A stretch of DNA of 64,000 bases from Longicatena caecimuris (GTDB lineage Bacteria; Bacillota_I; Bacilli_A; Erysipelotrichales; Erysipelotrichaceae): assembly GCF_004341945.1 (NCBI RefSeq), contig NZ_SMBP01000006.1, positions 62,001-126,000 of the forward strand, given 5' to 3'. Numbering within the stretch: position 1 is the stretch's first letter; each line of letters begins with the position of its first letter. The notes beneath the pieces were generated by a model. That model was given only the letters and a program-made list of their open reading frames with translations, was not told where the DNA came from and ran no database searches. Below, piece by piece: positions 1 to 64,000 of this stretch. The position numbers were made by a program, and so were the translations under genes.

Positions 1-1117
1 GTAAATATACGGTCGAGGTGCTAGCGGTTTTTACCGGAATAAATTCACGAATGAGTATTTCATGCAAAGCAATATCATCTATAGCATAGTCATTACCGAT
101 AACTTCAGGCCCTTCACTGAGAAATTCGACAGTTAACGTCGTATTGTTTTGGGAATTGATCACACTGCCGATTTCCTTCCACTCCGGTGCATTTGTATTT
201 ACCGGAATTAAAGCGCCAAGGGTAGCACTATATAGGACAGCACCATTTTGATCAAGTATTTCCACACCTAATTCTGGATTAGGATATCCCGTAACACGAA
301 ACAGATTTAAGATCCAAGAACTAAAAAGATAATTCGTATTTGGTGTGACATTTACGGTTTCGCGAAAGAAAATAGCCCCCGGATTAAACCCATTTACGAT
401 CATCATTCGTCCAGTTTCATTGCCAGAGGTATGATCCGCAATTCTCCACCAAGCGCCGATTTCTGCACTCCTTGAATTATTCATAATATTTTGTACGGTA
501 TATTCCCCATCTAGCGGTGTAAAGGTTTCAGGATTTGGCAATACATAGGTGAAATCAGGTGACACCCCGGGATATGGCTCTGTTGGAGCACCTGTATTCG
601 CAGGCGTACCCGCTGGGAAAGTCCCAAAAGTTCCTTCATCTGCAGCTTGAATTAAGTTTTCCCCGGAAATAATGGCACATTGATCTAGAATTGCTTCAAT
701 TGGTGTATAAATAACCGGACCATTGAAGAAATTCTGATTTCCGATATCTGCTTGATTCACCGTAATGAAAAGAGTATCCGGCGTTAAAGAATCAATGTTG
801 GTCGCTCCAGTAGGCGGATTGAGTACGGCACTTATCGGTGGATTCGCACCTGTTGGAATACTCCCTACACTGGCATTGGTAAAATCGGCAGGTGATGTTA
901 CCCCACCATTTGTTCCATAAGACTCGACGATACGATAACTGCCATTTGGCACATTGATAAAGCTATAATTTCCATTGGCATCTGTTAAGACGGTTAGTCT
1001 TGCCCCTGTCGCAACATTTTGTAAAACGATAGGGATATTGGCTATACCACTGTCTCCAGTATTAACACTGAGACTGCGATCACGATCAAAGATGACTCTT
1101 CCTGAAACTGTTGCCAC
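1..1117 (-). CDS. SdrB/DUF11-type surface protein, N-terminal part (runs off the left edge)
   Basis: Only the first 372 codons are in the window; there is no stop before the edge. Translation from the GTG at 1117 begins VATVSGRVIFDRDRS and has a Cna-B/SdrB-like beta-sandwich in the first 70 residues (TDANGNYSFINVPNGSYRIVE-type hairpin around residues 45-65), then a Pro/Thr-rich linker and a second beta-rich carbohydrate-binding-like region containing ENLIQAADEGTFG, IGAWWRIADHTSGNETGRMM and NDYAIDDIAL. This arrangement is familiar from large DUF11-repeat surface or spore-associated proteins of Bacillota. The GTG overlaps the TAG stop of the upstream small gene by one base, so the two are translationally coupled. 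No signal peptide is visible, which would fit a mother-cell-made spore surface protein better than Sec export. The exact role is inference. Confidence 0.75.
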   Translation of the reverse strand, partial: MATVSGRVIFDRDRSLSVNTGDSGIANIPIVLQNVATGARLTVLTDANGNYSFINVPNGSYRIVESYGTNGGVTSPADFTNASVGSIPTGANPPISAVLNPPTGATNIDSLTPDTLFITVNQADIGNQNFFNGPVIYTPIEAILDQCAIISGENLIQAADEGTFGTFPAGTPANTGAPTEPYPGVSPDFTYVLPNPETFTPLDGEYTVQNIMNNSRSAEIGAWWRIADHTSGNETGRMMIVNGFNPGAIFFRETVNVTPNTNYLFSSWILNLFRVTGYPNPELGVEILDQNGAVLYSATLGALIPVNTNAPEWKEIGSVINSQNNTTLTVEFLSEGPEVIGNDYAIDDIALHEILIREFIPVKTASTSTVYL

Positions 1118-1413
1118 TAGCTATCCACCTCTTCTTCTTCGTTAATGTTACATTCCTGGTTGCTTAGCTCTAATTTGGCCTGTAAGACGGTTTCTAAACG
1201 TGCTGCGGCATTGATCATATGCTCAACGGATTGATTCAGCTGTAAAAGCTGTTGTGTACTCACAGTATCCATATTGATGATTGCCTGCATTTTTTCCGAT
1301 TCGGCATTTACGATGTGCGAAAGAGCTCGTTCCTGCATCGCAATGGATTCGATAAGATCCGTCATCACCTGTTCCTGTGTACGGTTTCCCGGGGTGATCG
1401 TCGGCATTCCCAT
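1117..1413 (-). CDS. Small helical protein sharing a module with the divergent gene
   Basis: Encodes a 98-residue, mostly alpha-helical acidic protein (tail NEEEEVDS) with no signal peptide, membrane segment or cysteine-rich region. Its core pattern, S-I-A-x-x-E-x-A-L-S-H-I-x-N-A-E-x-E-K, then L-x-Q/V-N-x-S-V and L-E-x-V-L-x-A-K-L, recurs at the C-terminus of the divergent protein at 1555-2517, so the two are homologous over about 65 residues. The start is placed at 1413 (MGMPTITPGN) because GGAGG at 1421-1425 lies 7 bases upstream; the ATG at 1419 would leave one base. It is coupled to the SdrB-like gene by a one-base stop/start overlap. The family is one I associate with spore or exosporium gene neighbourhoods, but its function is unknown to me. 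Confidence 0.75.
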   Translation of the reverse strand: MGMPTITPGNRTQEQVMTDLIESIAMQERALSHIVNAESEKMQAIINMDTVSTQQLLQLNQSVEHMINAAARLETVLQAKLELSNQECNINEEEEVDS

Positions 1414-1495
1414 ATGCATTCCTCCCTCTTTTTATTTGCATTTACTTACATAGTTTATTCTATGTATGAACAAGCGGAAATGTGCACATGAATAC

Positions 1496-1524
1496 GCATG
1501 TTTTAAAAATCATCATCATACACT
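1496..1524 (+). promoter_or_regulatory. Putative sigma-E (sporulation) promoter
   Basis: GCATGTT (1496-1502), 14 bases, CATACACT (1517-1524), ending 30 bases before the start codon of the + strand gene. This matches the mother-cell sigma-E pattern (KMATATT, N14, CATACAnT) with one mismatch in the -35 box. The match is seen directly; its use is inference. Confidence 0.5.
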
Positions 1525-1554
1525 ACAAAAAGAACTACCATGGAGGTGATGAAT

Positions 1555-2517
1555 ATGGAATATACACTGCAGCTTACGGATGAAATCGCATTACAAAAAG
1601 ATGACCTTGCCACTTATGAAGGAGCCGCCTTTACCGGTGAAGAGTATTATCTGACAGTTCCTTTAGAACACAGCATCCATATTTATGGGGCAGATTTTAC
1701 ATTTTTTACGTCATGCACATGTCCACATGCTTATGCGGCGATTTGCTATGATTCCATAAATTATTGTTTTTGGGTAAGTGATGCCCAACAGCATAATGTA
1801 GTATACTGCTTGGACAGCGATTTAAATGAGCTTCAATGCTTTTACGTGCAGATGAACCTAACCGGCGATATTCAACAAATCGCATATCAGGAAGAACGTG
1901 ATACCTTGCTATTGTCGTATACAGATGGAATTGCAGAAATCACAAAAAACGGAGAGTTTCTGCATAAATGCCCGCTTCCCCTACCAGTCTGTCACACTGC
2001 GTTACCCTTTGCGGATGCCTTTGCACTTATTCGAATCAGCCAAAACATGTCTTTTTTTGATATCGTCTCATCGCAAGGCGATATGTTAGAAAGCTATGAT
2101 CTGCCCTTAGAAGGTGTCATAAAAGATATGCTGTGGGATCATGATAAGATGGCTACAGGCTCATCCTTATGTTTCTTATTGTTGCTGCAAAAACCGGATG
2201 GCTGTTGTTTTTGTCGTTGTATCTTAAAGCCCTGCACCTGTAAGCAACCATGCTGTTGCGAAATGGATTGTAAAACCGATTGCATATGTAAACTATTATC
2301 ATCCATTGCCTGTATGGAGGCAGCCCTTTCTCATATTCTCAATGCAGAGGGTGAAAAACTACAGCGAGCCATAGCATTATCCGATTCTATTTGTGAGTTA
2401 CTGGAAGTAAATCGCTCTATCATCCAGACCATTACCAATGTTACGATGTTGGAACAGGTACTATATGCCAAATTAACAGCGATACAAGAACGACAAAATG
2501 ATGTATCGTGTGAATAG
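1555..2517 (+). CDS. Beta-propeller-like protein with Cys-rich linker and C-terminal helical module
   Basis: A 320-residue protein in three parts. Residues 1-210 are beta-rich with repeated hydrophobic blades resembling a propeller, although no family motif is certain. Residues 215-246 are densely cysteine-rich (patterns CCFCRC, CTCKQPCCC and CKTDCICK). Residues 250-320 repeat the helical module of the 98-residue protein encoded divergently (ALSHILNAEGEKLQ, then LLEVNRSI and LEQVLYAKL). The start at 1555 is chosen because GGAGGTGA (1542-1549) sits 5 bases upstream; in-frame ATGs at 1540 and 1549 overlap that site. No signal peptide is seen. A sigma-E-like promoter precedes it, so a role as a disulfide-linked coat or exosporium component is plausible but unproven. 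Confidence 0.75.
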   Translation: MEYTLQLTDEIALQKDDLATYEGAAFTGEEYYLTVPLEHSIHIYGADFTFFTSCTCPHAYAAICYDSINYCFWVSDAQQHNVVYCLDSDLNELQCFYVQMNLTGDIQQIAYQEERDTLLLSYTDGIAEITKNGEFLHKCPLPLPVCHTALPFADAFALIRISQNMSFFDIVSSQGDMLESYDLPLEGVIKDMLWDHDKMATGSSLCFLLLLQKPDGCCFCRCILKPCTCKQPCCCEMDCKTDCICKLLSSIACMEAALSHILNAEGEKLQRAIALSDSICELLEVNRSIIQTITNVTMLEQVLYAKLTAIQERQNDVSCE

Positions 2518-2519
2518 AA

Positions 2520-2567
2520 AAGGAAGGGATGCTTTTTCAGAATCTGTTTCAGAACCCCCTTCCTTTG
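2520..2567 (+). terminator. Weak hairpin after the + strand gene
   Basis: AAAGGAAGGG (2520-2529) pairs with CCCTTCCTTT (2558-2567) across 28 bases. There is no long T run, so it may act together with the stronger hairpin at 2651. Confidence 0.35.
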
Positions 2568-2650
2568 TAATGAACAGGTTCTTCCTTAATCCAACAAATC
2601 AATCAAGGAAAAAACCATTGTATAATAGAGGAAAAGGGTTCACGTTAAGA

Positions 2651-2695
2651 AAGCTTCTTTCTACAGTACTATAATACTGTAAAAGAAGCTTTTTT
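2651..2695. terminator. Intrinsic terminator between convergent genes
   Basis: AAGCTTCTTT (2651-2660) pairs with AAAGAAGCTT (2682-2691); inner CTACAGTA and TACTGTA extend the stem. A T run follows on the + strand. It lies between the + gene ending at 2517 and the ABC transporter ending at 2740, so it can serve both. Confidence 0.7.
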
Positions 2696-2739
2696 AGGAT
2701 ATTTTACTAACATGATTACTAAAAGATATGGCTTATGCA

Positions 2740-5700
2740 CTATTCACTGCGCAAAGCTTCCACCGGATCTTTACGAGCTGCTGCTGATGCCGGGAACAAG
2801 CCTGCAATATAAGTCAATACCATACTGATAATGACTAAAATGATAGCACCAGAAATCGGCAATTGGGCAATATTTTCAATTGCAAATTCCTTTTCTACAA
2901 TGATATTCGCCGGAATACATAATAAGGCTGTTACGAAAACGCCCAACATTCCTGCGGCAAAACCGACAATCAAAGTTTCCGCATTAAAGACACTGCGGAT
3001 ATTGTGCTTGCTGGCACCAAGTGCACGCAAAATACCAATTTCTTTCTTACGTTCAATAACCGAAATGTACGTAATGACTCCAATCATAATACTTGATACA
3101 ATTAAAGAAATAGCTACAAAGGCAATTAATGCTGCACTAATCGTATTCACGATATCAGTCACGGAAGTCATCATCGTCCCTACCAGATCCGTATAATGAA
3201 TCGGATCTTTTCCTTGTTTCTTTAAATCGGCATTATAACGATCAAGAAAATTCAGAATATTTTGTTTGGATTGAAAGTTCAAAGGATAAATATTTACCTG
3301 CTGTGGTGTATTCACATCCGCATAACCTAATGCCGTCATATTACGTTCATATGTCGTTACCACCGGATTCATCAGCGTATTTAAGAAATTCATCAATTCC
3401 TCTTCACTCATATTCATCTGGAAAGCATCTTGAAACGCTGTTGTATCTATCTGAATGCTGTTTTTCAGCTGTGCCGGCAACTGTGCCATAAGCTGTTGCA
3501 TAACTTGCTGCGATTGTCGCTGTATTTGTTTTTCAACGAGTGTGCTCATTTGTTTGACATACGTCTGCATAACACCTTCCATCTCTGTCTGCAAAGCTTT
3601 ACTTAGCTGTTTCGATAATTTCGTCGTATCAATGGCACTTCCCAATTGCTGCCCAATCTGTGCCTGCACCTCTGGTTTTGCCAGATACGTGTTGAGATCT
3701 TGTGACATCTGGGTAGGATCACTTACACCATTTTTTAATTCTTCCGAAATGAAATTCATCATAAGGGAAGAAAAGATTGTCGAGAGCTGATCGGTTGGTA
3801 TCTGGACCTGACTGGCAACAGAAGCAAACACCTCTTCCATATTGGCGTTCACTTTAGGAAGCTCATCGTTCGGTATTTCAAATTTATCGACCTTAACTCT
3901 TATTTTACTCATATCAAAGGCAGAAGTATCCATTTTGAAAGCATTCTGAATCTTTTGTTCATCAATGGAAACAACATCCGCAAATTCCAACTTCGGCTGC
4001 TGATCATTGTTTTCTTGTTGAAAAGATTTCCCTGTAAACACATTAATCGTCGGATTTTTTAATTGTTCCTGGACAATTTTTTGCTTTTCGGCTTCCTTCA
4101 TTAAATAGCTTGTCAGCTTTGGTGAATAATTAATGCCTGAGGATAAAGAGGAGATAGCCGCATCTGATTCAGGTTTGACAATGCCGACAATTTTCAATTC
4201 CACGCCATTCGCTATGATTTTTTTCATATACTTCTTATTTTTTGATTCATCATTCCATATCTTATGTTTTTCATCATAACGATATTTATCCGCAGGCAGA
4301 ATGACCTTGAATTTAGGAGACAATAACGTCTCATAAGAATGTTTCGTTACTGTCTTTTCCTTTTCCACTTTTACTTTCTTACCATTTTGTGAATCTTCCA
4401 ATAAATTGCGTAATTCTTCACGGTCGTTGATTCCCATGGAATATAAAACAAAATCCGATACTTTGCCACTGGAGGACAAGACTAGCACCATTTCATCATA
4501 TTCCTTCGCCCAACGCCCTGCTACTACCTCATATTGATTTTCATACATCTTGGTTTCTTGTGGTAATTCATGAAAGGCATTCATGCTGGTGAAATTTCCC
4601 ATCCCCATCATGGCACTCATATTTTGTGCCGGATCATTTGCGGTGTTAAATAACAAATCCGGATTCACTTGTTCAATCGTTTTATCCGTATCCTTTAAAT
4701 AAATCTGTGGTGTGATATTGTAGGTATATTGTATCGTATTAACATAAGGTGAGATTGCTGTTTCATGTGTTTCCAGATATGTTTTTAATGCTGTCATATC
4801 GTTTTGTTTTTGATAAGAAAACATATCTTTGATCATGCTGATTTCACTAACGCCTTGCTCATCCTTCTTATCTTTTACTTGCGTACTCTGTCCATGTTCA
4901 CTCATCATACTGGTAAGATCAATACCACTTTGCTGAATCGTCAATGGATACAGGCTTAACGTTTCCCGCTCTACATCTTCGATATACAAATTGATACCAT
5001 TCGCTAACGATAAGATTGCCGCGATACCGATGATACCGATGGAACCGGCCAAAGCGGTAATAAACGTACGTGCTTTCTTGGTCATCAGATTACTGAAAGA
5101 CAACGATATGGCGGTACGTAAAGACATCTTAGCTTTTCTTATCGTGCGTTGCACTACCCCTTCTTGCTCATCCAACGCAAATGGATGACTGTCCGCGGTA
5201 ATTTTCCCATCCTGCAGCTGTACGATACGGTTTGCATACTGATGTGCAAGTTCTGGATTATGTGTTACCATAATGACCAATCGATCTTTGGCAATATTCG
5301 TCAATAGATCCATGACCTGAATACTTGTTTTGGTATCCAGTGCCCCGGTTGGTTCATCCGCTAACAAGATTTCCGGATTATTGATCAAAGCTCTGGCAAT
5401 CGCAACACGCTGCATCTGACCGCCGCTTAATTGATTTGGCTTTTTGTGTATATGCTCTTTTAATCCAACTTCTGTTAAAGCCGCAATTGCTCTTTCTTTG
5501 CGCTGAGCCGCCGGTATACCACTTAATGTCAAGGCTAGCTCTACATTGGAGAGAATCGTTTGATGAGGTATTAAATTATAACTTTGAAAAACAAAACCGA
5601 TACGATTATTACGATACGTATCCCAATCTCGTGAGGTATATTTTTTGGTGGAAATCCCTTCAATGACAAGATCACCACTGTCATAATGATCTAAACCACC

Positions 5701-5853
5701 GATAATATTCAGCATTGTTGTCTTACCTGAGCCCGATGGTCCAAGAATTGCCGCAAACTCATTGCTGCGGAAATTAATGGATACCCCATCCAATGCTTTT
5801 TGTTCAAAGTTACCAGTCTTATAAGTTTTACGTATTGTATCCAGTCTTAACAC
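2740..5853 (-). CDS. ABC transporter, fused ATPase and FtsX/MacB-type permease
   Basis: A single 1,037-residue polypeptide. The ATPase occupies about residues 1-225 with Walker A GPSGSGKT (38-45), signature LSGGQMQRVAIARAL and Walker B ILLADEPTGAL. It is followed by one membrane segment (ITALAGSIGIIGIAAIL), a roughly 550-residue external region rich in Gln and Lys with coiled segments, then three membrane segments typical of FtsX C-termini ending in ARKDPVEALRSE. Fused MacB/LolCDE-like exporters usually act as mechanotransmission machines or export peptides or lipids rather than importing solutes. The GTG at 5853 is preferred: AAGGAGG at 5861-5867 leaves 7 bases, whereas the ATG at 5859 leaves one. 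No two-component system is adjacent, so the substrate is unknown. Confidence 0.85.
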   Translation of the reverse strand: MLRLDTIRKTYKTGNFEQKALDGVSINFRSNEFAAILGPSGSGKTTMLNIIGGLDHYDSGDLVIEGISTKKYTSRDWDTYRNNRIGFVFQSYNLIPHQTILSNVELALTLSGIPAAQRKERAIAALTEVGLKEHIHKKPNQLSGGQMQRVAIARALINNPEILLADEPTGALDTKTSIQVMDLLTNIAKDRLVIMVTHNPELAHQYANRIVQLQDGKITADSHPFALDEQEGVVQRTIRKAKMSLRTAISLSFSNLMTKKARTFITALAGSIGIIGIAAILSLANGINLYIEDVERETLSLYPLTIQQSGIDLTSMMSEHGQSTQVKDKKDEQGVSEISMIKDMFSYQKQNDMTALKTYLETHETAISPYVNTIQYTYNITPQIYLKDTDKTIEQVNPDLLFNTANDPAQNMSAMMGMGNFTSMNAFHELPQETKMYENQYEVVAGRWAKEYDEMVLVLSSSGKVSDFVLYSMGINDREELRNLLEDSQNGKKVKVEKEKTVTKHSYETLLSPKFKVILPADKYRYDEKHKIWNDESKNKKYMKKIIANGVELKIVGIVKPESDAAISSLSSGINYSPKLTSYLMKEAEKQKIVQEQLKNPTINVFTGKSFQQENNDQQPKLEFADVVSIDEQKIQNAFKMDTSAFDMSKIRVKVDKFEIPNDELPKVNANMEEVFASVASQVQIPTDQLSTIFSSLMMNFISEELKNGVSDPTQMSQDLNTYLAKPEVQAQIGQQLGSAIDTTKLSKQLSKALQTEMEGVMQTYVKQMSTLVEKQIQRQSQQVMQQLMAQLPAQLKNSIQIDTTAFQDAFQMNMSEEELMNFLNTLMNPVVTTYERNMTALGYADVNTPQQVNIYPLNFQSKQNILNFLDRYNADLKKQGKDPIHYTDLVGTMMTSVTDIVNTISAALIAFVAISLIVSSIMIGVITYISVIERKKEIGILRALGASKHNIRSVFNAETLIVGFAAGMLGVFVTALLCIPANIIVEKEFAIENIAQLPISGAIILVIISMVLTYIAGLFPASAAARKDPVEALRSE

Positions 5854-5892
5854 TTGCATACCTCCTTGTCTTATTGTAAGCATGGTTTTCAT

Positions 5893-6255
5893 GCCTTATG
5901 CATCTATTCTTAAGATAATCATAAAAGATGCTGTTATCAAATGGAGAAGATTATTTGAAAAACAGATAATAATTGATATGCTGTATACAAGAATACAGAG
6001 GAATCCTTTTTTATGAGCAACCATTTCTTATATCATTTCATGATGCATAGGTTACAAGATAGATTATACCATATTTTATAATCTAACAAAAAGTAATTCC
6101 CCTCAAGATATGTAGTCGGCAACAAGCGAAACCGATATGGAACAAACTGCATCAATACTTTACAGAAATAAAGAACTGCGTGTTTCATTAAGCTTTGGAT
6201 ATAAGAAATGGTAATATCCAAAGTGCTTTTTAATAAAAAGAAGCGGAAATAACTT
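5893..6255. other. Intergenic region with a 15-bp inverted repeat
   Basis: No convincing gene. ACCATTTCTTATATC (6020-6034) and its exact complement GATATAAGAAATGGT (6198-6212) enclose about 160 bases. The right arm also forms part of a local hairpin, CTTTGGATAT (6193-6202) with ATATCCAAAG (6214-6223), followed by T residues on the + strand. It may be a degenerate miniature element or a switching RNA structure. Confidence 0.4.
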
Positions 6256-6288
6256 AAAAAGCATCTTATAATGGATATTACAAGATGC
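6256..6288 (-). terminator. Terminator of the PTS-SIS operon
   Basis: A 28-base hairpin (6261-6288; GCATCTT pairing with AAGATGC, plus an inner TAAT/ATTA stem with one mismatch), followed on the minus strand by five T residues. It lies 55 bases beyond the stop of the last operon gene. Confidence 0.7.
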
Positions 6289-6342
6289 CAGTGCGAATCT
6301 TACTATCGTCAGGGTTTCATAAATTCTTATGTTATGCTATGA

Positions 6343-7083
6343 CTACATATAAAAAATCTGATCCTTATATTTTTCGATGAGCGCTTTATTGAACGCATCT
6401 CCGCCATCAACATTCGCCGAATGAAAAATCGGCGGCTCTATCTGTTGCTTTAATAACTTTTCTACAACTTGAATGACCAAACTGTTAATGATGGCAGCTC
6501 CCGTTATTGTAGAAGTAGGCGCTACTTTCTGCTTCATACCATCCATCAACATGCAGGAATCTTCAAAATCCCCGCAATTATCAATTACGATATCGGCGAT
6601 TTGATATAAGTTTTTTCCACATGCATGACGACTTTTGACCTGTTTGGAATATGTGACATTGGTGATGGCGATTACCGCAATTCCTTTTTTCTTCGCTTCC
6701 AATGCCATATCAATGGCGATTGTATTTCTACCTGAGACAGAATGAATGATCAAGACATCATGCGCTTTCATCTTACTATTATCTGCTAAGATCTTACCAT
6801 ATCCAGCCAAGCGTTCCATTTGCGATGTCTGAATGATCGGCCGTACATCTAGCATGACTTCTCTTGGTAAAATAGGATTTACCACTACCAGACCGCCTGT
6901 ACGATAAAACATTTCCTGTGCCAAAATACCGGCATGAGATGCCCCAAAAATAAAAATGCTATGTTGTTGTTTTATCGTTTCCACAAGCAAATCACTTGCC
7001 TGCTGTACATAAACATCTTGCTCATTGGCAATTGCATGCAAAAGTTCTATCACATGCTCAATATACAATTTGCTATTTTCCAT
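6343..7083 (-). CDS. SIS-domain phosphosugar-binding protein (COG4821/UPF0309 type)
   Basis: A 246-residue single-domain SIS_2 protein. The phosphosugar loop reads FIFGASHAGILAQEMFYRTGGL (split here as GASHAG and FYRTGG) and the second loop reads SVSGRN; a conserved NCGDFEDSCM segment and a C-terminal IFHSANVDGGD tail complete the family pattern. Members are cytosolic and are thought to bind or isomerise phosphorylated sugars or cleave sugar-phosphate conjugates; no reaction is established to my knowledge. It is the last gene of the PTS operon, 9 bases after its paralogue, with AGGAGC upstream. A sugar-phosphate lyase, isomerase or sensor are all possible. Confidence 0.8.
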   Translation of the reverse strand: MENSKLYIEHVIELLHAIANEQDVYVQQASDLLVETIKQQHSIFIFGASHAGILAQEMFYRTGGLVVVNPILPREVMLDVRPIIQTSQMERLAGYGKILADNSKMKAHDVLIIHSVSGRNTIAIDMALEAKKKGIAVIAITNVTYSKQVKSRHACGKNLYQIADIVIDNCGDFEDSCMLMDGMKQKVAPTSTITGAAIINSLVIQVVEKLLKQQIEPPIFHSANVDGGDAFNKALIEKYKDQIFYM

Positions 7084-7092
7084 AAACAGCTC

Positions 7093-7842
7093 CTATAAAT
7101 TACGAATGCGATAAAAATACTTATCGACTAACTGATCATTATGATCTGCACATTCCGGTTTCATAAATGCCATATGCCCATTGTAATACACATCCGGTTC
7201 CATGCCTTCTTCAACCAATAATTCAACCATCTGCACCAAAACAGCATTTTGCAAATATACTGAAGGTATCGTACTGGTAGCGCCAACCTTCATATCAAAG
7301 CCTTCAATCGCAACTGCGGCATCCCCAATCAAAGAGCAATTATCCAATACAACATCGGCAATGTCCTTTAATTTTACCCCGTCTTTATGCTTCGTTTTTA
7401 AATAATCACTATATGCACATGCCGTAATGCCAATCACCGGTATTCCCTTTTCCTTTGCTCGCAGTGCCGCATCTACCGGCGCAATATTGTTTCCGGAATT
7501 AGAAATGATGATCATACAGTCTTTAGGGGTAATACGATGGTAATCTACCATTAACTTCCCGATACCATATGTATTTTCAATGTGATAACTTTTGGTTATT
7601 TCGAAGCTGCCGGTTGCACTTTGTTCTAATAAAGCACAATAATTAGCCGGTGTAGCTGCTCTCCAAAACGCATCATCCGTAACTAAATGTGAATGACCTG
7701 TACCAAAACCATAAATAATACCGCCGTTCTTTGTTGTATTGGCAAGTATTTTCGCCGCCTGCATAATATTTTCTTCCTGTGTATCCAATACCTTTTGTAC
7801 TACATCTTGCATTGTCAAAAAATAATTTTTCCAAGCCTTCAT
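7093..7842 (-). CDS. Divergent SIS-domain protein (COG4821 type)
   Basis: A 249-residue paralogue of the neighbouring SIS protein. It keeps the first loop (GFGTGHSHLV) but has RAAT where paralogues have RAGG or RTGG, and SNSGNN where they have SNSGRN, so one ligand-contacting arginine is replaced. The C-terminus (YYNGHMAFMKPECADHND) also differs. It is preceded by AAAGGAGG and lies between the PRD regulator and the last SIS gene. Possible explanations are a different phosphosugar or glycoconjugate substrate, or pairing with the downstream paralogue as a heteromer. Family membership is secure; the role is inferred only from PTS context. Confidence 0.8.
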   Translation of the reverse strand: MKAWKNYFLTMQDVVQKVLDTQEENIMQAAKILANTTKNGGIIYGFGTGHSHLVTDDAFWRAATPANYCALLEQSATGSFEITKSYHIENTYGIGKLMVDYHRITPKDCMIIISNSGNNIAPVDAALRAKEKGIPVIGITACAYSDYLKTKHKDGVKLKDIADVVLDNCSLIGDAAVAIEGFDMKVGATSTIPSVYLQNAVLVQMVELLVEEGMEPDVYYNGHMAFMKPECADHNDQLVDKYFYRIRNL

Positions 7843-7872
7843 GATATCCTCCTTTTGTTCTCATGTTTTTCT

Positions 7873-7897
7873 CTGCATGGTTTTATGCTGCATGCAG
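7873..7897 (-). other. Intercistronic hairpin
   Basis: CTGCATG (7873-7879) pairs with CATGCAG (7891-7897) between the regulator and the SIS pair. It lacks a T run, so mRNA processing or stability is more likely than termination. Confidence 0.35.
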
Positions 7898-7905
7898 TAA
7901 GTAAC

Positions 7906-9831
7906 TTATAGACGACTGTTATCTAAACTTTCGATTAATTCTTGATAATCCTGATTTTTCGCATAATATGTAATGCGCGTCTTTACATCGGCCCAGTTTG
8001 ATATTAAATGATACATATGATGTACCATTTCTTTATCACTTTCTGCATTCATATTCATAAAAAAGATATAACGCACATGCTGCTTTTCCCATAACATATG
8101 ATTTTTAAGACTTAAAAACGCAATAAATGGCGTATGGTAATCATAGCGGGAATGCAAACAGATGATGTCATTTCCAACTTCATTTCCTAAATGATAAATA
8201 CCGTTTACCAATTTCGTAGCTTCCGCTTCCCCCCACATAGCTGCCAAGAGCTTTTCTAGCTCCTTGTACACATCTTGTTTATTTTTACACAACAACCCTT
8301 CTTGATATAAAGAAGGCAGCAAATATTTGCGGATAGAACAATTGATATCATATTCACTCTTTAATAACGATAAAATCTCATGGTAATAAAATTCTACCTT
8401 TCCCTGTATATATACAACCGGTACTTTACTGCTTGGCATAATAGGGATAGTCGTTATTACGATATCATTGTGTTGAAAAGAGAAATTTTCCAATTCTATG
8501 ACATCACAAGTAACAATATCATCAATAAAACCTTTAAAATTTTCATTCAGCGTATTCAGCGTCATGATCATTTCCGGTCTGCCATAACCACTTACTAATA
8601 TTAAACGTTTCTTGATTCGGCTCTGATAACGATTTAAAGCTAGATTGAAATATAGTACCAGATACCCAAATTCATTATGGTCTATTTCAATCTGTAATTC
8701 CTCTTCAATCACATCAACAGCTTCCAACGTTAGCTCCACTGCAAATTGATAACGCCGATTATTTTCCAATAATAATGGATTCCGTAAAGTCAATTGCAGG
8801 CGAATACGCTCTGCCATGGATGGAATATGCAGCTTTAAGAATTCATATATCTCCGTATCCTTTTTGAAAGATATGGCGAAGCGCTGCTCAATACGTTTGA
8901 ATACCTTTTGTAATAAAGCATCCATATAGGATAAATCAAATTTGCGGATATCTTCATTTCCCATCACTGTCTTAGATAAGATATGCATCGTTAGATAAAT
9001 CGTTTCATGTTCAGGCAAAATGATATTCATCTGCTCTTCCAACATTTGCTTCAATTCTATGGCAGCTTTGTACGCTTTATGTTCTTTCATCTGCTGCATT
9101 ACAGCGTCATCAAAACGAACATATTGATAAAATTTACAACGACGAAGCTCTATAACGATATGTATGACCATATTTTGAATAGAAGCATCTGAGAAATGAA
9201 TGTTATGTTTATTTAAAACATGCAATAGTGCCTCTCGTATATAACGTATCTCATTTTGATTATATTCACTGGAAAACATCACATTGTTTTGAACAAAGAA
9301 ATCTTGCATCTTATCTTGAAAGAAAAAATCATTGATACAAATACGTTTCTGAATTTCACTTCCTTCTACGATGATTCCATTGTTGTTTGATTGAACGATG
9401 ATAAGGTGATAATTATGTAATAAACGTTTCACTTCTTTAATATCCAAAGAAATCGTATTGCGGCTTACGTATAGTTCATCCGCTAGATCATCTAATTTTA
9501 TCGGATAATCTAAAGATAAAAGCTTTCGGATGATATATATGGAACGTTCTTTTTGCGTATGCGGAAACTGCCGAGGCGATTCACTCTGGATACGATTCTT
9601 GATAGGTAAAAAAGCTTCTTCATTCAAGATATGCAACCGATAGCCTACACCACGTTTAATTTCTAATTCAGCACCATAGGCTGTTAATTCCATCTTTAAA
9701 CCTTTTAATGTACTCTTAATGGTTCGTACACTGATATCCATCTGATCCGCCAGTTGTTTACTGGTGATATAATCTTGGGTATCCTTGAGAATACGGATGA
9801 TACCTTTTAATCGCTCATTTAACAATATCAT
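7906..9831 (-). CDS. PRD-containing transcriptional regulator (MtlR/LicR/BglG class)
   Basis: A 641-residue regulator with two N-terminal helix-turn-helix domains (TSKQLADQMDISVRTIKS near residue 25; DDLADELYVSRNTISLDIK near 115), two PTS regulation domains (about 185-290 and 300-400, with histidines in LPEHETIYLTMH, LKLHIPSM and DHNEFGYL), a IIB-like domain and a C-terminal IIA-like domain (LHSRYDYHTPFIAF). Such proteins activate PTS operons when phosphorylated on selected histidines and dephosphorylated at the IIB cysteine or IIA histidine. Here the IIB loop reads LVSGYGRPEM without the usual cysteine, so that input seems lost. It sits inside the PTS-SIS operon and most likely controls it. 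GGAGGAG precedes the ATG. Confidence 0.85.
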   Translation of the reverse strand: MILLNERLKGIIRILKDTQDYITSKQLADQMDISVRTIKSTLKGLKMELTAYGAELEIKRGVGYRLHILNEEAFLPIKNRIQSESPRQFPHTQKERSIYIIRKLLSLDYPIKLDDLADELYVSRNTISLDIKEVKRLLHNYHLIIVQSNNNGIIVEGSEIQKRICINDFFFQDKMQDFFVQNNVMFSSEYNQNEIRYIREALLHVLNKHNIHFSDASIQNMVIHIVIELRRCKFYQYVRFDDAVMQQMKEHKAYKAAIELKQMLEEQMNIILPEHETIYLTMHILSKTVMGNEDIRKFDLSYMDALLQKVFKRIEQRFAISFKKDTEIYEFLKLHIPSMAERIRLQLTLRNPLLLENNRRYQFAVELTLEAVDVIEEELQIEIDHNEFGYLVLYFNLALNRYQSRIKKRLILVSGYGRPEMIMTLNTLNENFKGFIDDIVTCDVIELENFSFQHNDIVITTIPIMPSSKVPVVYIQGKVEFYYHEILSLLKSEYDINCSIRKYLLPSLYQEGLLCKNKQDVYKELEKLLAAMWGEAEATKLVNGIYHLGNEVGNDIICLHSRYDYHTPFIAFLSLKNHMLWEKQHVRYIFFMNMNAESDKEMVHHMYHLISNWADVKTRITYYAKNQDYQELIESLDNSRL

Positions 9832-9893
9832 ATTTCTCCTCCTGCTTTTTCCATAAATATCCTGCTGTTTGGATATTCAAAATTAAGAGTACA

Positions 9894-11078
9894 TTATAGA
9901 TACCTGTTCTTTTTCAACCATGCATAAATGCGCAACATACCCTCTTTTAGCGTTTCTCTTGGGCAGGCAACATTCACACGCTGATATGCTCCATATGCTT
10001 TTCCAAAACCAATTCCCGGCTGTAATTCTACATGCGCTTCAAATTTCAGGCGTTCAGCAAAGTCTGCCGGTACCTGCAATGCAGAAAAATCAAGCCAAGC
10101 TAAATAGGTAGCCTGAGGAATTTCATATCTTACCAATGGCATAGTATTGGCAAGAAATTCCTTTAAGAACAGAAAGTTATCATAAATGTATGCACAGCAC
10201 TCCTCCCTCCATTGATCCCCCTTTGTATATGCTGCAATCAAAGCCTCAATACCAAAAATATTGATGCTAGATAAACCGCTTGCTTTCGCTACGGATGCAA
10301 ATGTTTCTTGTAACACCGCATTTTTAACAATTGCATACGATATTTTTAATCCGGCTAAATTAAACGTTTTGGTTGGTGCACCTAACAGAATCAAATTGTC
10401 ATGATATGCACATCGGCATTTTAACGCACTCACATGATGTTGATTCGGCATGATGATATCCGCATGAATTTCGTCAGATACTACCCATACATTATAGCGC
10501 TTACACAGTTCCATTACATTGTTAATTTCTTCCAATGTATAACACTGCCCCGTTGGATTGTGTGGGTTGCATAAAATAAACATACGAATGGATGCATCTT
10601 TTTTCAAACATTCTTCAAAATGCTGCAAATCCATGTGCCATCCGCCTTGTCCATGTTGTAAAGGATTATAAACGACTTCTCGTTGTAAACTTTTTGGTAT
10701 ATTAAAGAAAGGCGGATATACCGGAGGTTGTACGATTACCTTTTCATCATGTTTTACCAACATATCGATCAACGTATAAAAACCATATACAACGCCTGTA
10801 TTGAAGATGATTTCTTCTTTTCTCACCTCCACATCATGCTGTCGTTTTTCCCATTGTATGATAGCGTCATACAATTCCTTTGGAGGATCTGTATAACCAT
10901 ATATCGGATGCGCTGCCCGTTTTCTTATTGCTTCACTCACTTCAGGCAGACATTCAAAATCCATATCCGCAACCCATAAAGGAATCACATCTTCTTCTAT
11001 TTGATAACGGCTCTTATAACGATCCCACTTGGTACAACTGCTGTTCAAACGTGATTGGGCTTTATCGAATTGATACAT
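9894..11078 (-). CDS. MalY/PatB-type PLP aminotransferase (C-S or C-N lyase)
   Basis: A 394-residue fold-type I PLP enzyme of the MalY/PatB group. Recognisable segments are VIPLWVADMDF near residue 33, YGYTDPPKELYDAI, CNPHNPTGQCYT, VVSDEIHADI and the PLP-lysine motif APTKTFNLAGLKISYA. Family members cleave cystathionine or S-conjugated cysteines by beta-elimination or transaminate, in the cytosol. Its place between IIB and the PRD regulator of a PTS operon suggests it handles the amino-acid part of an imported amino-sugar or thioglycoside conjugate, which is inference. A perfect hairpin separates it from the PTS genes upstream, so its expression could be lower. Confidence 0.85.
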   Translation of the reverse strand: MYQFDKAQSRLNSSCTKWDRYKSRYQIEEDVIPLWVADMDFECLPEVSEAIRKRAAHPIYGYTDPPKELYDAIIQWEKRQHDVEVRKEEIIFNTGVVYGFYTLIDMLVKHDEKVIVQPPVYPPFFNIPKSLQREVVYNPLQHGQGGWHMDLQHFEECLKKDASIRMFILCNPHNPTGQCYTLEEINNVMELCKRYNVWVVSDEIHADIIMPNQHHVSALKCRCAYHDNLILLGAPTKTFNLAGLKISYAIVKNAVLQETFASVAKASGLSSINIFGIEALIAAYTKGDQWREECCAYIYDNFLFLKEFLANTMPLVRYEIPQATYLAWLDFSALQVPADFAERLKFEAHVELQPGIGFGKAYGAYQRVNVACPRETLKEGMLRIYAWLKKNRYL

Positions 11079-11144
11079 TTCATCACTCTCCTTTTCTTAC
11101 ATCCGGTTTACGATGCTTTATTTGGTATTATGCAGAATAGGACA

Positions 11145-11173
11145 GAAAACATCACAGAAGCCGTGATGTTTTC
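11145..11173 (-). terminator. Attenuating hairpin inside the operon
   Basis: GAAAACATCAC (11145-11155) pairs perfectly with GTGATGTTTTC (11163-11173). On the minus strand it ends in TTTTC, a modest tail, so partial termination between the PTS genes and malY-like gene is likely. Confidence 0.55.
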
Positions 11174-11177
11174 ATTC

Positions 11178-11666
11178 TCATAATTTATTAATCAGCTCCA
11201 TTAGATCATCATCTGCATTATCTGGTACCTGTTTGCCGGTAAGTTTTACACCACGTCGTGACAATTCTTGAAAATCTTTAATTTCTTCATCTGTTACATT
11301 GATACTTTTTTTCACATTTCGCGTTCCATCACGCGCTGGAAGATTTCCAACATTGATTTCTTGAACCTCTACACCATGATCCATCATACGCAAGATATCT
11401 TTAGGTCTGCGTACGACCAAAATGACACGCTGACCTTCATATTTACCACTTACTAAATTTTTTGTAGCTTTTTCGATATTCAATAACGATGATTTTAAAC
11501 CTGCCGGAACAACTAAACGTAACGCTGCTTTTTGAACATCATTTTCATACATGGCATCATTCGCCACCATGATTCTTGTCGCGTTTACAGCATTACACCA
11601 ATATACCGCTACCTGACCGTGAATCAAACGATCATCAATACGAACATGTACCAAACCTTTTGTCAT
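11178..11666 (-). CDS. PTS mannose/fructose/sorbose-family EIIB (second copy)
   Basis: A 162-residue cytosolic IIB of the mannose superfamily that carries the phosphoryl group from IIA to the incoming sugar. The phosphorylated histidine is His16 in VRIDDRLIHGQVAVYW; NVGNLPARDGTRNVKKS and KGVKLTGKQVP-like elements are typical. It follows the IID gene by 13 bases with GGAGGTAG upstream. A second, clearly different IIB lies at 14088-14582, so one copy may serve transport and the other signalling to the PRD regulator, or the two may handle different substrates. Confidence 0.9.
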   Translation of the reverse strand: MTKGLVHVRIDDRLIHGQVAVYWCNAVNATRIMVANDAMYENDVQKAALRLVVPAGLKSSLLNIEKATKNLVSGKYEGQRVILVVRRPKDILRMMDHGVEVQEINVGNLPARDGTRNVKKSINVTDEEIKDFQELSRRGVKLTGKQVPDNADDDLMELINKL

Positions 11667-11679
11667 AACACTACCTCCA

Positions 11680-12474
11680 TCAGCCTAAAATGCCGGCTAC
11701 ACTACAGACAATTCCCAAAATCATCACAAAGATAATAGCTTTAAAAGATGTCATTCCCTTTCTATTTAATAATGTATACACCAATGCTACTAATAAAACC
11801 GGAATCAATGAAGGCATAATTTGATTTAAGATGTTTTGTAGTTCCATTTTAACTTCGCCGCTTTTAAAGACAAATGGTACATTGGCATTTACAACACTAG
11901 GTATCAAAGCTCCTACGACCGTAAGTCCTAAGATACTTGCAGCTTCTGTTACTCGATTCATCTTATCCCCAAGATTTTGAATTAGTTTTGTCCCTTCACG
12001 ATAACCGATACGAATAAATTGACCTCGCAAAGCAACACGGATACAACCCCAAATCAAATACATGATAATCCCGATAGGATTTCCTTCTAATGCCATATAA
12101 GAACCAATAGAGAAGAAGATCGTATTGGCAATCACACCGAATAAAGTATCCCCGATACCGGCAAGTGGTCCCATCAAACCAGTTTTGATGGCGGATACAG
12201 CTTCTAAAGCTTCAATTCCTTCTTTTTCTTCCATTGCGATATCTATACCGAGTATGATTTCCGCAAATTCCTGATGAGTATTAAAGAATTGTAAATGTGT
12301 ATTCAGTGCTTTTTTCATATCCTCCTGCTCAGGATACAATTTTTTTAATACAGGTATCATAGAGAAACAATATCCCAAACCTTGCATCTTTTCATAATTC
12401 CATGCTGCCTCACCTAATAACAACCAGCGATATCTAACTTTTTTAATGTCTTGTTTTGTAATTGGCTCATTCAT
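11680..12474 (-). CDS. PTS mannose-family EIID membrane component
   Basis: A 264-residue IID protein. It has the family's N-terminal pattern (LLGEAAWNYEKMQGLGYCFSM), the central GLMGPLAGIGDTLFGVIANTIF motif (quoted here as GPLAGIGDTLFG) and C-terminal membrane segments. With IIC it forms the sugar channel in the cytoplasmic membrane. The start at 12474 (MNEPITK) leaves 9 bases after AAGGAG; the ATG at 12480 leaves 3. It overlaps the end of the IIC gene by 8 bases, indicating translational coupling. Confidence 0.9.
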   Translation of the reverse strand: MNEPITKQDIKKVRYRWLLLGEAAWNYEKMQGLGYCFSMIPVLKKLYPEQEDMKKALNTHLQFFNTHQEFAEIILGIDIAMEEKEGIEALEAVSAIKTGLMGPLAGIGDTLFGVIANTIFFSIGSYMALEGNPIGIIMYLIWGCIRVALRGQFIRIGYREGTKLIQNLGDKMNRVTEAASILGLTVVGALIPSVVNANVPFVFKSGEVKMELQNILNQIMPSLIPVLLVALVYTLLNRKGMTSFKAIIFVMILGIVCSVAGILG

Positions 12475-13240
12475 CTTCATCAGCTCCTTCCATAACGGAT
12501 GTTAATTCTTTTTCGCCACTTCTGCGATATGCCAATAATGCCAGAGCAGCACCGACTAAAGCAACTCCCAACATAGGAATACTCATGTATGCAGATAGAA
12601 CAAAACCGATTATCAAATATGCTGTATATTTTTTGGTAGGAAGATATTTCAACAAGATAGCAATACCAACAACTGGTAATAATCCTCCGGCAACTTTTAA
12701 GCCATCACCTAACCAATCCGGGAAGTAAGCAACAAAATTTTGTACTAATTCACTGCCTAGCAGTAAACATAAGAATACTGGTATTGCTCTTGAGAATCCC
12801 CAACAGAAGATACCAAGGACATTCATCCGTTCAATGCCTTTTATATTACCGCTTTCCATATAACGATCCGCACGGTGTTGAAAGAACGTATTCGCAAAAC
12901 GAGCAAATACATCAAGCTGAACCAATAACATTCCAACCGGTACAGCCAAACCGATACCGAACTCCACACCTTTGCCACTGATCGTACCCAATGCCGTACC
13001 AATTAAAGCAGCAGACATGAAGTCCGGAAGTGATGATCCCCCAAAATTAGAAACACCTAAAACCATCAATTGTAAGGTTGCCCCTACAGTGAGTCCAAAG
13101 CTCAGATTCCCCATGACCACACCGGCAAAACAGCCGGCAATTAAAGGTCTGTTTAAACCAAAATCCATATGAATCGCATCGTTTATAGCAATAAATGCAT
13201 AAAGCGATAACAATATAATTTGTAGAAAATTAATTTCCAT
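12467..13240 (-). CDS. PTS mannose/sorbose-family EIIC permease
   Basis: A 257-residue polytopic membrane protein of the mannose-type IIC family with about seven hydrophobic segments. Characteristic stretches are DFGLNRPLIAG, GNLSFGLTVGATLQLMVLG, SLPDFMSAALIGTALGT and the Arg/Asp loop HRADRYMESGNIKGIERMN. It moves the sugar across the membrane during phosphorylation by IIB. AAAGGAG precedes the ATG and the gene follows the second IIA by 14 bases. The substrate cannot be read from sequence alone. Confidence 0.9.
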   Translation of the reverse strand: MEINFLQIILLSLYAFIAINDAIHMDFGLNRPLIAGCFAGVVMGNLSFGLTVGATLQLMVLGVSNFGGSSLPDFMSAALIGTALGTISGKGVEFGIGLAVPVGMLLVQLDVFARFANTFFQHRADRYMESGNIKGIERMNVLGIFCWGFSRAIPVFLCLLLGSELVQNFVAYFPDWLGDGLKVAGGLLPVVGIAILLKYLPTKKYTAYLIIGFVLSAYMSIPMLGVALVGAALALLAYRRSGEKELTSVMEGADEDE

Positions 13241-13254
13241 TTCCTTTTTCTCCT

Positions 13255-13677
13255 TTACTCATCTTCCATATTTTGTTTTGTTTTCAGTAATAACTCATTC
13301 ACATTAATCACATTTTCTTTTGCAACGGAAATGAGATTGTCCACAATTTGTGATAATTCCCCATTTCTTTGTAAATACGCTTCCATAACAAGAGGCAGGC
13401 TGATGCCGGCTATTAAATAACTCTTTTTTGAACTGGAAAATAACTGCGTAATAGCACTGCGGCAAGGTGAACCGCTGTAGATATCTGCTAATACGAGCAA
13501 TGGCATAGAATTTTGCCAATGGATACAGGTGTGAATTTTCTTTTCCAAATCTTCACTTGAATCATCCTCTTCAAGTGCGCAGTATGTTATATCTGGTTCC
13601 TCACCTAAAATCATTTTCATCGTCTGATGATACCCCTCTGCTAAAGCACCATGCGATAGTATCAGCATCTCGTACAA
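13255..13677 (-). CDS. PTS mannose-family EIIA (second copy)
   Basis: A IIA domain protein of about 140 residues. The phospho-accepting histidine is His9 in MLILSHGALAEG; LVLADIYSGSPCRSA is the second conserved loop. I place the start at the TTG at 13677, 8 bases after AAGGAG; the ATG at 13668 (MLILSHG) is an alternative. A start further upstream would add a tail overlapping the previous gene. The family normally has one IIA per system, but here two stand-alone IIA genes are adjacent and only moderately similar. Confidence 0.85.
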   Translation of the reverse strand: MYEMLILSHGALAEGYHQTMKMILGEEPDITYCALEEDDSSEDLEKKIHTCIHWQNSMPLLVLADIYSGSPCRSAITQLFSSSKKSYLIAGISLPLVMEAYLQRNGELSQIVDNLISVAKENVINVNELLLKTKQNMEDE

Positions 13678-13696
13678 GTGCCTCTCTCCTTCCTGT

Positions 13697-14101
13697 TTAT
13701 TCTTCATCATCTATTCGTTTGCGAACATTTACGATATCTTCTACAGCTGTTTTTTTCACGACAGCAGCCAATGTCTTTACATCATAATTTAAGCTTTCAC
13801 GAATGGCACTAATCAACATTACCAGATTCATACCCGTAATAACCTCTACCTGTGGATATTGCAAGGATAATGCAGCTATGCGTGTTGTCGCCCCGGACAG
13901 CAAATCGGTTAAAATTAAGACAGCGGCGTGATGCGATATAAAGTTTTTTACTTTTTTGTGAACATCGTTTATATCATCATCCGCATAAAGTCCGATAACA
14001 TGGACTTGCTGCTCAATTTTTATAAACATGGAGGCACTATCCAATAACTCTTTGCCGATGTTTCCATGTGTTACGATCAAGATCGTATTATCCTGTTCCA
14101 T
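13697..14101 (-). CDS. PTS mannose-family EIIA (first copy)
   Basis: A 134-residue cytosolic IIA that takes the phosphoryl group from HPr on His12 (ILIVTHGNIG). Conserved elements ILTDLLSGATTRIAAL and EVITGMNLVMLISA match the mannose IIA fold. The start at 14101 follows GAGGT by 5 bases and overlaps the IIB gene by 14 bases. It stands second in the operon. Confidence 0.9.
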   Translation of the reverse strand: MEQDNTILIVTHGNIGKELLDSASMFIKIEQQVHVIGLYADDDINDVHKKVKNFISHHAAVLILTDLLSGATTRIAALSLQYPQVEVITGMNLVMLISAIRESLNYDVKTLAAVVKKTAVEDIVNVRKRIDDEE

Positions 14102-14582
14102 GTCTGACCTCACTTAGATCTATCAATTGTTCCTTTTCTGCAGGTATTTGACGAATTTCCAACTTAACACCTTTGTTCATGAGCCGCTGACAAATTTCAA
14201 TATCTTCCTTGCGCAAAATCACAAAACGATTCAATACTATGGCTTCTTTATCTGATTTATTACGGTAACCGCCCACATTAATAGAGTGAATCGTAGGTAA
14301 TATCTCATGAAGCTGCCAAGCATCACTGAAATTTTCAACGATGACCATCACGCGATCATCATTTTCTAAGGCATCTAATAAAGCATCTCGGCATGCAGCA
14401 AGTTCATAAAACAGCAGTTCAACATTTTTAGGCTTCGCTAAATTCAATGTGACTTTAGAAAATTCATCATTCTCCACTTCATCATTGATGATAAAAATTT
14501 TGTCAATATGATAAAAGGATGTCCAGCTTTGTGCAACCTGTCCATGCAACAGGCGATCATCTACACGCAATACTTTGATCAT
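14088..14582 (-). CDS. PTS mannose-family EIIB (first copy)
   Basis: A 164-residue IIB with phospho-histidine His13 in LRVDDRLLHGQVAQSW. Compared with the IIB at 11178 it diverges in the middle (INVGGYRNKSDKEAI in place of NVGNLPARDG). It is the first gene of the PTS block, preceded by AAGGAGG at a good distance. The 160-base gap upstream carries a TGCAC-N8-GTGCA repeat at 14701-14718, which may be an operator or a terminator. Confidence 0.9.
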   Translation of the reverse strand: MIKVLRVDDRLLHGQVAQSWTSFYHIDKIFIINDEVENDEFSKVTLNLAKPKNVELLFYELAACRDALLDALENDDRVMVIVENFSDAWQLHEILPTIHSINVGGYRNKSDKEAIVLNRFVILRKEDIEICQRLMNKGVKLEIRQIPAEKEQLIDLSEVRHGTG

Positions 14583-14699
14583 GTGCTACCTCCTTCGCTT
14601 TTCATATCACTACTTCGGAAAAGATCGTTTTCTCCATTTAAAATATAACGTTTCCACTATTATTTTAAGATAGATTAGGTTACAGCGATATGTAAATCG

Positions 14700-14724
14700 T
14701 TGCACCTATATTCGTGCAATTTTT
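14700..14724 (+). repeat. TGCAC-N8-GTGCA inverted repeat, site A
   Basis: TGCAC (14701-14705), 8 bases, GTGCA (14714-14718), then AATTTTT on the + strand. It resembles the two sites upstream of the SIS gene at 15465. It could be a regulator-binding site in the PTS promoter region or a short terminator-like hairpin. Confidence 0.5.
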
Positions 14725-14742
14725 ATTATGACGCATGCTAAG

Positions 14743-15465
14743 TTAGTAAAGACGTGTATACTTTTGATAAAGGTCATCGTTAATGTTTTGCTTTGCTAAT
14801 CCGTTTAGACTGACAAAGACAGGTGGAGTTCCTCCTTTTTCAGCAATATATTGTGCTGTTAACACACTGATTGCCTGAACGATGAACGTATTCGCAATCG
14901 AGGAGGTTGGCATCATAGCAACATTACATCCTTCTACCGCTAAACAGGCATCACCTAATTCTCCGCAGTTATCAATCACAATATCCGCGATATCCATCAG
15001 CTTCTTACCGCTTTTTGCTCGTGATGTCGTTGCCGAAGAATGCTTGATGCTAGTAATCGCAATGACACGAGCACCTTTTTCTTTTGCACATTGTGCCAAT
15101 TCAACCGGATATGCATTACGCCCCGAATTTGAAGCAATGACAAGAACATCATCTTTTGTAATATGGTAAAGTTCACAAAGAATCGCTGCATAGCCGGATA
15201 ATTTTTCGATATAAGAACTTTTGGTAGGATGTTCCGTCATGGTCAATTCATTGGTAAGGATGGGTACCGTAAACGCTAACCCTCCGGCACGGCCATAAAA
15301 TTCTTCACAAACCGTATGAGAATGCCCACTACCACTGACAAAAAAGGTATGTCCATTTAGGAAGGCTTCTGCAATCCATTGCGCGCTTTGCTCAATGGCA
15401 GTTTGCTGCGTGGATTGAATTTTTTTGACGACCTGTATACCGGTTTCAAAAATTTTCTGATACAT
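14743..15465 (-). CDS. SIS-domain phosphosugar-binding protein (COG4821/UPF0309 type)
   Basis: A 240-residue SIS_2 protein with both canonical loops: GSGHSHTVCEEFYGRAGGL near residue 40 and ASNSGRN near residue 105, plus IDNCGELGDACL and the tail PVFVSLNGLAKQNIND. It is expected to be cytosolic and to act on, or sense, a phosphorylated sugar. GGAGATGA lies just upstream of the ATG. It precedes the PTS genes by 160 bases and its own leader carries two tandem TGCAC hairpin repeats, so it may be regulated jointly with but separately from the PTS block. It is the closest in motif quality to the fourth paralogue at 47966. Confidence 0.82.
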   Translation of the reverse strand: MYQKIFETGIQVVKKIQSTQQTAIEQSAQWIAEAFLNGHTFFVSGSGHSHTVCEEFYGRAGGLAFTVPILTNELTMTEHPTKSSYIEKLSGYAAILCELYHITKDDVLVIASNSGRNAYPVELAQCAKEKGARVIAITSIKHSSATTSRAKSGKKLMDIADIVIDNCGELGDACLAVEGCNVAMMPTSSIANTFIVQAISVLTAQYIAEKGGTPPVFVSLNGLAKQNINDDLYQKYTRLY

Positions 15466-15520
15466 TCATTCATCTCCTTTCTGCCCTTATTGTAAGAAGA
15501 GAGCAATGTTTTTCACATAT

Positions 15521-15583
15521 AAAAAAATGCACGTTTTATGGTGCAGGGAAAAATGACAAAAAAATGCACCATGCATAGGTGCA
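15521..15583 (-). repeat. Two tandem TGCAC hairpin repeats followed by T runs (sites B and C)
   Basis: Site B is TGCAC (15528-15532), 8 bases, GTGCA (15541-15545); site C is TGCAC (15565-15569), 9 bases, GTGCA (15579-15583). Read on the minus strand each is followed at once by seven T residues. They lie 63-118 bases upstream of the SIS start at 15465. They may be operators or tandem attenuators. The remainder of 15584-15862 shows no gene. Confidence 0.55.
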
Positions 15584-15862
15584 GAATTATTTTGGATAAA
15601 TGCGCATATAGCTTAAAATTATCTACTAATATGCCTTCGATATGAAAATTATGTAGGATCATCAACGTTTTTTCACTTATGGTGGGTGCAAATTCTCTCC
15701 TACTATGGCGCACTAACCTTTTTATGAATCAATTCGATTTACATAAAAAGGCCCTTGTTTTTCAAAATATAAACTTACAATTTTGATTATCAATATATGC
15801 CTTTAGAAGAATCAGGCAAATTCTCATAGTCTATTACGCAGATACCTACTATCTATTTTTAT

Positions 15863-17185
15863 TTATTTACGTCTTTCTTTTCGTCTTAATAACGTTACTG
15901 TTTCCACATGAGGAGTATGTGGGAACATATCAATCGGTACTACTTTTTCCACATGATAACAACTCTGCAATACTGCCAAATTTTTCCCAAGCGTTGCTGC
16001 ATTACAAGACACGTAGACGATTTCTTTAATTTTGCTGCGCAAGATGCATTCCAACATCGCATCATCCAATCCACTGCGCGGCGGATCGACAACCAATACG
16101 TCAATCGTACGCTTTTTCGATAAATAGACAAGCTTATTGGCCGCATCATCACACACAAAAGACACATGTGCACAGCCATTCTTTTTCGCATTGCGATTCG
16201 CATTTACAACAGCATCCTTAATGCTTTCAATGCCGATGATTTCTTTTGCTTTATCCTTAAGGTATAAAGAAATGGCACCGATTCCACTATAAGCTTCAAC
16301 GATGAATTCATGATTGCCTGATATCATGGACGCAATGGTGCGATATAGCTGAATTGCCTGTTTGGTGTTTAACTGAAAGAATGAACGAGGTGAAATTTCC
16401 AAATCCAAACCATCCAGATGCAAGGGCAATAATTTCTCCCCTGCCAAAAAAATCATTTTCGGACCAAAAATTTCCGGTGTTTTCTTAATCGTATGTATGC
16501 TTTGCCACAAGCTGTACATGCCCGGTAAGCGCATTAGCTTATCAATTGTCTGAGGCAACAATTCATCTTCTCCGGTAATGATCGTACATTGATAGCGATT
16601 GTCAAATCCTCGTACGACTAGATTACGAATCCCACTTTTCTGATGGTGATCATAGCCAAGATAGCCATCAGCGTTTAATATATCCATAATACGTGCGCGC
16701 ATTTTTTCTAATTCATCTTCATGTACAAAACAACGGCGGATATCAATAAAATAATTTGAATTGGGCATAAACAATCCGCTTCCCAAACGATTCTCTTCCA
16801 TCGCGCAAGGCATCTTAAATTGATTGCGATAGCCAAATATATCTGCACTCGGTAAGACATTCTGTATTTTTCTTGGATTTACCTGTGCATATTTGATCAA
16901 AGACTGTTTCAACACATCTTTTTTATATTCCAATTGCCGTGGATAGCGAGCGATCATCAAAGGACAGCCTCCACAGATATGCTGCATACGACATTTCGGT
17001 TGAATACGGTCCTTACTTTTCTTTATAATGCGGTTTACTTCTCCGATGGCATAACGCTTTTTACGCTCTACCACACGAATATCAACCTCTTCATCAACCA
17101 ATGCCCCTGCTACAAATACCGGCAATCGGTCAATGTAGCCGATACCTTCCCCATTGATTCCCGTTTTTTTAATTACTACTTTCAT
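15863..17185 (-). CDS. rlmD: 23S rRNA (uracil-5-)-methyltransferase, RlmD/RumA family (copy 1)
   Basis: A 440-residue class I SAM-dependent methyltransferase that forms 5-methyluridine in 23S rRNA. It has an N-terminal TRAM domain (INGEGIGYIDRLPVFVAGAL), an iron-sulfur cysteine set (KCRMQHICGGCP), a SAM-binding motif (VEAYSGIGAISLYL), the VVDPPRSGLD loop and the nucleophile cysteine in VYVSCNAATLGKN. Everything needed for catalysis is present. A paralogue lies at 55096. In Bacillota such pairs often correspond to enzymes for different uridines, but which does which cannot be assigned here; trmA-like activity is less likely given the iron-sulfur motif. Confidence 0.85.
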   Translation of the reverse strand: MKVVIKKTGINGEGIGYIDRLPVFVAGALVDEEVDIRVVERKKRYAIGEVNRIIKKSKDRIQPKCRMQHICGGCPLMIARYPRQLEYKKDVLKQSLIKYAQVNPRKIQNVLPSADIFGYRNQFKMPCAMEENRLGSGLFMPNSNYFIDIRRCFVHEDELEKMRARIMDILNADGYLGYDHHQKSGIRNLVVRGFDNRYQCTIITGEDELLPQTIDKLMRLPGMYSLWQSIHTIKKTPEIFGPKMIFLAGEKLLPLHLDGLDLEISPRSFFQLNTKQAIQLYRTIASMISGNHEFIVEAYSGIGAISLYLKDKAKEIIGIESIKDAVVNANRNAKKNGCAHVSFVCDDAANKLVYLSKKRTIDVLVVDPPRSGLDDAMLECILRSKIKEIVYVSCNAATLGKNLAVLQSCYHVEKVVPIDMFPHTPHVETVTLLRRKERRK

Positions 17186-17202
17186 ATGTTTACCTCTATT
17201 TC

Positions 17203-18021
17203 CTATAGCTTTTCTTTTATTTTATCACTGATGGTTCGTGCCCAGTGAAAGATGCGTTCATTTTTCATTGGCAATTCTGCTTCACGACCATATGTTTCTT
17301 CCATCACCAAATTCAAACAGAATCCGAAGTATATGATACAGGAAATCAGATAAATTGCCAACAACAATGTGACAAGGGATGCCAATGGTCCGTACACGTC
17401 TTGATAAGATGTAAAATATTTTACAATTGTTACAAATAACGTGGCCAATCCCATAATACAAATCGTCGAAAACATTGCCCCCAATAACCCAAAGCTCCAA
17501 TCATGACGGCGAAAACTTAATGCCCGATACATCATATAGAAGAACATCAGCATGATCAAAGAAGAAATTAGAGGGAGAAATTCTAAAAAGTTTGTCGCAA
17601 TAAAAATGGCAGCTACAATAATAATCGCCAGATTGACAAAGAGTACGACTGATTTAATACGAATCGACCATTTTGGAACATCGACTTCTTCATGAGATGC
17701 GCTAATCAAAAGAAAAGAAAAAATACTGCGACTTGCCAGATAAAAGGAAACACACATCGTAACGATAAAGGATAAGATACTATAATCCTTACTCGTAAAA
17801 AACTGAAACAGCTGATTGATCGTTTCCAAGTTGCCATCCGGTATAAAATTCATGATAAAGTTGAGAATGATCGTATCATCAAGATAAGCGAATTTAAACA
17901 TCAATGCAAATATCAGCAAAGATGGAGCCAGTGCTAATAAAAGAGAAAAAGAGAGCGAGTATTTAAAAAGGCTCCCTTCAAAGGAAGTGAATTCACGATA
18001 CAAACATTTTATTTTGTACAT
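17203..18021 (-). CDS. YihY/BrkB-family integral membrane protein
   Basis: A 272-residue membrane protein with about six hydrophobic segments and the family pattern SLLLALAPSLLIFALMFKF near the N-terminus and LLAIYLISCIIYFGFCLNLVMEE near the C-terminus, followed by a short basic cytosolic tail. YihY proteins were once called ribonuclease BN by mistake; their true role is unknown. It lies 17 bases from the rlmD gene downstream, and AGGTG precedes the ATG. Confidence 0.8.
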   Translation of the reverse strand: MYKIKCLYREFTSFEGSLFKYSLSFSLLLALAPSLLIFALMFKFAYLDDTIILNFIMNFIPDGNLETINQLFQFFTSKDYSILSFIVTMCVSFYLASRSIFSFLLISASHEEVDVPKWSIRIKSVVLFVNLAIIIVAAIFIATNFLEFLPLISSLIMLMFFYMMYRALSFRRHDWSFGLLGAMFSTICIMGLATLFVTIVKYFTSYQDVYGPLASLVTLLLAIYLISCIIYFGFCLNLVMEETYGREAELPMKNERIFHWARTISDKIKEKL

Positions 18022-18030
18022 AGCTCACAC

Positions 18031-18510
18031 CTACTTTATCTCCTGCATATAGTGTACCACCTTTTTTGCGTCTTCACCAAGAACAAAATAATAATATTGC
18101 CCAATGCGCCCTTGCAATGCCGAATCTATTAGCGTATTCCCATCCATGAGTATCCCCGCATAGCGCTGCTTCAAATCTTCTTTATGTTCTTGAATAGCTT
18201 TTTTCAGCATGGTATCTGCCTGGGGCTTGGCTAAAAACAGGGCTACCTCACTCAATTGTGCCGGAATAAGTGCCTGTTGAACACGGCAATCCTTGATTTG
18301 TGTCATATCCATATGATATTGCTTCTCTACTTCCTGTAAGCTTAGCGCTTCATCCTGTAACAATCCCATCTTCCAATGACCATCCGCAATCTCTTCATTT
18401 ATTTCCTCTATGACTTTTTCCATATCTATATTCCCATCTTCAAAACTTCCTGGTTTTGTACACGCGCATAGAACAAAAAGACAAAGCCATAAACAAATGA
18501 TCTTTTTCAT
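18031..18510 (-). CDS. Small lipoprotein, probably DUF4358
   Basis: A 159-residue secreted lipoprotein: basic start MKKIICLW, hydrophobic core and lipobox LFVLCAC near residue 15. The mature part is short, with the C-terminal GQYYYFVLGEDAKKVVHYM pattern I associate with DUF4358. The start at 18510 follows AGGAGG by 7 bases; in-frame codons further upstream extend into the preceding gene's terminator and are not credible starts. It is likely membrane-anchored on the outer face; function unknown. Confidence 0.7.
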   Translation of the reverse strand: MKKIICLWLCLFVLCACTKPGSFEDGNIDMEKVIEEINEEIADGHWKMGLLQDEALSLQEVEKQYHMDMTQIKDCRVQQALIPAQLSEVALFLAKPQADTMLKKAIQEHKEDLKQRYAGILMDGNTLIDSALQGRIGQYYYFVLGEDAKKVVHYMQEIK

Positions 18511-18600
18511 ATGCATCCCTCCTGCTTCAGTATATGAAATCAGGTTTTTATCCATACCTTTCAAGGGATGACGCTTTCTTATTGCGCTTTCATTTTTAAC

Positions 18601-18627
18601 AAAAAAAGAAGCTGAACATGTCAGCTT
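18601..18627 (-). terminator. Terminator overlapping the end of the pyrophosphatase-like gene
   Basis: On the minus strand AAGCTGA pairs with TCAGCTT (arms 18621-18627 and 18609-18615), followed by seven T residues at 18601-18607. The stop codon lies inside the stem. Confidence 0.7.
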
Positions 18628-19015
18628 AATCGTTAACGGCCCATTCTGGAACATCGTTTCCTCTGCGAATCAATACCGCTTTTTGGAACTCTGTCTGATT
18701 CAGGAACTCTAAAATATCATGTTCCTCTTCTTCATTGCAGCCAATCAATAATTTTACTTCACAATCCTTTTTCAGGATATCGGCACTGATAACAACTGCC
18801 TGTACCAGATTGCTTTTTTCACTGCCCTTAAATACATCAATCGGTGCTTGATCAGAACCTGTTGTATCATTTAAATATCCATAATCAACAGGGTAAATCA
18901 TATTGCTATACTTGTAATGACAAGTGTTGCGTGGGCGGTCAATGACCAGTTTGCTTGATAGATACAAGGTATCTAATTTTTGCCAGAAAAAGGCATTATT
19001 CTCAAATGAACTCAT
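18626..19015 (-). CDS. Degenerate inorganic pyrophosphatase-like protein
   Basis: A 129-residue protein that aligns by eye with family I inorganic pyrophosphatase: VIDRPRNTCHYKYSNMIYPVDYGYLN resembles the substrate-binding region (key parts NMIYPVDYGYL). The catalytic D-x-D-P-x-D cluster is replaced by GSDQAPIDVFKG, and the protein is about 45 residues shorter than a typical enzyme. It is therefore probably not a normal pyrophosphatase; a binding or regulatory role, or altered chemistry, is possible. AGGAGGA precedes the ATG, and the gene follows the flavin oxidase gene by 14 bases, suggesting co-transcription. Confidence 0.65.
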   Translation of the reverse strand: MSSFENNAFFWQKLDTLYLSSKLVIDRPRNTCHYKYSNMIYPVDYGYLNDTTGSDQAPIDVFKGSEKSNLVQAVVISADILKKDCEVKLLIGCNEEEEHDILEFLNQTEFQKAVLIRRGNDVPEWAVND

Positions 19016-19029
19016 AGTCGTCCTCCTAT

Positions 19030-20052
19030 TTAAAATGTAACTATAACTTTATCTCTGGTAATATCCTGAATGCTCTTGCAACCGGACATTGCCATTGCTT
19101 CTTTTAATTCAAGCTGAATCTTTTCCATATAAATGCGGATACCTTCTGCCATGCCGCCGATCACTGCCTGTGATGCAGGGCGGCCAATCAGAACACCGTC
19201 AGCTCCTAATGCCAATGCTTTAAAGACATCATTACCGCTACGGAATGCACCATCCACAAAGACTTTCATACGTCCATCCACAACGTTTACGATTTCTTCC
19301 AACATTTCAATACCACTTGGACTATCGTCTAAAACACGTCCACCATGATTTGAAACGATGATTCCATCTGCCCCAGCTGCCAAAGCTTTGCGCGCTCCCG
19401 CTACGCTGAGAATGCCTTTTAAAATAAAGGGCACCTTGCACATGGCTTTTATTTCCTTTAAATCCTCTACGCTTTTAAAACCAACGGGCGTCACACTGTT
19501 TCGCAAGTTAGAAAGACCACTGGCATCAATATCGGAAGCAATGGCCAATGCATTTCCTTCATTTGCCAGTTCAATGCGCCATTTCATATGCTCATATTGC
19601 CATGGTTTGATGGTCGGGATACCATATCCATTGTGTTGTTTTACAATTTCCATTGGTCCTTTAAACATTTCATCATGCATACCATCACCGGTGAATGCTA
19701 ATGTATTTGCCTGCAGACAACCCTCAACCAGTTCTCTGGTATAATCATCATCACGCATCTTAGCGCCATAATTTTGTTCAATACCGCTGATTGGTGCTGC
19801 ATACACCGGTAAAGCTACCGGATGTCCGAAAAAATCGGAAGCTGTATCAATTTCTTCATTGGAAGTAATTGTATCCATCTGAATCAAAATCTTTTTCAGC
19901 ATTTCACTATTTCGCACAAAGGCGCTGCCACTGCCCTTTCCGCCGGGACCCGGAGTTTCACCGCGACAGGCTCTGCCATCACAAACAGGACAGCATCGAC
20001 ATTTGGCACACTGTGATTTTGCGTTTGCATAAACCTCATTCCATGTCTTCAT
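19030..20052 (-). CDS. FMN-dependent alpha-hydroxy-acid oxidizing protein
   Basis: A 340-residue TIM-barrel flavoprotein of the lactate oxidase/glycolate oxidase/FMN-dehydrogenase family. FMN and catalytic motifs include FILKGILSVAGARKAL (lysine contact), GADGIIVSNHGGRVLDDSPSG (key H-x-x-R in SNHGGR) and VFVDGAFRSGNDVFKALALGADGVLIGRP (quoted in part). Unlike classical members it has a cysteine-rich N-terminal segment (CAKCRCCPVCDGRACRG, residues about 14-30) that could bind a metal or iron-sulfur cluster, a feature of homologues in anaerobic Bacillota. Likely substrate is a 2-hydroxy acid such as lactate. The start is set at 20052 (MKTWNEVY); a GTG at 20058 is possible. The ribosome binding site is weak. 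Confidence 0.8.
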   Translation of the reverse strand: MKTWNEVYANAKSQCAKCRCCPVCDGRACRGETPGPGGKGSGSAFVRNSEMLKKILIQMDTITSNEEIDTASDFFGHPVALPVYAAPISGIEQNYGAKMRDDDYTRELVEGCLQANTLAFTGDGMHDEMFKGPMEIVKQHNGYGIPTIKPWQYEHMKWRIELANEGNALAIASDIDASGLSNLRNSVTPVGFKSVEDLKEIKAMCKVPFILKGILSVAGARKALAAGADGIIVSNHGGRVLDDSPSGIEMLEEIVNVVDGRMKVFVDGAFRSGNDVFKALALGADGVLIGRPASQAVIGGMAEGIRIYMEKIQLELKEAMAMSGCKSIQDITRDKVIVTF

Positions 20053-20204
20053 CTTCACACATCACTTTCTAAAATCAAAAAGGATCTCATTACGTATTCT
20101 TATATATTATACTGGTGATGAAAGAAATTATCAATAGTTTTAGAAAATTTTCACAGTTTCTTTCATTTCATATCATCTAAAATGTGCATCTTTCTTATTG
20201 CACA

Positions 20205-20654
20205 CTATTTCATACCCTCTAAATCGTTCTTAGCGACCCACTCCCAAAATCGATCCGGTTGAAATTGGGTGTAGCCTTTTTGCGCATCCGCAACTTCGCC
20301 ATTCTTGATGTAATAATAATGCGGTGTCTGATCCGGACGATCCAGATATGCCTTTAACTTATCCACATCCTCATTTAGATGCTCCACTGTATCATCTCGC
20401 ATGATCGTATCATAAATGACCAAGTTATGATCGTTTATGGTATCCTTAAGCATTTCTAGCATAGCTTCACAATATTCACATTGCTTACGGGTTACCAACA
20501 AGACAAAGCTTTGCTTTTTCTGTATTTTTACGATGGCATCATCCACACCAATTTCTATAACCTTGCTTTCAGAATTGGTTTTTTTCGATGTTGTGCTGAC
20601 ACATCCTGTCATCACCAAGGCGAAGGTAAACAAACATATGATAACTTTTTTCAT
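20205..20654 (-). CDS. Thioredoxin-fold lipoprotein
   Basis: A 149-residue secreted protein with a lipobox (VMTGC, Cys18) and a thioredoxin-like domain whose redox pair is Cys59-Cys62 (CEYC), followed by the cis-Pro region QTPHYYYIKNGE. It probably acts at the outer face of the membrane as a thiol-disulfide exchanger or reductant. AGGTGATG precedes the ATG. It stands alone, with a weak TGTGCA/TGCACA hairpin at 20183-20204 downstream. Confidence 0.75.
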   Translation of the reverse strand: MKKVIICLFTFALVMTGCVSTTSKKTNSESKVIEIGVDDAIVKIQKKQSFVLLVTRKQCEYCEAMLEMLKDTINDHNLVIYDTIMRDDTVEHLNEDVDKLKAYLDRPDQTPHYYYIKNGEVADAQKGYTQFQPDRFWEWVAKNDLEGMK

Positions 20655-20819
20655 ATCATCACCTCAATTACATATAAATGGAAACCCCATTATAACAAAA
20701 ATCAATTCCCTCTTGCAATCTTTTCCATAATTTCACATAGAATATTACAAATAGTTACATCATCTTCCAAGGAATAACATTTTTTCTTTAATCTTTTGCA
20801 TTCTGCTGTTTGGATAAAG

Positions 20820-20858
20820 GAAAAAGATGCAATCTGTTTTTTTGATTACATCTTTCAT
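20820..20858 (-). terminator. Terminator of the metal-resistance operon
   Basis: On the minus strand AAGATGTAATC pairs with GATTGCATCTT around a seven-A loop, followed by TTTTT. It lies just past the end of the P-type ATPase gene. Confidence 0.65.
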
Positions 20859-20867
20859 ATTGCTTTC

Positions 20868-23342
20868 TTATTTCTTTTTCATACGTAATATCCGCATCGA
20901 ATTTAAGACAGCAAGCAAGGTGACACCAACATCCGCAAAAACGCCCATCCACATATTGGCAATACCAAGAGCTGCCAGTACTAATACAATTCCTTTAACA
21001 CCCAAAGAGAAAACGATATTTTGCCATAGTACATACATCGTTTTACGGGCAATCCGAATTGCTTCATTTAAAGCAAGTGGATCATCTTTCATTAACACGA
21101 TATCCGCTGCTTCTATGGCTGCATCACTTCCGATACCACCCATAGCTACACCGACATCCGCACGGGCCAACACAGGTGCATCATTCATACCATCACCGAC
21201 AAATGCCAGTTTATGTTTGGCATCCTCTTGTTGCAGCAATTCCTCAACTCGTGCTACTTTATCCGCTGGCAACAATTGCATATGCACTTCATCCAATGCT
21301 AATTCTTTTGCCACATGTTCGCCAACTTCTTTGCGATCTCCACTTAACATGATACAGCGTTTGACCCCATTTCGTTTTAGTTCCTGAATTGCTTGTTTAC
21401 TTGTTTCTTTCATTTCATCATTGATCAGCACATAGCCAAGATACACATTTTCTTTCGCTATGTGAATGATGGTGCCCGGTGTCGGACATGGAACGGTCGA
21501 TATGCCATGTGTCCGCATCAGTTTCTCATTACCTAACAATACCTTCTCTCCATGAATGGTAACCTGTATGCCGTTACCGGCAACTTCTTCATAATGTTCT
21601 AGACAAGATGCATCTATCGTTTTTCCATAAGCTTCTTTGATAGACAGGGCAATAGGATGAGAAGAATGATATTCACCATATGCCGCCAGTTGCAGCAATG
21701 CTTCTTTACTGCCTTGCTGTGCATCGACCTTTACAACGCGAAAGACACCTTTGGTCAGCGTTCCCGTCTTATCAAATACCACAGTATCAATATTCTGCAA
21801 TGCTTCTAAATAATTACCACCTTTTATCAAGATTCCCTGTTTACTGGCAGCACCGATTCCGGCAAATAAGCCTAATGGAATGGATACTACTAATGCGCAA
21901 GGACAAGAGACAACCAGAAATGTCAAAGCACTTTCCAGCATATCCATAACATGAATTTGATTGCTAAACAAAGGAGGCAATATCGCCAAAGCAACTGCTA
22001 AAGCAACAACACTTGGTGTATAGACTCTGGCAAATTTGGTGATGAATTTCTCCATTGGTGCTTTTTTACTGCTGGCATTTTCCACTAGCTCTAAAATACG
22101 AGATACCGTTGATTCCCCATATGGTTTGGTAACCTTCATGGTCAATACACCACTTAAATTGACAACCCCAGCCAACACTTCATCATCTATATGGACATCG
22201 CGAGGCATACTTTCTCCGGTTAATGCTGACGTGTCCAACGCACTGCTTCCTTTTATAATTATCCCATCCAATGGTACGCGTTCTCCCGGTTTCACAAGGA
22301 TGAGCTCACCGATTTTGACATCTTCCGGTGTTTTTTTGATTTCCTGCTCTCCATCAAGCACATTTGCATAATCGGCGCGAATATTCATTAAGGAAGATAT
22401 GGATTTTCGAGAACGATTCACGGCATAGGATTGAAACATCTCACCGATTTCATAAAAAATCATAACCGCAACAGCTTCTTCATAATCCTGTATCGCAAAG
22501 GCGCCAATGGTTGCTATACTCATCAAGAAATTTTCATCAAACACTTCACCTTTTAACACATTACGCATAGCTGTGATAACAACTTTACCACCGGCAAACA
22601 CAAAGGCTGCCAGAAAAATCCATACGCTATAAGCTGTTTCATGAAAGAAAAGTCCTACAAGAAAAAGGAAAATTCCACTATACAGTTGAGCATTGTTGCG
22701 AAAAGAAAACATGCTATATTGGGGTTCCATTTCTTGCACCTTTTTTTCTTTTTCCACAAGAACGCCATCTTCTAAGGTTGGTATTACCTCCATGATTTTC
22801 ATCAGCGTTTCTTCTTTTTTCATCTTATCTTTCATCTGAACAAATAAGATCCCATTTGAAAAGTTCAAGCTGGCATCAGCTACATTTTCCATGCCCGCTA
22901 CATGGCGTTCTATTTTGGCCGCACAGTTTGCACAATCTAACCCTGTAAGATACAACTTGTCTGCCCCTTGCAGTTCCCGTACTTCTTCTACATGTGCATG
23001 TGTACAAGAACAACCATCATGATCATGATGATGTTCATGTTCCTCGTCATGAGAATGTGCATGTTCGCAACAGCTGTCTTCCTGTGCATGTACATGTTTC
23101 TGCGATTTATTTTCCATCGGTTTCTTTTGCTTAACTTCACGTGGTACAACCTCAGGTTCAATGCTTGTCACTGTAGAAAGGATTGCTTCCTCTATTGTCG
23201 CATCTTCATACTCTACATATAACTTCTTTGTGACAAAATCCACATTGGCCTCTTGTACCCCCTTAACTTTTGCTACTTGTCGCTCTATTTTCATTGCGCA
23301 ATTCGCACAATCCAAGCCTTCTAAGACATAAATCTTCTGCAT
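20868..23342 (-). CDS. cadA: Heavy-metal-translocating P1B-type ATPase (CadA/ZntA-like)
   Basis: An 824-residue cation-exporting ATPase. Two N-terminal heavy-metal-binding domains carry GLDCANC (Cys12/Cys15, and again near residue 135), separated by a linker very rich in His, Asp, Glu and Cys (about residues 85-118). The transmembrane CPC motif lies in VVSCPCALVVSIP; phosphorylation motif DKTGTLTKG, GDGMNDAPVLA hinge and the HP motif (SSHPIALS) are present. CPC with a downstream K/D context fits Zn, Cd or Pb export rather than copper. It is the third gene after an ArsR-type repressor and a methyltransferase, all behind one metal-responsive operator. Confidence 0.88.
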   Translation of the reverse strand: MQKIYVLEGLDCANCAMKIERQVAKVKGVQEANVDFVTKKLYVEYEDATIEEAILSTVTSIEPEVVPREVKQKKPMENKSQKHVHAQEDSCCEHAHSHDEEHEHHHDHDGCSCTHAHVEEVRELQGADKLYLTGLDCANCAAKIERHVAGMENVADASLNFSNGILFVQMKDKMKKEETLMKIMEVIPTLEDGVLVEKEKKVQEMEPQYSMFSFRNNAQLYSGIFLFLVGLFFHETAYSVWIFLAAFVFAGGKVVITAMRNVLKGEVFDENFLMSIATIGAFAIQDYEEAVAVMIFYEIGEMFQSYAVNRSRKSISSLMNIRADYANVLDGEQEIKKTPEDVKIGELILVKPGERVPLDGIIIKGSSALDTSALTGESMPRDVHIDDEVLAGVVNLSGVLTMKVTKPYGESTVSRILELVENASSKKAPMEKFITKFARVYTPSVVALAVALAILPPLFSNQIHVMDMLESALTFLVVSCPCALVVSIPLGLFAGIGAASKQGILIKGGNYLEALQNIDTVVFDKTGTLTKGVFRVVKVDAQQGSKEALLQLAAYGEYHSSHPIALSIKEAYGKTIDASCLEHYEEVAGNGIQVTIHGEKVLLGNEKLMRTHGISTVPCPTPGTIIHIAKENVYLGYVLINDEMKETSKQAIQELKRNGVKRCIMLSGDRKEVGEHVAKELALDEVHMQLLPADKVARVEELLQQEDAKHKLAFVGDGMNDAPVLARADVGVAMGGIGSDAAIEAADIVLMKDDPLALNEAIRIARKTMYVLWQNIVFSLGVKGIVLVLAALGIANMWMGVFADVGVTLLAVLNSMRILRMKKK

Positions 23343-23356
23343 TCTCTCTACCTCCT

Positions 23357-23953
23357 TTATTTACGACGCGCGATTAGACAATACCCCTTGTCTTTCCCCA
23401 TTGTTAATAGGGATTCCTTTGTAAAACCATTACTTTCCATGCTCTGTAGGATCGTTTCTTTTTCATAACAATGAAACATGGGAAACAGCCTTCGTTTGCG
23501 TTTCAGCCAGGATGCTGAATAAAAAGCAATCACACAAATGCTGTCAGGTTTTCCACAGCGATATAGTTCCTGAAACCCTTGATCCAGACTTTCCCAGAAA
23601 TATATCGTATTGATACTATATTGATACGCAAACATTTCATCTTGAAACGGCAGTTCTTCGACCTTTCCATATACTAGTTCCATGCCTTGCAAAGCTTTAT
23701 CCTGCCGGGCTTTTTTAATCATTGTTTCACTGATCTCTACTCCATAGTATGTGCCAGAATGAAGACGCAATGCTTTTTTAAGTACTTGCGCATTGCCAAA
23801 GCCAACATCTAAAATCGTTCTTGCTTCTGTAGTTTGCAGATGCATGAGTACCATATCATACATCTTATGATTCATAAGATTCATTACTTTAGTTGCTAAC
23901 CTGCCACATATGCCATTGGGATGGGCGAATTGTTTTCCAATTGTATTTAGCAT
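23357..23953 (-). CDS. Class I SAM-dependent methyltransferase
   Basis: A 198-residue methyltransferase with motif I ILDVGFGNAQVLKKAL, VEISETMIKKAR and an acidic motif near KVEELPFQDEMFAYQYSINTIYFW (quoted in part). It resembles UbiE/COG2226 small-molecule methyltransferases. The initiation ATG overlaps the TAA stop of the repressor gene (TAATG), so the two are coupled, and the ATPase gene follows 14 bases later. Methylation of a metal, metalloid or thiol ligand is possible from context, but the sequence lacks the clear cysteine set of arsenite methyltransferases. Confidence 0.75.
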   Translation of the reverse strand: MLNTIGKQFAHPNGICGRLATKVMNLMNHKMYDMVLMHLQTTEARTILDVGFGNAQVLKKALRLHSGTYYGVEISETMIKKARQDKALQGMELVYGKVEELPFQDEMFAYQYSINTIYFWESLDQGFQELYRCGKPDSICVIAFYSASWLKRKRRLFPMFHCYEKETILQSMESNGFTKESLLTMGKDKGYCLIARRK

Positions 23954-24312
23954 TAATGTTCTAAGATATGCGCTAAGCCTGCATCATAGATTTGTTGGAT
24001 ATGTGCATCATCTAAAGAATAGAAAACATTTTTCCCGCTTCTGCGATATTTAATTAAACGATTCTGCCGTAAGACCGATAGCTGATGTGATACTGCGGAA
24101 TGTGTCATATCTAAAAGAAAAGCAATATCACAAACACAAAGCTCTTCTTTAAATAACATACCTAATATCTTTAATCTGGTGGGATCCGCAAACATTTTAA
24201 ACAAGGCAGATAATTCATTCCCCGTTTCCACACTCAGCATGTCCGCTTTGATTCTGGCAATGACATCTTCATGGATTTGCCGTTCTTCACATTCTAGTTT
24301 TTCTTTTGCCAT
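23953..24312 (-). CDS. ArsR/SmtB-family metal-sensing repressor
   Basis: A 119-residue winged-helix repressor: LSALFKMFADPTRLKILGMLFKEELCVCDIAFLL (quoted in part as FADPTRLKILGML and ELCVCDIA) with the metal-binding ELCVCD box of CadC/SmtB proteins, recognition helix MTHSAVSHQLSVLRQNRLI, and C-terminal acidic/His residues in DDAHIQQIYDAGLAHILEH that fit an alpha-5 zinc site. It should release DNA when Zn, Cd or Pb binds. The start is set at 24312 because GAGG lies 9 bases upstream; longer readings would translate the operator. It leads the operon. Confidence 0.85.
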   Translation of the reverse strand: MAKEKLECEERQIHEDVIARIKADMLSVETGNELSALFKMFADPTRLKILGMLFKEELCVCDIAFLLDMTHSAVSHQLSVLRQNRLIKYRRSGKNVFYSLDDAHIQQIYDAGLAHILEH

Positions 24313-24333
24313 CACATGCATCCTCAACTTTCT

Positions 24334-24359
24334 AACATATGAACAATTGTTCATATGTT
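24334..24359 (-). promoter_or_regulatory. 26-bp perfect palindrome, operator for the ArsR-type repressor
   Basis: Half-site AACATATGAACAA followed directly by its complement. It contains the ATATGAACA-type half-sites typical of SmtB/CadC/CzrA operators and starts 10 bases past the -10 box, ideal for repression. Confidence 0.85.
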
Positions 24360-24369
24360 TTGCAAACCT

Positions 24370-24398
24370 ATTATATGTCATTTTTCTATGCTTGTAAA
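24370..24398 (-). promoter_or_regulatory. Vegetative promoter of the metal-resistance operon
   Basis: Minus strand TTTACA (24393-24398), 17 bases, TATAAT (24370-24375), a near-consensus sigma-A promoter reading into the palindromic operator. Confidence 0.85.
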
Positions 24399-24475
24399 CA
24401 CTTTTTATGAAAATTGAAGGAGTTCGATGAATCGAAAAGACTTCTTTCTCATCCTTCCATTGCTTCGTGATGGAT

Positions 24476-24530
24476 AAAAAAAGAAGTAGAACATCACAAG
24501 CAGAGCGTGAATGATTATCCTACTTCCTGT
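24476..24530 (-). terminator. Terminator downstream of the membrane-anchored protein
   Basis: Minus strand GAAGTAG (24520-24526) pairs with CTACTTC (24483-24489) across 30 bases, then seven T residues. Confidence 0.5.
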
Positions 24531-24575
24531 TTTTTACCATAATATTATACAACGTTTTTTCTGCATTCAACCAGT

Positions 24576-25583
24576 TTACTTTAAGGTTGCCAGTTCGTTC
24601 GCATACGCTTTGGCTTTCTTTTGATCGTTTAATCTTTCATACACCTGCTGTTTCAGTTCTAATAGAAAACATAATGTATTTTCATTCGTCGATTGTTCTG
24701 TATATGCTTGGCGTATGATAGGCTCCATCGAGTCTAATTTCTGCAAGATCCAACGCTTGGTTTGGGTACTGTTAATATCATCATAATACTTTACGCTATT
24801 TGCGTATTGTTCATCCGTGATCAAAACCAACTGCAAGAGGCGCAAACAATCTTCTTCGCGCTCTTTTTGATAGCGGGGAAAGATCACATCCAATTCTTTT
24901 TGATAGGTTGGAAATGATGAATAAAACAATCCTATCAAATACTTATACATATCTGTATATTCATTATCCCAAACAGTATCGCCTTTTAATAATTTCTCTT
25001 TGTTTTGAAAATAGCTGTTTTGCAATGGTTGTCCGTTTTCTATCTTTCGCTTTACAAGCTGCTTTATTGCTATGTGTGGTGCTTCCAGCATAAATTGTTC
25101 TTTACCATCACGATATGCAATTACTACCTTGATACGATTACTCATGTGTCGATTTGCGACATCAAACAGGCTTCTGCCCTTCATCTTCCAGACATGTGGT
25201 GTTTGCATAATATCCTGCATGAGATCATCTTGAAATACTTGATTTAAAGGATAACGAGCCATCACTTTGATAGTTTCTTTGTCTTGCTGATAAGCAAAGA
25301 CAGAAATTGTCAGATCATGGATAGTTCCATCCACTTTTTTCAACAATGTTATTTGATAATCATCATATGTATAAAAATAATCGTATGCAATATCAAACAA
25401 TTCCCCTTTGACGACATGATCATTCGCATAAAAAGTCTTAAGCAATCGCTGCTCCTTTTTACTTAGATCTGTTATCTCATAGGAAGATAGATGATCATGA
25501 AAGAAGTATTGTACTCCCCATATAAGAAGCAATAGACTACATAGTAAGCCGCCAATGACCATTAGCCATTTCCGTATTTTCAT
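24576..25583 (-). CDS. Unrecognised membrane-anchored protein
   Basis: A 335-residue protein I do not recognise. An N-terminal signal anchor (KWLMVIGGLLCSLLLLIWG, residues 5-23) is followed by a polar domain of about 310 residues likely outside the cell, rich in Tyr, Asp and Lys, with a helical C-terminal third (YQKEREEDCLRLLQLVL and ELKQQVYERLNDQKKAKAY). No catalytic motif stands out. AAAGGA lies before the ATG; a terminator follows and no operon partner is evident. Confidence 0.6.
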   Translation of the reverse strand: MKIRKWLMVIGGLLCSLLLLIWGVQYFFHDHLSSYEITDLSKKEQRLLKTFYANDHVVKGELFDIAYDYFYTYDDYQITLLKKVDGTIHDLTISVFAYQQDKETIKVMARYPLNQVFQDDLMQDIMQTPHVWKMKGRSLFDVANRHMSNRIKVVIAYRDGKEQFMLEAPHIAIKQLVKRKIENGQPLQNSYFQNKEKLLKGDTVWDNEYTDMYKYLIGLFYSSFPTYQKELDVIFPRYQKEREEDCLRLLQLVLITDEQYANSVKYYDDINSTQTKRWILQKLDSMEPIIRQAYTEQSTNENTLCFLLELKQQVYERLNDQKKAKAYANELATLK

Positions 25584-25619
25584 AAGAGTCCTTTCATTAT
25601 TTGCTTATACCTTCTCTAT

Positions 25620-26759
25620 TCAAGAATGATTTTTAAAATACCAAATTGTCCGCATAATGCCATATGCAGCTAATTCTAATTTTTCGGGTGCATTTTCTAA
25701 AGCTTGTTGGAACGTCATGGCACGATCGGCAATGCTATAAATACCAACAAAGCCTAACTCATATAGATCCATATAACCAATGCCTAAGGCTCCACTGATA
25801 CAAATAATTGGCTTATCATGTTTTTTGGCCACTTTCAAAATACCAGCCGGCACTTTGCCATACATCGTCTGACGATCACTTTGTCCTTCTCCGGTGATGA
25901 CCAGATCACAATCTTGTATCTGATCTTCAATGTCACTATAACTCATTAACAACTCAATGCCCGGCATCATCTTCGCCTGCAAAATGCCTATCAATACAGC
26001 ACCAATTCCTCCGGCAGCTCCACCGCCTTCAAAAGTATCAATATCCACATGGGTATAACGATAAAGCTGATCGCGATAATTCTGCATCGCCATATCCACC
26101 TTTTTGATCTGATTAGGAAAGAAGCCCTTTTGTTTCCCAAAAACATAAGTTGCCCCATTTTCCCCCAACAAATGATTTTTCACATCACAAGCCGCAATCA
26201 ATTCAATACCTTCTAATTTATTTAAACGATTCAAATCAATATAACGAATCTTTTCCAGATTCATCGCTTGCGGAGATAAATATTTATGATTCATATCATA
26301 GAAACGCGCGCCTAAGCTTTGTAACAGCCCCATACCGCCATCATTGGTAGCACTGCCTCCCAAGCCAATGATGATTTTTTTACAGCCTTTTGCTACAGCA
26401 TCCAAAATAACCGTGCCGACACCGAAACTACTGCCAAAAAATGGTGCTCTGCGCTCTCTTTCATGCATATTCAAGCCGATAATATTCGCCACTTCAATCA
26501 CCGCACAACGGCCATCTTCAATGATGGTATACTCGCTCATGATTTTTTTACCATACGCATCACTGGTCTGTACCGGCTGTTTTATGCCATGACAGGTTTC
26601 ATGAAAAGCCGCAACCGTGCCTTCTCCCCCATCACCAATCACGTAGGATACCGTTTCAATAGAGGTATCCAGACGGTGGATACCTTTTTCAATTTGTGTG
26701 GCTACCTGTCGTGAAGTCATACATCCTTTGTAGGAATCACAGGCAATTACTATCTTCAT
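25620..26759 (-). CDS. Glycerate kinase (GlxK/GarK family)
   Basis: A 379-residue glycerate 2-kinase, phosphorylating D-glycerate with ATP. Start pattern MKIVIACDSYKGCMTS, IGDGGEGTVAAF, IIGLGGSATNDGGMG and VITGEGQSDRQTMYGKVP are typical. Its ATG directly abuts the TAG stop of the AgcS-type symporter gene (TAGATG), so they are coupled. The pairing suggests use of an amino acid such as serine or a related three-carbon compound, with glycerate as intermediate, although no serine-glyoxylate aminotransferase or reductase is nearby. Confidence 0.88.
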   Translation of the reverse strand: MKIVIACDSYKGCMTSRQVATQIEKGIHRLDTSIETVSYVIGDGGEGTVAAFHETCHGIKQPVQTSDAYGKKIMSEYTIIEDGRCAVIEVANIIGLNMHERERRAPFFGSSFGVGTVILDAVAKGCKKIIIGLGGSATNDGGMGLLQSLGARFYDMNHKYLSPQAMNLEKIRYIDLNRLNKLEGIELIAACDVKNHLLGENGATYVFGKQKGFFPNQIKKVDMAMQNYRDQLYRYTHVDIDTFEGGGAAGGIGAVLIGILQAKMMPGIELLMSYSDIEDQIQDCDLVITGEGQSDRQTMYGKVPAGILKVAKKHDKPIICISGALGIGYMDLYELGFVGIYSIADRAMTFQQALENAPEKLELAAYGIMRTIWYFKNHS

Positions 26760-28106
26760 CTAATCACTCCTATGAACGCGCAAGTATTCTTTCGTTAATT
26801 TTACCACAGTTTTATATAAAAGCACTAGTGAAATCAGATTTGGTATGGCCATAAGACCATTTAAGGTATCTGCGACTTCCCAAACAAAGCCCAGTTCCAT
26901 ACCACAGCCATATATTAACAAAACAAGAAAGAGCAGTGAATAGCAAACAATCATGATACGTGTTTTGAATAAATAATGAAGACAGGTGATTGCATAATAG
27001 TACCATCCTAAGATTGAAGGTAAAGCAAAGGATATGATGGCAATGGCAAACAGCATACCACCAAAAGAACCAAACCCTTCTTCAAAGCAAGCTACGGTCA
27101 AGGCAACACCTTCCAGACTTTGGCCCCATGCATCACTGGATAAAACGACAAGACCTGTCAATGTACAGACGATAATCGTATCAAAAAATACTTCAAATAT
27201 GCCCCAAAAGCCCTGTTCTACTGCATTCACATTTACAACAGCGGCATGTGATAAGGGAGAGCTTCCCATACCGGCCTCATTAGAAAATACGCCGCGCGAT
27301 ATGCCATAATGCATTGCCCGGGAAATGGCAAAGCCACTGATACCTCCGGCCGCGCTCATGAAATCAAAGGCATCATCAAAGATGAGCGTGAAGACATGTG
27401 GCAATTCATCCATATGCAGAAGCAGTAAATAAATACAAGCCAGCACATAGCCAATCGAAATGATGGGAATGATTATTTCATTAAAACGCATAATTCCTTT
27501 CGCCTTGCCTAGCATGATGATACCGATGATCAATGCCAATACAATACCGATAAACATAGGGGAAAGTGGCAGATACGTTTGCAAGGTGTGGGCAATCGTA
27601 TTAGCCGGTGTCAGATTACCTATCCCAAAAGAGGCAAACACACAAAATACAGCAAATAAAACACCAAAAAATCGCAGATGCAAGCCATGTTCCAGCGTCG
27701 TCATCGGACCTCCGATATAACTGCCGTCTTCACTTCTTTCACGATAGTGAATTGCCAAGACAATCTCTGCATACTTGCTCATCATACCGGGGATGGCACT
27801 GATGAGCATCCAAAATAAGGCACCTGGTCCTCCCATGGTCAAAGCAGTGGTAACCCCTACGACACTGCCAACACCCAATGTACCGGCTAAAGCTGTCGAT
27901 ACTGCTTGAAAAGGTGTAATTCCTTCTTGGGCATTGGTTTTCTTTAAAGCCCCAAGGGTCTTATGAAATATCAGTTTGATCTTACGAAAAGGTAAAAAAT
28001 TTGTCACGATCATCAGCCATATACCTGTAAACAATAAAAAGAAAATCATATATTTTCCCCAGACAAAGCCATTCAGCACTTGATTGATGTACATAAGCTT
28101 GTTCAT
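26760..28106 (-). CDS. Sodium:alanine/glycine symporter, AgcS family
   Basis: A 448-residue transporter with 10-11 membrane segments. Hallmarks are ALAGTLGVGSVVGVTTALTMGGPGALFWM (quoted as GTLGVGSVVGV), SKYAEIVLAIHYRE, and SRGVFSNEAGMGSSPLSHAA. It imports a small amino acid with Na+. The start is set at the ATG at 28106, 7 bases after GAGG; a GTG at 28112 would overlap that site. No glycine riboswitch was found in the leader. It is followed by glycerate kinase. Confidence 0.88.
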   Translation of the reverse strand: MNKLMYINQVLNGFVWGKYMIFFLLFTGIWLMIVTNFLPFRKIKLIFHKTLGALKKTNAQEGITPFQAVSTALAGTLGVGSVVGVTTALTMGGPGALFWMLISAIPGMMSKYAEIVLAIHYRERSEDGSYIGGPMTTLEHGLHLRFFGVLFAVFCVFASFGIGNLTPANTIAHTLQTYLPLSPMFIGIVLALIIGIIMLGKAKGIMRFNEIIIPIISIGYVLACIYLLLLHMDELPHVFTLIFDDAFDFMSAAGGISGFAISRAMHYGISRGVFSNEAGMGSSPLSHAAVVNVNAVEQGFWGIFEVFFDTIIVCTLTGLVVLSSDAWGQSLEGVALTVACFEEGFGSFGGMLFAIAIISFALPSILGWYYYAITCLHYLFKTRIMIVCYSLLFLVLLIYGCGMELGFVWEVADTLNGLMAIPNLISLVLLYKTVVKLTKEYLRVHRSD

Positions 28107-28337
28107 AGCCACACCTCACCTATGCTATAGTGTATTCCTTTGTGAAACGAAAAATGATGACGTGATGGCAGCTTACGACCTTTTTATGCTATGCATATCC
28201 CTGTTTCTTTCTTGAAAATAATTTGCTTATCCTGCATCAGATAGATAGTACTCTGTGCTTCTTTGATAAAAGATGCATTTACTGCCCACTTGATGAAAAA
28301 TAGGCGTATAATGATGTTGAAAAAAGGAGGCATTTTT

Positions 28338-28874
28338 ATGAGAGTGTTATGTATTTTAACGGATGGTTATGAAGAATTAGAAGCTGTAGGAACCATTGCT
28401 TTATTAAGAAGAGCAGGAATTGACATGGATATCAGTGCCGTATCCGCAAAAGAAGCATGCGGACGTTTCCATATCACGATGAGCAATCTGTTAGATCTGG
28501 ATACGATCGATCCGAATGCATATGACGTTTTATTCTTCCCTGGAGGACCACATTATCAGATATTAGAAGCCAATGATAACGTCATGGCTATTTTAAAAAC
28601 CTTCATGGATGCAGATAAAGTTGTTGCCGCTATTTGTGCAGCACCGACCATATTAGGCCGTCAAGGGTATTTAAAAGGTAAAAACTACACCTGCTTTACT
28701 AGCATGAATGAAGATTTCGGTGGCACGTATGTAGATCAATATACCGTAACGGATGGCAATCTGATCACCGGAAGAAGTGCAGCAGCTGTAATTGACTTTG
28801 CGTTTGCTATCATTGAAAAGCTAGCAGGTAAAGAAAAGGCCGAAGCAGTAAAAAACGAAATCTATTATTATTAA
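28338..28874 (+). CDS. DJ-1/PfpI-family protein
   Basis: A 178-residue DJ-1/PfpI domain protein. The nucleophile elbow is Cys100 in AAICAAPTILG, with the conserved Glu15 (GYEELEAVG) and VLFFPGGPHY. The family includes YajL-like chaperones, glyoxalases, deglycases and thiamine-synthesis annotated proteins; the activity of this one is not determined. AAAGGAGG lies 7 bases before the ATG at 28338, which rules out longer readings. It is a single-gene unit ending at a bidirectional terminator. Confidence 0.88.
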   Translation: MRVLCILTDGYEELEAVGTIALLRRAGIDMDISAVSAKEACGRFHITMSNLLDLDTIDPNAYDVLFFPGGPHYQILEANDNVMAILKTFMDADKVVAAICAAPTILGRQGYLKGKNYTCFTSMNEDFGGTYVDQYTVTDGNLITGRSAAAVIDFAFAIIEKLAGKEKAEAVKNEIYYY

Positions 28875-28895
28875 AAGACTTTCATTATCCTAATA

Positions 28896-28941
28896 AAAAG
28901 CATATGTGATTGCTGTCAAATGACGCTAGCCATATGCTTTT
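28896..28941. terminator. Bidirectional terminator
   Basis: AAAAGCATATG (28896-28906) pairs with CATATGCTTTT (28931-28941) around 24 bases, with T runs in both directions, between the convergent DJ-1 and GNAT genes. Confidence 0.8.
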
Positions 28942-28944
28942 TTC

Positions 28945-29418
28945 CTATTTACAAGTAACTTCTTCCGTTTTACAAATCATCATTTGACAGGGATTCCATT
29001 CATCCCATAATGGTAATACCTCTACATCCACAAAATTAAGCGAACGATAAAAGGCATAGGTTCTTAAATAATATTCATCTTTCGCCTCAGGTGCCAATGT
29101 TTTCACCTGAAGATAATAATAACCATGCGTCTTCGCATAGGCCACTACCGCTTGCATCATGGTGTTGCCAATTCCCTGACGATGATAGGTTGGCAAAATC
29201 CCGAGCACATACAGTTCTAAAGTTTTCTCGCTCGTTGGCTTTAAGGTGATAAAACCAATCAGCTTTGTTTCCTCAAAACAACCAAGGACAGTAAGCTTTT
29301 GACTTTCTACTACATAACTTTCTAAAGAATCCGGAAGACCAAACCAATCAGGTAACGCTAATAAGATAGTTTTGATATCCGCTTTTTCATCCATGTTTAA
29401 TAAACGTATTTCTCGCAT
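28945..29418 (-). CDS. GNAT-family N-acetyltransferase
   Basis: A 157-residue acetyltransferase with acetyl-CoA loop YHRQGIGNTMMQAVVAYAK and preceding LELYVLGILPTYH strand; the substrate-binding tail WDEWNPCQMMICK is characteristic of a subgroup found in gut Bacillota. Substrate unknown. The start at 29418 follows AAAGGA by 9 bases. A hairpin with a T run at about 29443-29470 sits in its leader and could be an attenuator. Confidence 0.8.
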   Translation of the reverse strand: MREIRLLNMDEKADIKTILLALPDWFGLPDSLESYVVESQKLTVLGCFEETKLIGFITLKPTSEKTLELYVLGILPTYHRQGIGNTMMQAVVAYAKTHGYYYLQVKTLAPEAKDEYYLRTYAFYRSLNFVDVEVLPLWDEWNPCQMMICKTEEVTCK

Positions 29419-29843
29419 TTTTTTCATTCCTTTCAATAAACATAAAAAAACAGCACTCCTTGTGCCGCAAGCATAAAAATCCTAACGGCAAGGACAAAAT
29501 TAGGTAACATAAAAATGGATGATTCATCCTTATGCCCTATTCTCGTTATCCTTTTACCGTTGCCGACAGCAGAAATATCCACCATCGAAAATATCGCCTC
29601 CAAATTAGCTTATCGCTTTGTTTTATTAAGTTTACCATATAGAAAAAGAAAACACAAATTACGAAATCAGCTGGGTTATCATGGTTATCCTTTAAAATAG
29701 GATATAAATTATAAAAAAAGTTATGTAGGACACTCACAAGTGAAACGAACTGTGCTATAATAAACAAGCTAAGAAGAAAGAAGGTGTTGTATATGTCTCC
29801 AGAGCCGGAAAGCCCATGTCAAAATAAGATAAGAAAACACATA
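29419..29843. other. Intergenic region, no gene supported
   Basis: Contains the leader of the minus-strand GNAT gene, including a short GCAC/GTGC hairpin with a seven-T tail on the minus strand, and the + promoter region of the CorA-type gene (TATAAT at 29754-29759, no good -35). Short open frames here are not preceded by ribosome binding sites and look random. Confidence 0.4.
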
Positions 29844-29885
29844 ACAGGAGGCAGTATACAAACCAGCCTCCTGTAAAAAGGAGGT
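29844..29885 (+). promoter_or_regulatory. Leader hairpin that can compete for the CorA Shine-Dalgarno
   Basis: ACAGGAGGC (29844-29852) pairs perfectly with GCCTCCTGT (29866-29874), which is followed by the ribosome binding site AAGGAGGT (29878-29885). The 3' arm CCTCCT can pair either with AGGAGG of the 5' arm or with AGGAGG of the ribosome binding site, so the structure could switch translation on and off. Confidence 0.5.
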
Positions 29886-29889
29886 ACGT

Positions 29890-30834
29890 ATGATTGAATT
29901 TTACAAAACTTTTGGCACGATGACCAAAAAAATCGACAAACCAGAAAAAGGATGCTGGATCAGCGCTATTGCGCCTACCCAAGAAGAATGTGATTATTTA
30001 ATTCAAGAAATTGGTGTTCTCCCTGAATTCGTCAAAGCGAGTTTGGATGAAGAAGAAAGTTCTCATATCGATCATGATGAAGACGAAGGACAAACGCTTG
30101 TCATTGTCGATTATCCTAATGCTGATGAAGATGAAAATACAGATGAAAATACATTGCTTTATACAACCTTACCACTTGGTGTTATCATTATGAAGGGTTG
30201 TATCGTAACAATCTCTTTATATGATAATCTCAATATCGAAGATATGGCAAAAGGTCGTATTAAAGGGATGAATACAGATCTTAAAACGCGTTTCTTATTA
30301 TTGCTGCTGTTGAAGATTTCACAGCGTTTCCTAATCTATCTGCGTCAGATTGATCGCGTATCTTCAAGAACAGAACGTAATCTTCACCAATCTATGAAAA
30401 ATAAAGAATTGATTCAAATGTTGGGCTTAGAAAAATCTCTTGTTTACTTCTCGACTTCTTTAAAATCAGATGAAGTTACGCTCAATAAGATCATGCGTGG
30501 AAAGCTGATCAAACTATATGAAGAAGATCAGGACATCCTAGAAGATGTGATGATTGAAATCCATCAGGCAATCGAGATGTGTAATATTTATTCCGGTATT
30601 CTATCAGGAACGATGGATGCCTTCGCTTCCGTCATCTCTAATAACCTAAATATTGTTATGAAAGTATTAACCGTTATTACCATCGTCATGGCGATACCAA
30701 ACATTATCTTCAGTTTTTATGGTATGAATGTAGAAGGTTTGCCAATTCCACAATGGTGGTTCCCTACCTTAGTCGCCATTATTGCCTGTGTCATTGCCAC
30801 CTTTATCTTTAAGAAAAAAGATATGTTCCATTAA
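29890..30834 (+). CDS. CorA-family divalent cation transporter
   Basis: A 314-residue CorA-type protein: a large acidic N-terminal cytosolic domain (HIDHDEDEGQ, ADEDENTDENT), a long helix and two C-terminal membrane segments, the first ending in the signature YGMN (FSFYGMNVEGLP near residue 276). It forms pentamers that pass Mg2+, or sometimes Co2+ or Ni2+, across the membrane. GGAGG lies 5 bases before the ATG and is potentially controlled by the hairpin just upstream. It is monocistronic with a strong terminator. Confidence 0.88.
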   Translation: MIEFYKTFGTMTKKIDKPEKGCWISAIAPTQEECDYLIQEIGVLPEFVKASLDEEESSHIDHDEDEGQTLVIVDYPNADEDENTDENTLLYTTLPLGVIIMKGCIVTISLYDNLNIEDMAKGRIKGMNTDLKTRFLLLLLLKISQRFLIYLRQIDRVSSRTERNLHQSMKNKELIQMLGLEKSLVYFSTSLKSDEVTLNKIMRGKLIKLYEEDQDILEDVMIEIHQAIEMCNIYSGILSGTMDAFASVISNNLNIVMKVLTVITIVMAIPNIIFSFYGMNVEGLPIPQWWFPTLVAIIACVIATFIFKKKDMFH

Positions 30835-30840
30835 ACATAC

Positions 30841-30867
30841 GCCCATAGTCAGCTATGGGATTTTTTA
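30841..30867 (+). terminator. Terminator of the CorA-type gene
   Basis: CCCATAG (30842-30848) pairs with CTATGGG (30853-30859), followed by ATTTTTT. Confidence 0.8.
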
Positions 30868-30875
30868 TGCGACAT

Positions 30876-30901
30876 CTTAAGATATCTTAAGCCATATATG
30901 G
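30876..30901 (+). promoter_or_regulatory. Two adjacent palindromes upstream of a membrane protein gene
   Basis: CTTAAGATATCTTAAG (30876-30891, perfect) is followed at once by CCATATATGG (30892-30901, perfect). A TACAAT-like -10 box lies about 20 bases beyond. They look like operator sites; the regulator is unknown. Confidence 0.45.
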
Positions 30902-30948
30902 AAATAAAATCATATATGCTACAATAAAGCGCAAGGGGGAATCAAATT

Positions 30949-32265
30949 ATGGAAAATCAACAACATACGACACACATTCTGCGACGCATTGTTGTAGGCT
31001 TATGCTTAACGATGTTTACGGTGCAATTTGCATATCTGGATGTTTTTTTACCATTGATCGGTATAGGTCTTATGACCTACCATCTATGGACATTACATAG
31101 ACACAATGCATACTTTCAGCATGCCTTTTTCAGCGAGATTGGATTGGCCATTCTCTTTCTAATACAAACAAGCATAGCTGCTACTCCTTATATGGATGGT
31201 ATCTTACTGCTATCCATCGTATCCATCGCGTTACAAGTATATTTTATCCAACAGTTTTCAAAGGCGATAGAATCACTTTATATCGATGCGCAGCTAACAC
31301 AACGCTACCCTATGAAGAACGTACGGATTGCTTATCTGCTCTATATCCTTTTCGTATTACTAAGTTATTTCTTTCTTCTATTTGGAATTATTGCCATCAT
31401 CATAGGATTGGGATTGCTTATTTATATAGCATATCAGCTGTTTCACTCCATTCATCAATTATTGAACGCCGATATCCAAATAGAAACAGAACAACCTCAT
31501 GTATCCTTTTTCGCCATCGCTCTTATTTACACAAGCGTTCTCGCCATTGGGGTGTATGGAATGACCAAAATGTTTATGACCTATGAAACCGTGTCCTATG
31601 AAGAAGTAACACCAGCTTCTACCCAAGTACAAAAAGCGCTAATCAAGAAAGGCATGCCACAAGCTATTGCTGCAGAATTATGCAATGAAGATGCCCTTGT
31701 TCTGAATACGGCAACGAACTTCAAAGTAAAAACCACAAAAATCCATTATGATGAGCTGCCTGCATTTCCTTTCACCAGTGTGACTGCTAGAAGTACGGAT
31801 GGTGCGATCATAATCTTAGGATTCATCGATTGGAATCAGTTGCCAACGACACATACTGCCATGATGAAAGCACAATTGACGATGCAGAAACTGGAAGAAG
31901 ATAACACCATGGTTAAGTATGTACAGCTCTATCAAGAGAACAAATACCATTATGCCAGTGAAATTTATGATGATGAATCCTTCTCTTTCAAAAAAGGAAA
32001 CAAACGTAAGAGTTATTTTATCATGCAATACAACTCGCCCTATCAGGAAAAGTGCCTATTGCATATAGACATCCTATATCGCAATGATGCATTCGTTTAT
32101 CCTTACCGTGAGTTCACTACGTATCAAGCAGGAAACAGTTTCCCAGATGCTTTGGTACAAACCTATCCCTCCTACGGAGTTTCCCACATCACGTTTGATA
32201 CAGAAATTAGCGTTGATGGAAAAACCTATTCAAAAGATACGCATGAACAAAACGATGATTTATAA
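30949..32265 (+). CDS. Unrecognised polytopic membrane protein
   Basis: A 438-residue protein I cannot name. About seven hydrophobic segments fill residues 10-215, including FFAIALIYTSVLAIGVYGM as the last, and a soluble domain of about 220 residues follows. The soluble part begins YEEVTPASTQVQKALIKKGMP and has beta-rich stretches without an obvious catalytic motif. Topology suggests the C-terminal domain is outside the cell. Two adjacent palindromes sit in its promoter region, and it ends at a bidirectional terminator, so it is a single-gene unit. Confidence 0.6.
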   Translation: MENQQHTTHILRRIVVGLCLTMFTVQFAYLDVFLPLIGIGLMTYHLWTLHRHNAYFQHAFFSEIGLAILFLIQTSIAATPYMDGILLLSIVSIALQVYFIQQFSKAIESLYIDAQLTQRYPMKNVRIAYLLYILFVLLSYFFLLFGIIAIIIGLGLLIYIAYQLFHSIHQLLNADIQIETEQPHVSFFAIALIYTSVLAIGVYGMTKMFMTYETVSYEEVTPASTQVQKALIKKGMPQAIAAELCNEDALVLNTATNFKVKTTKIHYDELPAFPFTSVTARSTDGAIIILGFIDWNQLPTTHTAMMKAQLTMQKLEEDNTMVKYVQLYQENKYHYASEIYDDESFSFKKGNKRKSYFIMQYNSPYQEKCLLHIDILYRNDAFVYPYREFTTYQAGNSFPDALVQTYPSYGVSHITFDTEISVDGKTYSKDTHEQNDDL

Positions 32266-32280
32266 ATAACTTTAGATAAA

Positions 32281-32318
32281 AAATACCTACTGCCATATTG
32301 GTTACACAGTAGGTATTT
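32281..32318. terminator. Bidirectional terminator
   Basis: AAATACCTACTG (32281-32292) pairs with CAGTAGGTATTT (32307-32318), T-rich on both strands, between convergent genes. Confidence 0.85.
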
Positions 32319-32329
32319 TTCTTATCTTT

Positions 32330-33013
32330 TTATTTAGCCGCATCCAGCATCGTACTGTCTTCTCCACACAATGCTTCAAAGTCTTTTGTAAAGACATCAA
32401 CAGCAATTCTTGCGGCATCTACTTTAATCAAGCCTTCAATAACATCCGGAGCAATCGTACTAGCTCCTAACCCATACTTCGCCAATTCCAGCACCTGTTG
32501 GGAATTTTTAAAGCTTGCGGCTAGTAATTCTGTTTTTAAACCGGCCTTCTTCAGCATATCATGAATATCTTTAGCAACCTGAATACCATTGCTGCCAAGA
32601 TTATCAATACGATTGACATATGGTGCTACATAGGCAGCACCGGCTTTCCCTGCCAAATATCCCTGCATTTGATTATAAATAGCTGTTCCTGTTACATTTG
32701 CACCTTCTTTGGCCAACAGACGAATTGCCTTTAAGCCTTCCGGTACCACCGGCACTTTAATAAAGGTATTTTCCCCAAGCACTTCCTGAATCTTATGCGC
32801 CTCTACCACCATATCCTCTGCTTTGGCGGAAATGACTTGTACATGTAAATCCGCATCTTTCCCAATGAAAGCACGAATTTCTTTCAATACCTCAAATGGA
32901 TTGCGTCCAGTCTTTTTCAAAATGGTAGGATTGCAAGTGACCCCATCTACTGGATATACCTCATAAATCTTTTTAATCTCCTTAAGATCTGCGTTATCTA
33001 CTAAAATTTTCAT
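32330..33013 (-). CDS. Fructose-6-phosphate aldolase-like protein (FSA/TalC, transaldolase family)
   Basis: A 227-residue short transaldolase. DGVTCNPTILKKTGR, the Schiff-base lysine in TFIKVPVVPEGLKAI and VTGTAIYNQMQGYLAGKAGAAYVAPYVNRI (quoted here as AGAAYVAPYVNR) are those of the FSA subfamily. These enzymes cleave ketose 6-phosphates or 1-deoxyketose 6-phosphates to glyceraldehyde 3-phosphate and dihydroxyacetone or hydroxyacetone. It is the last gene of the glycyl radical enzyme operon, 14 bases after the activase, matching the E. coli ybiW-ybiY-fsaA and pflD-pflC-fsaB groupings. A bidirectional terminator follows. Confidence 0.88.
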   Translation of the reverse strand: MKILVDNADLKEIKKIYEVYPVDGVTCNPTILKKTGRNPFEVLKEIRAFIGKDADLHVQVISAKAEDMVVEAHKIQEVLGENTFIKVPVVPEGLKAIRLLAKEGANVTGTAIYNQMQGYLAGKAGAAYVAPYVNRIDNLGSNGIQVAKDIHDMLKKAGLKTELLAASFKNSQQVLELAKYGLGASTIAPDVIEGLIKVDAARIAVDVFTKDFEALCGEDSTMLDAAK

Positions 33014-33027
33014 GTTATTTTCTCTCC

Positions 33028-33975
33028 TTATTCCTTAATAAATTGTTGGATGCCATGGGTTTGGGCAATGGCATAAAATTGTTCCATTTGTTCATTTGTA
33101 TACAGCTTAGGATTTTCATCAAAACAATATTCCATATCCAGATAGCTATATTTGGCTTTTGCTAATGGATTGTAATTTAACAGTTCATAGCGCACCTTGG
33201 AATAGCAATTGCTGATAAAGGTGGAAATAGCCGCAATGTTGTCTGGTGTAGCGGTAAGTTTAGGAATCAATGGTGTACGTATGGTTACAACATCTTTTTT
33301 CTCACTCTGTAACAGAAAGGCGATGTTTTCTTTAATTTGCTTATTGTCAACACCAGTATAGCTTTTGTGCAAAGCACTGTCAAATACTTTCAAATCCACG
33401 TAAATCTGATCAAGATATGGCAATGCCTGTTGGATGATTTCCCAATTTGTATAAAAGGAAGATTCAATTGCCGTATGCAGCTGCTTTTTCTTACATTCTT
33501 TTAAAATCTCAATCAAAAATTCGTGCTGTAAGAAAGGTTCTCCACCGGAAATTGTAATACCGCCTTCCCTTTGAAAAAAGACTTCATCTTTTAATAGCTC
33601 TTCCATCACTTCTTCTACCGTATAACTGCGACTATCAAACTGCATCGCACGGGTAGGGCAGGCATCAACAATGCGTTCCCAATCTTCTTGCGCTTCTCGC
33701 TGTAGGCACACATGCTGCTGCTTTATGGTGACACCGCCATGCTTGGCGCATTGTACACAACTGCCGCAATGCAAACATTTGTTTTCCATATATAAGACTT
33801 GCGGCTCTTTTTTTAAGCCTTCTGGATTTTGGCACCAGACACAGCGTAAGGGACATCCCTTTAAAAACAGCGTTGTCCGAATGCCCTTCCCATCATGTGT
33901 CGCAAAGCGTTTGATATCAAACACATTGCCTCGACATTCAGACGTTGTCATAGCTTGTTCGCGCAATGATTTCAT
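33028..33975 (-). CDS. Glycyl-radical-enzyme activating protein (radical SAM)
   Basis: A protein of about 315 residues that installs the glycyl radical. The radical-SAM cluster is C-x3-C-x2-C in FLKGCPLRCVWCQNPEG; a ferredoxin-like insert with CLHCGSCVQCAKHG supplies further iron-sulfur ligands; GGITISGGEPFLQHEF is the SAM-binding GGE motif. The start is set at 33975, 7 bases after GGTGAG; an ATG at 33951 (MTTSECRGN) is closer to typical length but lacks a ribosome binding site. It overlaps the end of the radical enzyme gene by 38 bases, so the two are strongly coupled. Confidence 0.88.
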   Translation of the reverse strand: MKSLREQAMTTSECRGNVFDIKRFATHDGKGIRTTLFLKGCPLRCVWCQNPEGLKKEPQVLYMENKCLHCGSCVQCAKHGGVTIKQQHVCLQREAQEDWERIVDACPTRAMQFDSRSYTVEEVMEELLKDEVFFQREGGITISGGEPFLQHEFLIEILKECKKKQLHTAIESSFYTNWEIIQQALPYLDQIYVDLKVFDSALHKSYTGVDNKQIKENIAFLLQSEKKDVVTIRTPLIPKLTATPDNIAAISTFISNCYSKVRYELLNYNPLAKAKYSYLDMEYCFDENPKLYTNEQMEQFYAIAQTHGIQQFIKE

Positions 33976-36286
33976 TTTGCAGCTCACCTGCCAATTCGGT
34001 AAAATATGCCGTATAGCCAGCCACACGCACGGTCAAAGAACTATATTGTTCCGGATGTTTCTGCGCGGCCAGTAAATCTTCTTTTCGCACCACATTGAAT
34101 TGTACATGTGGGATTTCTAACGCTACAAAGGAGCGCAAGAAATTCGCAAATTTTTGAATACCGGTGTCTGTCTTAAAGAAGTCCGGTAAGAATTTCATAT
34201 TTAATAAGCCGCCATTGCTTGTTAAATTGTTATCGATACGAGATACAGATTTCAGCACAGCAGTAGGGCCTTTCAAATCTCTGCCATAGACCGCAGACAT
34301 TCCACCATCGGCTAAAGGTGTCATAGATAAGCGTCCATCCGCACTGGCACCGACATTTTCTCCCATCGGCACATGCGCACTGACCGTATACATTCCGCTA
34401 TGATAAGGTCCTTTACGATAATTCGTATAAGAGCGCAGGCGCTCACGAAACTTTCTGGCCCATTTGATACCGAGTTCATCAACCCAAGCAACATCATTGC
34501 CATATTTCGGTACACGATTCAATAACATCTGGCGCATGACTTCCTGTCCTTCAAAGTTGTTATATAGTGCATTTTCCAAATCCTTAGCCAAAAGGCGTTT
34601 TTCTTCAAAGACTAGCTGTTTGATAGCTGCTAAAGAATCTGCCAAATTCGCTATCTGAATCATCTGAATACCGGATAAATTATAATGTGCACCACCGGCG
34701 GTAACATCCATGCCTTGCTTCATGCAATCATCAATAACACTGGACAAAAAAGGTGTTGGAAGAATATCGATATGTCCTTTTTCCACCTGTTCACAACAAG
34801 GAATCATGCGATCTTCAAAATGATACAGCATCTTTTCAAAAGCCGCTTCTAATTCTTCAAAGCTTTGATAAGTGCTTAGCGAACCATAATCAGGACCCAT
34901 CTGTTTACCGGTTAATACATCAATGCCATGATGCAAGGTCAATTCCAATACTTTATTCATATTGAACATTGCCGCATCGCTCCACCCCAGATTATTGCCC
35001 TGTGTCGTTAATTCCACACAGCCGACTATGGCATAATCCATAGCATCCTCATGAGAAATACCAAGTTTCTCCATTTCTTGTATAATTGCCTGATCATTAA
35101 AGAATTGCGGCATGCCACTGCCTTTTGCCACAACGCGAATGGCATGATGCAAGAGTTCATCTGAAGTATGGGTATGCAAGCGTACCGATAGATTAGGCTG
35201 AGGTAAGCCTAAATCTTCTTGTGCATCTAAGAATAGATGAGAAAGATCATTTACATAATCCTTTCCCTGGGCATCTACACCACCAATCGCAATATTGAAG
35301 CCAATCGGAAAACCGGCAAAATATTTTGCGCTGTGTTGATTGCGCAAATACACAATCTCATTAAATTTCAGCCATAAACATTCAATAATTTCCAAAGCTT
35401 TCTCTTTATCTAATCGTCCTTGTTTTATATCTTTTTCATAGTATGGATACAGTGTTTTATCCAAACGTCCCGGAGAAAAGCTACTAGCATTGCTTTCCAT
35501 ATGCAAAACCACAAACAGCATCCAAACAGATTGAACGGCCTCATGGAAAGATTCAGCAGGTTTTTCGCTCAATTTCTTACAAATCCGCGCAACTTCAAGC
35601 ATATGTGAGCGATATATTTCATCAGCAGTTGATGCACTTGATACTAATAGATCATGATAGCGCATATAGAATTTCTTTACGCCTTCCATGACTAAGATCA
35701 CAGCCTCATAAAAAACTTTTTGTTCTTCCTTGCAAACAGCCAATTGCTGTTTTGCCTCCTCTAATAAACCGCTCGGCCCCTTTTCCAACCACTCTTTGAC
35801 ATTGGGACAAATATGCCCCTGGGCATGGTCTGTCTGATTGATTTTTACGACCTTGCCAATTGCGGATATTTCATCTCCACAGCGTTGTTTGACTACATCC
35901 TCTAAACTTTTTCCTCGCCAATAGGGAACGATAACCTCACGAAATGTTTTGATATCCTCAGGGCGTACATGAAACTTATCCTGTGGTCTAGTGGATATCG
36001 TTTCTAATTCTCGATCTACCCAGGAAATCCCGCTTTCCGGAAAAACAACCCCGTATCGTACACCCTTGGTACGATTCCCGACTATTAATTCTTCCTGTTC
36101 TACGCCGATTTCCAATTGACATAACGCATTGTACAAAGCATGTGCACGTTTCATGATGATAGGTTCTTGCTCATGTTCCTTATATGTCTGCGTAATGATC
36201 AGTGCCTGTTCAATGCTGACATAACGAGGCTGATGAAGCATTTTTTCATTTAACGTCGTAATTCTGTTGTTTTCCTTCAGATTCAT
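33938..36286 (-). CDS. Glycyl radical enzyme of the PflD/YbiW group (eliminase type)
   Basis: A 782-residue pyruvate-formate-lyase-superfamily enzyme. The thiyl cysteine is Cys423 within GCVELTTQG, so the C-x-E pair of eliminase-type members is present (Glu425) instead of the Cys-Cys of true pyruvate formate-lyase. The glycyl radical site is Gly757 in RVAGYTAYF, 25 residues from the C-terminus. Coupling to an activase and an FSA-type aldolase matches enterobacterial PflD and YbiW, which I recall being assigned to ring opening of 1,5-anhydrohexitol 6-phosphates to 1-deoxyfructose 6-phosphate. That substrate is inference here; glycerol or diol dehydration is an alternative. A consensus promoter and tandem repeats lie upstream. 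Confidence 0.88.
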   Translation of the reverse strand: MNLKENNRITTLNEKMLHQPRYVSIEQALIITQTYKEHEQEPIIMKRAHALYNALCQLEIGVEQEELIVGNRTKGVRYGVVFPESGISWVDRELETISTRPQDKFHVRPEDIKTFREVIVPYWRGKSLEDVVKQRCGDEISAIGKVVKINQTDHAQGHICPNVKEWLEKGPSGLLEEAKQQLAVCKEEQKVFYEAVILVMEGVKKFYMRYHDLLVSSASTADEIYRSHMLEVARICKKLSEKPAESFHEAVQSVWMLFVVLHMESNASSFSPGRLDKTLYPYYEKDIKQGRLDKEKALEIIECLWLKFNEIVYLRNQHSAKYFAGFPIGFNIAIGGVDAQGKDYVNDLSHLFLDAQEDLGLPQPNLSVRLHTHTSDELLHHAIRVVAKGSGMPQFFNDQAIIQEMEKLGISHEDAMDYAIVGCVELTTQGNNLGWSDAAMFNMNKVLELTLHHGIDVLTGKQMGPDYGSLSTYQSFEELEAAFEKMLYHFEDRMIPCCEQVEKGHIDILPTPFLSSVIDDCMKQGMDVTAGGAHYNLSGIQMIQIANLADSLAAIKQLVFEEKRLLAKDLENALYNNFEGQEVMRQMLLNRVPKYGNDVAWVDELGIKWARKFRERLRSYTNYRKGPYHSGMYTVSAHVPMGENVGASADGRLSMTPLADGGMSAVYGRDLKGPTAVLKSVSRIDNNLTSNGGLLNMKFLPDFFKTDTGIQKFANFLRSFVALEIPHVQFNVVRKEDLLAAQKHPEQYSSLTVRVAGYTAYFTELAGELQNEIIARTSYDNV

Positions 36287-36309
36287 TCACACATCCTCCT
36301 TATGCCTTC

Positions 36310-36337
36310 ATTATAGTATAATTTTTCTTATTGTCAA
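36310..36337 (-). promoter_or_regulatory. Consensus promoter of the glycyl radical enzyme operon
   Basis: Minus strand TTGACA (36332-36337), 16 bases, TATAAT (36310-36315), 24 bases before the ATG. Confidence 0.88.
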
Positions 36338-36347
36338 TCATTTCTTT

Positions 36348-36371
36348 ATTACTTTTTATTACTTTTTATTG
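36348..36371 (-). promoter_or_regulatory. 10-bp tandem repeats, probable DeoR-type operator
   Basis: ATTACTTTTT occurs twice in tandem (36348-36357, 36358-36367) followed by ATTG, directly upstream of the -35 box. One helical turn per repeat is the kind of array bound by DeoR-family regulators, one of which is encoded next door. Confidence 0.5.
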
Positions 36372-36383
36372 TTTTTCTACAAT

Positions 36384-36408
36384 AAAAAAGCTCTCTGACA
36401 GAAAGCTT
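36384..36408 (-). terminator. Terminator after the DeoR-family regulator
   Basis: Minus strand AAGCTTTCT (36400-36408) pairs with AGAGAGCTT (36388-36396), one G-T pair, followed by a run of T. It separates the regulator from the operon it probably controls. Confidence 0.75.
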
Positions 36409-36418
36409 CTTCTCTATC

Positions 36419-37183
36419 TTATGCATAGTAAAGCTGAAGATCATGTTCTGCGAATGCCTTACATACGTCTTTTGCTGGTTGTTGATTCGTAATCACTCCG
36501 GTAAAGTCTTCCAATTCCGCATAGGTATAATTTCCTAACTGGGTGAATTTCTCTTCCTCACACATCATATAGGAATTGCGGCTGCGCTTAATGATCGCCT
36601 TCTTCATCATACCATCGTTTGCCATATAAGTCATTACCGCATTCTCATGTACGTCCACACCAACAACCCCCATGAATGCTTTATCAAAGCGAAAATTTTT
36701 CACCATCTCCATAGCCAGGCTACCAATGAAACCATCCCTGCCATAATCCAATTCACCGCCAATGAAAATGACGCTCATATCACTTTTTACCAGAAGGTTC
36801 ATAACATCCAACATGTTCGTCACAATAGTTATTTTCTTCGTTCCATTATTCAATAATTTCGCAAGCTCTATATTAACTGTAGAAATATCTAAAAAAATGA
36901 TATCGCCATCCTGGATCATCGACATAGCTTTTTCTGCAATCCGCTGCTTTTCTGCAGTATGCACATGTTTGCGCTGTGCCGCAATCTTGCGATGCACATT
37001 TTCTTTTACCATGACTGCCCCGCCATAGGCTTTTTTTAGTTGCCCTTTTTCTTCTAATGCTGTTAAGTCCTTACGAATCAGATCTTCACTTACTTGAAAC
37101 CGTTCGCTTAGTTCTTTTACACGCACTTTTCCTTTTTCATGCAACTCTTCTAAGATGAGTGATTGACGTTCCTCTACAAACAT
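36419..37183 (-). CDS. DeoR-family transcriptional regulator
   Basis: A 254-residue repressor: N-terminal helix-turn-helix (RQSLILEELHEKGKVRVKELSERFQVSEDLIRKDL, key part SERFQVSEDLIRKDL) and a C-terminal sugar-phosphate sensor domain with GDIIFLDISTVNIELAKLL and YGRDGFIGSLAMEMVKNFRFDKAFMGV (DGFIGS motif). Effectors of this family are usually phosphorylated sugars. The start at 37183 follows AGGTGA by about 5 bases and gives the usual family length. It sits upstream of, and in the same direction as, the glycyl radical enzyme operon, but with a terminator between them, so it most likely controls that operon from its own transcript. Confidence 0.85.
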   Translation of the reverse strand: MFVEERQSLILEELHEKGKVRVKELSERFQVSEDLIRKDLTALEEKGQLKKAYGGAVMVKENVHRKIAAQRKHVHTAEKQRIAEKAMSMIQDGDIIFLDISTVNIELAKLLNNGTKKITIVTNMLDVMNLLVKSDMSVIFIGGELDYGRDGFIGSLAMEMVKNFRFDKAFMGVVGVDVHENAVMTYMANDGMMKKAIIKRSRNSYMMCEEEKFTQLGNYTYAELEDFTGVITNQQPAKDVCKAFAEHDLQLYYA

Positions 37184-37334
37184 GATATCACCTGGTATAT
37201 TGTAATGACTCCTCGCCGAAGTCATGTTTAACAATACCTATTTCCTTTCTGGTAGTTTCCTTTTCTATCAGCATTATACCATGATTTATAAGAAATAATA
37301 CGAATTAACGTGATAAACTAATAAAAAGCAGGAA

Positions 37335-37364
37335 AAGAAAATGCTATCCTAAAAAAGAATAGCA
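37335..37364 (-). terminator. Terminator of the DUF308 gene
   Basis: Minus strand TGCTATTC (37357-37364) pairs with GGATAGCA (37342-37349), followed by TTTTC. Confidence 0.6.
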
Positions 37365-37369
37365 CTTGT

Positions 37370-37993
37370 TTATTTGACGATGACATCATTACCATCTATC
37401 TGTTCCTGTTGTTTAGCCTCATCACTGGCAATATCCAAAATTTGTTCACCATTTCTTCCATACCGGCGTACGATGCGTTTATAGTATAAGATTGTATAAA
37501 AGTTTGCAATCGCATCCAGAATCAATAAAAAGCTGAAACAATTATGTAAGAGTTTATCCTCCATGTTCACTAAGATCAAAACCATACCAATGAGCAAAGG
37601 TGCAATAGCAAATCCTAAGTTCACCTTCCATTGTGCATCTTGCAGGCGGAATAAATTCATGGAATATTGTAAACGCAACGTACTGTCTAAGACAACCAAA
37701 CCACTTAATACGATAGGATAATTATCTACGATCACACTTGGCTTACATGCGACTATCACACCGGCCAACAAATACAAGACGCCGAATGAAAAACTGAATT
37801 CATTTGGCTTTAAATAATCTTTCTTAAAGAAATACACCAGTATTTGAAACAACCCGACAAGGGCGACAATGATACCGGCAATCATAAAGAAATTTAAATA
37901 CTGTTCCTTTGAAATACTGTAGGATAAGACAGAAAATATCAGATAAAAGATTGATAACACTAATAATTTCCAATTTTCAATTTTAAAATTCAT
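37370..37993 (-). CDS. DUF308/HdeD-like membrane protein
   Basis: A 207-residue protein with six predicted membrane segments arranged as two-helix repeats (LLVLSIFYLIFSVLSYSI, FFMIAGIIVALVGLFQILV, SFGVLYLLAGVIVACKPS, IVLSGLVVLDSTLRLQ, FAIAPLLIGMVLILVN and SFLLILDAIANFYTILYY), then a charged cytosolic tail. The fold resembles HdeD/DUF308 proteins, whose role in Gram-positives is unclear. A small hydrophobic reading frame lies directly upstream and may share its transcript. Confidence 0.7.
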   Translation of the reverse strand: MNFKIENWKLLVLSIFYLIFSVLSYSISKEQYLNFFMIAGIIVALVGLFQILVYFFKKDYLKPNEFSFSFGVLYLLAGVIVACKPSVIVDNYPIVLSGLVVLDSTLRLQYSMNLFRLQDAQWKVNLGFAIAPLLIGMVLILVNMEDKLLHNCFSFLLILDAIANFYTILYYKRIVRRYGRNGEQILDIASDEAKQQEQIDGNDVIVK

Positions 37994-38014
37994 AGAACTT
38001 CCTCCATTTTCTAT

Positions 38015-38146
38015 TTAGTTTGGCTGCTTTTTGGTTTTCCACAAGGAAAGATAATCGCATAGAAAGAATAACACCGGGATAAAGACGAAGAAAAGAGCAA
38101 ATATCACAAAGTTTGAAGGCAATGCCAGACTTTTCATCGTATACAT
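38015..38146 (-). CDS. Small hydrophobic protein or gene remnant
   Basis: A 43-residue frame beginning MYTMKSLALPSNF and containing one strong membrane segment (FVIFALFFVFIPVLFFLCDY), then a basic tail KTKKQPN. In-frame coding-like sequence continues upstream of the ATG for about 17 codons to a TAG, without an alternative start, so it may be a decayed longer gene. There is no good ribosome binding site; a TATAAT-like box lies about 60 bases further upstream. It precedes the DUF308 gene by 21 bases. Confidence 0.4.
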   Translation of the reverse strand: MYTMKSLALPSNFVIFALFFVFIPVLFFLCDYLSLWKTKKQPN

Positions 38147-38308
38147 GATGATGGTCCCAAAGATTTTGTTACCTTTTTCATAGTAATGCGCCTCTTTCTA
38201 TCCTTGGCATTATTATATCACATTCTCATGTTTATGATATTTTTATTCAGACACTATTCAATTCACTATGCGATTAAGAAAAAATTAATGCCTCTATGTT
38301 GCAGAGAC

Positions 38309-38335
38309 AAAAAAGAAACTGCGCTTACAGTTTCT
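38309..38335 (-). terminator. Terminator of the histidine operon
   Basis: Minus strand GAAACTG (38329-38335) pairs with CAGTTTC (38316-38322), followed by seven T-rich bases. The hisE stop codon is inside the hairpin. Confidence 0.75.
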
Positions 38336-38648
38336 CGATTGGTTTACGTTCTGCCTTTAAATTATGTGTCTTTTGGCTTCTTTTTGCCAATTCTTCATTC
38401 ACTTCTTCTAAGGTGATATCCTGATCGACCATCAATACTAACAGATGATACAATAAATCACTAAGTTCATTGATCTTATCTTCTTTTTGTTGCGCAAGCG
38501 TCGCAATGATTACCTCACTGCACTCCTCACCAACCTTTTTCAGAATTTTTTCAGTTCCCTTGTTAAATAAATAGCTGGTATAAGACCCTTCTTCTCCATG
38601 CGCTTTACGCTCTTTTATGGTTTCATATAAGACATCTAACTCTTTCAT
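38325..38648 (-). CDS. hisE: Phosphoribosyl-ATP pyrophosphatase
   Basis: A 107-residue HisE that hydrolyses phosphoribosyl-ATP to phosphoribosyl-AMP, the second step of histidine synthesis. It has [22 protein letters not shown] and the metal-binding helix [16 protein letters not shown], with [11 protein letters not shown] typical of MazG-like folds. The start at 38648 follows GGAG by 7 bases and overlaps the hisI stop by 4 bases; a reading from further upstream would lie inside hisI. Last gene of the operon. HisE and HisI are separate proteins here, not fused as in enterobacteria. Confidence 0.93.
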
Positions 38649-38971
38649 AGCTCTTCTCCTTCTACATTCCGATAAAAACAGCTGTAATGACCGGTATGAC
38701 AAGCTGCCCCTGTCTGTTCTACAAGTAACAGTAATGTATCGTTGTCACAATCCACACGAATATCTTTCACATGTTGGTAATGTCCGCTAGTTTCACCTTT
38801 TAGCCATAGTTCCTGACGGGAGCGACTCCAATACGTAGCAAAACCGCTTGTTATTGTTTTTTGCAAACTTTCTTCATTCATATAGGCCAGCATCAACACT
38901 TCTTTAGTCGTAACATCCTGTACGATGACCGGTACTAAGCCATTGCCTTTCGCAAAATCAATCTCTATCAT
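38645..38971 (-). CDS. hisI: Phosphoribosyl-AMP cyclohydrolase
   Basis: A 108-residue HisI opening the purine ring of phosphoribosyl-AMP. Family motifs [33 protein letters not shown] and [28 protein letters not shown] carry the zinc-binding cysteines (Cys in [11 protein letters not shown]). Its ATG overlaps the hisF stop by 4 bases, and its own stop overlaps the hisE start, in line with tight coupling through the operon. Confidence 0.95.
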
Positions 38972-39729
38972 AAACGCACCGCAATTCCTCTCTCTTTTAG
39001 ATAATGCTTGACCTGAGGCACACTCACTTCACCATAATGAAACATGCTGGCAGCCAATGCGGCATCTGCGGCATCTTCATCAAAAACTTCGGCAAAATGC
39101 TGTAAGCTGCCACAACCACCGGATGCAATCACCGGAACATCAACGATATCCCGAACCGCCTTACACAGCGCTATATCAAAGCCTTGCTTTGTACCATCGG
39201 CATCCATACTGGTTAATAAAATTTCCCCTGCTCCCAATTCTACTGCCTGCTTGACCCATGTTAAAAGATCCAAGCCGGTATCTACTCGACCGCCATTGAC
39301 ATATACATTCCAGCCACTACCATCTTGGCGTTTCTTTCCATCAACCGCTAAGACGATACACTGATTGCCGAAAATGGCAGCTCCCTCCTGAATCAGCTTG
39401 GGATTCTTCACGGCTGCTGAATTCAAAGAAACTTTATCAGCACCTGCTAATAACATCTTGCGAATATCCTCAACACTGCGAATACCGCCGCCAACCGTGA
39501 AGGGAATAAAAATAGCACTGGCGACTTTTTCTACCACTTGCACCATGGTATCACGCTGTTCATGGGTCGCAGTAATATCAAGAAATACTAATTCATCCGC
39601 ACCTTGTTCATAATAGGATTTTGCTAATTCTACAGGATCACCGACTTCCTTTAATCCGACAAAATTAATGCCCTTTACCACACGGCCATCCTTGACATCC
39701 AAACAGGGGATGATACGTTTTGTATGCAT
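38968..39729 (-). CDS. hisF: Imidazole glycerol phosphate synthase, cyclase subunit
   Basis: A 253-residue TIM-barrel cyclase that, with HisH, makes imidazole glycerol phosphate and AICAR. It starts [20 protein letters not shown] with the catalytic Asp in [37 protein letters not shown] (second catalytic Asp) and [17 protein letters not shown] are all intact. AAGGAGG precedes the ATG and the gene begins 2 bases after the end of hisA. Confidence 0.96.
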
Positions 39730-39731
39730 AG

Positions 39732-40451
39732 CTATTCCTCCTTACAAAGGGTTAATGCCTCTGGTAGTGATAAGGTTTTGGCATACATCGCCTTTCCGGT
39801 GATGGCACCATATATACCCAATTCTTTTAAGGCCTGAATATGGGTGATATCCTTGATTCCTCCAGAGGCAATGACGTTAATAGAAACACTTTCCTTTAAC
39901 TTCTTTAACATTTCCAGATTAGGTCCCATCATGGTTCCATCCTTGGCAATATCGGTTACAATAATCGTTTTTACTCCTAACGCTTGCATTTCTTTTGCAA
40001 ATGTCAGGTAGTAAAGCTTTGATTCACTTAACCATCCTCTGCCACATACATAACCATCACGACAGTCAATACCAACCGCGATATGTGCTTGATAGCGCTT
40101 AATGGCTTGTTTTAGGAAAGTGCGATCTTCAATAGCAGCAGTACCTAAAATAACGCGCTCTACACCATGCTCCAAATAATATGCCACATCCTCCATGCTG
40201 CGAATACCACCGCCGACTTCTACCGGGATATGTAAGGAAGCAGCGACCTCACAAATCGGTTGCTGATTACACTTTTCTCCCTTCTTAGCACCATCTAAAT
40301 CCACCATATGCAAGTATTGGGCACCTTCTTTTTCAAAGGCTTTTGCGAGATCTAAAATATTGTTTCCGACCTGTTCCTGCTTGTTATAATCCCCTTGATA
40401 CAAGCGCACAGGCTTTTGTTCAATGATATCAATTGCTGGTAAAATGATCAT
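39732..40451 (-). CDS. hisA: ProFAR isomerase
   Basis: A 239-residue TIM barrel paralogous to HisF that isomerises ProFAR to [60 protein letters not shown] and [16 protein letters not shown] are the family signatures. The start at 40451 follows AAGGAGG by 7 bases and overlaps the hisH stop by 4 bases, which excludes a longer N-terminus. Confidence 0.95.
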
Positions 40452-41062
40452 GCAAATTCCTCCTTGAACCAACGTAATATGTTCAATCCATCTTCTCCGC
40501 TTTTTTCCGGGTGAAACTGTGCTCCTAAGATATTATCTTTACGTACAAGTCCCGGTATCTTTAAGCTGCCATAGCTGGAATATCCTAAGATATCTTCAGG
40601 GCGATAGTTCTGTGCATAATAAGAATGCACGTAATAAACAAAAGGAGCTTGACTCAGCTTATCGAAAACGGAAGCCTTTTGCATTGGTTCTAACAGATTC
40701 CAGCCGATATGTGGAATCTTTACATTCGGATCTTGCATTTTTACGATACTGCCTTGTAAAAAGCCTAAACCTTTTGTGTACGTACCTTCATAACTATCTT
40801 CAAACAACGCCTGCATACCAAGGCAGATTCCCAATAATGGTTTCTTTTTCTGCAGCACTTCTTCTTGTAGTACAGGCAATAAGCCTAATTCTTCTAAATG
40901 TTTCATACAATCGGGAAAAGCTCCCACACCCGGTAAAACCAATTTATCTGCTTGTTGTATTTGGGCTGCTTGATTGGTAATGATGCAGGCAGCGTTCAAA
41001 TGATGCAAAGCGTTTTCTACACTATGCAAATTGCCCATGCCATAATCAATGATGGCAATCAT
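40448..41062 (-). CDS. hisH: Imidazole glycerol phosphate synthase, glutamine amidotransferase subunit
   Basis: A 204-residue class I glutaminase that supplies ammonia to HisF. The nucleophile is in PLLGICLGMQALFEDS; the His-Glu pair is in GAQFHPEKSG. The start MIAIIDYGMGNLHSV is canonical and overlaps the hisB stop by 4 bases. Confidence 0.95.
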   Translation of the reverse strand: MIAIIDYGMGNLHSVENALHHLNAACIITNQAAQIQQADKLVLPGVGAFPDCMKHLEELGLLPVLQEEVLQKKKPLLGICLGMQALFEDSYEGTYTKGLGFLQGSIVKMQDPNVKIPHIGWNLLEPMQKASVFDKLSQAPFVYYVHSYYAQNYRPEDILGYSSYGSLKIPGLVRKDNILGAQFHPEKSGEDGLNILRWFKEEFA

Positions 41063-41640
41063 TCTAACATCCCCTTTGTACTAGGCAAAGCATCCCCTAT
41101 GACCTGTGTAGCTTGCCCTAATGCGCGTCCTAAGGCTTTAAAGATCGCTTCTACCTTATGATGATCATTGGTTCCATAGAAAACATTCACATGTAAGGTA
41201 ATTCCTGCCTGAAATGCAAAAGCACGTAAGAATTCTTCTACCATTTCACATGAGAAAGTGCCAATCGTATCGCGTTTTAATTCACAATGGTATACCAGAT
41301 AACTGCGGCCGCTGATATCCAAGCTAACATTCGCCAAGGTTTCATCCATGGGCAGATTCATAGAGCCATAGCGCGCTATTCCTCGTTTATCCTTTAGCGC
41401 CTGCTTTACACAGCTGCCTAAGATGATACCGCAATCTTCAACGGTATGATGATCACATACTTCTAAATCTCCTTTTGCTTGCATGGTAATATCAAAACCA
41501 GAGTGAAACGCAAGCAATGTCAACATATGATCAAAGAAGCCAATACCGGTGGCAACAGCAGCCTGTCCGCTGCCATCCAAGTTGACCTTACATTGAATGT
41601 TTGTTTCTTTTGTTGTCCGTACTTCTTCAGCCAATCTCAT
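41059..41640 (-). CDS. hisB: Imidazoleglycerol-phosphate dehydratase
   Basis: A 193-residue monofunctional HisB dehydratase (no phosphatase domain, as is usual in Bacillota). Metal-binding HDH-type motifs are in FFDHMLTLLAFHSGFD and VCDHHTVEDCGI, and again in GTNDHHKVEAIFKALGRAL. The start at 41640 is 6 bases after AGGAGG and overlaps hisC by 14 bases. Confidence 0.95.
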   Translation of the reverse strand: MRLAEEVRTTKETNIQCKVNLDGSGQAAVATGIGFFDHMLTLLAFHSGFDITMQAKGDLEVCDHHTVEDCGIILGSCVKQALKDKRGIARYGSMNLPMDETLANVSLDISGRSYLVYHCELKRDTIGTFSCEMVEEFLRAFAFQAGITLHVNVFYGTNDHHKVEAIFKALGRALGQATQVIGDALPSTKGMLE

Positions 41641-42670
41641 AGGTATCCTCCTTATCAAATGCTACTAGCAAATCTTTTATGCATGCATTTTCTTCTTTAC
41701 TGCCAATAGTGATACGAAAACTATCATCATTCGCATAATTTCGTATTACGATGCCATGTTCCTGCAAACGTTTTAACATTGCCTGTTTGCGCTGACTGCG
41801 GCCATATAAATAATTGGCCTGTGAAGGATAAAAGGTGATAGTTTGCAGATTTGCTAATGCTTGATAGAGCTTATCACGTTCTTCACAAATCGATTGTATC
41901 AATGGTTGATATCGTGAAGCATGGCGCAATACAACTGCCCCTATCTTCTGATCAACGCTTGATATATTATAAGGCACAATATGTGGCCGCAAGGTTTGCA
42001 TCATCGCTTTATTACCAATCAAAAAGCCTAAGCGCACACCAGCTAAGCCATAGGCCTTGGATAATGTACGAGTTACATACAGATTGGTATAATTGCTTGT
42101 TTCCTTAAGCATGCTGTCACGTGCAAATTCCGCATATGCTTCATCAATGACAACCGGTATACAAGGAAAAGCATCGACAATCTTTAACAGTTCTTGATTG
42201 GACAGGGCATGTCCGCTGGGATTGTTAGGATTTGAAAATAAGATCATATCCACGCGCTGTTCACGCCCTTGTTCAATGAAAGCATCGACATCAAAACGAC
42301 CATCCGCATCAGTCACAAACTTGACTACCTGCGTTTCTTGCATGCCGGCATAATAATCATACATGGAGAAATCCGGTTGTAAGGTATATAGTTTCTTATC
42401 TTTCCCCAGGAAATACTGAATCAGAAACCCAAGCATTTCATCACTGCCATTACCAGCCAATATACAAGCAGCATCCAGTTCCATAACTTTGGCATACGCT
42501 TCAATCAGCTCTTTGCTTGTTTCATCCGGATAGCGATGAAAGGAAAGTTTGCTGAGTTCATATAACACTTCCTTACGCAATGCTTCATCAAGATCACAAT
42601 ACAATTCATTTGCATTCAACATGATCTTGCCATTCTCTTTAGGAGGTGCATAGGTTTCTACCTGTTTCAT
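41627..42670 (-). CDS. hisC: Histidinol-phosphate aminotransferase
   Basis: A 347-residue PLP enzyme converting imidazole acetol phosphate to histidinol phosphate. LNANELYCDLDEAL, ILAGNGSDEMLGFLI, FSNPNNPSGHALS, VVIDEAYAEFA and RTLSKAYGLAGVRLGFLIG (PLP lysine in SKAYG) are present. The start at 42670 lies 7 bases after GTGAGGT and overlaps the hisD stop by 4 bases. Confidence 0.95.
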   Translation of the reverse strand: MKQVETYAPPKENGKIMLNANELYCDLDEALRKEVLYELSKLSFHRYPDETSKELIEAYAKVMELDAACILAGNGSDEMLGFLIQYFLGKDKKLYTLQPDFSMYDYYAGMQETQVVKFVTDADGRFDVDAFIEQGREQRVDMILFSNPNNPSGHALSNQELLKIVDAFPCIPVVIDEAYAEFARDSMLKETSNYTNLYVTRTLSKAYGLAGVRLGFLIGNKAMMQTLRPHIVPYNISSVDQKIGAVVLRHASRYQPLIQSICEERDKLYQALANLQTITFYPSQANYLYGRSQRKQAMLKRLQEHGIVIRNYANDDSFRITIGSKEENACIKDLLVAFDKEDTYEIG

Positions 42671-43953
42671 TTCTTCAACCTCACCTTCACGGCATTGGCA
42701 TGCGCATCCAGATCTTCCTGTTGTGCCATACAAATAATATTATCGCCATATGCCTGAATAGCTTCTTCACTATATTGTAAATAACTGCTCTTCTTAATAA
42801 AACTATCTACCCCTAAGGCACTTGAGAAGCGAGCAGTACCACTGGTAGGCAAGACATGATTGGTACCACCGTAATAATCTCCAACACTTTCACAAGTGTA
42901 ATAGCCTAAGAACACACTGCCGGCATGACGCACTTCATGAAGCAGTTGCATGGGCTGCTTTACCATTAGCTCTAAATGTTCCGGGGCGATGGCATTGGCA
43001 ATTTCCACACATGCAGATAAGCTTGCACAACAAATCGCTGTACCATAATTTTTTAAGGATTGCTCAACAATTTCGCGTTTCGGCAAGACAGCAGTTTGCT
43101 TGACTAACTCTTTATTCACATTCTCCAATAGTTTTGAAGATGTTGTCACTAAGATTGCACTGGCCATTGGATCATGCTCTGCCTGAGATAACAAATCAGC
43201 TGCTACATAAGCTGGATTAGCATCCGCATCCGCGATGACTAAGATTTCACTAGGACCGGCAATCATATCAATATCCACTTTGCCATAAACTAGTTTTTTA
43301 GCTGCTGCCACAAAGATATTACCGGGGCCAACAATTTTATCCACTTTTGCGATGGTTTCTGTTCCATAAGCTAATGCGGCAATGCCCTGAGCACCGCCAA
43401 CCTTATAGATTTCTGTCACTCCTGCTAATTTTGCGGCTGCGGCAATATTAGGATGTAAAGTTCCCATCTTGGATGGTGGTGTAATCATGACAATTCGCTT
43501 TACTCCGGCAATACGTGCGGGAATGGCGTTCATTAAAACGCTAGAAGGATATTGCGCCCGGCCTCCGGGAACATAGATGCCCACACTATCCAGAGGCAAG
43601 ACACGCTGTCCCAAATAAATGCCCTTAGCTTTTTCAAGCAGATAGCCATGCTGCTTCTGTGCATTGTGGAAATATTCAATATTCGCTTTTGCCTGCCTCA
43701 TGCTTTCCACAAATTTTGGATCTGCTTGGGCAGCCGCTTCATTGATTTCTTCTTCCCTTACTCTGTAATCTTCTAAATCAATGCCATCAAACTGTTTGGT
43801 ATAACGCCTGATGGCCGCATCTTTTTCCTTTTTCACCGCATGTAATATTTCCGTAACCTTTAAGATTACTTCCGTGCTGATATCCTCACTGCGGCTATCT
43901 AAGTATTCTCGTAATTTTTCGTGATCGTTTGGATCAATTTGTCGTAACATCAT
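42667..43953 (-). CDS. hisD: Histidinol dehydrogenase
   Basis: A zinc enzyme of about 428 residues that oxidises histidinol to histidine with NAD+. YVPGGRAQYPSSVLMNAIPARIAGV, VGPGNIFVAAAKKLV, AGPSEILVIADADANPAYVAADLLSQAEHDP (quoted as AADLLSQAEHDP) and APEHLELM are diagnostic. Start at 43953; the ATG at 43950 and a GTG at 43959 are near alternatives, with GGTGAG just upstream. It overlaps the end of hisG by 20 bases. Confidence 0.95.
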   Translation of the reverse strand: MMLRQIDPNDHEKLREYLDSRSEDISTEVILKVTEILHAVKKEKDAAIRRYTKQFDGIDLEDYRVREEEINEAAAQADPKFVESMRQAKANIEYFHNAQKQHGYLLEKAKGIYLGQRVLPLDSVGIYVPGGRAQYPSSVLMNAIPARIAGVKRIVMITPPSKMGTLHPNIAAAAKLAGVTEIYKVGGAQGIAALAYGTETIAKVDKIVGPGNIFVAAAKKLVYGKVDIDMIAGPSEILVIADADANPAYVAADLLSQAEHDPMASAILVTTSSKLLENVNKELVKQTAVLPKREIVEQSLKNYGTAICCASLSACVEIANAIAPEHLELMVKQPMQLLHEVRHAGSVFLGYYTCESVGDYYGGTNHVLPTSGTARFSSALGVDSFIKKSSYLQYSEEAIQAYGDNIICMAQQEDLDAHANAVKVRLKK

Positions 43954-44581
43954 TCTCACCCAAGCTTTCTTTTAAATCCTCTAATACTTGTGAAATTTCT
44001 TTTCGCTTTAATTTAAAGCTAGCTTTATTCACAATCACTCTGGCACTGATTTCACATACCGTATCAAATACCACAAGTCCATTTTCTTTTAACGTCGTAC
44101 CGGTTTCCATAATATCGACAATACCATCGCAGAGTCCTAAAAGCGGTGCCAATTCCACACTGCCATCAATCTTAATCAGTTCCACATCCATGCCCTTCGC
44201 TAAGAAATACTTCTTTGCGATATTAGGATATTTGGTGCCGATCTTGACATGTCCAACTTTATCAAAAGGACTTTTTCCTTGTAATCCGGCAACGATAAAC
44301 TTACATTTTCCGATTCCCAGATCCAGCATCTCATAATAATCCTTATCGCCTTCTAACAGCGTATCTTTCCCAACTACGCCAATATCTGCAACGCCATGCT
44401 GAACATACGTGATACAATCATTTGCTTTCACAAGGAAATACTGCACATCTTTTTGCGAATCCTGAAAAACCAGCTGTCTGCCTTTATTTTTCACACTTTC
44501 TATCCCATAACCGCTTTTTTCCAACAGTTTGATGGTTTCTTTCTCTAATCTTCCTTTGGTTAATGCAATCGCAATGCTCAT
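43934..44581 (-). CDS. hisG: ATP phosphoribosyltransferase, short form
   Basis: A 215-residue catalytic subunit of the first, feedback-controlled step. It starts MSIAIALTKGRLEKETIKLL; DIGVVGKDTLLEG and DGIVDIMETGTTLKENGL (PRPP loop) are present. It lacks the C-terminal regulatory domain, as expected for a short HisG that depends on HisZ, encoded immediately upstream with a 4-base overlap. Confidence 0.95.
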   Translation of the reverse strand: MSIAIALTKGRLEKETIKLLEKSGYGIESVKNKGRQLVFQDSQKDVQYFLVKANDCITYVQHGVADIGVVGKDTLLEGDKDYYEMLDLGIGKCKFIVAGLQGKSPFDKVGHVKIGTKYPNIAKKYFLAKGMDVELIKIDGSVELAPLLGLCDGIVDIMETGTTLKENGLVVFDTVCEISARVIVNKASFKLKRKEISQVLEDLKESLGENDVTTN

Positions 44582-45708
44582 CGTACATCCTCCTTAATCA
44601 CACAGACATCCTCATACGCCTCATCCTGCAACAATTCCACGATATGGTCCTTGCGCAGTTCTTTCGCCTTTTGCAAAGCTTTTACTTTTGCCTTCATTGG
44701 ATAACATAACCTAACACTTGGCTGCTTCGTCGCTACTTTTTCCAAGACTGGTAATACATAATCTAATTTTACGGAAAAGCCAATTGCCGGCATCGGACTG
44801 CCGAATTTTTCTGCCAAGGTGTCATAACGTCCTCCGCTTAAAACACTGGTTCCAATGCCTTCCACAAAGCCTTCAAATAATAAACCGCTGTAATAATTCA
44901 AATGTGGTACTTTACCTAAATCAAAGGTAATATGTTTTTCATAACCTAATTCTTTTAATTGATCATATAACTCCTTCAAACCGGCAATGATGGCTCTAAG
45001 CTTGGGATGAAAACAATAAGGCAATGCTTCTTTTAACACCTCTACATCCCCACACAACCATGGCAGCTGTAGAAAGAAAGTCTGTACTTCCTCACTCAGC
45101 GCTAAAGATTCTAAAAAAGAACTCAATTCACTCATGCTTTTACGATCAATCAAATCAGCCAGTGTTTTTATATCTTCTTCATCTAAATGTAAATCGCTGC
45201 ATGCGCTATGGAAAAAATTGATATTGCCTAATTCTAAGGTATATGCATCTTGTTTCAGTTTCTCCATGACTTCACATGCACAAACAAGAATTTCCAGATC
45301 ACTTTCTTCGGCACTCTGTCCCAACAATTCAATACCACAATCGGTTACTTCATTGCGCTTACCGGCAAAAGACTCCTTTACTTTATAAACGTTCGCGCAA
45401 TACTGAAAACGAAACGGCGGCTTTTGATCCTTAAAACGCGTTGTGGCAACACGAACGATCGGTACGGTCATATCCATGCGAAGTGTTAAAATACGACCAT
45501 TATGATCAAAGAATTTATACATCGACTCATCTTTTACGTTATCAAATCCAACCTGATATGTTTGGTAAAATTCAATAGATGGAGTAATGATTTCTTTATA
45601 GCCGTAACTATCAAATACAGCCTCGATTTCCTTCTGCAATGCTTTTTTTACACTGCATTCACCTAAAATCAAATCTCTTGTCCCTTCTGGTATGGCAAAT
45701 TTTTTCAT
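44578..45708 (-). CDS. hisZ: ATP phosphoribosyltransferase regulatory subunit
   Basis: A 376-residue histidyl-tRNA-synthetase paralogue without tRNA charging activity, which activates short HisG and mediates histidine feedback. IPEGTRDLILGE, LTLRMDMTVPIVRVA, FRFQYCANVYK and SVLSGGRYDTLAEKFG resemble the HisRS core; the anticodon-binding domain is absent. First gene of the his operon, behind the T-box leader, with AGGGAGG before the ATG. Synteny with hisG distinguishes it from a true hisS. Confidence 0.93.
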   Translation of the reverse strand: MKKFAIPEGTRDLILGECSVKKALQKEIEAVFDSYGYKEIITPSIEFYQTYQVGFDNVKDESMYKFFDHNGRILTLRMDMTVPIVRVATTRFKDQKPPFRFQYCANVYKVKESFAGKRNEVTDCGIELLGQSAEESDLEILVCACEVMEKLKQDAYTLELGNINFFHSACSDLHLDEEDIKTLADLIDRKSMSELSSFLESLALSEEVQTFFLQLPWLCGDVEVLKEALPYCFHPKLRAIIAGLKELYDQLKELGYEKHITFDLGKVPHLNYYSGLLFEGFVEGIGTSVLSGGRYDTLAEKFGSPMPAIGFSVKLDYVLPVLEKVATKQPSVRLCYPMKAKVKALQKAKELRKDHIVELLQDEAYEDVCVIKEDVR

Positions 45709-45777
45709 GTTTGTTCCTCCCTTGCTATCTTTCTATCCGTATGCATCTAGATGGGGATAGCATGCATCGCTTTATAC

Positions 45778-46045
45778 AAAAAAAGCTTTCATCCAAAGGA
45801 CGAAAGTTACCTTACGTGTTTCCACCTTAGTTCATTGATGCCTCACAGCACCAACCTCTTCGAGTACCAACATACTCTAGCACGATAACGGGTGCAGGGT
45901 CATTTCCGATTTCAGCTACTGAAGTTCCCTGAAACTGCTCCAAGATGTGTTCGTGAATAGTTATGCATATCTTTCTTCCACCAATGAAAGACTCTCTGTC
46001 ATGTTCCCTAAACCTACTATTTCTTTTCGACGCATTCATATTCTA
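45778..46045 (-). ncRNA. T-box leader of the histidine operon
   Basis: The 5' leader has the order of a tRNA-sensing T-box: AGAGAG and a GGTGGAAG element in the stem I region, a possible CAC histidine specifier at 45947-45949 (minus strand context GAACACATC), the T-box sequence AGGTGGAAACACG (45815-45828 with its first A), and a terminator with stem CTTTC/GAAAG (45786-45806) and seven T residues. Uncharged tRNA-His would pair with the T-box bulge, stabilise the antiterminator and allow transcription of hisZ onward. The T-box core differs slightly from the usual GGTGGNACCGCG. Confidence 0.82.
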
Positions 46046-46050
46046 TATCT

Positions 46051-46079
46051 ATCTTACTTCCAAGGAATGTAAATGTCAA
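46051..46079 (-). promoter_or_regulatory. Promoter of the histidine operon
   Basis: Minus strand TTGACA (46074-46079), 17 bases, TAAGAT (46051-46056), positioned just upstream of the T-box leader. Confidence 0.8.
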
Positions 46080-46337
46080 TCATTATTTTGAAATATTTTC
46101 ATTTAATCTATGAAATTAATTTACATACTGTATTCCATTTACTTCCTTTACCTCCCCTTTAAACCATAAAATGATGTTTCTACGAATGGAACTTATATTA
46201 TGAATATCCTTCGATAATATAGAAATTCTAATGGTACCCATGCTATAGCAAAATGAATATACCATACGATTTCTGTATTAAAACAGTGAATGCTTTATTG
46301 TTATAAAAACCATAAACCCTATCATAAACATAGAACC
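46080..46337. other. AT-rich intergenic stretch, no gene seen
   Basis: Lies between the his promoter and the terminator of the DUF3795 gene. Both strands are rich in stops and I see no ribosome binding site, repeat or structured element. Confidence 0.4.
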
Positions 46338-46372
46338 TAAAAAAAACCATTCCTCCTTATGACGAAATGGTT
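46338..46372 (-). terminator. Terminator of the DUF3795 gene
   Basis: Minus strand AACCATT (46366-46372) pairs with AATGGTT (46345-46351), followed by T residues; outer AACCTAA and TTAGGTT can extend it. Confidence 0.75.
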
Positions 46373-46432
46373 CTCTTAGGTTTTACCGCCTTTTCTCTGA
46401 TGATCGTTTCTATGATGCTATCACAAATGAGA

Positions 46433-46855
46433 CTAGTTATTGTTTACTTTCTCTGTTACTTCTTCTTCATATGTATCTAGCAGCCTTCGTGCTTCTTGTT
46501 CATCCTCACAGCCAAAATATGCCAATGGATAACATATCCCATGTATCTGATTCAAAAAAATCTTACTAGCCAATTCCATAGGACCCCCATATTTTGCACA
46601 GCGAATCGCTGCACGATAAACAGCAGGTTCATCCAGTGCGAACACATCCTTATCACAAGGAGCATCATCACAATCCCAACAGCCAGCAATGCCTTTTTCT
46701 TTACAACAATGCTGTTGATAACAACCTGTCTTCTGCATATGCCTTGCCAGTGTTGGATCATTGGATTTACAGCCTTTGCAAAACCAAGCATCTGCGCAAA
46801 GCGCACATGCCTTTCCGCAATACCCCAGATTATTCCTTACATCCTTTTCATTCAT
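46433..46855 (-). CDS. DUF3795 cysteine-rich protein
   Basis: A 140-residue soluble protein with about 15 cysteines in the DUF3795 pattern: YCGKACALCADAWFCKGCKS, CYQQHCCKEKGIAGCWDC and CDKDVF. The family is thought to bind a metal or iron-sulfur cluster and is common in anaerobes; its role is not established. No signal peptide. It is preceded by a short untranslated region and has no operon partner. Confidence 0.78.
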   Translation of the reverse strand: MNEKDVRNNLGYCGKACALCADAWFCKGCKSNDPTLARHMQKTGCYQQHCCKEKGIAGCWDCDDAPCDKDVFALDEPAVYRAAIRCAKYGGPMELASKIFLNQIHGICYPLAYFGCEDEQEARRLLDTYEEEVTEKVNNN

Positions 46856-46935
46856 TCGTGTTACCTCTGTCTTATATCGTTATGCATTTGTTATCTTTAT
46901 TATAGCATAGGCGATAGATAAAGTAAGCCATTTAC

Positions 46936-47079
46936 TCAGCTTTTTTCATCATTTAAAAACTGTTTCAGCGTAATTAAAAAGTCACAGAAGGTTTCCTTTT
47001 GTTCATTTGAAAGACTGCGAAAAAACTGGATGATCGCAACTTCTTTTTCATCTACCTCCATTAGCTGTTTTTCTTCCAT
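46936..47079 (-). CDS. 47-residue helical protein
   Basis: A short gene with a good context: AAGGAG 9 bases before the ATG, a promoter (TGGACA, 17 bases, TACTAT) and a 22-bp operator-like palindrome upstream. The product (start MEEKQLMEVDEKEVAIIQFF) is charged and helical, with FFRSLSNEQKETFCDFL resembling tails seen next to XRE regulators. Function unknown; an XRE regulator lies 330 bases upstream. Confidence 0.6.
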   Translation of the reverse strand: MEEKQLMEVDEKEVAIIQFFRSLSNEQKETFCDFLITLKQFLNDEKS

Positions 47080-47102
47080 ACCACACCACTCCTTCGTTTT
47101 AT

Positions 47103-47158
47103 ATAGTATAGATTTCCTTAGCAGTTGTCCATAGATAATCTGCTATAAATAGCAGATT
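47103..47158 (-). promoter_or_regulatory. Promoter and 22-bp palindrome upstream of the 47-residue gene
   Basis: Minus strand TGGACA (47126-47131), 17 bases, TACTAT (47103-47108). Just upstream lies AATCTGCTAT (47137-47146), AA, ATAGCAGATT (47149-47158), a perfect inverted repeat, likely an operator. The neighbouring XRE protein is a candidate binder. Confidence 0.6.
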
Positions 47159-47275
47159 CTACATCCTATTCACCATAATTTCTGATAATTTTACAAAAAT
47201 TGTAAGTTCTTAGAATAAAAAAGCTTTTTCATAATTTTATAACCATATGAAAAGAATATAGGACATGTAGAATCT
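47154..47275. repeat. 122-base region with 11-bp terminal inverted repeats
   Basis: AGATTCTACAT (47154-47164) and ATGTAGAATCT (47265-47275) are exact complements, extended by CCTATTC and GAATATAGG with small interruptions. The interior is AT-rich and noncoding with a TTACAA/TTGTAA palindrome. It could be a miniature transposable element or a folded small RNA. The rest of the gap to 47378 shows nothing clear. Confidence 0.45.
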
Positions 47276-47378
47276 TTTAGGCTCTAAGCTTTAAAGCTTG
47301 AAACATTGAATAATTTTTCTAGCTCTCTAAAGTGCTGATGAATACATCTGGTTATACTAGACATATCGATGTTTCCAT

Positions 47379-47407
47379 AAAAAAGAAAACAGCGCCGTTG
47401 GCACTGT
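47379..47407 (-). terminator. Terminator of the XRE regulator gene
   Basis: Minus strand ACAGTGCC (47400-47407) pairs with GGCGCTGT (47389-47396, one mismatch), followed by TTTCTTTTTT. Confidence 0.7.
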
Positions 47408-47760
47408 CACTTAATTAGTTTGCGAATCTGTTTGGCTGTCTGAATAAAATCCTTCTTCCCACAAGCATTTAATCCATCCAACAAGGCCATATACTCCAGC
47501 TCATCCTTTTCCTTAACAATACGATGTGGATTATGAAATTCCGGAATTAATAAAATCTGATTCATATTAATTTCCAACGTCAAACAGATATGAGTTAGTA
47601 TATCTAATGGCGGCTGTGTATTCCCAGTCACATAAGACGAAATCGAACGTTGTGTAGAACCTACGATTCCCGCTAATTCTGATTGTGTCATATGTTTCCG
47701 TGCTAACCCTTCTTTGATCGCATAACCAATTGCTTGGTTGATCTCCGTTGTTTTTGCCAT
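47407..47760 (-). CDS. XRE-family transcriptional regulator
   Basis: A 117-residue protein with an N-terminal lambda-repressor-like helix-turn-helix (MTQSELAGIVGSTQRSISSYVTGNTQPP, key part SELAGIVGSTQRSISSY) and a C-terminal helical tail (LDGLNACGKKDFIQTAKQIRKL) of unknown function. It is transcribed divergently from the SIS gene at 47966 with a 205-base shared promoter region, so it is a candidate regulator of that gene. Confidence 0.8.
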   Translation of the reverse strand: MAKTTEINQAIGYAIKEGLARKHMTQSELAGIVGSTQRSISSYVTGNTQPPLDILTHICLTLEINMNQILLIPEFHNPHRIVKEKDELEYMALLDGLNACGKKDFIQTAKQIRKLIK

Positions 47761-47965
47761 ACTCCCACTCCTTAAGTATGTACATTATAAAATATTTTGA
47801 TTAAACATTCTCTACGATACCAAAATAAAGAGTATTATCGTCTATTTATTTTTACAAATCCACTATAATGTATATTTTTTAGAAAGATTGTGTATATCTG
47901 CATAATTTTGCTACGCCTCACTCCATCTTTCATGGTATACTGAATGCAAAGAAAGAAGGTGCATT

Positions 47966-48691
47966 ATGGAGTTTTTTAAAACCTATCACGAAGTTGTGAT
48001 GAAGGCGATGGAAAATGCCACAAAAACCAATGAAGATGCCATTGAAAAAGGCGCAAAACTGATGGCAGATGCTGTCCAAAATGGTCATACCTTATATACC
48101 TTTGGAACAGGCCATTCCCACATGATCGGTCAGGATGTGTACGCAAGAGCTGGTGGTTATGCAAAAATTTATCCAATCGTTGAGATTGAGATGACTTTGG
48201 CAACCCATCCTACCAAGAGTACCCATGTGGAACGTACGGCAGCTTACGCTGATGTATTGGATGTGTTATATCACATAGAAGATGGCGATGTCATCATCGC
48301 CACAAGCAACTCCGGACGTAATCCTTTGGTGATTGAGTATATGATGCGTGCAAAAGCAAAAGGTGCTAAGATTATTGCGATTACTTCCTTATCTCATTCA
48401 AAGACGATCAAAAGCCGTCATGAGAGTGGCAAGCGTCTGTTTGAGTTAGCTGATGTTGTCTTAGATAATGTCGCTCCTTATGGCGATGCCGGAGTGGATA
48501 TTGATAAGGAAACACGTATGGGGCCAATCAGTACGCTGACCGGATGCTATCTGGCACAATTGCTGATGGGATGCTTTGTGGAAGATTTGAAACAGCGTGG
48601 GGTAGATGCTCCCGTGTTTAAATCCAGTAATATGGATGGAGCAGACGCCTATAACCAAAAGCTGTTTGATGCCTACGTTATTAAAAAGTAG
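47966..48691 (+). CDS. SIS-domain phosphosugar-binding protein (fourth paralogue)
   Basis: A 241-residue COG4821-type SIS protein with intact loops FGTGHSHMIGQDVYARAGG near residue 48 and TSNSGRN near residue 110, DNVAPYGDAGVDI and the tail PVFKSSNMDGADAYNQ. It lies apart from the PTS operon, alone on the + strand, divergent from an XRE regulator and convergent with a ROK kinase. As with its paralogues, the reaction is unknown; the ROK neighbour supports a phosphorylated sugar as ligand. Confidence 0.83.
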   Translation: MEFFKTYHEVVMKAMENATKTNEDAIEKGAKLMADAVQNGHTLYTFGTGHSHMIGQDVYARAGGYAKIYPIVEIEMTLATHPTKSTHVERTAAYADVLDVLYHIEDGDVIIATSNSGRNPLVIEYMMRAKAKGAKIIAITSLSHSKTIKSRHESGKRLFELADVVLDNVAPYGDAGVDIDKETRMGPISTLTGCYLAQLLMGCFVEDLKQRGVDAPVFKSSNMDGADAYNQKLFDAYVIKK

Positions 48692-48766
48692 AATGCTTTG
48701 CAGGTAACAGATCCTCTGGGAGATTGAAAAGCGATTTGATCTTTACCTACATAGAAAACAAAATAG

Positions 48767-48855
48767 AAAAGCTGGTTAAAAACAGTAAGTGAATCCCTAA
48801 GTTTAGACATCCAAGGAAAGGAAGTCAGTAATACACTTACGAACCAGCTTTTTTT
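48767..48855. terminator. Long-loop terminator between convergent genes
   Basis: AAGCTGGTT (48769-48777) pairs with AACCAGCTT (48842-48850), then T residues; an inner AGTAAGTG/CACTTAC pairing shortens the loop. Serves the SIS gene and possibly the ROK gene. Confidence 0.6.
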
Positions 48856-48887
48856 GTATGCTTTTTTTTATTTAAACGATGCATGCC

Positions 48888-49775
48888 TTAAGCATGAAAG
48901 ACAAGATAGGCAGCCCCAATCAATCCACAATCTTCATCCAATTGTGCTTTTACCACCTTCACATTATCTTTTAAGGCATCATATACTTTTTCTTTCACAC
49001 GTGCTTCCATCTCTTCAATAAAGCCCTCAATCTTTAATGCTACACTACCACTTAAGACAAAGATATCCGGATCTAAAACAGCATAGAAAGTCGCCATTAA
49101 ATTTGCCAAATACTCCTTGGCATCCTCCATGATCTGCATTGCTGCCACATTGCCCTGTTTTGCCAAATCATTGACTTCACCGGCATGCGCAACCGTTAAA
49201 CCGGCTTCTTGTGCACGTTTGGTAATGGCAGTACCACTGGAAATAGATTCAATGCTGCCTTTCTTTAAATCCCCCTGTGAAGGTCCATCTTTCCAAAAGA
49301 TACAATTCGCAATTTCTTGGGCAAAGCCCCGGGAACCATGGAAAAGCTGTTTATCAATAGCTAAACCAGTACCGATACCTGTCGATATCGTTAAAAACTG
49401 TACATGCGAATATCCTTTTCCTGCCCCGATTGCAGCCTCTGCCAAACAAGCCAGATTTGCATCATTTTCTAAAATAACCGGCACTTGACACACTGTGGAT
49501 AACTCCTTGGTAAGAGGAAGATGATGCCAGCCAGGAAGATTGGGCGGAGTTAAGACTACCCCATGTACCAGATCCAAAGGCCCTGGACAAGATACGCCAA
49601 TCCCTTTTACCGTATGTCCAAAAGCGGCAATCGTATCTGCTATTCTTTGAAACGTGATAGCAGGATGAAGGGGATCTGTCGCAAACTGTTCGCGTTGTAA
49701 AACTTCATAAGCTTCATTAATCAGTGCTACTCTGGTATTTGTACCACCGATATCAATACCCACTGCATAATTCAT
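48888..49775 (-). CDS. ROK-family sugar kinase
   Basis: A 295-residue ROK kinase: ATP-binding YAVGIDIGGTNTRVALI, GIGVSCPGPLDL, catalytic Asp in LENDANLACLAEA and TISTGIGTGLAI. The usual zinc-binding H-x9-C-x-C-G-x2-G-C motif is missing: where it should lie the sequence reads GFAQEIANCIFWKDGPS, so it belongs to the zinc-free minority. It could phosphorylate glucose, an N-acetylated amino sugar, or another hexose. No HTH domain, so it is an enzyme rather than a NagC-type repressor. It faces the SIS gene across a terminator. Confidence 0.82.
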   Translation of the reverse strand: MNYAVGIDIGGTNTRVALINEAYEVLQREQFATDPLHPAITFQRIADTIAAFGHTVKGIGVSCPGPLDLVHGVVLTPPNLPGWHHLPLTKELSTVCQVPVILENDANLACLAEAAIGAGKGYSHVQFLTISTGIGTGLAIDKQLFHGSRGFAQEIANCIFWKDGPSQGDLKKGSIESISSGTAITKRAQEAGLTVAHAGEVNDLAKQGNVAAMQIMEDAKEYLANLMATFYAVLDPDIFVLSGSVALKIEGFIEEMEARVKEKVYDALKDNVKVVKAQLDEDCGLIGAAYLVFHA

Positions 49776-49876
49776 AAATTTACCTAGTATAAGAACATCC
49801 TTCCTATACCTATCCTTTCTTTCATATTTTTTAAGTTGTACTGCCTGTTTATAAGGATTCCTTTAAAAGCTGTACT

Positions 49877-49992
49877 AGCAATATCCTTCTTGTGCATGTG
49901 CCACCTGCATCAGCCAAAGTATGCTTTTAGTCATAGCAATTAACATCCAGCTAAGGATCTATCTTCAGCCAAAGTATGCAATATTAGCAATT
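49877..49992. repeat. Degenerate direct repeats in the gap between ROK and aldolase genes
   Basis: TCAGCCAAAGTATGC occurs at 49910-49924 and 49965-49979, each followed by AGCAATT (49935-49941, 49986-49992); AGCAAT also occurs at 49877. The unit is about 55 bases and has diverged between copies. No gene is supported in 49776-50056. Confidence 0.5.
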
Positions 49993-50056
49993 GACAAAAA
50001 CCTCACCAGTAGCGCACAACATCCATCACAGCACTTAAACAGACATCTTTCACTAA

Positions 50057-50080
50057 GAAAAAAAGGGGACTTTCATCCCC
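50057..50080 (-). terminator. Terminator of the PTS-aldolase operon
   Basis: Minus strand GGGGA (50076-50080) pairs with TCCCC (50065-50069) around CTTTCA-like loop bases, followed by eight T-rich bases. It separates the ROK gene from this operon. Confidence 0.75.
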
Positions 50081-50088
50081 AAAGCAGA

Positions 50089-50958
50089 TTATTCGTAATA
50101 GCACTTCACTTTGTCGTTGGAGTTGAACAAGCGAATTTTTTCTTCGACTACTTTTCCACAAGCTTCCATTGCGTCTGGATAGATTTCCAGTGGTTCGCGA
50201 TAGCCTGGATTTTCTGCCAATGTCTTACGACACTGTGTATAGAAAGCAACCTTGATATCGCTGGAAATATTGATCTTGCAAATACCATTTGCTACAGCTG
50301 CCGCAATTTCTTCATCCTTGTTACTAGATCCACCATGTAATACCAATGGTACATCTACCTGATTTGTAATGTCTTTTAAGATGTCAATGCGTAATTCTGG
50401 TTTCATATCTTTTGGATAAATACCATGTGCGGTACCAATTGCTACAGCGAAAGTATCAATACCCGTATCTTCAATAAACTGTTTTGCTTCTTCTGGCACG
50501 GTATAGATAACACCTTCCGTTCCACCTTCAATGGAATTGCCAGTAGTACCAATGGTTCCTAATTCAGATTCTACGGATACATTTACGATATGTGCGGTTT
50601 CTACAACCTTCTTTGTAATCGCTACATTTTCTTCATAAGGCAGCTTAGATGCATCGATCATAACCGAAGTCATGCCGGCACGGATAGCACGTACAGCAGT
50701 TTCATAAGAATCTCCATGATCAAGGTGGATACATACCGGTACATCTGTCTGTGCTGCTTCGTAGATCATTGCCTGAATCTGTGCATTTCCCACGAAGTTA
50801 AATTCATCTGGACTCATTTCCAGGATAACCGGACTCTTTAATTCTTTCACTTTCTTCATTACAACTTTTAACAGCTGGTCTGAACCGATATTGAATGCAG
50901 GTACAGCAAAGTGATTCTTCTGTGCGACTTTTAATAAGTCTTTCATATTCATTAACAT
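50089..50958 (-). CDS. Class II fructose/tagatose-bisphosphate aldolase (GatY/KbaY-like)
   Basis: A 289-residue zinc aldolase. Metal and catalytic residues lie in CIHLDHGDSYETAVRAI (Asp and His), SVMIDASKLPYEENV, AVAIGTAHGIYP and PLVLHGGSSN. It cleaves a ketose 1,6-bisphosphate or a related phosphorylated ketose into two trioses. AAGGAG lies 10 bases before the ATG. Last gene of an operon starting with a fructose-type PTS; a second, different class II aldolase is directly upstream, so the pathway probably has two cleavage substrates or a heteromeric aldolase. Confidence 0.9.
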   Translation of the reverse strand: MLMNMKDLLKVAQKNHFAVPAFNIGSDQLLKVVMKKVKELKSPVILEMSPDEFNFVGNAQIQAMIYEAAQTDVPVCIHLDHGDSYETAVRAIRAGMTSVMIDASKLPYEENVAITKKVVETAHIVNVSVESELGTIGTTGNSIEGGTEGVIYTVPEEAKQFIEDTGIDTFAVAIGTAHGIYPKDMKPELRIDILKDITNQVDVPLVLHGGSSNKDEEIAAAVANGICKINISSDIKVAFYTQCRKTLAENPGYREPLEIYPDAMEACGKVVEEKIRLFNSNDKVKCYYE

Positions 50959-50979
50959 AAGTATTTCGCTCCTTTTCCC

Positions 50980-51834
50980 TTATAGGGATTTCCCTTGTGA
51001 TTTTGATAGTTTGATGTAATGCTTAATGATTTCCTGACTGTCTTTTTCTACCTGATGCATCATTACCCAGTAATTGATGTCAGGGTCTTTTGCTAACTGT
51101 TGTTTGATACTTGCGACATTGGCATTCATGAAGTCACAGCCAACGTTGATTTTATTAATACCATATTGAACACAATTTTCTATATTCTGATCCCCTGAGC
51201 CACTGCCGCCATGCAGCACCAATGGCATGTTTGTTAATGCTTTGATTTCTTTTAGACGTTCAAAGTCAAATTCCGGCACATAGCCTTTTGGATAGTTGCC
51301 GTGTGATGAACCAAAGGAGATGGCTAAGGCATCCACTCCGGTTTCCTGGGCAAAACGCAATGCCTGTTGTGGATTGGTTTTCATATCCTCATTCGTAAAG
51401 TTATCCCCTGCACTTGCGCCCATGCAGCCGATTTCCCCTTCTACACTGGCGTCAAACTGTTTGGCGAAGTCAACAATTTCGCGCGTCATGCGAATATTGC
51501 CTTCTAGATCATAACGTGAAGCATCGACCATAACACTGCTGTAACCATCTTGCAGGGCTTTTTTTAACAGCCCGACTTCTTCACCATGATCGAAATTTAA
51601 GGCAACTTCAACACTCGCACGGTTTGCTAACAGCTTAACGATTGGCGCAATCAATGCACTGTCACAATGATTGACCATATGCTCCTGCACAATGTTCACA
51701 ATGATTGGAGCACGCAGCTCTTGTGCTGCGTTGATAACGGCACGCGCCGTTTCAATATTAAAGCAGTTGATGGCCATAACGGCATAGTTGCCTTCATTGG
51801 CACGTTGCAACATGCCTTTCATAGATACGTACAT
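50980..51834 (-). CDS. Class II ketose-bisphosphate aldolase (second paralogue)
   Basis: A 284-residue class II aldolase, complete in its zinc ligands: ALNFDHGEEVGLLKKAL, SVMVDASRYDLEGN, AISFGSSHGNYPKG and PLVLHGGSGSGDQ. It differs clearly from the downstream copy, for example in the N-terminus (MAINCFNIETARAVI) and the YWVMMHQVEKDSQEI tail. It is separated from the PTS IIC gene by a 154-base structured spacer. Confidence 0.88.
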   Translation of the reverse strand: MYVSMKGMLQRANEGNYAVMAINCFNIETARAVINAAQELRAPIIVNIVQEHMVNHCDSALIAPIVKLLANRASVEVALNFDHGEEVGLLKKALQDGYSSVMVDASRYDLEGNIRMTREIVDFAKQFDASVEGEIGCMGASAGDNFTNEDMKTNPQQALRFAQETGVDALAISFGSSHGNYPKGYVPEFDFERLKEIKALTNMPLVLHGGSGSGDQNIENCVQYGINKINVGCDFMNANVASIKQQLAKDPDINYWVMMHQVEKDSQEIIKHYIKLSKSQGKSL

Positions 51835-51856
51835 AGAACCCCTTTCTGTTGAATGT

Positions 51857-51969
51857 CACGATTGGTACTGGTTAAGCGTAGGTTTGTTTGAGAAGGCAGG
51901 AACAACCCCTTATATCGTCCCTTGCACCTTCAAGGTTTAGCCACCTTTTCTTAGATAGCACCAATCGTG
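51857..51969 (-). other. Intercistronic structured spacer between IIC and aldolase genes
   Basis: CACGATTGGT (51857-51866) and ACCAATCGTG (51960-51969) are perfect complements enclosing about 93 bases, with an inner CCTT/AAGG hairpin. Within an operon this would fold as one long stem on the mRNA, suggesting processing, stability control or an unassigned RNA element. Confidence 0.45.
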
Positions 51970-51988
51970 TTTTTTTCAACATGTTATC

Positions 51989-53077
51989 TTAGGAAATCTT
52001 GATATCAGATAAATCCATTTCCTCTTCTACTTCTTCTTCCTGTACTTCATCAGCAGCAGTTCTTGGTTTCTTAATCAATACCAGCAGAATCGCTGTTACA
52101 CAAGTACCTGCCAATAGCGCAAACAATGCACCGATTGGATTTGACATTGCCGGAATTACGAAGACACCACCAGATGGTACAGCACTTGCAACACCTAAGC
52201 TAAAGCTGATAGCACCACAGACACCACAGCCGGTTGCTGTACAGATGACCGTACGAATTAAGTCGTTCATAGCAATTGGAATAACACCTTCACTAATCAT
52301 GCACAGACCCATAGGGAAGGCAACTTTGATGTTTTCTACTTCGGTTGAAGTATAGATGTTTTTCTTCATGAATTTAGAGAATACGAAGGATAAGGTAATA
52401 CCTAGTGGAGGTACCATAGCAGCTAATACTTTAATTGCTTCTGGTTCCTGGATTCCTTCCAGTAACAGACCATCACAGATTAGGTTAGGTACTTTACTGA
52501 TAGGTCCACCGAAGTCGATACAGCCAAGTGCACCGATGATGAAGCCATACAGAACTTTTGCGCTCTTATCAAGACCAGTGATGAAGTTTGTTAAGGCTTC
52601 TGTAGCCCAAACGATTGGTGTACCGATAACGAAGTACATCAGCAATCCACCAAGAATAGCAGATAAGGTTGGAATGATCATCATAGGCATTAAAGCTTCT
52701 GCCCAGTGAGGAACTTTCAAGTTCTTGCGGATGAACAGTGCGATGTAACCAACGATGTAACCACCGACCATACCGCCTAAGAAGCCGGCTCCTAAGAAGG
52801 ATGCAATCTGTCCCATTAAGAAACCTGGGGCGATACCTGGACGATCAGCGATTGAGTATGAGATGTAACCGGCGATAAAGGATGGCAATAGGCCCATTCC
52901 CAGAACACCAAGTGAAGTTAAAGCACTTGGAATTGTCATTTTACTTAAATCTGTAACAACTTCGCCACCCATTAAATTACCAATGGCAATCAATAGACCA
53001 CTTGCTACAACCAGCGGCAGCATGTAGGAGATGGCAGTGAGGGCATGTCTTTTCAATTCTGCTCCCAATTTTTTCAT
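51989..53077 (-). CDS. PTS fructose-family EIIC permease (FrwC/FrvB-like)
   Basis: A 362-residue polytopic permease of the fructose-type IIC family: ISYMLPLVVASGLLIAIG, SIADRPGIAPGFLMGQIA, FIIGALGCIDFGGPISK and AFPMGLCMISEGVIPIAMND are characteristic. The C-terminus is acidic (VQEEEVEEEMD). No IIA or IIB domain is attached; IIB is the upstream gene and no IIA is nearby, so a shared IIA elsewhere must supply phosphate. Aldolases downstream suggest a ketose or sugar alcohol substrate. Confidence 0.9.
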   Translation of the reverse strand: MKKLGAELKRHALTAISYMLPLVVASGLLIAIGNLMGGEVVTDLSKMTIPSALTSLGVLGMGLLPSFIAGYISYSIADRPGIAPGFLMGQIASFLGAGFLGGMVGGYIVGYIALFIRKNLKVPHWAEALMPMMIIPTLSAILGGLLMYFVIGTPIVWATEALTNFITGLDKSAKVLYGFIIGALGCIDFGGPISKVPNLICDGLLLEGIQEPEAIKVLAAMVPPLGITLSFVFSKFMKKNIYTSTEVENIKVAFPMGLCMISEGVIPIAMNDLIRTVICTATGCGVCGAISFSLGVASAVPSGGVFVIPAMSNPIGALFALLAGTCVTAILLVLIKKPRTAADEVQEEEVEEEMDLSDIKIS

Positions 53078-53097
53078 TTCAATTTTCCTCTCTTTCC

Positions 53098-53409
53098 TTA
53101 TTTATTTAATTCAGCTTCGATTTTCTGAAGTAACTGTTTTGGCGCTTTTACGCAAACATTGGTTGGAACCTTAACAGTTCGTTTCCCCTCGAATCGTTCT
53201 GTTCCCGTGATGGCAATGTCAATTGCCAGGATGACAACATCGGCAGCTTTGATTTCTTCCGGTGTTAATTCATCTTCGGTTCCAATAGTCCCTTGAGTTT
53301 CTACGTGAATCGTGTGTCCCAGACTTTCAGCAGCACGAATCAGTTTTTCTTTCGCAATATACGTATGAGCAATACCGGATGTACAAGCAGCAACAGCAAC
53401 TATTTTCAT
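53098..53409 (-). CDS. PTS fructose-family EIIB
   Basis: A 103-residue soluble IIB. The phosphorylated cysteine is Cys9 in VAACTSGIAHTYIAKE; IHVETQGTIGTEDEL and VVILAIDIAITGTERFEGK are family-typical. First gene of the PTS-aldolase operon, with AAGGAGG upstream. A TATAAT box lies at 53439-53444 but no matching -35 is visible, so an activator is likely. Confidence 0.92.
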   Translation of the reverse strand: MKIVAVAACTSGIAHTYIAKEKLIRAAESLGHTIHVETQGTIGTEDELTPEEIKAADVVILAIDIAITGTERFEGKRTVKVPTNVCVKAPKQLLQKIEAELNK

Positions 53410-53438
53410 TTGTACGTCCTCCTTTCTTAACTGTCTAT

Positions 53439-53588
53439 ATTATAATCGTAAGAAAGGAAGTGGGATTATTTCTATGGGGCTTTTTAATGCGGTAATTTTT
53501 CCCTTATTTTAAAAAGGGGCGGAAATAATAATGCGGTATTTTTTGAGGTTGTGGGAAAGGGAGCAGGAAGAATAATGTGGAAGTTTTT
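53439..53588 (-). promoter_or_regulatory. PTS-aldolase promoter with three repeats spaced exactly 44 bases
   Basis: TATAAT on the minus strand at 53439-53444 lacks a -35 box. Upstream, on the + strand, TAATGCGGTA plus a T run begins at 53485, 53529 and (as TAATGTGGAAG plus T run) 53573: identical 44-base spacing, about four DNA turns. The flanking + strand is purine-rich to about 53690. These look like activator sites on one face of the helix. No gene is supported in 53410-53865. Confidence 0.5.
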
Positions 53589-53865
53589 TGGAGTAAAGAT
53601 AGGATTGATTGCGTGATGAAAGTGGTAAGGATGGATGGAGGAAAATGCGAAAAGAAAAGATGCAGGGTGTGGCTGAATCTGAAAAGGAATCTTTAACGTA
53701 TGATGAACTGCAATTTTGTAATGATACTGCATTATCCCTCAGTAATCTCAATTCATTAAGGGATATACTAATTTTTTATTTGTTTTTTTAGTATTAATAC
53801 ATTTCCCCTTCATATTATTTTATTAATCTTTGCATATAAAATTCAAAGAATGTGATCTAACATAA

Positions 53866-54495
53866 TCATTTGATTTTGTCTTCCGCAGGATCGACTCCAA
53901 AAAAATGTTCGTGATTTCTTTTGCATTCCAATGCTGGTATTTTTCTTATCACCTCACGTTTAATGCTCCCATCACTATGCATTACTTCTCGCCATTCTAC
54001 CGGTTTATTATAATATTTCATCTTTCCACCACATATAGGACATTTAGCAATATGTATTTTCTCCAAAACAATATATCCTCCAAAACCATTAATTGCATAA
54101 TTCAAAATTAAAGGCACTCTTATTTGCTTTTTGACAATTCTTCTCAGACTAAAAAACAATATAAACAGAAAAATTAGAATAGTCAAAATAATTAAATATG
54201 TTTGTGTTGGAAAATCCACAATAGCTTGAATGTTTCCTTTGAAAAGCTTCCATACATTTACCACCAATTTACCAAGTGGGAATATTCCAAGAACTGCAAT
54301 AATGAAACTTATCCAAGTTAACACTGCCAAAGTAAAAGGGCTTCTCCATTTTGGTTCTGGTGTGTATGTTGCCTTTATTGTTGATGAATCAGAATTATTA
54401 TTGTTAATTATATCTCCAGTTGCAATTTGTGTCGTTCCATAAAAATTCATAGCGTCGTTGAAATTATTTTCATTACGATTTTTGCTTTTATCCAT
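53866..54495 (-). CDS. Unrecognised AT-rich membrane protein with zinc-ribbon-like tail
   Basis: A 209-residue protein I do not recognise. It has an Asn-rich disordered start (NFYGTTQIATGDIINNNNS), two membrane segments (FTLAVLTWISFIIAVLGIF and TYLIILTILIFLFILFF), and a C-terminal domain with two cysteine pairs or Cys-His sets (KCPICGGKMKYY; LECKRNHEHFFG) that could bind zinc. Base composition and codon use look more AT-rich than the neighbours, and a gene-free stretch of about 600 bases follows upstream, so recent acquisition is plausible. The N-terminal GDIINNN pattern resembles leader segments found in some bacterial defence or conflict proteins, but this is weak. AAGGAAGTGA precedes the ATG. 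Confidence 0.6.
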   Translation of the reverse strand: MDKSKNRNENNFNDAMNFYGTTQIATGDIINNNNSDSSTIKATYTPEPKWRSPFTLAVLTWISFIIAVLGIFPLGKLVVNVWKLFKGNIQAIVDFPTQTYLIILTILIFLFILFFSLRRIVKKQIRVPLILNYAINGFGGYIVLEKIHIAKCPICGGKMKYYNKPVEWREVMHSDGSIKREVIRKIPALECKRNHEHFFGVDPAEDKIK

Positions 54496-55095
54496 TTTTT
54501 AATCACTTCCTTTATCTGTTGAATGAAACTAGATTTTTTCTTAGAATATCCTTCTCACTTTTAATAGCATTACTCCTTCTTGCTTTTTCAATATGTACCA
54601 CTTTAAAATATCTCCTTTGATACAATTGCCTGACTATTATCTGTAGGTAAAATATTGTGCCTCGCTGTTTCTGAATTTTACTGGTTGCAATATCCAAATG
54701 GACATCCGTTAATAGCCACTAAAGTGTTGTGCTGTTGTCCTTGTTAAGTGTAATACCTGTGGCGCTAAGCATTGCGATTATTCCACACTATTCGTACTGA
54801 CGCGACAATAAATACCAACACGCTTTTATCGTTTTGGTATTACGGAATAAATACACTCTTTTGTTTTTCGACACAAAGTATCACTAACTCTCTGACACCT
54901 AATCATCACCGTCTTGTTTTCGATGTTTATGATTAGTCAATTCATTAACTTAACCTATCACTGTATTCATACTGTTAATTCAACACTTCGACAAAATAGT
55001 GGTTATGTTCCTTAAAAGACTTAAGTTATCTCGCAGAAAAATATTTTCAAGTGATAAGACGCAGGAATTCCTTTATTTCAAGCCATTTCTACACT
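54496..55095. other. 600-base AT-rich region without a supported gene
   Basis: All frames are short. Inverted repeats are present: AATACCAA (54811-54818) with TTGGTATT (54834-54841), and CTAATCAT with ATGATTAG around 54899-54938. A 61-codon frame at 54512-54697 lacks a proper start. It may be the remnant of a mobile or degraded gene. Confidence 0.4.
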
Positions 55096-56427
55096 CTATT
55101 TCTCAGCCCATGACATCGATACGACACACTCCACATGATGCGTCCACGGGAACATATCCACCGGCTGCACCACCTCAACACGATACCCTTTCCCCTCCAA
55201 AATCCGCAAATCTCTTGCCAACGTTGCCGGATCACACGACACATACACCAACCGCTCCGGTGCCATCTGCACGATACTATCCAAGGTAACCTGATCACAC
55301 CCTTTTCTCGGTGGATCCACTACCACAACATCCGCTCTTCCCCCCTGCTCACTCATCTTCTTCGCATACGCCGCTGCATCACTGCACACAAATTCCACAT
55401 TATTCAAGCCATTCAAGGCCGCATTCTCTCTGGCATCACGCACCGCCTGCTCAACGATTTCAATACCGATGACCTTCCCAGCTTTCTGCGCCAAAAACAT
55501 ACTAATAGTCCCCACGCCGCAATATAAATCAATGACTGTTTCATTTCCCTTCAAATCACAAAACTCCAACGCTTTTCCATACAGCACCTTTGTCTGCACA
55601 GGATTCACCTGATAAAACGATTTCGCGGAAATATGAAACTTCAATCCATTGATTTCATCCGTAATAAACGACTCCCCATACAGTACCTCTTCCTGTTTCC
55701 CTAAAATCACATTGTCCTCACGTGTATTCAGATTCAACACAACGCTTTTAATCTCCGGTATCGTTTGTACTAACTCCTGCACCATTTCTTCCCTATGTGC
55801 AAACTTCTTCTGTCGCACGATCCATACAACCATGACTTCTCCTGTCACAAAGGCATGTTTAATTAACAAATGACGGAATACACCGGCATTTCCATACTTT
55901 TTAAACAAACTTCGCATCGTCTGTAACACCGCATTGATCTTTACACTTTGAATGCCACAGCTATCCGTATCAATGATCGTATTGGAATTAATACGATAAA
56001 ACCCTGTTACGACCTGTCCTTTTACAACACCTACCGGTATCTGCCCCTTATTGCGATAATGATCAGGTTGTGTCATACCTAAGACATCTTCCACTTGCAC
56101 ATCCAATTTCGCAATGCGCTCAATAACATCCTGCACCTTCTGTTTCTTAAATGCCAGCTGTTCTTTATAAGACATATGCTGCAGCTGACAACCGCCACAT
56201 TGTTTTGCGATTGGACAAGCTGGACTTACACGCTCTTCATTCACCTTATCCAGCTTCAATAAACGCGCAAATCCATAGCTCTTTTTTACCAACGTAACAA
56301 CAAGCTCGCCACTTTCTTTATTCATCATACCTTTGACAAACAGTGGAAAGCCATCAATTTTCACAACCCCATGCCCATCACTTGTATAGCCGCTGCATAC
56401 ACCAAATACATGTTCGTTCTTCTTCAT
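55096..56427 (-). CDS. rlmD: 23S rRNA (uracil-5-)-methyltransferase, RlmD/RumA family (copy 2)
   Basis: A 443-residue paralogue of the protein at 15863. It has the TRAM domain (GVCSGYTSDGHGVVKIDGFPLFVKG, quoted as DGHGVVKIDGFPLF), iron-sulfur cysteines (SPACPIAKQCGGCQLQHM), VIDLYCGVGTISMFLAQ, VVVDPPRKGCDQV and the nucleophile in VYVSCDPATLARD. The start at 56427 follows GGAG by 7 bases. The VSCDPATLARD loop is closer to the widespread Gram-positive RlmCD-type enzymes than copy 1. The two copies likely modify different uridines. Confidence 0.87.
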   Translation of the reverse strand: MKKNEHVFGVCSGYTSDGHGVVKIDGFPLFVKGMMNKESGELVVTLVKKSYGFARLLKLDKVNEERVSPACPIAKQCGGCQLQHMSYKEQLAFKKQKVQDVIERIAKLDVQVEDVLGMTQPDHYRNKGQIPVGVVKGQVVTGFYRINSNTIIDTDSCGIQSVKINAVLQTMRSLFKKYGNAGVFRHLLIKHAFVTGEVMVVWIVRQKKFAHREEMVQELVQTIPEIKSVVLNLNTREDNVILGKQEEVLYGESFITDEINGLKFHISAKSFYQVNPVQTKVLYGKALEFCDLKGNETVIDLYCGVGTISMFLAQKAGKVIGIEIVEQAVRDARENAALNGLNNVEFVCSDAAAYAKKMSEQGGRADVVVVDPPRKGCDQVTLDSIVQMAPERLVYVSCDPATLARDLRILEGKGYRVEVVQPVDMFPWTHHVECVVSMSWAEK

Positions 56428-56440
56428 ACCCATACTCCTT

Positions 56441-56464
56441 AAAAAAGGGCATTACGCCCTTTTC
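56441..56464 (-). terminator. Terminator between the membrane-anchored protein and the RlmD copy
   Basis: Minus strand AAAAGGGC pairs with GCCCTTTT around GTAAT, followed by T residues. Confidence 0.75.
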
Positions 56465-56466
56465 TG

Positions 56467-57072
56467 TTATTTATCCTTTTTCTGTTCTTCCAACAGTTTA
56501 TTTGCCTGTTTCTTATTACGGGCACTGCTTAAGGTATCGGTTACTGCTTTCTTCGCAGAGGCGTTTTTCACCTTTTCCTTATACACCCATCCGCTTGTGT
56601 CATCACCTTCCGGGATGAAATTGTACACATGAATATCCAGGTCATACATTCTCACATCTTTTTGATTAGTGAAATATGTCTTGACCGGTAATATTTTAAC
56701 AACCTTATCATAGGCATCATTTAAGACACTTTTCACCTTACTACTGCCTGCTTTATCATCTAAATCAATAGTAATGCGCAAGGTAGCACTCTTTAAATTG
56801 ACTTCCACATTTTCTGCACCATCAAATTTTAAAGCATCCTTTACCTTTGTTAATTGTTCTTCTGTGATTGCCGGATCAAGGGAATTGTCAAAACGACTTC
56901 CAACCGTTGGCGTGCCGGCACTCTCTTTGGCACTTAAATAAATATAACCTAAAAGCAACACCGGTATCAGAATTACCACAGCGGCAATCCAATAAAGAAT
57001 TCTGCTTTTCGTATGTTTTGCTTTTCCAGTCGTCTGTTTATCAGTCGTCTGTTTTTTGCCTTTTTTCGCCAT
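56467..57072 (-). CDS. Single-pass membrane protein of unknown function
   Basis: A 201-residue protein with a basic, Thr/Lys-rich N-terminal tail (KKGKKQTTDKQTTGKAKHTK), one membrane segment (ILYWIAAVVILIPVLLLGYIYL) and an external alpha/beta domain (NVEVNLKSATLRITIDL, YDLDIHVYNFIPEG) ending in a Lys-rich coil. The start at 57072 follows GGAG by 7 bases. It lies directly downstream of gatB, and the pairing is conserved in my memory of related genomes only loosely; function unknown. Confidence 0.7.
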   Translation of the reverse strand: MAKKGKKQTTDKQTTGKAKHTKSRILYWIAAVVILIPVLLLGYIYLSAKESAGTPTVGSRFDNSLDPAITEEQLTKVKDALKFDGAENVEVNLKSATLRITIDLDDKAGSSKVKSVLNDAYDKVVKILPVKTYFTNQKDVRMYDLDIHVYNFIPEGDDTSGWVYKEKVKNASAKKAVTDTLSSARNKKQANKLLEEQKKDK

Positions 57073-57120
57073 ATTATCACTCCTGACAATATTCATTGTA
57101 CTAAATTTCATTGGAAAAAG

Positions 57121-58548
57121 CTATCTTTTCTTTAATTCTTCCTGAATAAGTTTGTTCGTTAAAGCCGGATTTGCCTGTCCTTTGCTGGCCTTCATGACTT
57201 GACCAACTAAGAAACCAACGGCTCTGTCTTTTCCGTTTTTAAAGTCTTCAATGGATTGAGGATTGGCATCTAATACACTGGTAACCATTGCCAACAGTTC
57301 ACTGGTATCACTCATCTGCTTCATGCCTTTTTCTTCCACGACCGTCTTAGGATCCTTGCCTTTCATGATTTCTTCAAATACGACTTTTGCCTGTTTGCCA
57401 CTAATTTCTCCGGCTTCTACCATATTGATCATAGCAGCTAAATGCTTTGGCTCACATGGATTGTTGGCAAACTTGATATTGTCCTTATTCAAAGCTGCCG
57501 GTAATTCTACAATGACCCAGTTTGCTGCTTTCTTAAAGTTTTTCGTATGTTCACATACGGCATCAAAGAAATCACCTAAGTCACGATTGGCAACCAAAAC
57601 ACTTGCATCGTATTCCTTTAAACCATTTTCTTTCATATAACGTGCTTTACGTTCATCTGGTAATTCTTCCATATGTTCCTGAATATCCTTGATCCATGCA
57701 GCATCTAAACGAATTGGTGGAATATTTGGTTCAGGGAAGAATTTATAATCCACATCGCCTTCTTTTTTACGCATTAGAATCGTCGTCTTTTGCGTTTCAT
57801 CATAACGACGTGTAGCCTGTACAACTTTTTCACCCTTGCTGACAAGTGCAATTTGACGTTCTACTTCCGCATCAATGGCTTTTTGCACATTGGAAATAGA
57901 GTTTAGGTTCTTAACCTCCGTCTTTGTGCCAAAGGTATCACTGCCTGCTTCACGAATGGATACATTGACATCACAACGCATGCTGCCTTCTTCCATTTTT
58001 ACATCCGAAACACCTAAATACAACAATAATGTTCTCAGCTTTTCCACATAAGCGGCAGCTTCTGCCCCATTGCGGATATCTGGTTCACTGACAATCTCAA
58101 TCAAAGGCGTACCGGCACGGTTAAAGTCAATCAATGTACCGGCTTCTGAGTGAAACTGTTTTGCGGTATCTTCTTCCATGTGGATGCGGTTAATGCGTAT
58201 GTCTTTCTCTACGCCATCCTTGGTTTCGATATGAATGCAGCCACCTTTTCCGATAGGATGAAACTGCTGAGTAATCTGAAAGCCTTTTGGCAAATCAGAA
58301 TAATAGTAATTTTTACGGTCAAATTTTACAAGTGGATCAATTTCACATTTTAAGGCTGTAGCTGCTTTAATTGCCAGCTTTACGGCTTCCTTATTGACAC
58401 ATGGCAATGTTCCGGGATGACCTAAGTCCACTTCATTGACACAGGTATTGGCAACTTCTCCAAAAGCCACAGGTGCTGAGGAGAACATTTTTGTCTTCGT
58501 TTTTAATTCACAGTGGATTTCAATTCCAATGACTGTTTCGTATTTCAT
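57121..58548 (-). CDS. gatB: Aspartyl/glutamyl-tRNA(Asn/Gln) amidotransferase subunit B
   Basis: A 475-residue GatB. It starts MKYETVIGIEIHCELKTKTKMFS (typical EIHCELKTKTKMF), followed by the Zn/tRNA region CNVNVSIRE-like VNVSIREAGSD and the YDETQKTTILMRKKEGDVDYKFFPEPNIPP region (quoted in part); the C-terminal YqeY-like tail binds tRNA. It phosphorylates and then amidates mischarged Glu-tRNA-Gln with ammonia from GatA. It overlaps gatA by 4 bases. Normal length. Confidence 0.96.
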   Translation of the reverse strand: MKYETVIGIEIHCELKTKTKMFSSAPVAFGEVANTCVNEVDLGHPGTLPCVNKEAVKLAIKAATALKCEIDPLVKFDRKNYYYSDLPKGFQITQQFHPIGKGGCIHIETKDGVEKDIRINRIHMEEDTAKQFHSEAGTLIDFNRAGTPLIEIVSEPDIRNGAEAAAYVEKLRTLLLYLGVSDVKMEEGSMRCDVNVSIREAGSDTFGTKTEVKNLNSISNVQKAIDAEVERQIALVSKGEKVVQATRRYDETQKTTILMRKKEGDVDYKFFPEPNIPPIRLDAAWIKDIQEHMEELPDERKARYMKENGLKEYDASVLVANRDLGDFFDAVCEHTKNFKKAANWVIVELPAALNKDNIKFANNPCEPKHLAAMINMVEAGEISGKQAKVVFEEIMKGKDPKTVVEEKGMKQMSDTSELLAMVTSVLDANPQSIEDFKNGKDRAVGFLVGQVMKASKGQANPALTNKLIQEELKKR

Positions 58549-59966
58549 GCGTCCACCTCCACATCATTTCCTTTTAAGCCGGTTTCTTCTTCAATGGCTT
58601 TTCCGATATTAAATAAGGTTTGTTCAGCAAATGGTTTTGCGGTCATATTAATACCGATTGGCATACCTTCCACAAAGCCGGTTGGCATGCTCATGCTTGG
58701 ATAGCCGGAGAAATTCCCCATAACCATATAGTTTTCGGCAACCAAGACATCCTTGCTTAAGTGTTCATCCTGGCTGTCTTCACTTTTTGGCGCAATCATA
58801 CCGGATGCACTGGCAATCACGATATCATAACCAGCTAATGCTTTTTTCAGTTCTTCAACGATCAAACGGCGTACTTTTTGTGCCTTACGGAAGATTTTTT
58901 CCTGGTTTTCTTCAAATAAAGAGTAGCTGCCGATGACAAAACGTTTACGTACATAAGGACATAAACCTTTGGTACGAGAATTGATCATGACTTCTTCCAC
59001 ACTTGCCCCATCTTCACGCATACCAAAGCGAATACCATCTAAATTGGAATGGTTCGCTGTAGCTTCGGCATTGGCAATGATGTAATAGACCGGCAGCATC
59101 GCACGCATCAGCTTATCATCAAAGCGTACATGCTCAACGATGGCTCCTCTCGCCTGTAATTTTTTCATCAGCGCATCAAAATTTTCTTTGATTTCAGCAT
59201 TGGTAATGGCTTCTTGTACATTATCCAATATCGCAATCTTCTTGCCTTTGATATCACTGTTGATATCGCTTGCATAGTTTGGTACCGGTTCATAAGAGCT
59301 GGTCATATCACGATCATCTCTTCCTGCTAATACTTCCAATGCCACAGCAGCATCTTCAATGGCTGTGGTAAAATATCCCACATGATCCAAACTGCTCGCA
59401 TAAGGAATGATACCGTAACGAGAAATTCTGCCATAGGTTGGTTTCATACCGATAATGCCATTATAAGCAGCTGGTTTACGTACACTGTCCCCGGTATCGG
59501 TACCGATGGCAAAAGGTACTACTCCACTAGCAACCAATACTGCACTACCTCCGGAACTGCCTCCGGAAATACGCATTGTATCCCAAGGATTATTCACCTT
59601 GCCGGTATAGGCATTCTTATTCGTTCCCCCCATACCTAGCTCATCCATAGAAGATTTGGCGATGACAATCGCACCGGCTTCTTTCAGTTTTTCACTGATA
59701 TGTGCATCATATACAGGAATATAGTTATCCAGTATACGAGAGCTGGCAGTTGTTCTAACACCCTTCATATTCACATTGTCTTTTAATACGATTGGCATGC
59801 CATACAAAGGAGCATGTGGATCTTTGTTCGCTAAATCAGCTAACTGGCTATCCACATCGACAAAGCTTACAACAGCATTGAGCTCTTCTTGTTTTTCTTT
59901 TGCTCTTTCAACAGCGCTTTTTACACGTGTTTCGACATCTTCGATTCTCGCTCTTTCAAAATCCAT
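58545..59966 (-). CDS. gatA: Aspartyl/glutamyl-tRNA(Asn/Gln) amidotransferase subunit A
   Basis: A 473-residue amidase. The Ser-cis-Ser-Lys triad is in VLKDNVNMKG (Lys), RISGGSSGGSAVLVA and TDTGDSVRKPAAYNG. The last motif has Asp where most GatA proteins have Gly (TGGS). The N-terminus (MDFERARIEDVETR) is short and lacks the usual first helix motif, consistent with a clade variant. Start follows the gatC stop closely, with a weak GGTGGTGA ribosome site. Confidence 0.94.
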   Translation of the reverse strand: MDFERARIEDVETRVKSAVERAKEKQEELNAVVSFVDVDSQLADLANKDPHAPLYGMPIVLKDNVNMKGVRTTASSRILDNYIPVYDAHISEKLKEAGAIVIAKSSMDELGMGGTNKNAYTGKVNNPWDTMRISGGSSGGSAVLVASGVVPFAIGTDTGDSVRKPAAYNGIIGMKPTYGRISRYGIIPYASSLDHVGYFTTAIEDAAVALEVLAGRDDRDMTSSYEPVPNYASDINSDIKGKKIAILDNVQEAITNAEIKENFDALMKKLQARGAIVEHVRFDDKLMRAMLPVYYIIANAEATANHSNLDGIRFGMREDGASVEEVMINSRTKGLCPYVRKRFVIGSYSLFEENQEKIFRKAQKVRRLIVEELKKALAGYDIVIASASGMIAPKSEDSQDEHLSKDVLVAENYMVMGNFSGYPSMSMPTGFVEGMPIGINMTAKPFAEQTLFNIGKAIEEETGLKGNDVEVDA

Positions 59967-59967
59967 C

Positions 59968-60261
59968 TTACTTCACCACCTTTGGTACATGTACATGTCC
60001 TGCTTTTACGCTTTTCGCATTGCTTAAAGCATCTTCCTGAGAGATTACATTTGCAACCACATCTTCACGCAGGAATTTTGTTTCTGCTTCGAATGGATAG
60101 ATCATCTCTTCCACACCTTCGGTATCAATTTCATTTAGTACATCAATCTGTGACAGCAGTTCTTTAAACTCTGCCTGCAGCTCGACGACTTCATCATCGC
60201 TGACATCAAACATGATATCATGCGCCAGTTTCTTAAAATATTCTGCACTATACGCTTCCAT
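59968..60261 (-). CDS. gatC: Aspartyl/glutamyl-tRNA(Asn/Gln) amidotransferase subunit C
   Basis: A 97-residue GatC stabilising the GatAB complex, with the DDEVVELQAEFKELLSQIDVLNEIDT helix pair (quoted as ELLSQIDVLNEIDT), then the usual LREDVV element. It opens the gatCAB unit, 9 bases after camS. AGGAGG precedes the ATG. Confidence 0.92.
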   Translation of the reverse strand: MEAYSAEYFKKLAHDIMFDVSDDEVVELQAEFKELLSQIDVLNEIDTEGVEEMIYPFEAETKFLREDVVANVISQEDALSNAKSVKAGHVHVPKVVK

Positions 60262-60270
60262 ATGTTCCTC

Positions 60271-63371
<3,101 letters not shown>

Positions 63372-63379
63372 TCAGCCTC

Positions 63380-64000
63380 CTATTTCTTGCTTAGAGATGG
63401 ATGATTCACATTGATCTTACGAATGCCAAATCGTTTATCAAAGGCAATTGCCGCAAGTTCACCTTCCAGTTTAATGACCACACCATCACCAAAGACACTG
63501 TGATTCACCAAATCTCCTTTACGTATTCTGCCCTTTTTCTTATGTTTCATTTCACTTTTTCTATCATTTTGACTCGCCTTAGCCCCACCCATCGACGTTT
63601 CTTCATCATTAGGGAACGTTTGGATCATATCATCCTGATGTTCCTCATGAAACTGCGGTGCTTGAGAGGATAAAAAGGCATTTCCGGTAAATGTATCAAC
63701 ATCACTCGCAAAATGATTTCGTGGCTTAGCGCCAACTTCTTCTAAGTATTCTTCCGGCAGTTCCTTAACAAACCGTGAGGTTGTCTTTAGCTTATCTAAG
63801 ACATAGCTATACCCATAAGAGTCTGATAAAAACAGCTGTTTTCTTGCGCGGGTAAAGGCCACATAGGCCAATCGGCGCTCTTCTTCCAAAGCTGCCTGAC
63901 CTCCCTCGATAACACTTTTGTCATTTGGAAATATTCCTTCACACAAACTGTATACAAAGACATTATCAAATTCCAATCCCTTTGCCGCATGAATCGTCAT
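63380..64000 (-). CDS. pcrA: ATP-dependent DNA helicase PcrA, C-terminal part (runs off the right edge)
   Basis: The last 206 codons of a UvrD-family helicase. MTIHAAKGLEFDNVFV is helicase motif V and EEERRLAYVAFTRARKQLFLS is motif VI with the arginine finger. A low-complexity linker leads to the C-terminal Tudor-like RNA-polymerase-binding domain (GDLVNHSVFGDGVVIKLEG). The start lies beyond the window. First visible gene of the pcrA-ligA-camS-gatCAB group. Confidence 0.93.
   Translation of the reverse strand: MTIHAAKGLEFDNVFVYSLCEGIFPNDKSVIEGGQAALEEERRLAYVAFTRARKQLFLSDSYGYSYVLDKLKTTSRFVKELPEEYLEEVGAKPRNHFASDVDTFTGNAFLSSQAPQFHEEHQDDMIQTFPNDEETSMGGAKASQNDRKSEMKHKKKGRIRKGDLVNHSVFGDGVVIKLEGELAAIAFDKRFGIRKINVNHPSLSKK

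Follow-up and report, generated by a model that had tools for sequence, protein, structure and literature searches.

We analysed a stretch of 64,000 nucleotides from Longicatena caecimuris (contig NZ_SMBP01000006.1; hereafter the window), in which 11 co-directional open reading frames on the minus strand span exactly positions 6343-15465, running from SIS3 as the first gene (15465) to SIS1 as the last (6343) (Table 1). They encode one IIC and one IID subunit of a phosphotransferase system (PTS), two IIA and two IIB subunits, a PatB/MalY enzyme, a PRD regulator and three SIS proteins of the COG4821 (PRK02947) family. This inventory, already given in the first-pass annotation, was borne out by Pfam and NCBIfam (two PTSIIB_sorb, two EIIA-man, one EII-Sor in IIC and one EIID-AGA in IID). 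The genes from IIB1 to IIB2 overlap or lie at most 14 bp apart and the gap between SIS2 and SIS1 is 9 bp; wider gaps measure 160 bp (SIS3-IIB1), 99, 62 and 63 bp. The operon probably ends at the hairpin after SIS1, and the PTS genes may have a second promoter, as suggested by the palindrome that separates SIS3 from IIB1. No NagA, NagB or NanE and no kinase, aldolase or epimerase is encoded inside the operon. The plasmid search returned no match, the sole Rfam match in the window is a T-box outside the operon, and matches to TAL effectors were repeat artefacts. The fourth COG4821 gene of the window and the three palindromes were observations beyond those of the first-pass annotation.

Table 1. 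Positions of genes and predicted regulatory elements in the window
Feature	Position	Strand	Basis
Terminator-like hairpin, just 3' of SIS1	6260..6289	-	hairpin prediction
SIS1, COG4821 enzyme, S54 -> A	6343..7083	-	NCBIfam, alignment
SIS2, COG4821 enzyme, variant pocket	7093..7842	-	NCBIfam, alignment, AlphaFold2 model
MtlR-like transcription regulator (HTH_11, Mga HTH, PRD domains)	7906..9831	-	Pfam
PatB/MalY-family PLP enzyme, C-S lyase family	9894..11078	-	TIGR04350, PDB relatives
PTS IIB2	11178..11666	-	Pfam/NCBIfam; phospho-His retained
PTS IID	11680..12480	-	Pfam/NCBIfam
PTS IIC	12467..13240	-	Pfam/NCBIfam; closest relatives 41-52% identical
PTS IIA2, mannose family	13255..13710	-	Pfam/NCBIfam; phospho-His retained
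PTS IIA1, mannose family, GTG start	13697..14113	-	Pfam; phospho-His retained
PTS IIB1, mannose/sorbose family	14088..14582	-	Pfam/NCBIfam; phospho-His retained
Third operator-like palindrome, between SIS3 and IIB1	14701..14718		
SIS3, COG4821/PRK02947 enzyme, first gene	14743..15465	-	NCBIfam, Pfam, active-site alignment
Second operator-like palindrome (TGCAC-N8-GTGCA), upstream of SIS3	15528..15545		
Operator-like palindrome (TGCACC-N7-GGTGCA), upstream of SIS3	15565..15583		
Fourth COG4821 gene in the window	47966-48691	+	

PTS subunits and the PatB/MalY enzyme

The transporter belongs to the mannose family, with IIA, IIB, IIC and IID all present and the phospho-histidine motifs (RxDDRLxHGQV; HG) intact in all four IIA and IIB proteins. 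The two IIA and the two IIB proteins are indeed distinct, as had been claimed, with identities of 26% between IIA1 and IIA2 and 27% between IIB1 and IIB2; such values, together with the intact motifs, rule out both a recent duplication and decay. Substrate-specific equivalog cut-offs were passed by no PTS subunit of the operon. Aga subunits are among the top equivalog matches for IIA2 and IIC, and the scores (AgaW, 174 against a cut-off of 300; AgaF, 69.7 against 130) fall below the level that would assign the system to GalNAc.

The PLP enzyme is a member of the PatB/MalY C-S lyase family (TIGR04350, 407 bits against a cut-off of 340), and its relatives in the PDB are PatB, MalY and cystalysin. 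This raises the possibility of a thio-sugar or cysteine S-glycoside as the substrate, whose phosphosugar part would be cleaved by a SIS protein and whose cysteine C-S bond would be cleaved by the PatB/MalY enzyme; in a second genus, too, close MalY proteins (54-61% identity) have mannose-PTS or SIS genes nearby (L134, L136, L163). However, five of eight close MalY orthologues are located away from SIS genes (L158-L162) and PatB/MalY enzymes are catalytically broad, and we regard this explanation as the least probable of those considered here. A role of MalY as a universal partner was excluded, as among nine close orthologues the pairing is confined to the window and a single other genus. Our literature search found no paper treating a PTS, a C-S lyase and MurQ together.

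COG4821 enzymes of the operon

The COG4821 (UPF0309) family is common in the bacterial family to which this genome belongs, with members above the cut-off in 101 of 146 sampled genomes, yet a reaction is known for only one member. This is NagS from Streptomyces coelicolor (SCO4393, PDB 9EOL), a GlcNAc-6P dehydratase that acts on GlcNAc-6P and ManNAc-6P (PMC12680351). The description of the SIS proteins as uncharacterised has thus become outdated, although the distant NagS homologues that were assayed, one of them from Clostridium, displayed negligible or no activity with GlcNAc-6P (PMC12680351).

All three proteins of the operon match SIS_2 and PRK02947, with 286.9 (SIS1), 237.4 (SIS2) and 260.9 bits (SIS3) against the curated cut-off of 135 for NF002805, and alignment shows that each retains the residues essential in NagS, H53, R64, E94 and D179. 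SIS3 is the same as NagS at all nine probed active-site residues (H, S, R, S, E, S, S, D, N), and its identity over the aligned part of NagS, approximately 33%, is below the level of NagS orthologues, which is at least 58.7% within the Streptomycetaceae (PMC12680351). In NagS numbering, SIS2 harbors the changes S91 to Y and N228 to H, common to 18 relatives, and SIS1 the change S54 to A, common to 20 relatives. The pocket signature differs in each of the three proteins, which suggests that each probably has its own substrate or step. The AlphaFold2 model of SIS2 (pLDDT 91.7) superimposes on NagS with a TM score of 0.92. Decay of the SIS proteins was ruled out because their catalytic residues are intact. 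Strict half-site complementation between SIS1 and SIS2 was not supported in the window, as both keep the equivalents of H53, R64, E94 and D179; the occurrence of SIS2 orthologues as lone copies also counts against it, and only relatives with three copies show the pattern clearly.

The first-pass annotation had compared the operon with those for glycated amino acids, while stating that its SIS proteins belong to a different family from the deglycases. The latter statement is correct: PRK02947 is matched above the cut-off, and the deglycase model PRK11382 is matched by none of SIS1, SIS2 and SIS3, which rules them out as Amadori deglycases of the FrlB/FraB/GfrE/GfrF type. The combination of a mannose-type PTS with several SIS proteins does recall the Gfr logic, and an amino acid released by deglycation could be used by the PLP enzyme. 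Nevertheless, an operon for the import of glycated or glycosyl-amino acids with SIS deglycases is very improbable. In the genome itself, FrlB-like or GlmS-type SIS proteins are encoded in mannose-PTS operons of their own (L154, L155, L156; the proteins of L154 and L155 match PRK11382 below its cut-off), and in no locus of the IIC clade is a FrlB/GlmS-type deglycase present near the permease.

Neighbourhoods of permease and SIS relatives

The neighbourhoods of 20 loci, chosen by similarity to the IIC of the window and blind to SIS genes, were compared with those of eight mannose-PTS operons as controls. Genes for NagA, NagB, a PBP4B-like hydrolase, MurQ, a ceramidase-family protein or COG4821 enzymes were found in 14 of the 20 loci, and close by in none of the controls. 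Without the COG4821 genes the count was 12 (controls, 0/8 close by), and COG4821 genes were present in 10 (controls, 0/8 close by); the one-sided Fisher p values of 0.004 and 0.014, respectively, are uncorrected for the relatedness of the loci. NCBIfam upheld the identities of NagA, NagB, MurQ and MurR/RpiR in representatives. Moreover, each of the 19 sampled genomes in which this IIC clade occurs encodes MurQ, compared with 55 of 126 others. The group of import proteins to which those of the window belong thus often lies beside cell-wall amino-sugar genes in related bacteria, suggesting that the substrate is probably a sugar of this type rather than a glycated amino acid.

A special case would be MurNAc or a MurNAc-peptide, in which the COG4821 enzymes would do the work of MurQ, cleaving the lactyl ether bond of MurNAc-6P through an elimination at C2-C3, and MalY would racemise or degrade the amino acids of the stem peptide. 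Two loci with close IIC relatives (L224 and L229, 49-52%) carry MurQ, MurR/RpiR and a PBP4B-like hydrolase, the gene set of the murQP-yfeW operon of E. coli, and two others (L226 and L234) link COG4821 genes and the same kind of permease with a PBP4B-like hydrolase and NagA, L234 additionally with a LarA-type lactate racemase. NagS is related to MurQ and its chemistry is a C3 elimination, a MalY from Lactobacillus sakei acts as a racemase on many amino acids, and no MurQ above the cut-off is encoded in the L. caecimuris genome (best match, E 5.1e-6). On the other hand, SIS-bearing relatives also encode MurQ elsewhere in their genomes; the L. caecimuris genome has no PF00144 protein (PBP4B or AmiE type), and the literature search found no assay of a COG4821 enzyme with MurNAc-6P. 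We therefore consider this special case improbable. The same low chance is given to a broader proposal, that the COG4821 enzymes linked to this permease clade form another, hitherto unrecognised class of etherases or lyases acting on 3-O-substituted amino-sugar phosphates (for example, MurNAc-6P), standing in for MurQ in this MurQ-less genome and, in three-copy relatives, forming mixed dimers in which one half of a common active site is kept by one copy and the other half by a second copy.

Among the relatives of the SIS proteins, SIS2 orthologues adjoin NagA (L134, L136, L137) or NanE (L131), whereas SIS1 orthologues are found mostly beside PRD regulators and an ascorbate-type PTS (EIIC-GAT), in most cases with no amino-sugar gene. 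SIS4 in the window and L210, whose SIS protein is the most similar to SIS3, are accompanied by a fructose-type PTS, a ROK kinase and class II aldolases. In a sample of 40 COG4821 loci, a core amino-sugar gene lay within four genes in only two; 14 of 41 clusters were positive if ceramidase-family proteins and a wider span were counted. A general link between COG4821 and amino sugars was thus not borne out, and the link is stronger in the mannose-PTS subset. The gene-neighbourhood survey proposed in the first-pass annotation points, for the permease, to amino sugars and in part cell-wall sugars, and, for SIS1, to an ascorbate-type PTS.

These neighbours would fit a non-amino sugar or a sugar acid. 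In that case the SIS proteins would be epimerases or aldose-ketose isomerases, converting a rare hexose phosphate to a form on which a kinase and an aldolase can act. The palindromes are almost confined to this operon within the genome, and the same palindrome also marks an operon on contig 22 with a fructose-type PTS and an aldolase. However, the second pair of sites adjoins another PRD regulator, making the palindrome a weak sign of one common substrate; two paralogous PRD regulators, whose N-terminal DNA-binding parts are 28% identical, would explain it better. As the operon has no kinase, aldolase or epimerase of its own and the IIC clade is tied to NagA, NagB, MurQ and PBP4B-like genes, a non-amino sugar seems rather unlikely.

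Proposed function and comparison with known systems

As a plausible rather than an established reading, we tentatively favor a catabolic operon, controlled by the PRD regulator, whose substrate is an N-acetylated amino sugar or a substituted form of one. The mannose-family PTS would import the sugar and phosphorylate it on C6; the single IIC/IID channel would be served by either of two IIA/IIB pairs. The COG4821 enzymes would open the ring of the 6-phosphosugar, take the C2 proton and then eliminate the C3 group or isomerise. The product would enter the NagA/NanE route encoded elsewhere in the genome (two NagA above the cut-off and two NanE), and the PatB/MalY enzyme may act on an amino-acid moiety, either by beta-elimination or as a racemase.

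The amino-sugar reading is favored by the substrates of NagS, the sole characterised member of COG4821, by the conservation of its essential residues in SIS1-3 and of all nine in SIS3, by the permease neighbourhoods and MurQ in all sampled genomes of the clade, and by the NagA/NanE genes beside SIS2 orthologues and in this genome. It is weakened by the absence of NagA, NagB and NanE from the operon and, unlike in the relatives, of MurQ and PF00144 from the genome, by the ascorbate-type PTS near SIS1 orthologues and the fructose-type PTS in L210, by the negligible or absent activity of distant NagS homologues on GlcNAc-6P, by the two positive loci in the 40-locus sample, and by the lack of a substrate-specific equivalog. 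Of the pathway suggested in the first-pass annotation, the amino-sugar phosphate has gained from the neighbours of IIC and the glycosyl-amino acid has lost with the lack of a deglycase match; that SIS enzymes in a PTS operon act on a 6-phosphosugar is supported. Judged in this way, the locus is a sugar-import operon with three related, differently tuned phosphosugar enzymes, and its substrate is probably a cell-wall-type amino sugar rather than a glycated amino acid. It supplies a concrete, testable set of substrates for COG4821, a family that splits into signature classes linked to different transport systems, and it suggests a route for amino sugars, of the cell wall or otherwise, that would escape annotation with MurQ or deglycase models.

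Among known systems, malX-malY of E. coli also pairs a PTS gene with a MalY enzyme, but its PTS is of the glucose type and it has no SIS enzymes. The aga operon for GalNAc and galactosamine shares the mannose-family PTS; its AgaS, kinase and aldolase have no counterpart in the operon, AgaS being encoded elsewhere in the genome (L151). The Gfr/Fra-type operons likewise combine a PTS with several SIS-fold enzymes, which are of the FrlB/GlmS type, in contrast to the PF13580 and PRK02947 proteins found here. MurNAc operons, murQ-murP-yfeW in E. coli and murQRP-amiE-nagZ in B. subtilis (PMC5061867), resemble the surroundings of the permease relatives, with MurQ, MurR/RpiR and a PBP4B-like PF00144 protein, and differ from the operon itself, which has neither a MurQ nor a PF00144 gene, has a mannose-family permease instead of the MurP type, and carries COG4821 enzymes and a PRD regulator. 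Finally, nagS adjoins dmdR1 outside any PTS operon, and SIS1 and SIS2 have altered pockets; nevertheless, the three SIS proteins share with NagS the family, the fold (as modelled for SIS2) and the essential H, R, E and D residues.

Operon organization and putative operators

The first-pass annotation had described a mannose-type PTS operon with doubled IIA and IIB subunits, and 11 minus-strand open reading frames occupy the coordinates given there (see table). In the direction of transcription, their order is SIS3, IIB1, IIA1, IIA2, IIC, IID, IIB2, PatB/MalY, PRD regulator, SIS2, and SIS1, where SIS1 to SIS3 are COG4821 proteins. The two IIB subunits share 27% identity and the two IIA subunits 26%, with the phospho-histidine motif present in all four, and the G+C content is 37.5%, versus 39.3% for the window. 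Gene spacing suggests a single operon that may have another start in the 160-bp gap ahead of IIB1, and a hairpin after SIS1 is compatible with its end. The locus is a genuine operon belonging to a recurring type.

Within the 64-kb window, all three copies of the palindrome TGCAC-N8/9-GTGCA belong to the operon: two precede SIS3 and one precedes IIB1. The expected number is 0.14, and none of 100 shuffles reached three. Across the 2.95-Mb genome, matches to a stricter form are confined to these three sites and one place on contig 22. With the looser form, two sites appear there, separating a divergent PRD regulator gene from an operon that encodes a fructose-type PTS and a class II aldolase (L218). 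The PRD regulators of the window and contig 22 share 28% identity across their N-terminal DNA-binding parts, and we infer that the palindrome is a putative operator of both MtlR-like regulators. Named by eye, the L218 operon also harbors apparent epimerase, RpiB, dihydroxyacetone-kinase, and transketolase genes.

Coordinates of the features discussed
Feature	Sequence	Coordinates	Strand
Mannose-type PTS operon	Window	6343-15465	-
T-box leader (Rfam RF00230, 106 bits)	Window	45793-46039	-
Fourth COG4821 gene (SIS4)	Window	47966-48691	
ROK kinase, two class II aldolases, fructose-type PTS	Window	48888-53077	
Palindrome pair, looser form (TGCAC-N8-GTGCA)	L218 (contig 22)	6144-6161; 6223-6240	
Putative HAD phosphatase-MalY fusion	L134	5109-7097	
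LarA-type lactate racemase	L234	13581-14873	

The COG4821 and PatB/MalY enzymes

SIS1, SIS2, and SIS3 all exceed the PRK02947 cutoff. Among COG4821 proteins, only Streptomyces NagS has been characterized: it is a GlcNAc-6P dehydratase with four essential residues (H53, R64, E94, and D179), two important ones (S91 and N228), and an active site contributed by two subunits; distant homologs from Clostridium, Paenibacillus, and Acidothermus have negligible or no such activity (PMC12680351). In an alignment of 140 sequences, SIS3 retains all nine NagS residues, SIS2 carries Y for S91 and H for N228 (a pair shared with 18 other sequences), and SIS1 carries A for S54 (as do 20 others). Based on these patterns, SIS1 to SIS3 are intact and represent three separate classes. 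The AlphaFold2 model of SIS2 (pLDDT 91.7) gave a TM score of 0.92 to both BH3325 (3CVJ) and NagS (9EOL), and its likeness to heptose isomerases and MurQ was far lower.

Tandem triple COG4821 sets are found in relatives (L124 to L127). One copy is complete, a second lacks N228, and the third keeps R64 and N228 and has lost H53, S54, E94, or S119, which belong to the other half-site. Because the NagS site draws on both subunits, these triplets resemble mixed dimers with split labor, which suggests that their copies may form obligate mixed dimers.

The window has a fourth COG4821 gene, beside ROK kinase, aldolase, and fructose-type IIC genes; L210 harbors a similar operon with a SIS protein of its own. 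A T-box leader lies upstream of apparent histidine biosynthesis operon genes.

The PLP enzyme exceeds the PatB cutoff and has close MalY orthologs (54 to 61% identity) in eight other sampled genomes. PTS genes adjoin MalY in three of the eight loci (L134, L136, and L163), all from one genus, and L134 and L136 also have three-copy SIS sets; the remaining five have no SIS gene nearby. HAD phosphatase and MalY appear as a single 662-amino-acid protein adjoining IIA in L134 and are separate adjacent genes in L136 and L163. A Lactobacillus MalY is both a beta-lyase and a broad amino acid racemase (PMC5845896); given this breadth, the window enzyme may act on an amino acid part of the substrate.

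Gene neighborhoods and a possible substrate

SIS1-class genes are mostly found beside an EIIC-GAT ascorbate-type PTS, often with a PRD regulator. SIS2-class genes adjoin NagA (L134, L136, and L137) or NanE (L131) and, in L132, are paired with SIS1-class genes as in the window; more distant SIS2-like genes adjoin NanE-type genes (L112, L113, L114, and L119). NagA or a ceramidase-family protein is a frequent member of mannose-PTS clusters containing COG4821 genes. Among 40 other sampled COG4821 loci, few have core amino-sugar genes, and the family overall is therefore not tied to amino sugars. Ceramidase-family (PF04734) proteins adjoin mannose-type PTS genes in L174, L181, L182, L196, and L243, mostly together with COG4821 and in two cases with NanE; they are perhaps candidate amidases for N-acyl amino sugars.

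The permease neighborhood is a better test of substrate. IIC was searched in 146 Erysipelotrichaceae genomes, and 20 loci were drawn from the best matches regardless of SIS content. NagA, NagB, MurQ, PBP4B-like PF00144, or ceramidase-family genes are present in 12 of these, with representatives checked against NCBIfam; the NagA matches of L240 and L242 are either weak or truncated at a contig end. COG4821 genes are present in 10, and either kind in 14. None of eight control mannose-PTS operons (L150 and L152 to L156 of the L. caecimuris genome, plus L158 and L168) has a COG4821, NagA, NagB, MurQ, PBP4B-like, or ceramidase-family gene within seven genes of IIC; L158 has one NagA about 8 kb from its PTS genes. 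In the IIC tree, the window lies at the base of a SIS/NagA group (16 members, support 0.97), which the MurQ group joins one step further out (support 0.93). MurQ is encoded by 19/19 sampled genomes with this IIC clade versus 55/126 others (Fisher P = 1e-6, uncorrected for relatedness and genome size).

The L. caecimuris genome (99.96% complete) encodes NagA and NanE outside the operon, and neither a MurQ over the cutoff nor a PF00144 protein was found in it, making it an exception within the clade. This raises the possibilities that a plainer amino sugar serves as substrate, that another enzyme performs the MurQ step, or that the permease specificity has changed. Tentatively, we regard an amino sugar as the most likely substrate. 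The analogy with glycated-amino-acid (Amadori) operons, proposed in the first-pass annotation, found no support. Three further mannose-PTS operons of this genome (L154, L155, and L156) harbor FrlB-like or GlmS-type SIS proteins and are candidates for real glycated-amino-acid operons.

Among the relatives, L225 and L226 combine NagA and NagB with COG4821 genes in three or four copies, and L234 contains SIS, NagA, MurR/RpiR, IIC, IID, SIS, IIA, PBP4B-like, LarA lactate racemase, and aminotransferase; the LarA gene would fit D-lactate release from MurNAc. L224 and L229 are ordered IIA, PBP4B-like, MurQ, MurR/RpiR, IIB, IID, and IIC. Their gene content equals that of the Escherichia coli murQP-yfeW MurNAc operon, but their permease is of the mannose type.
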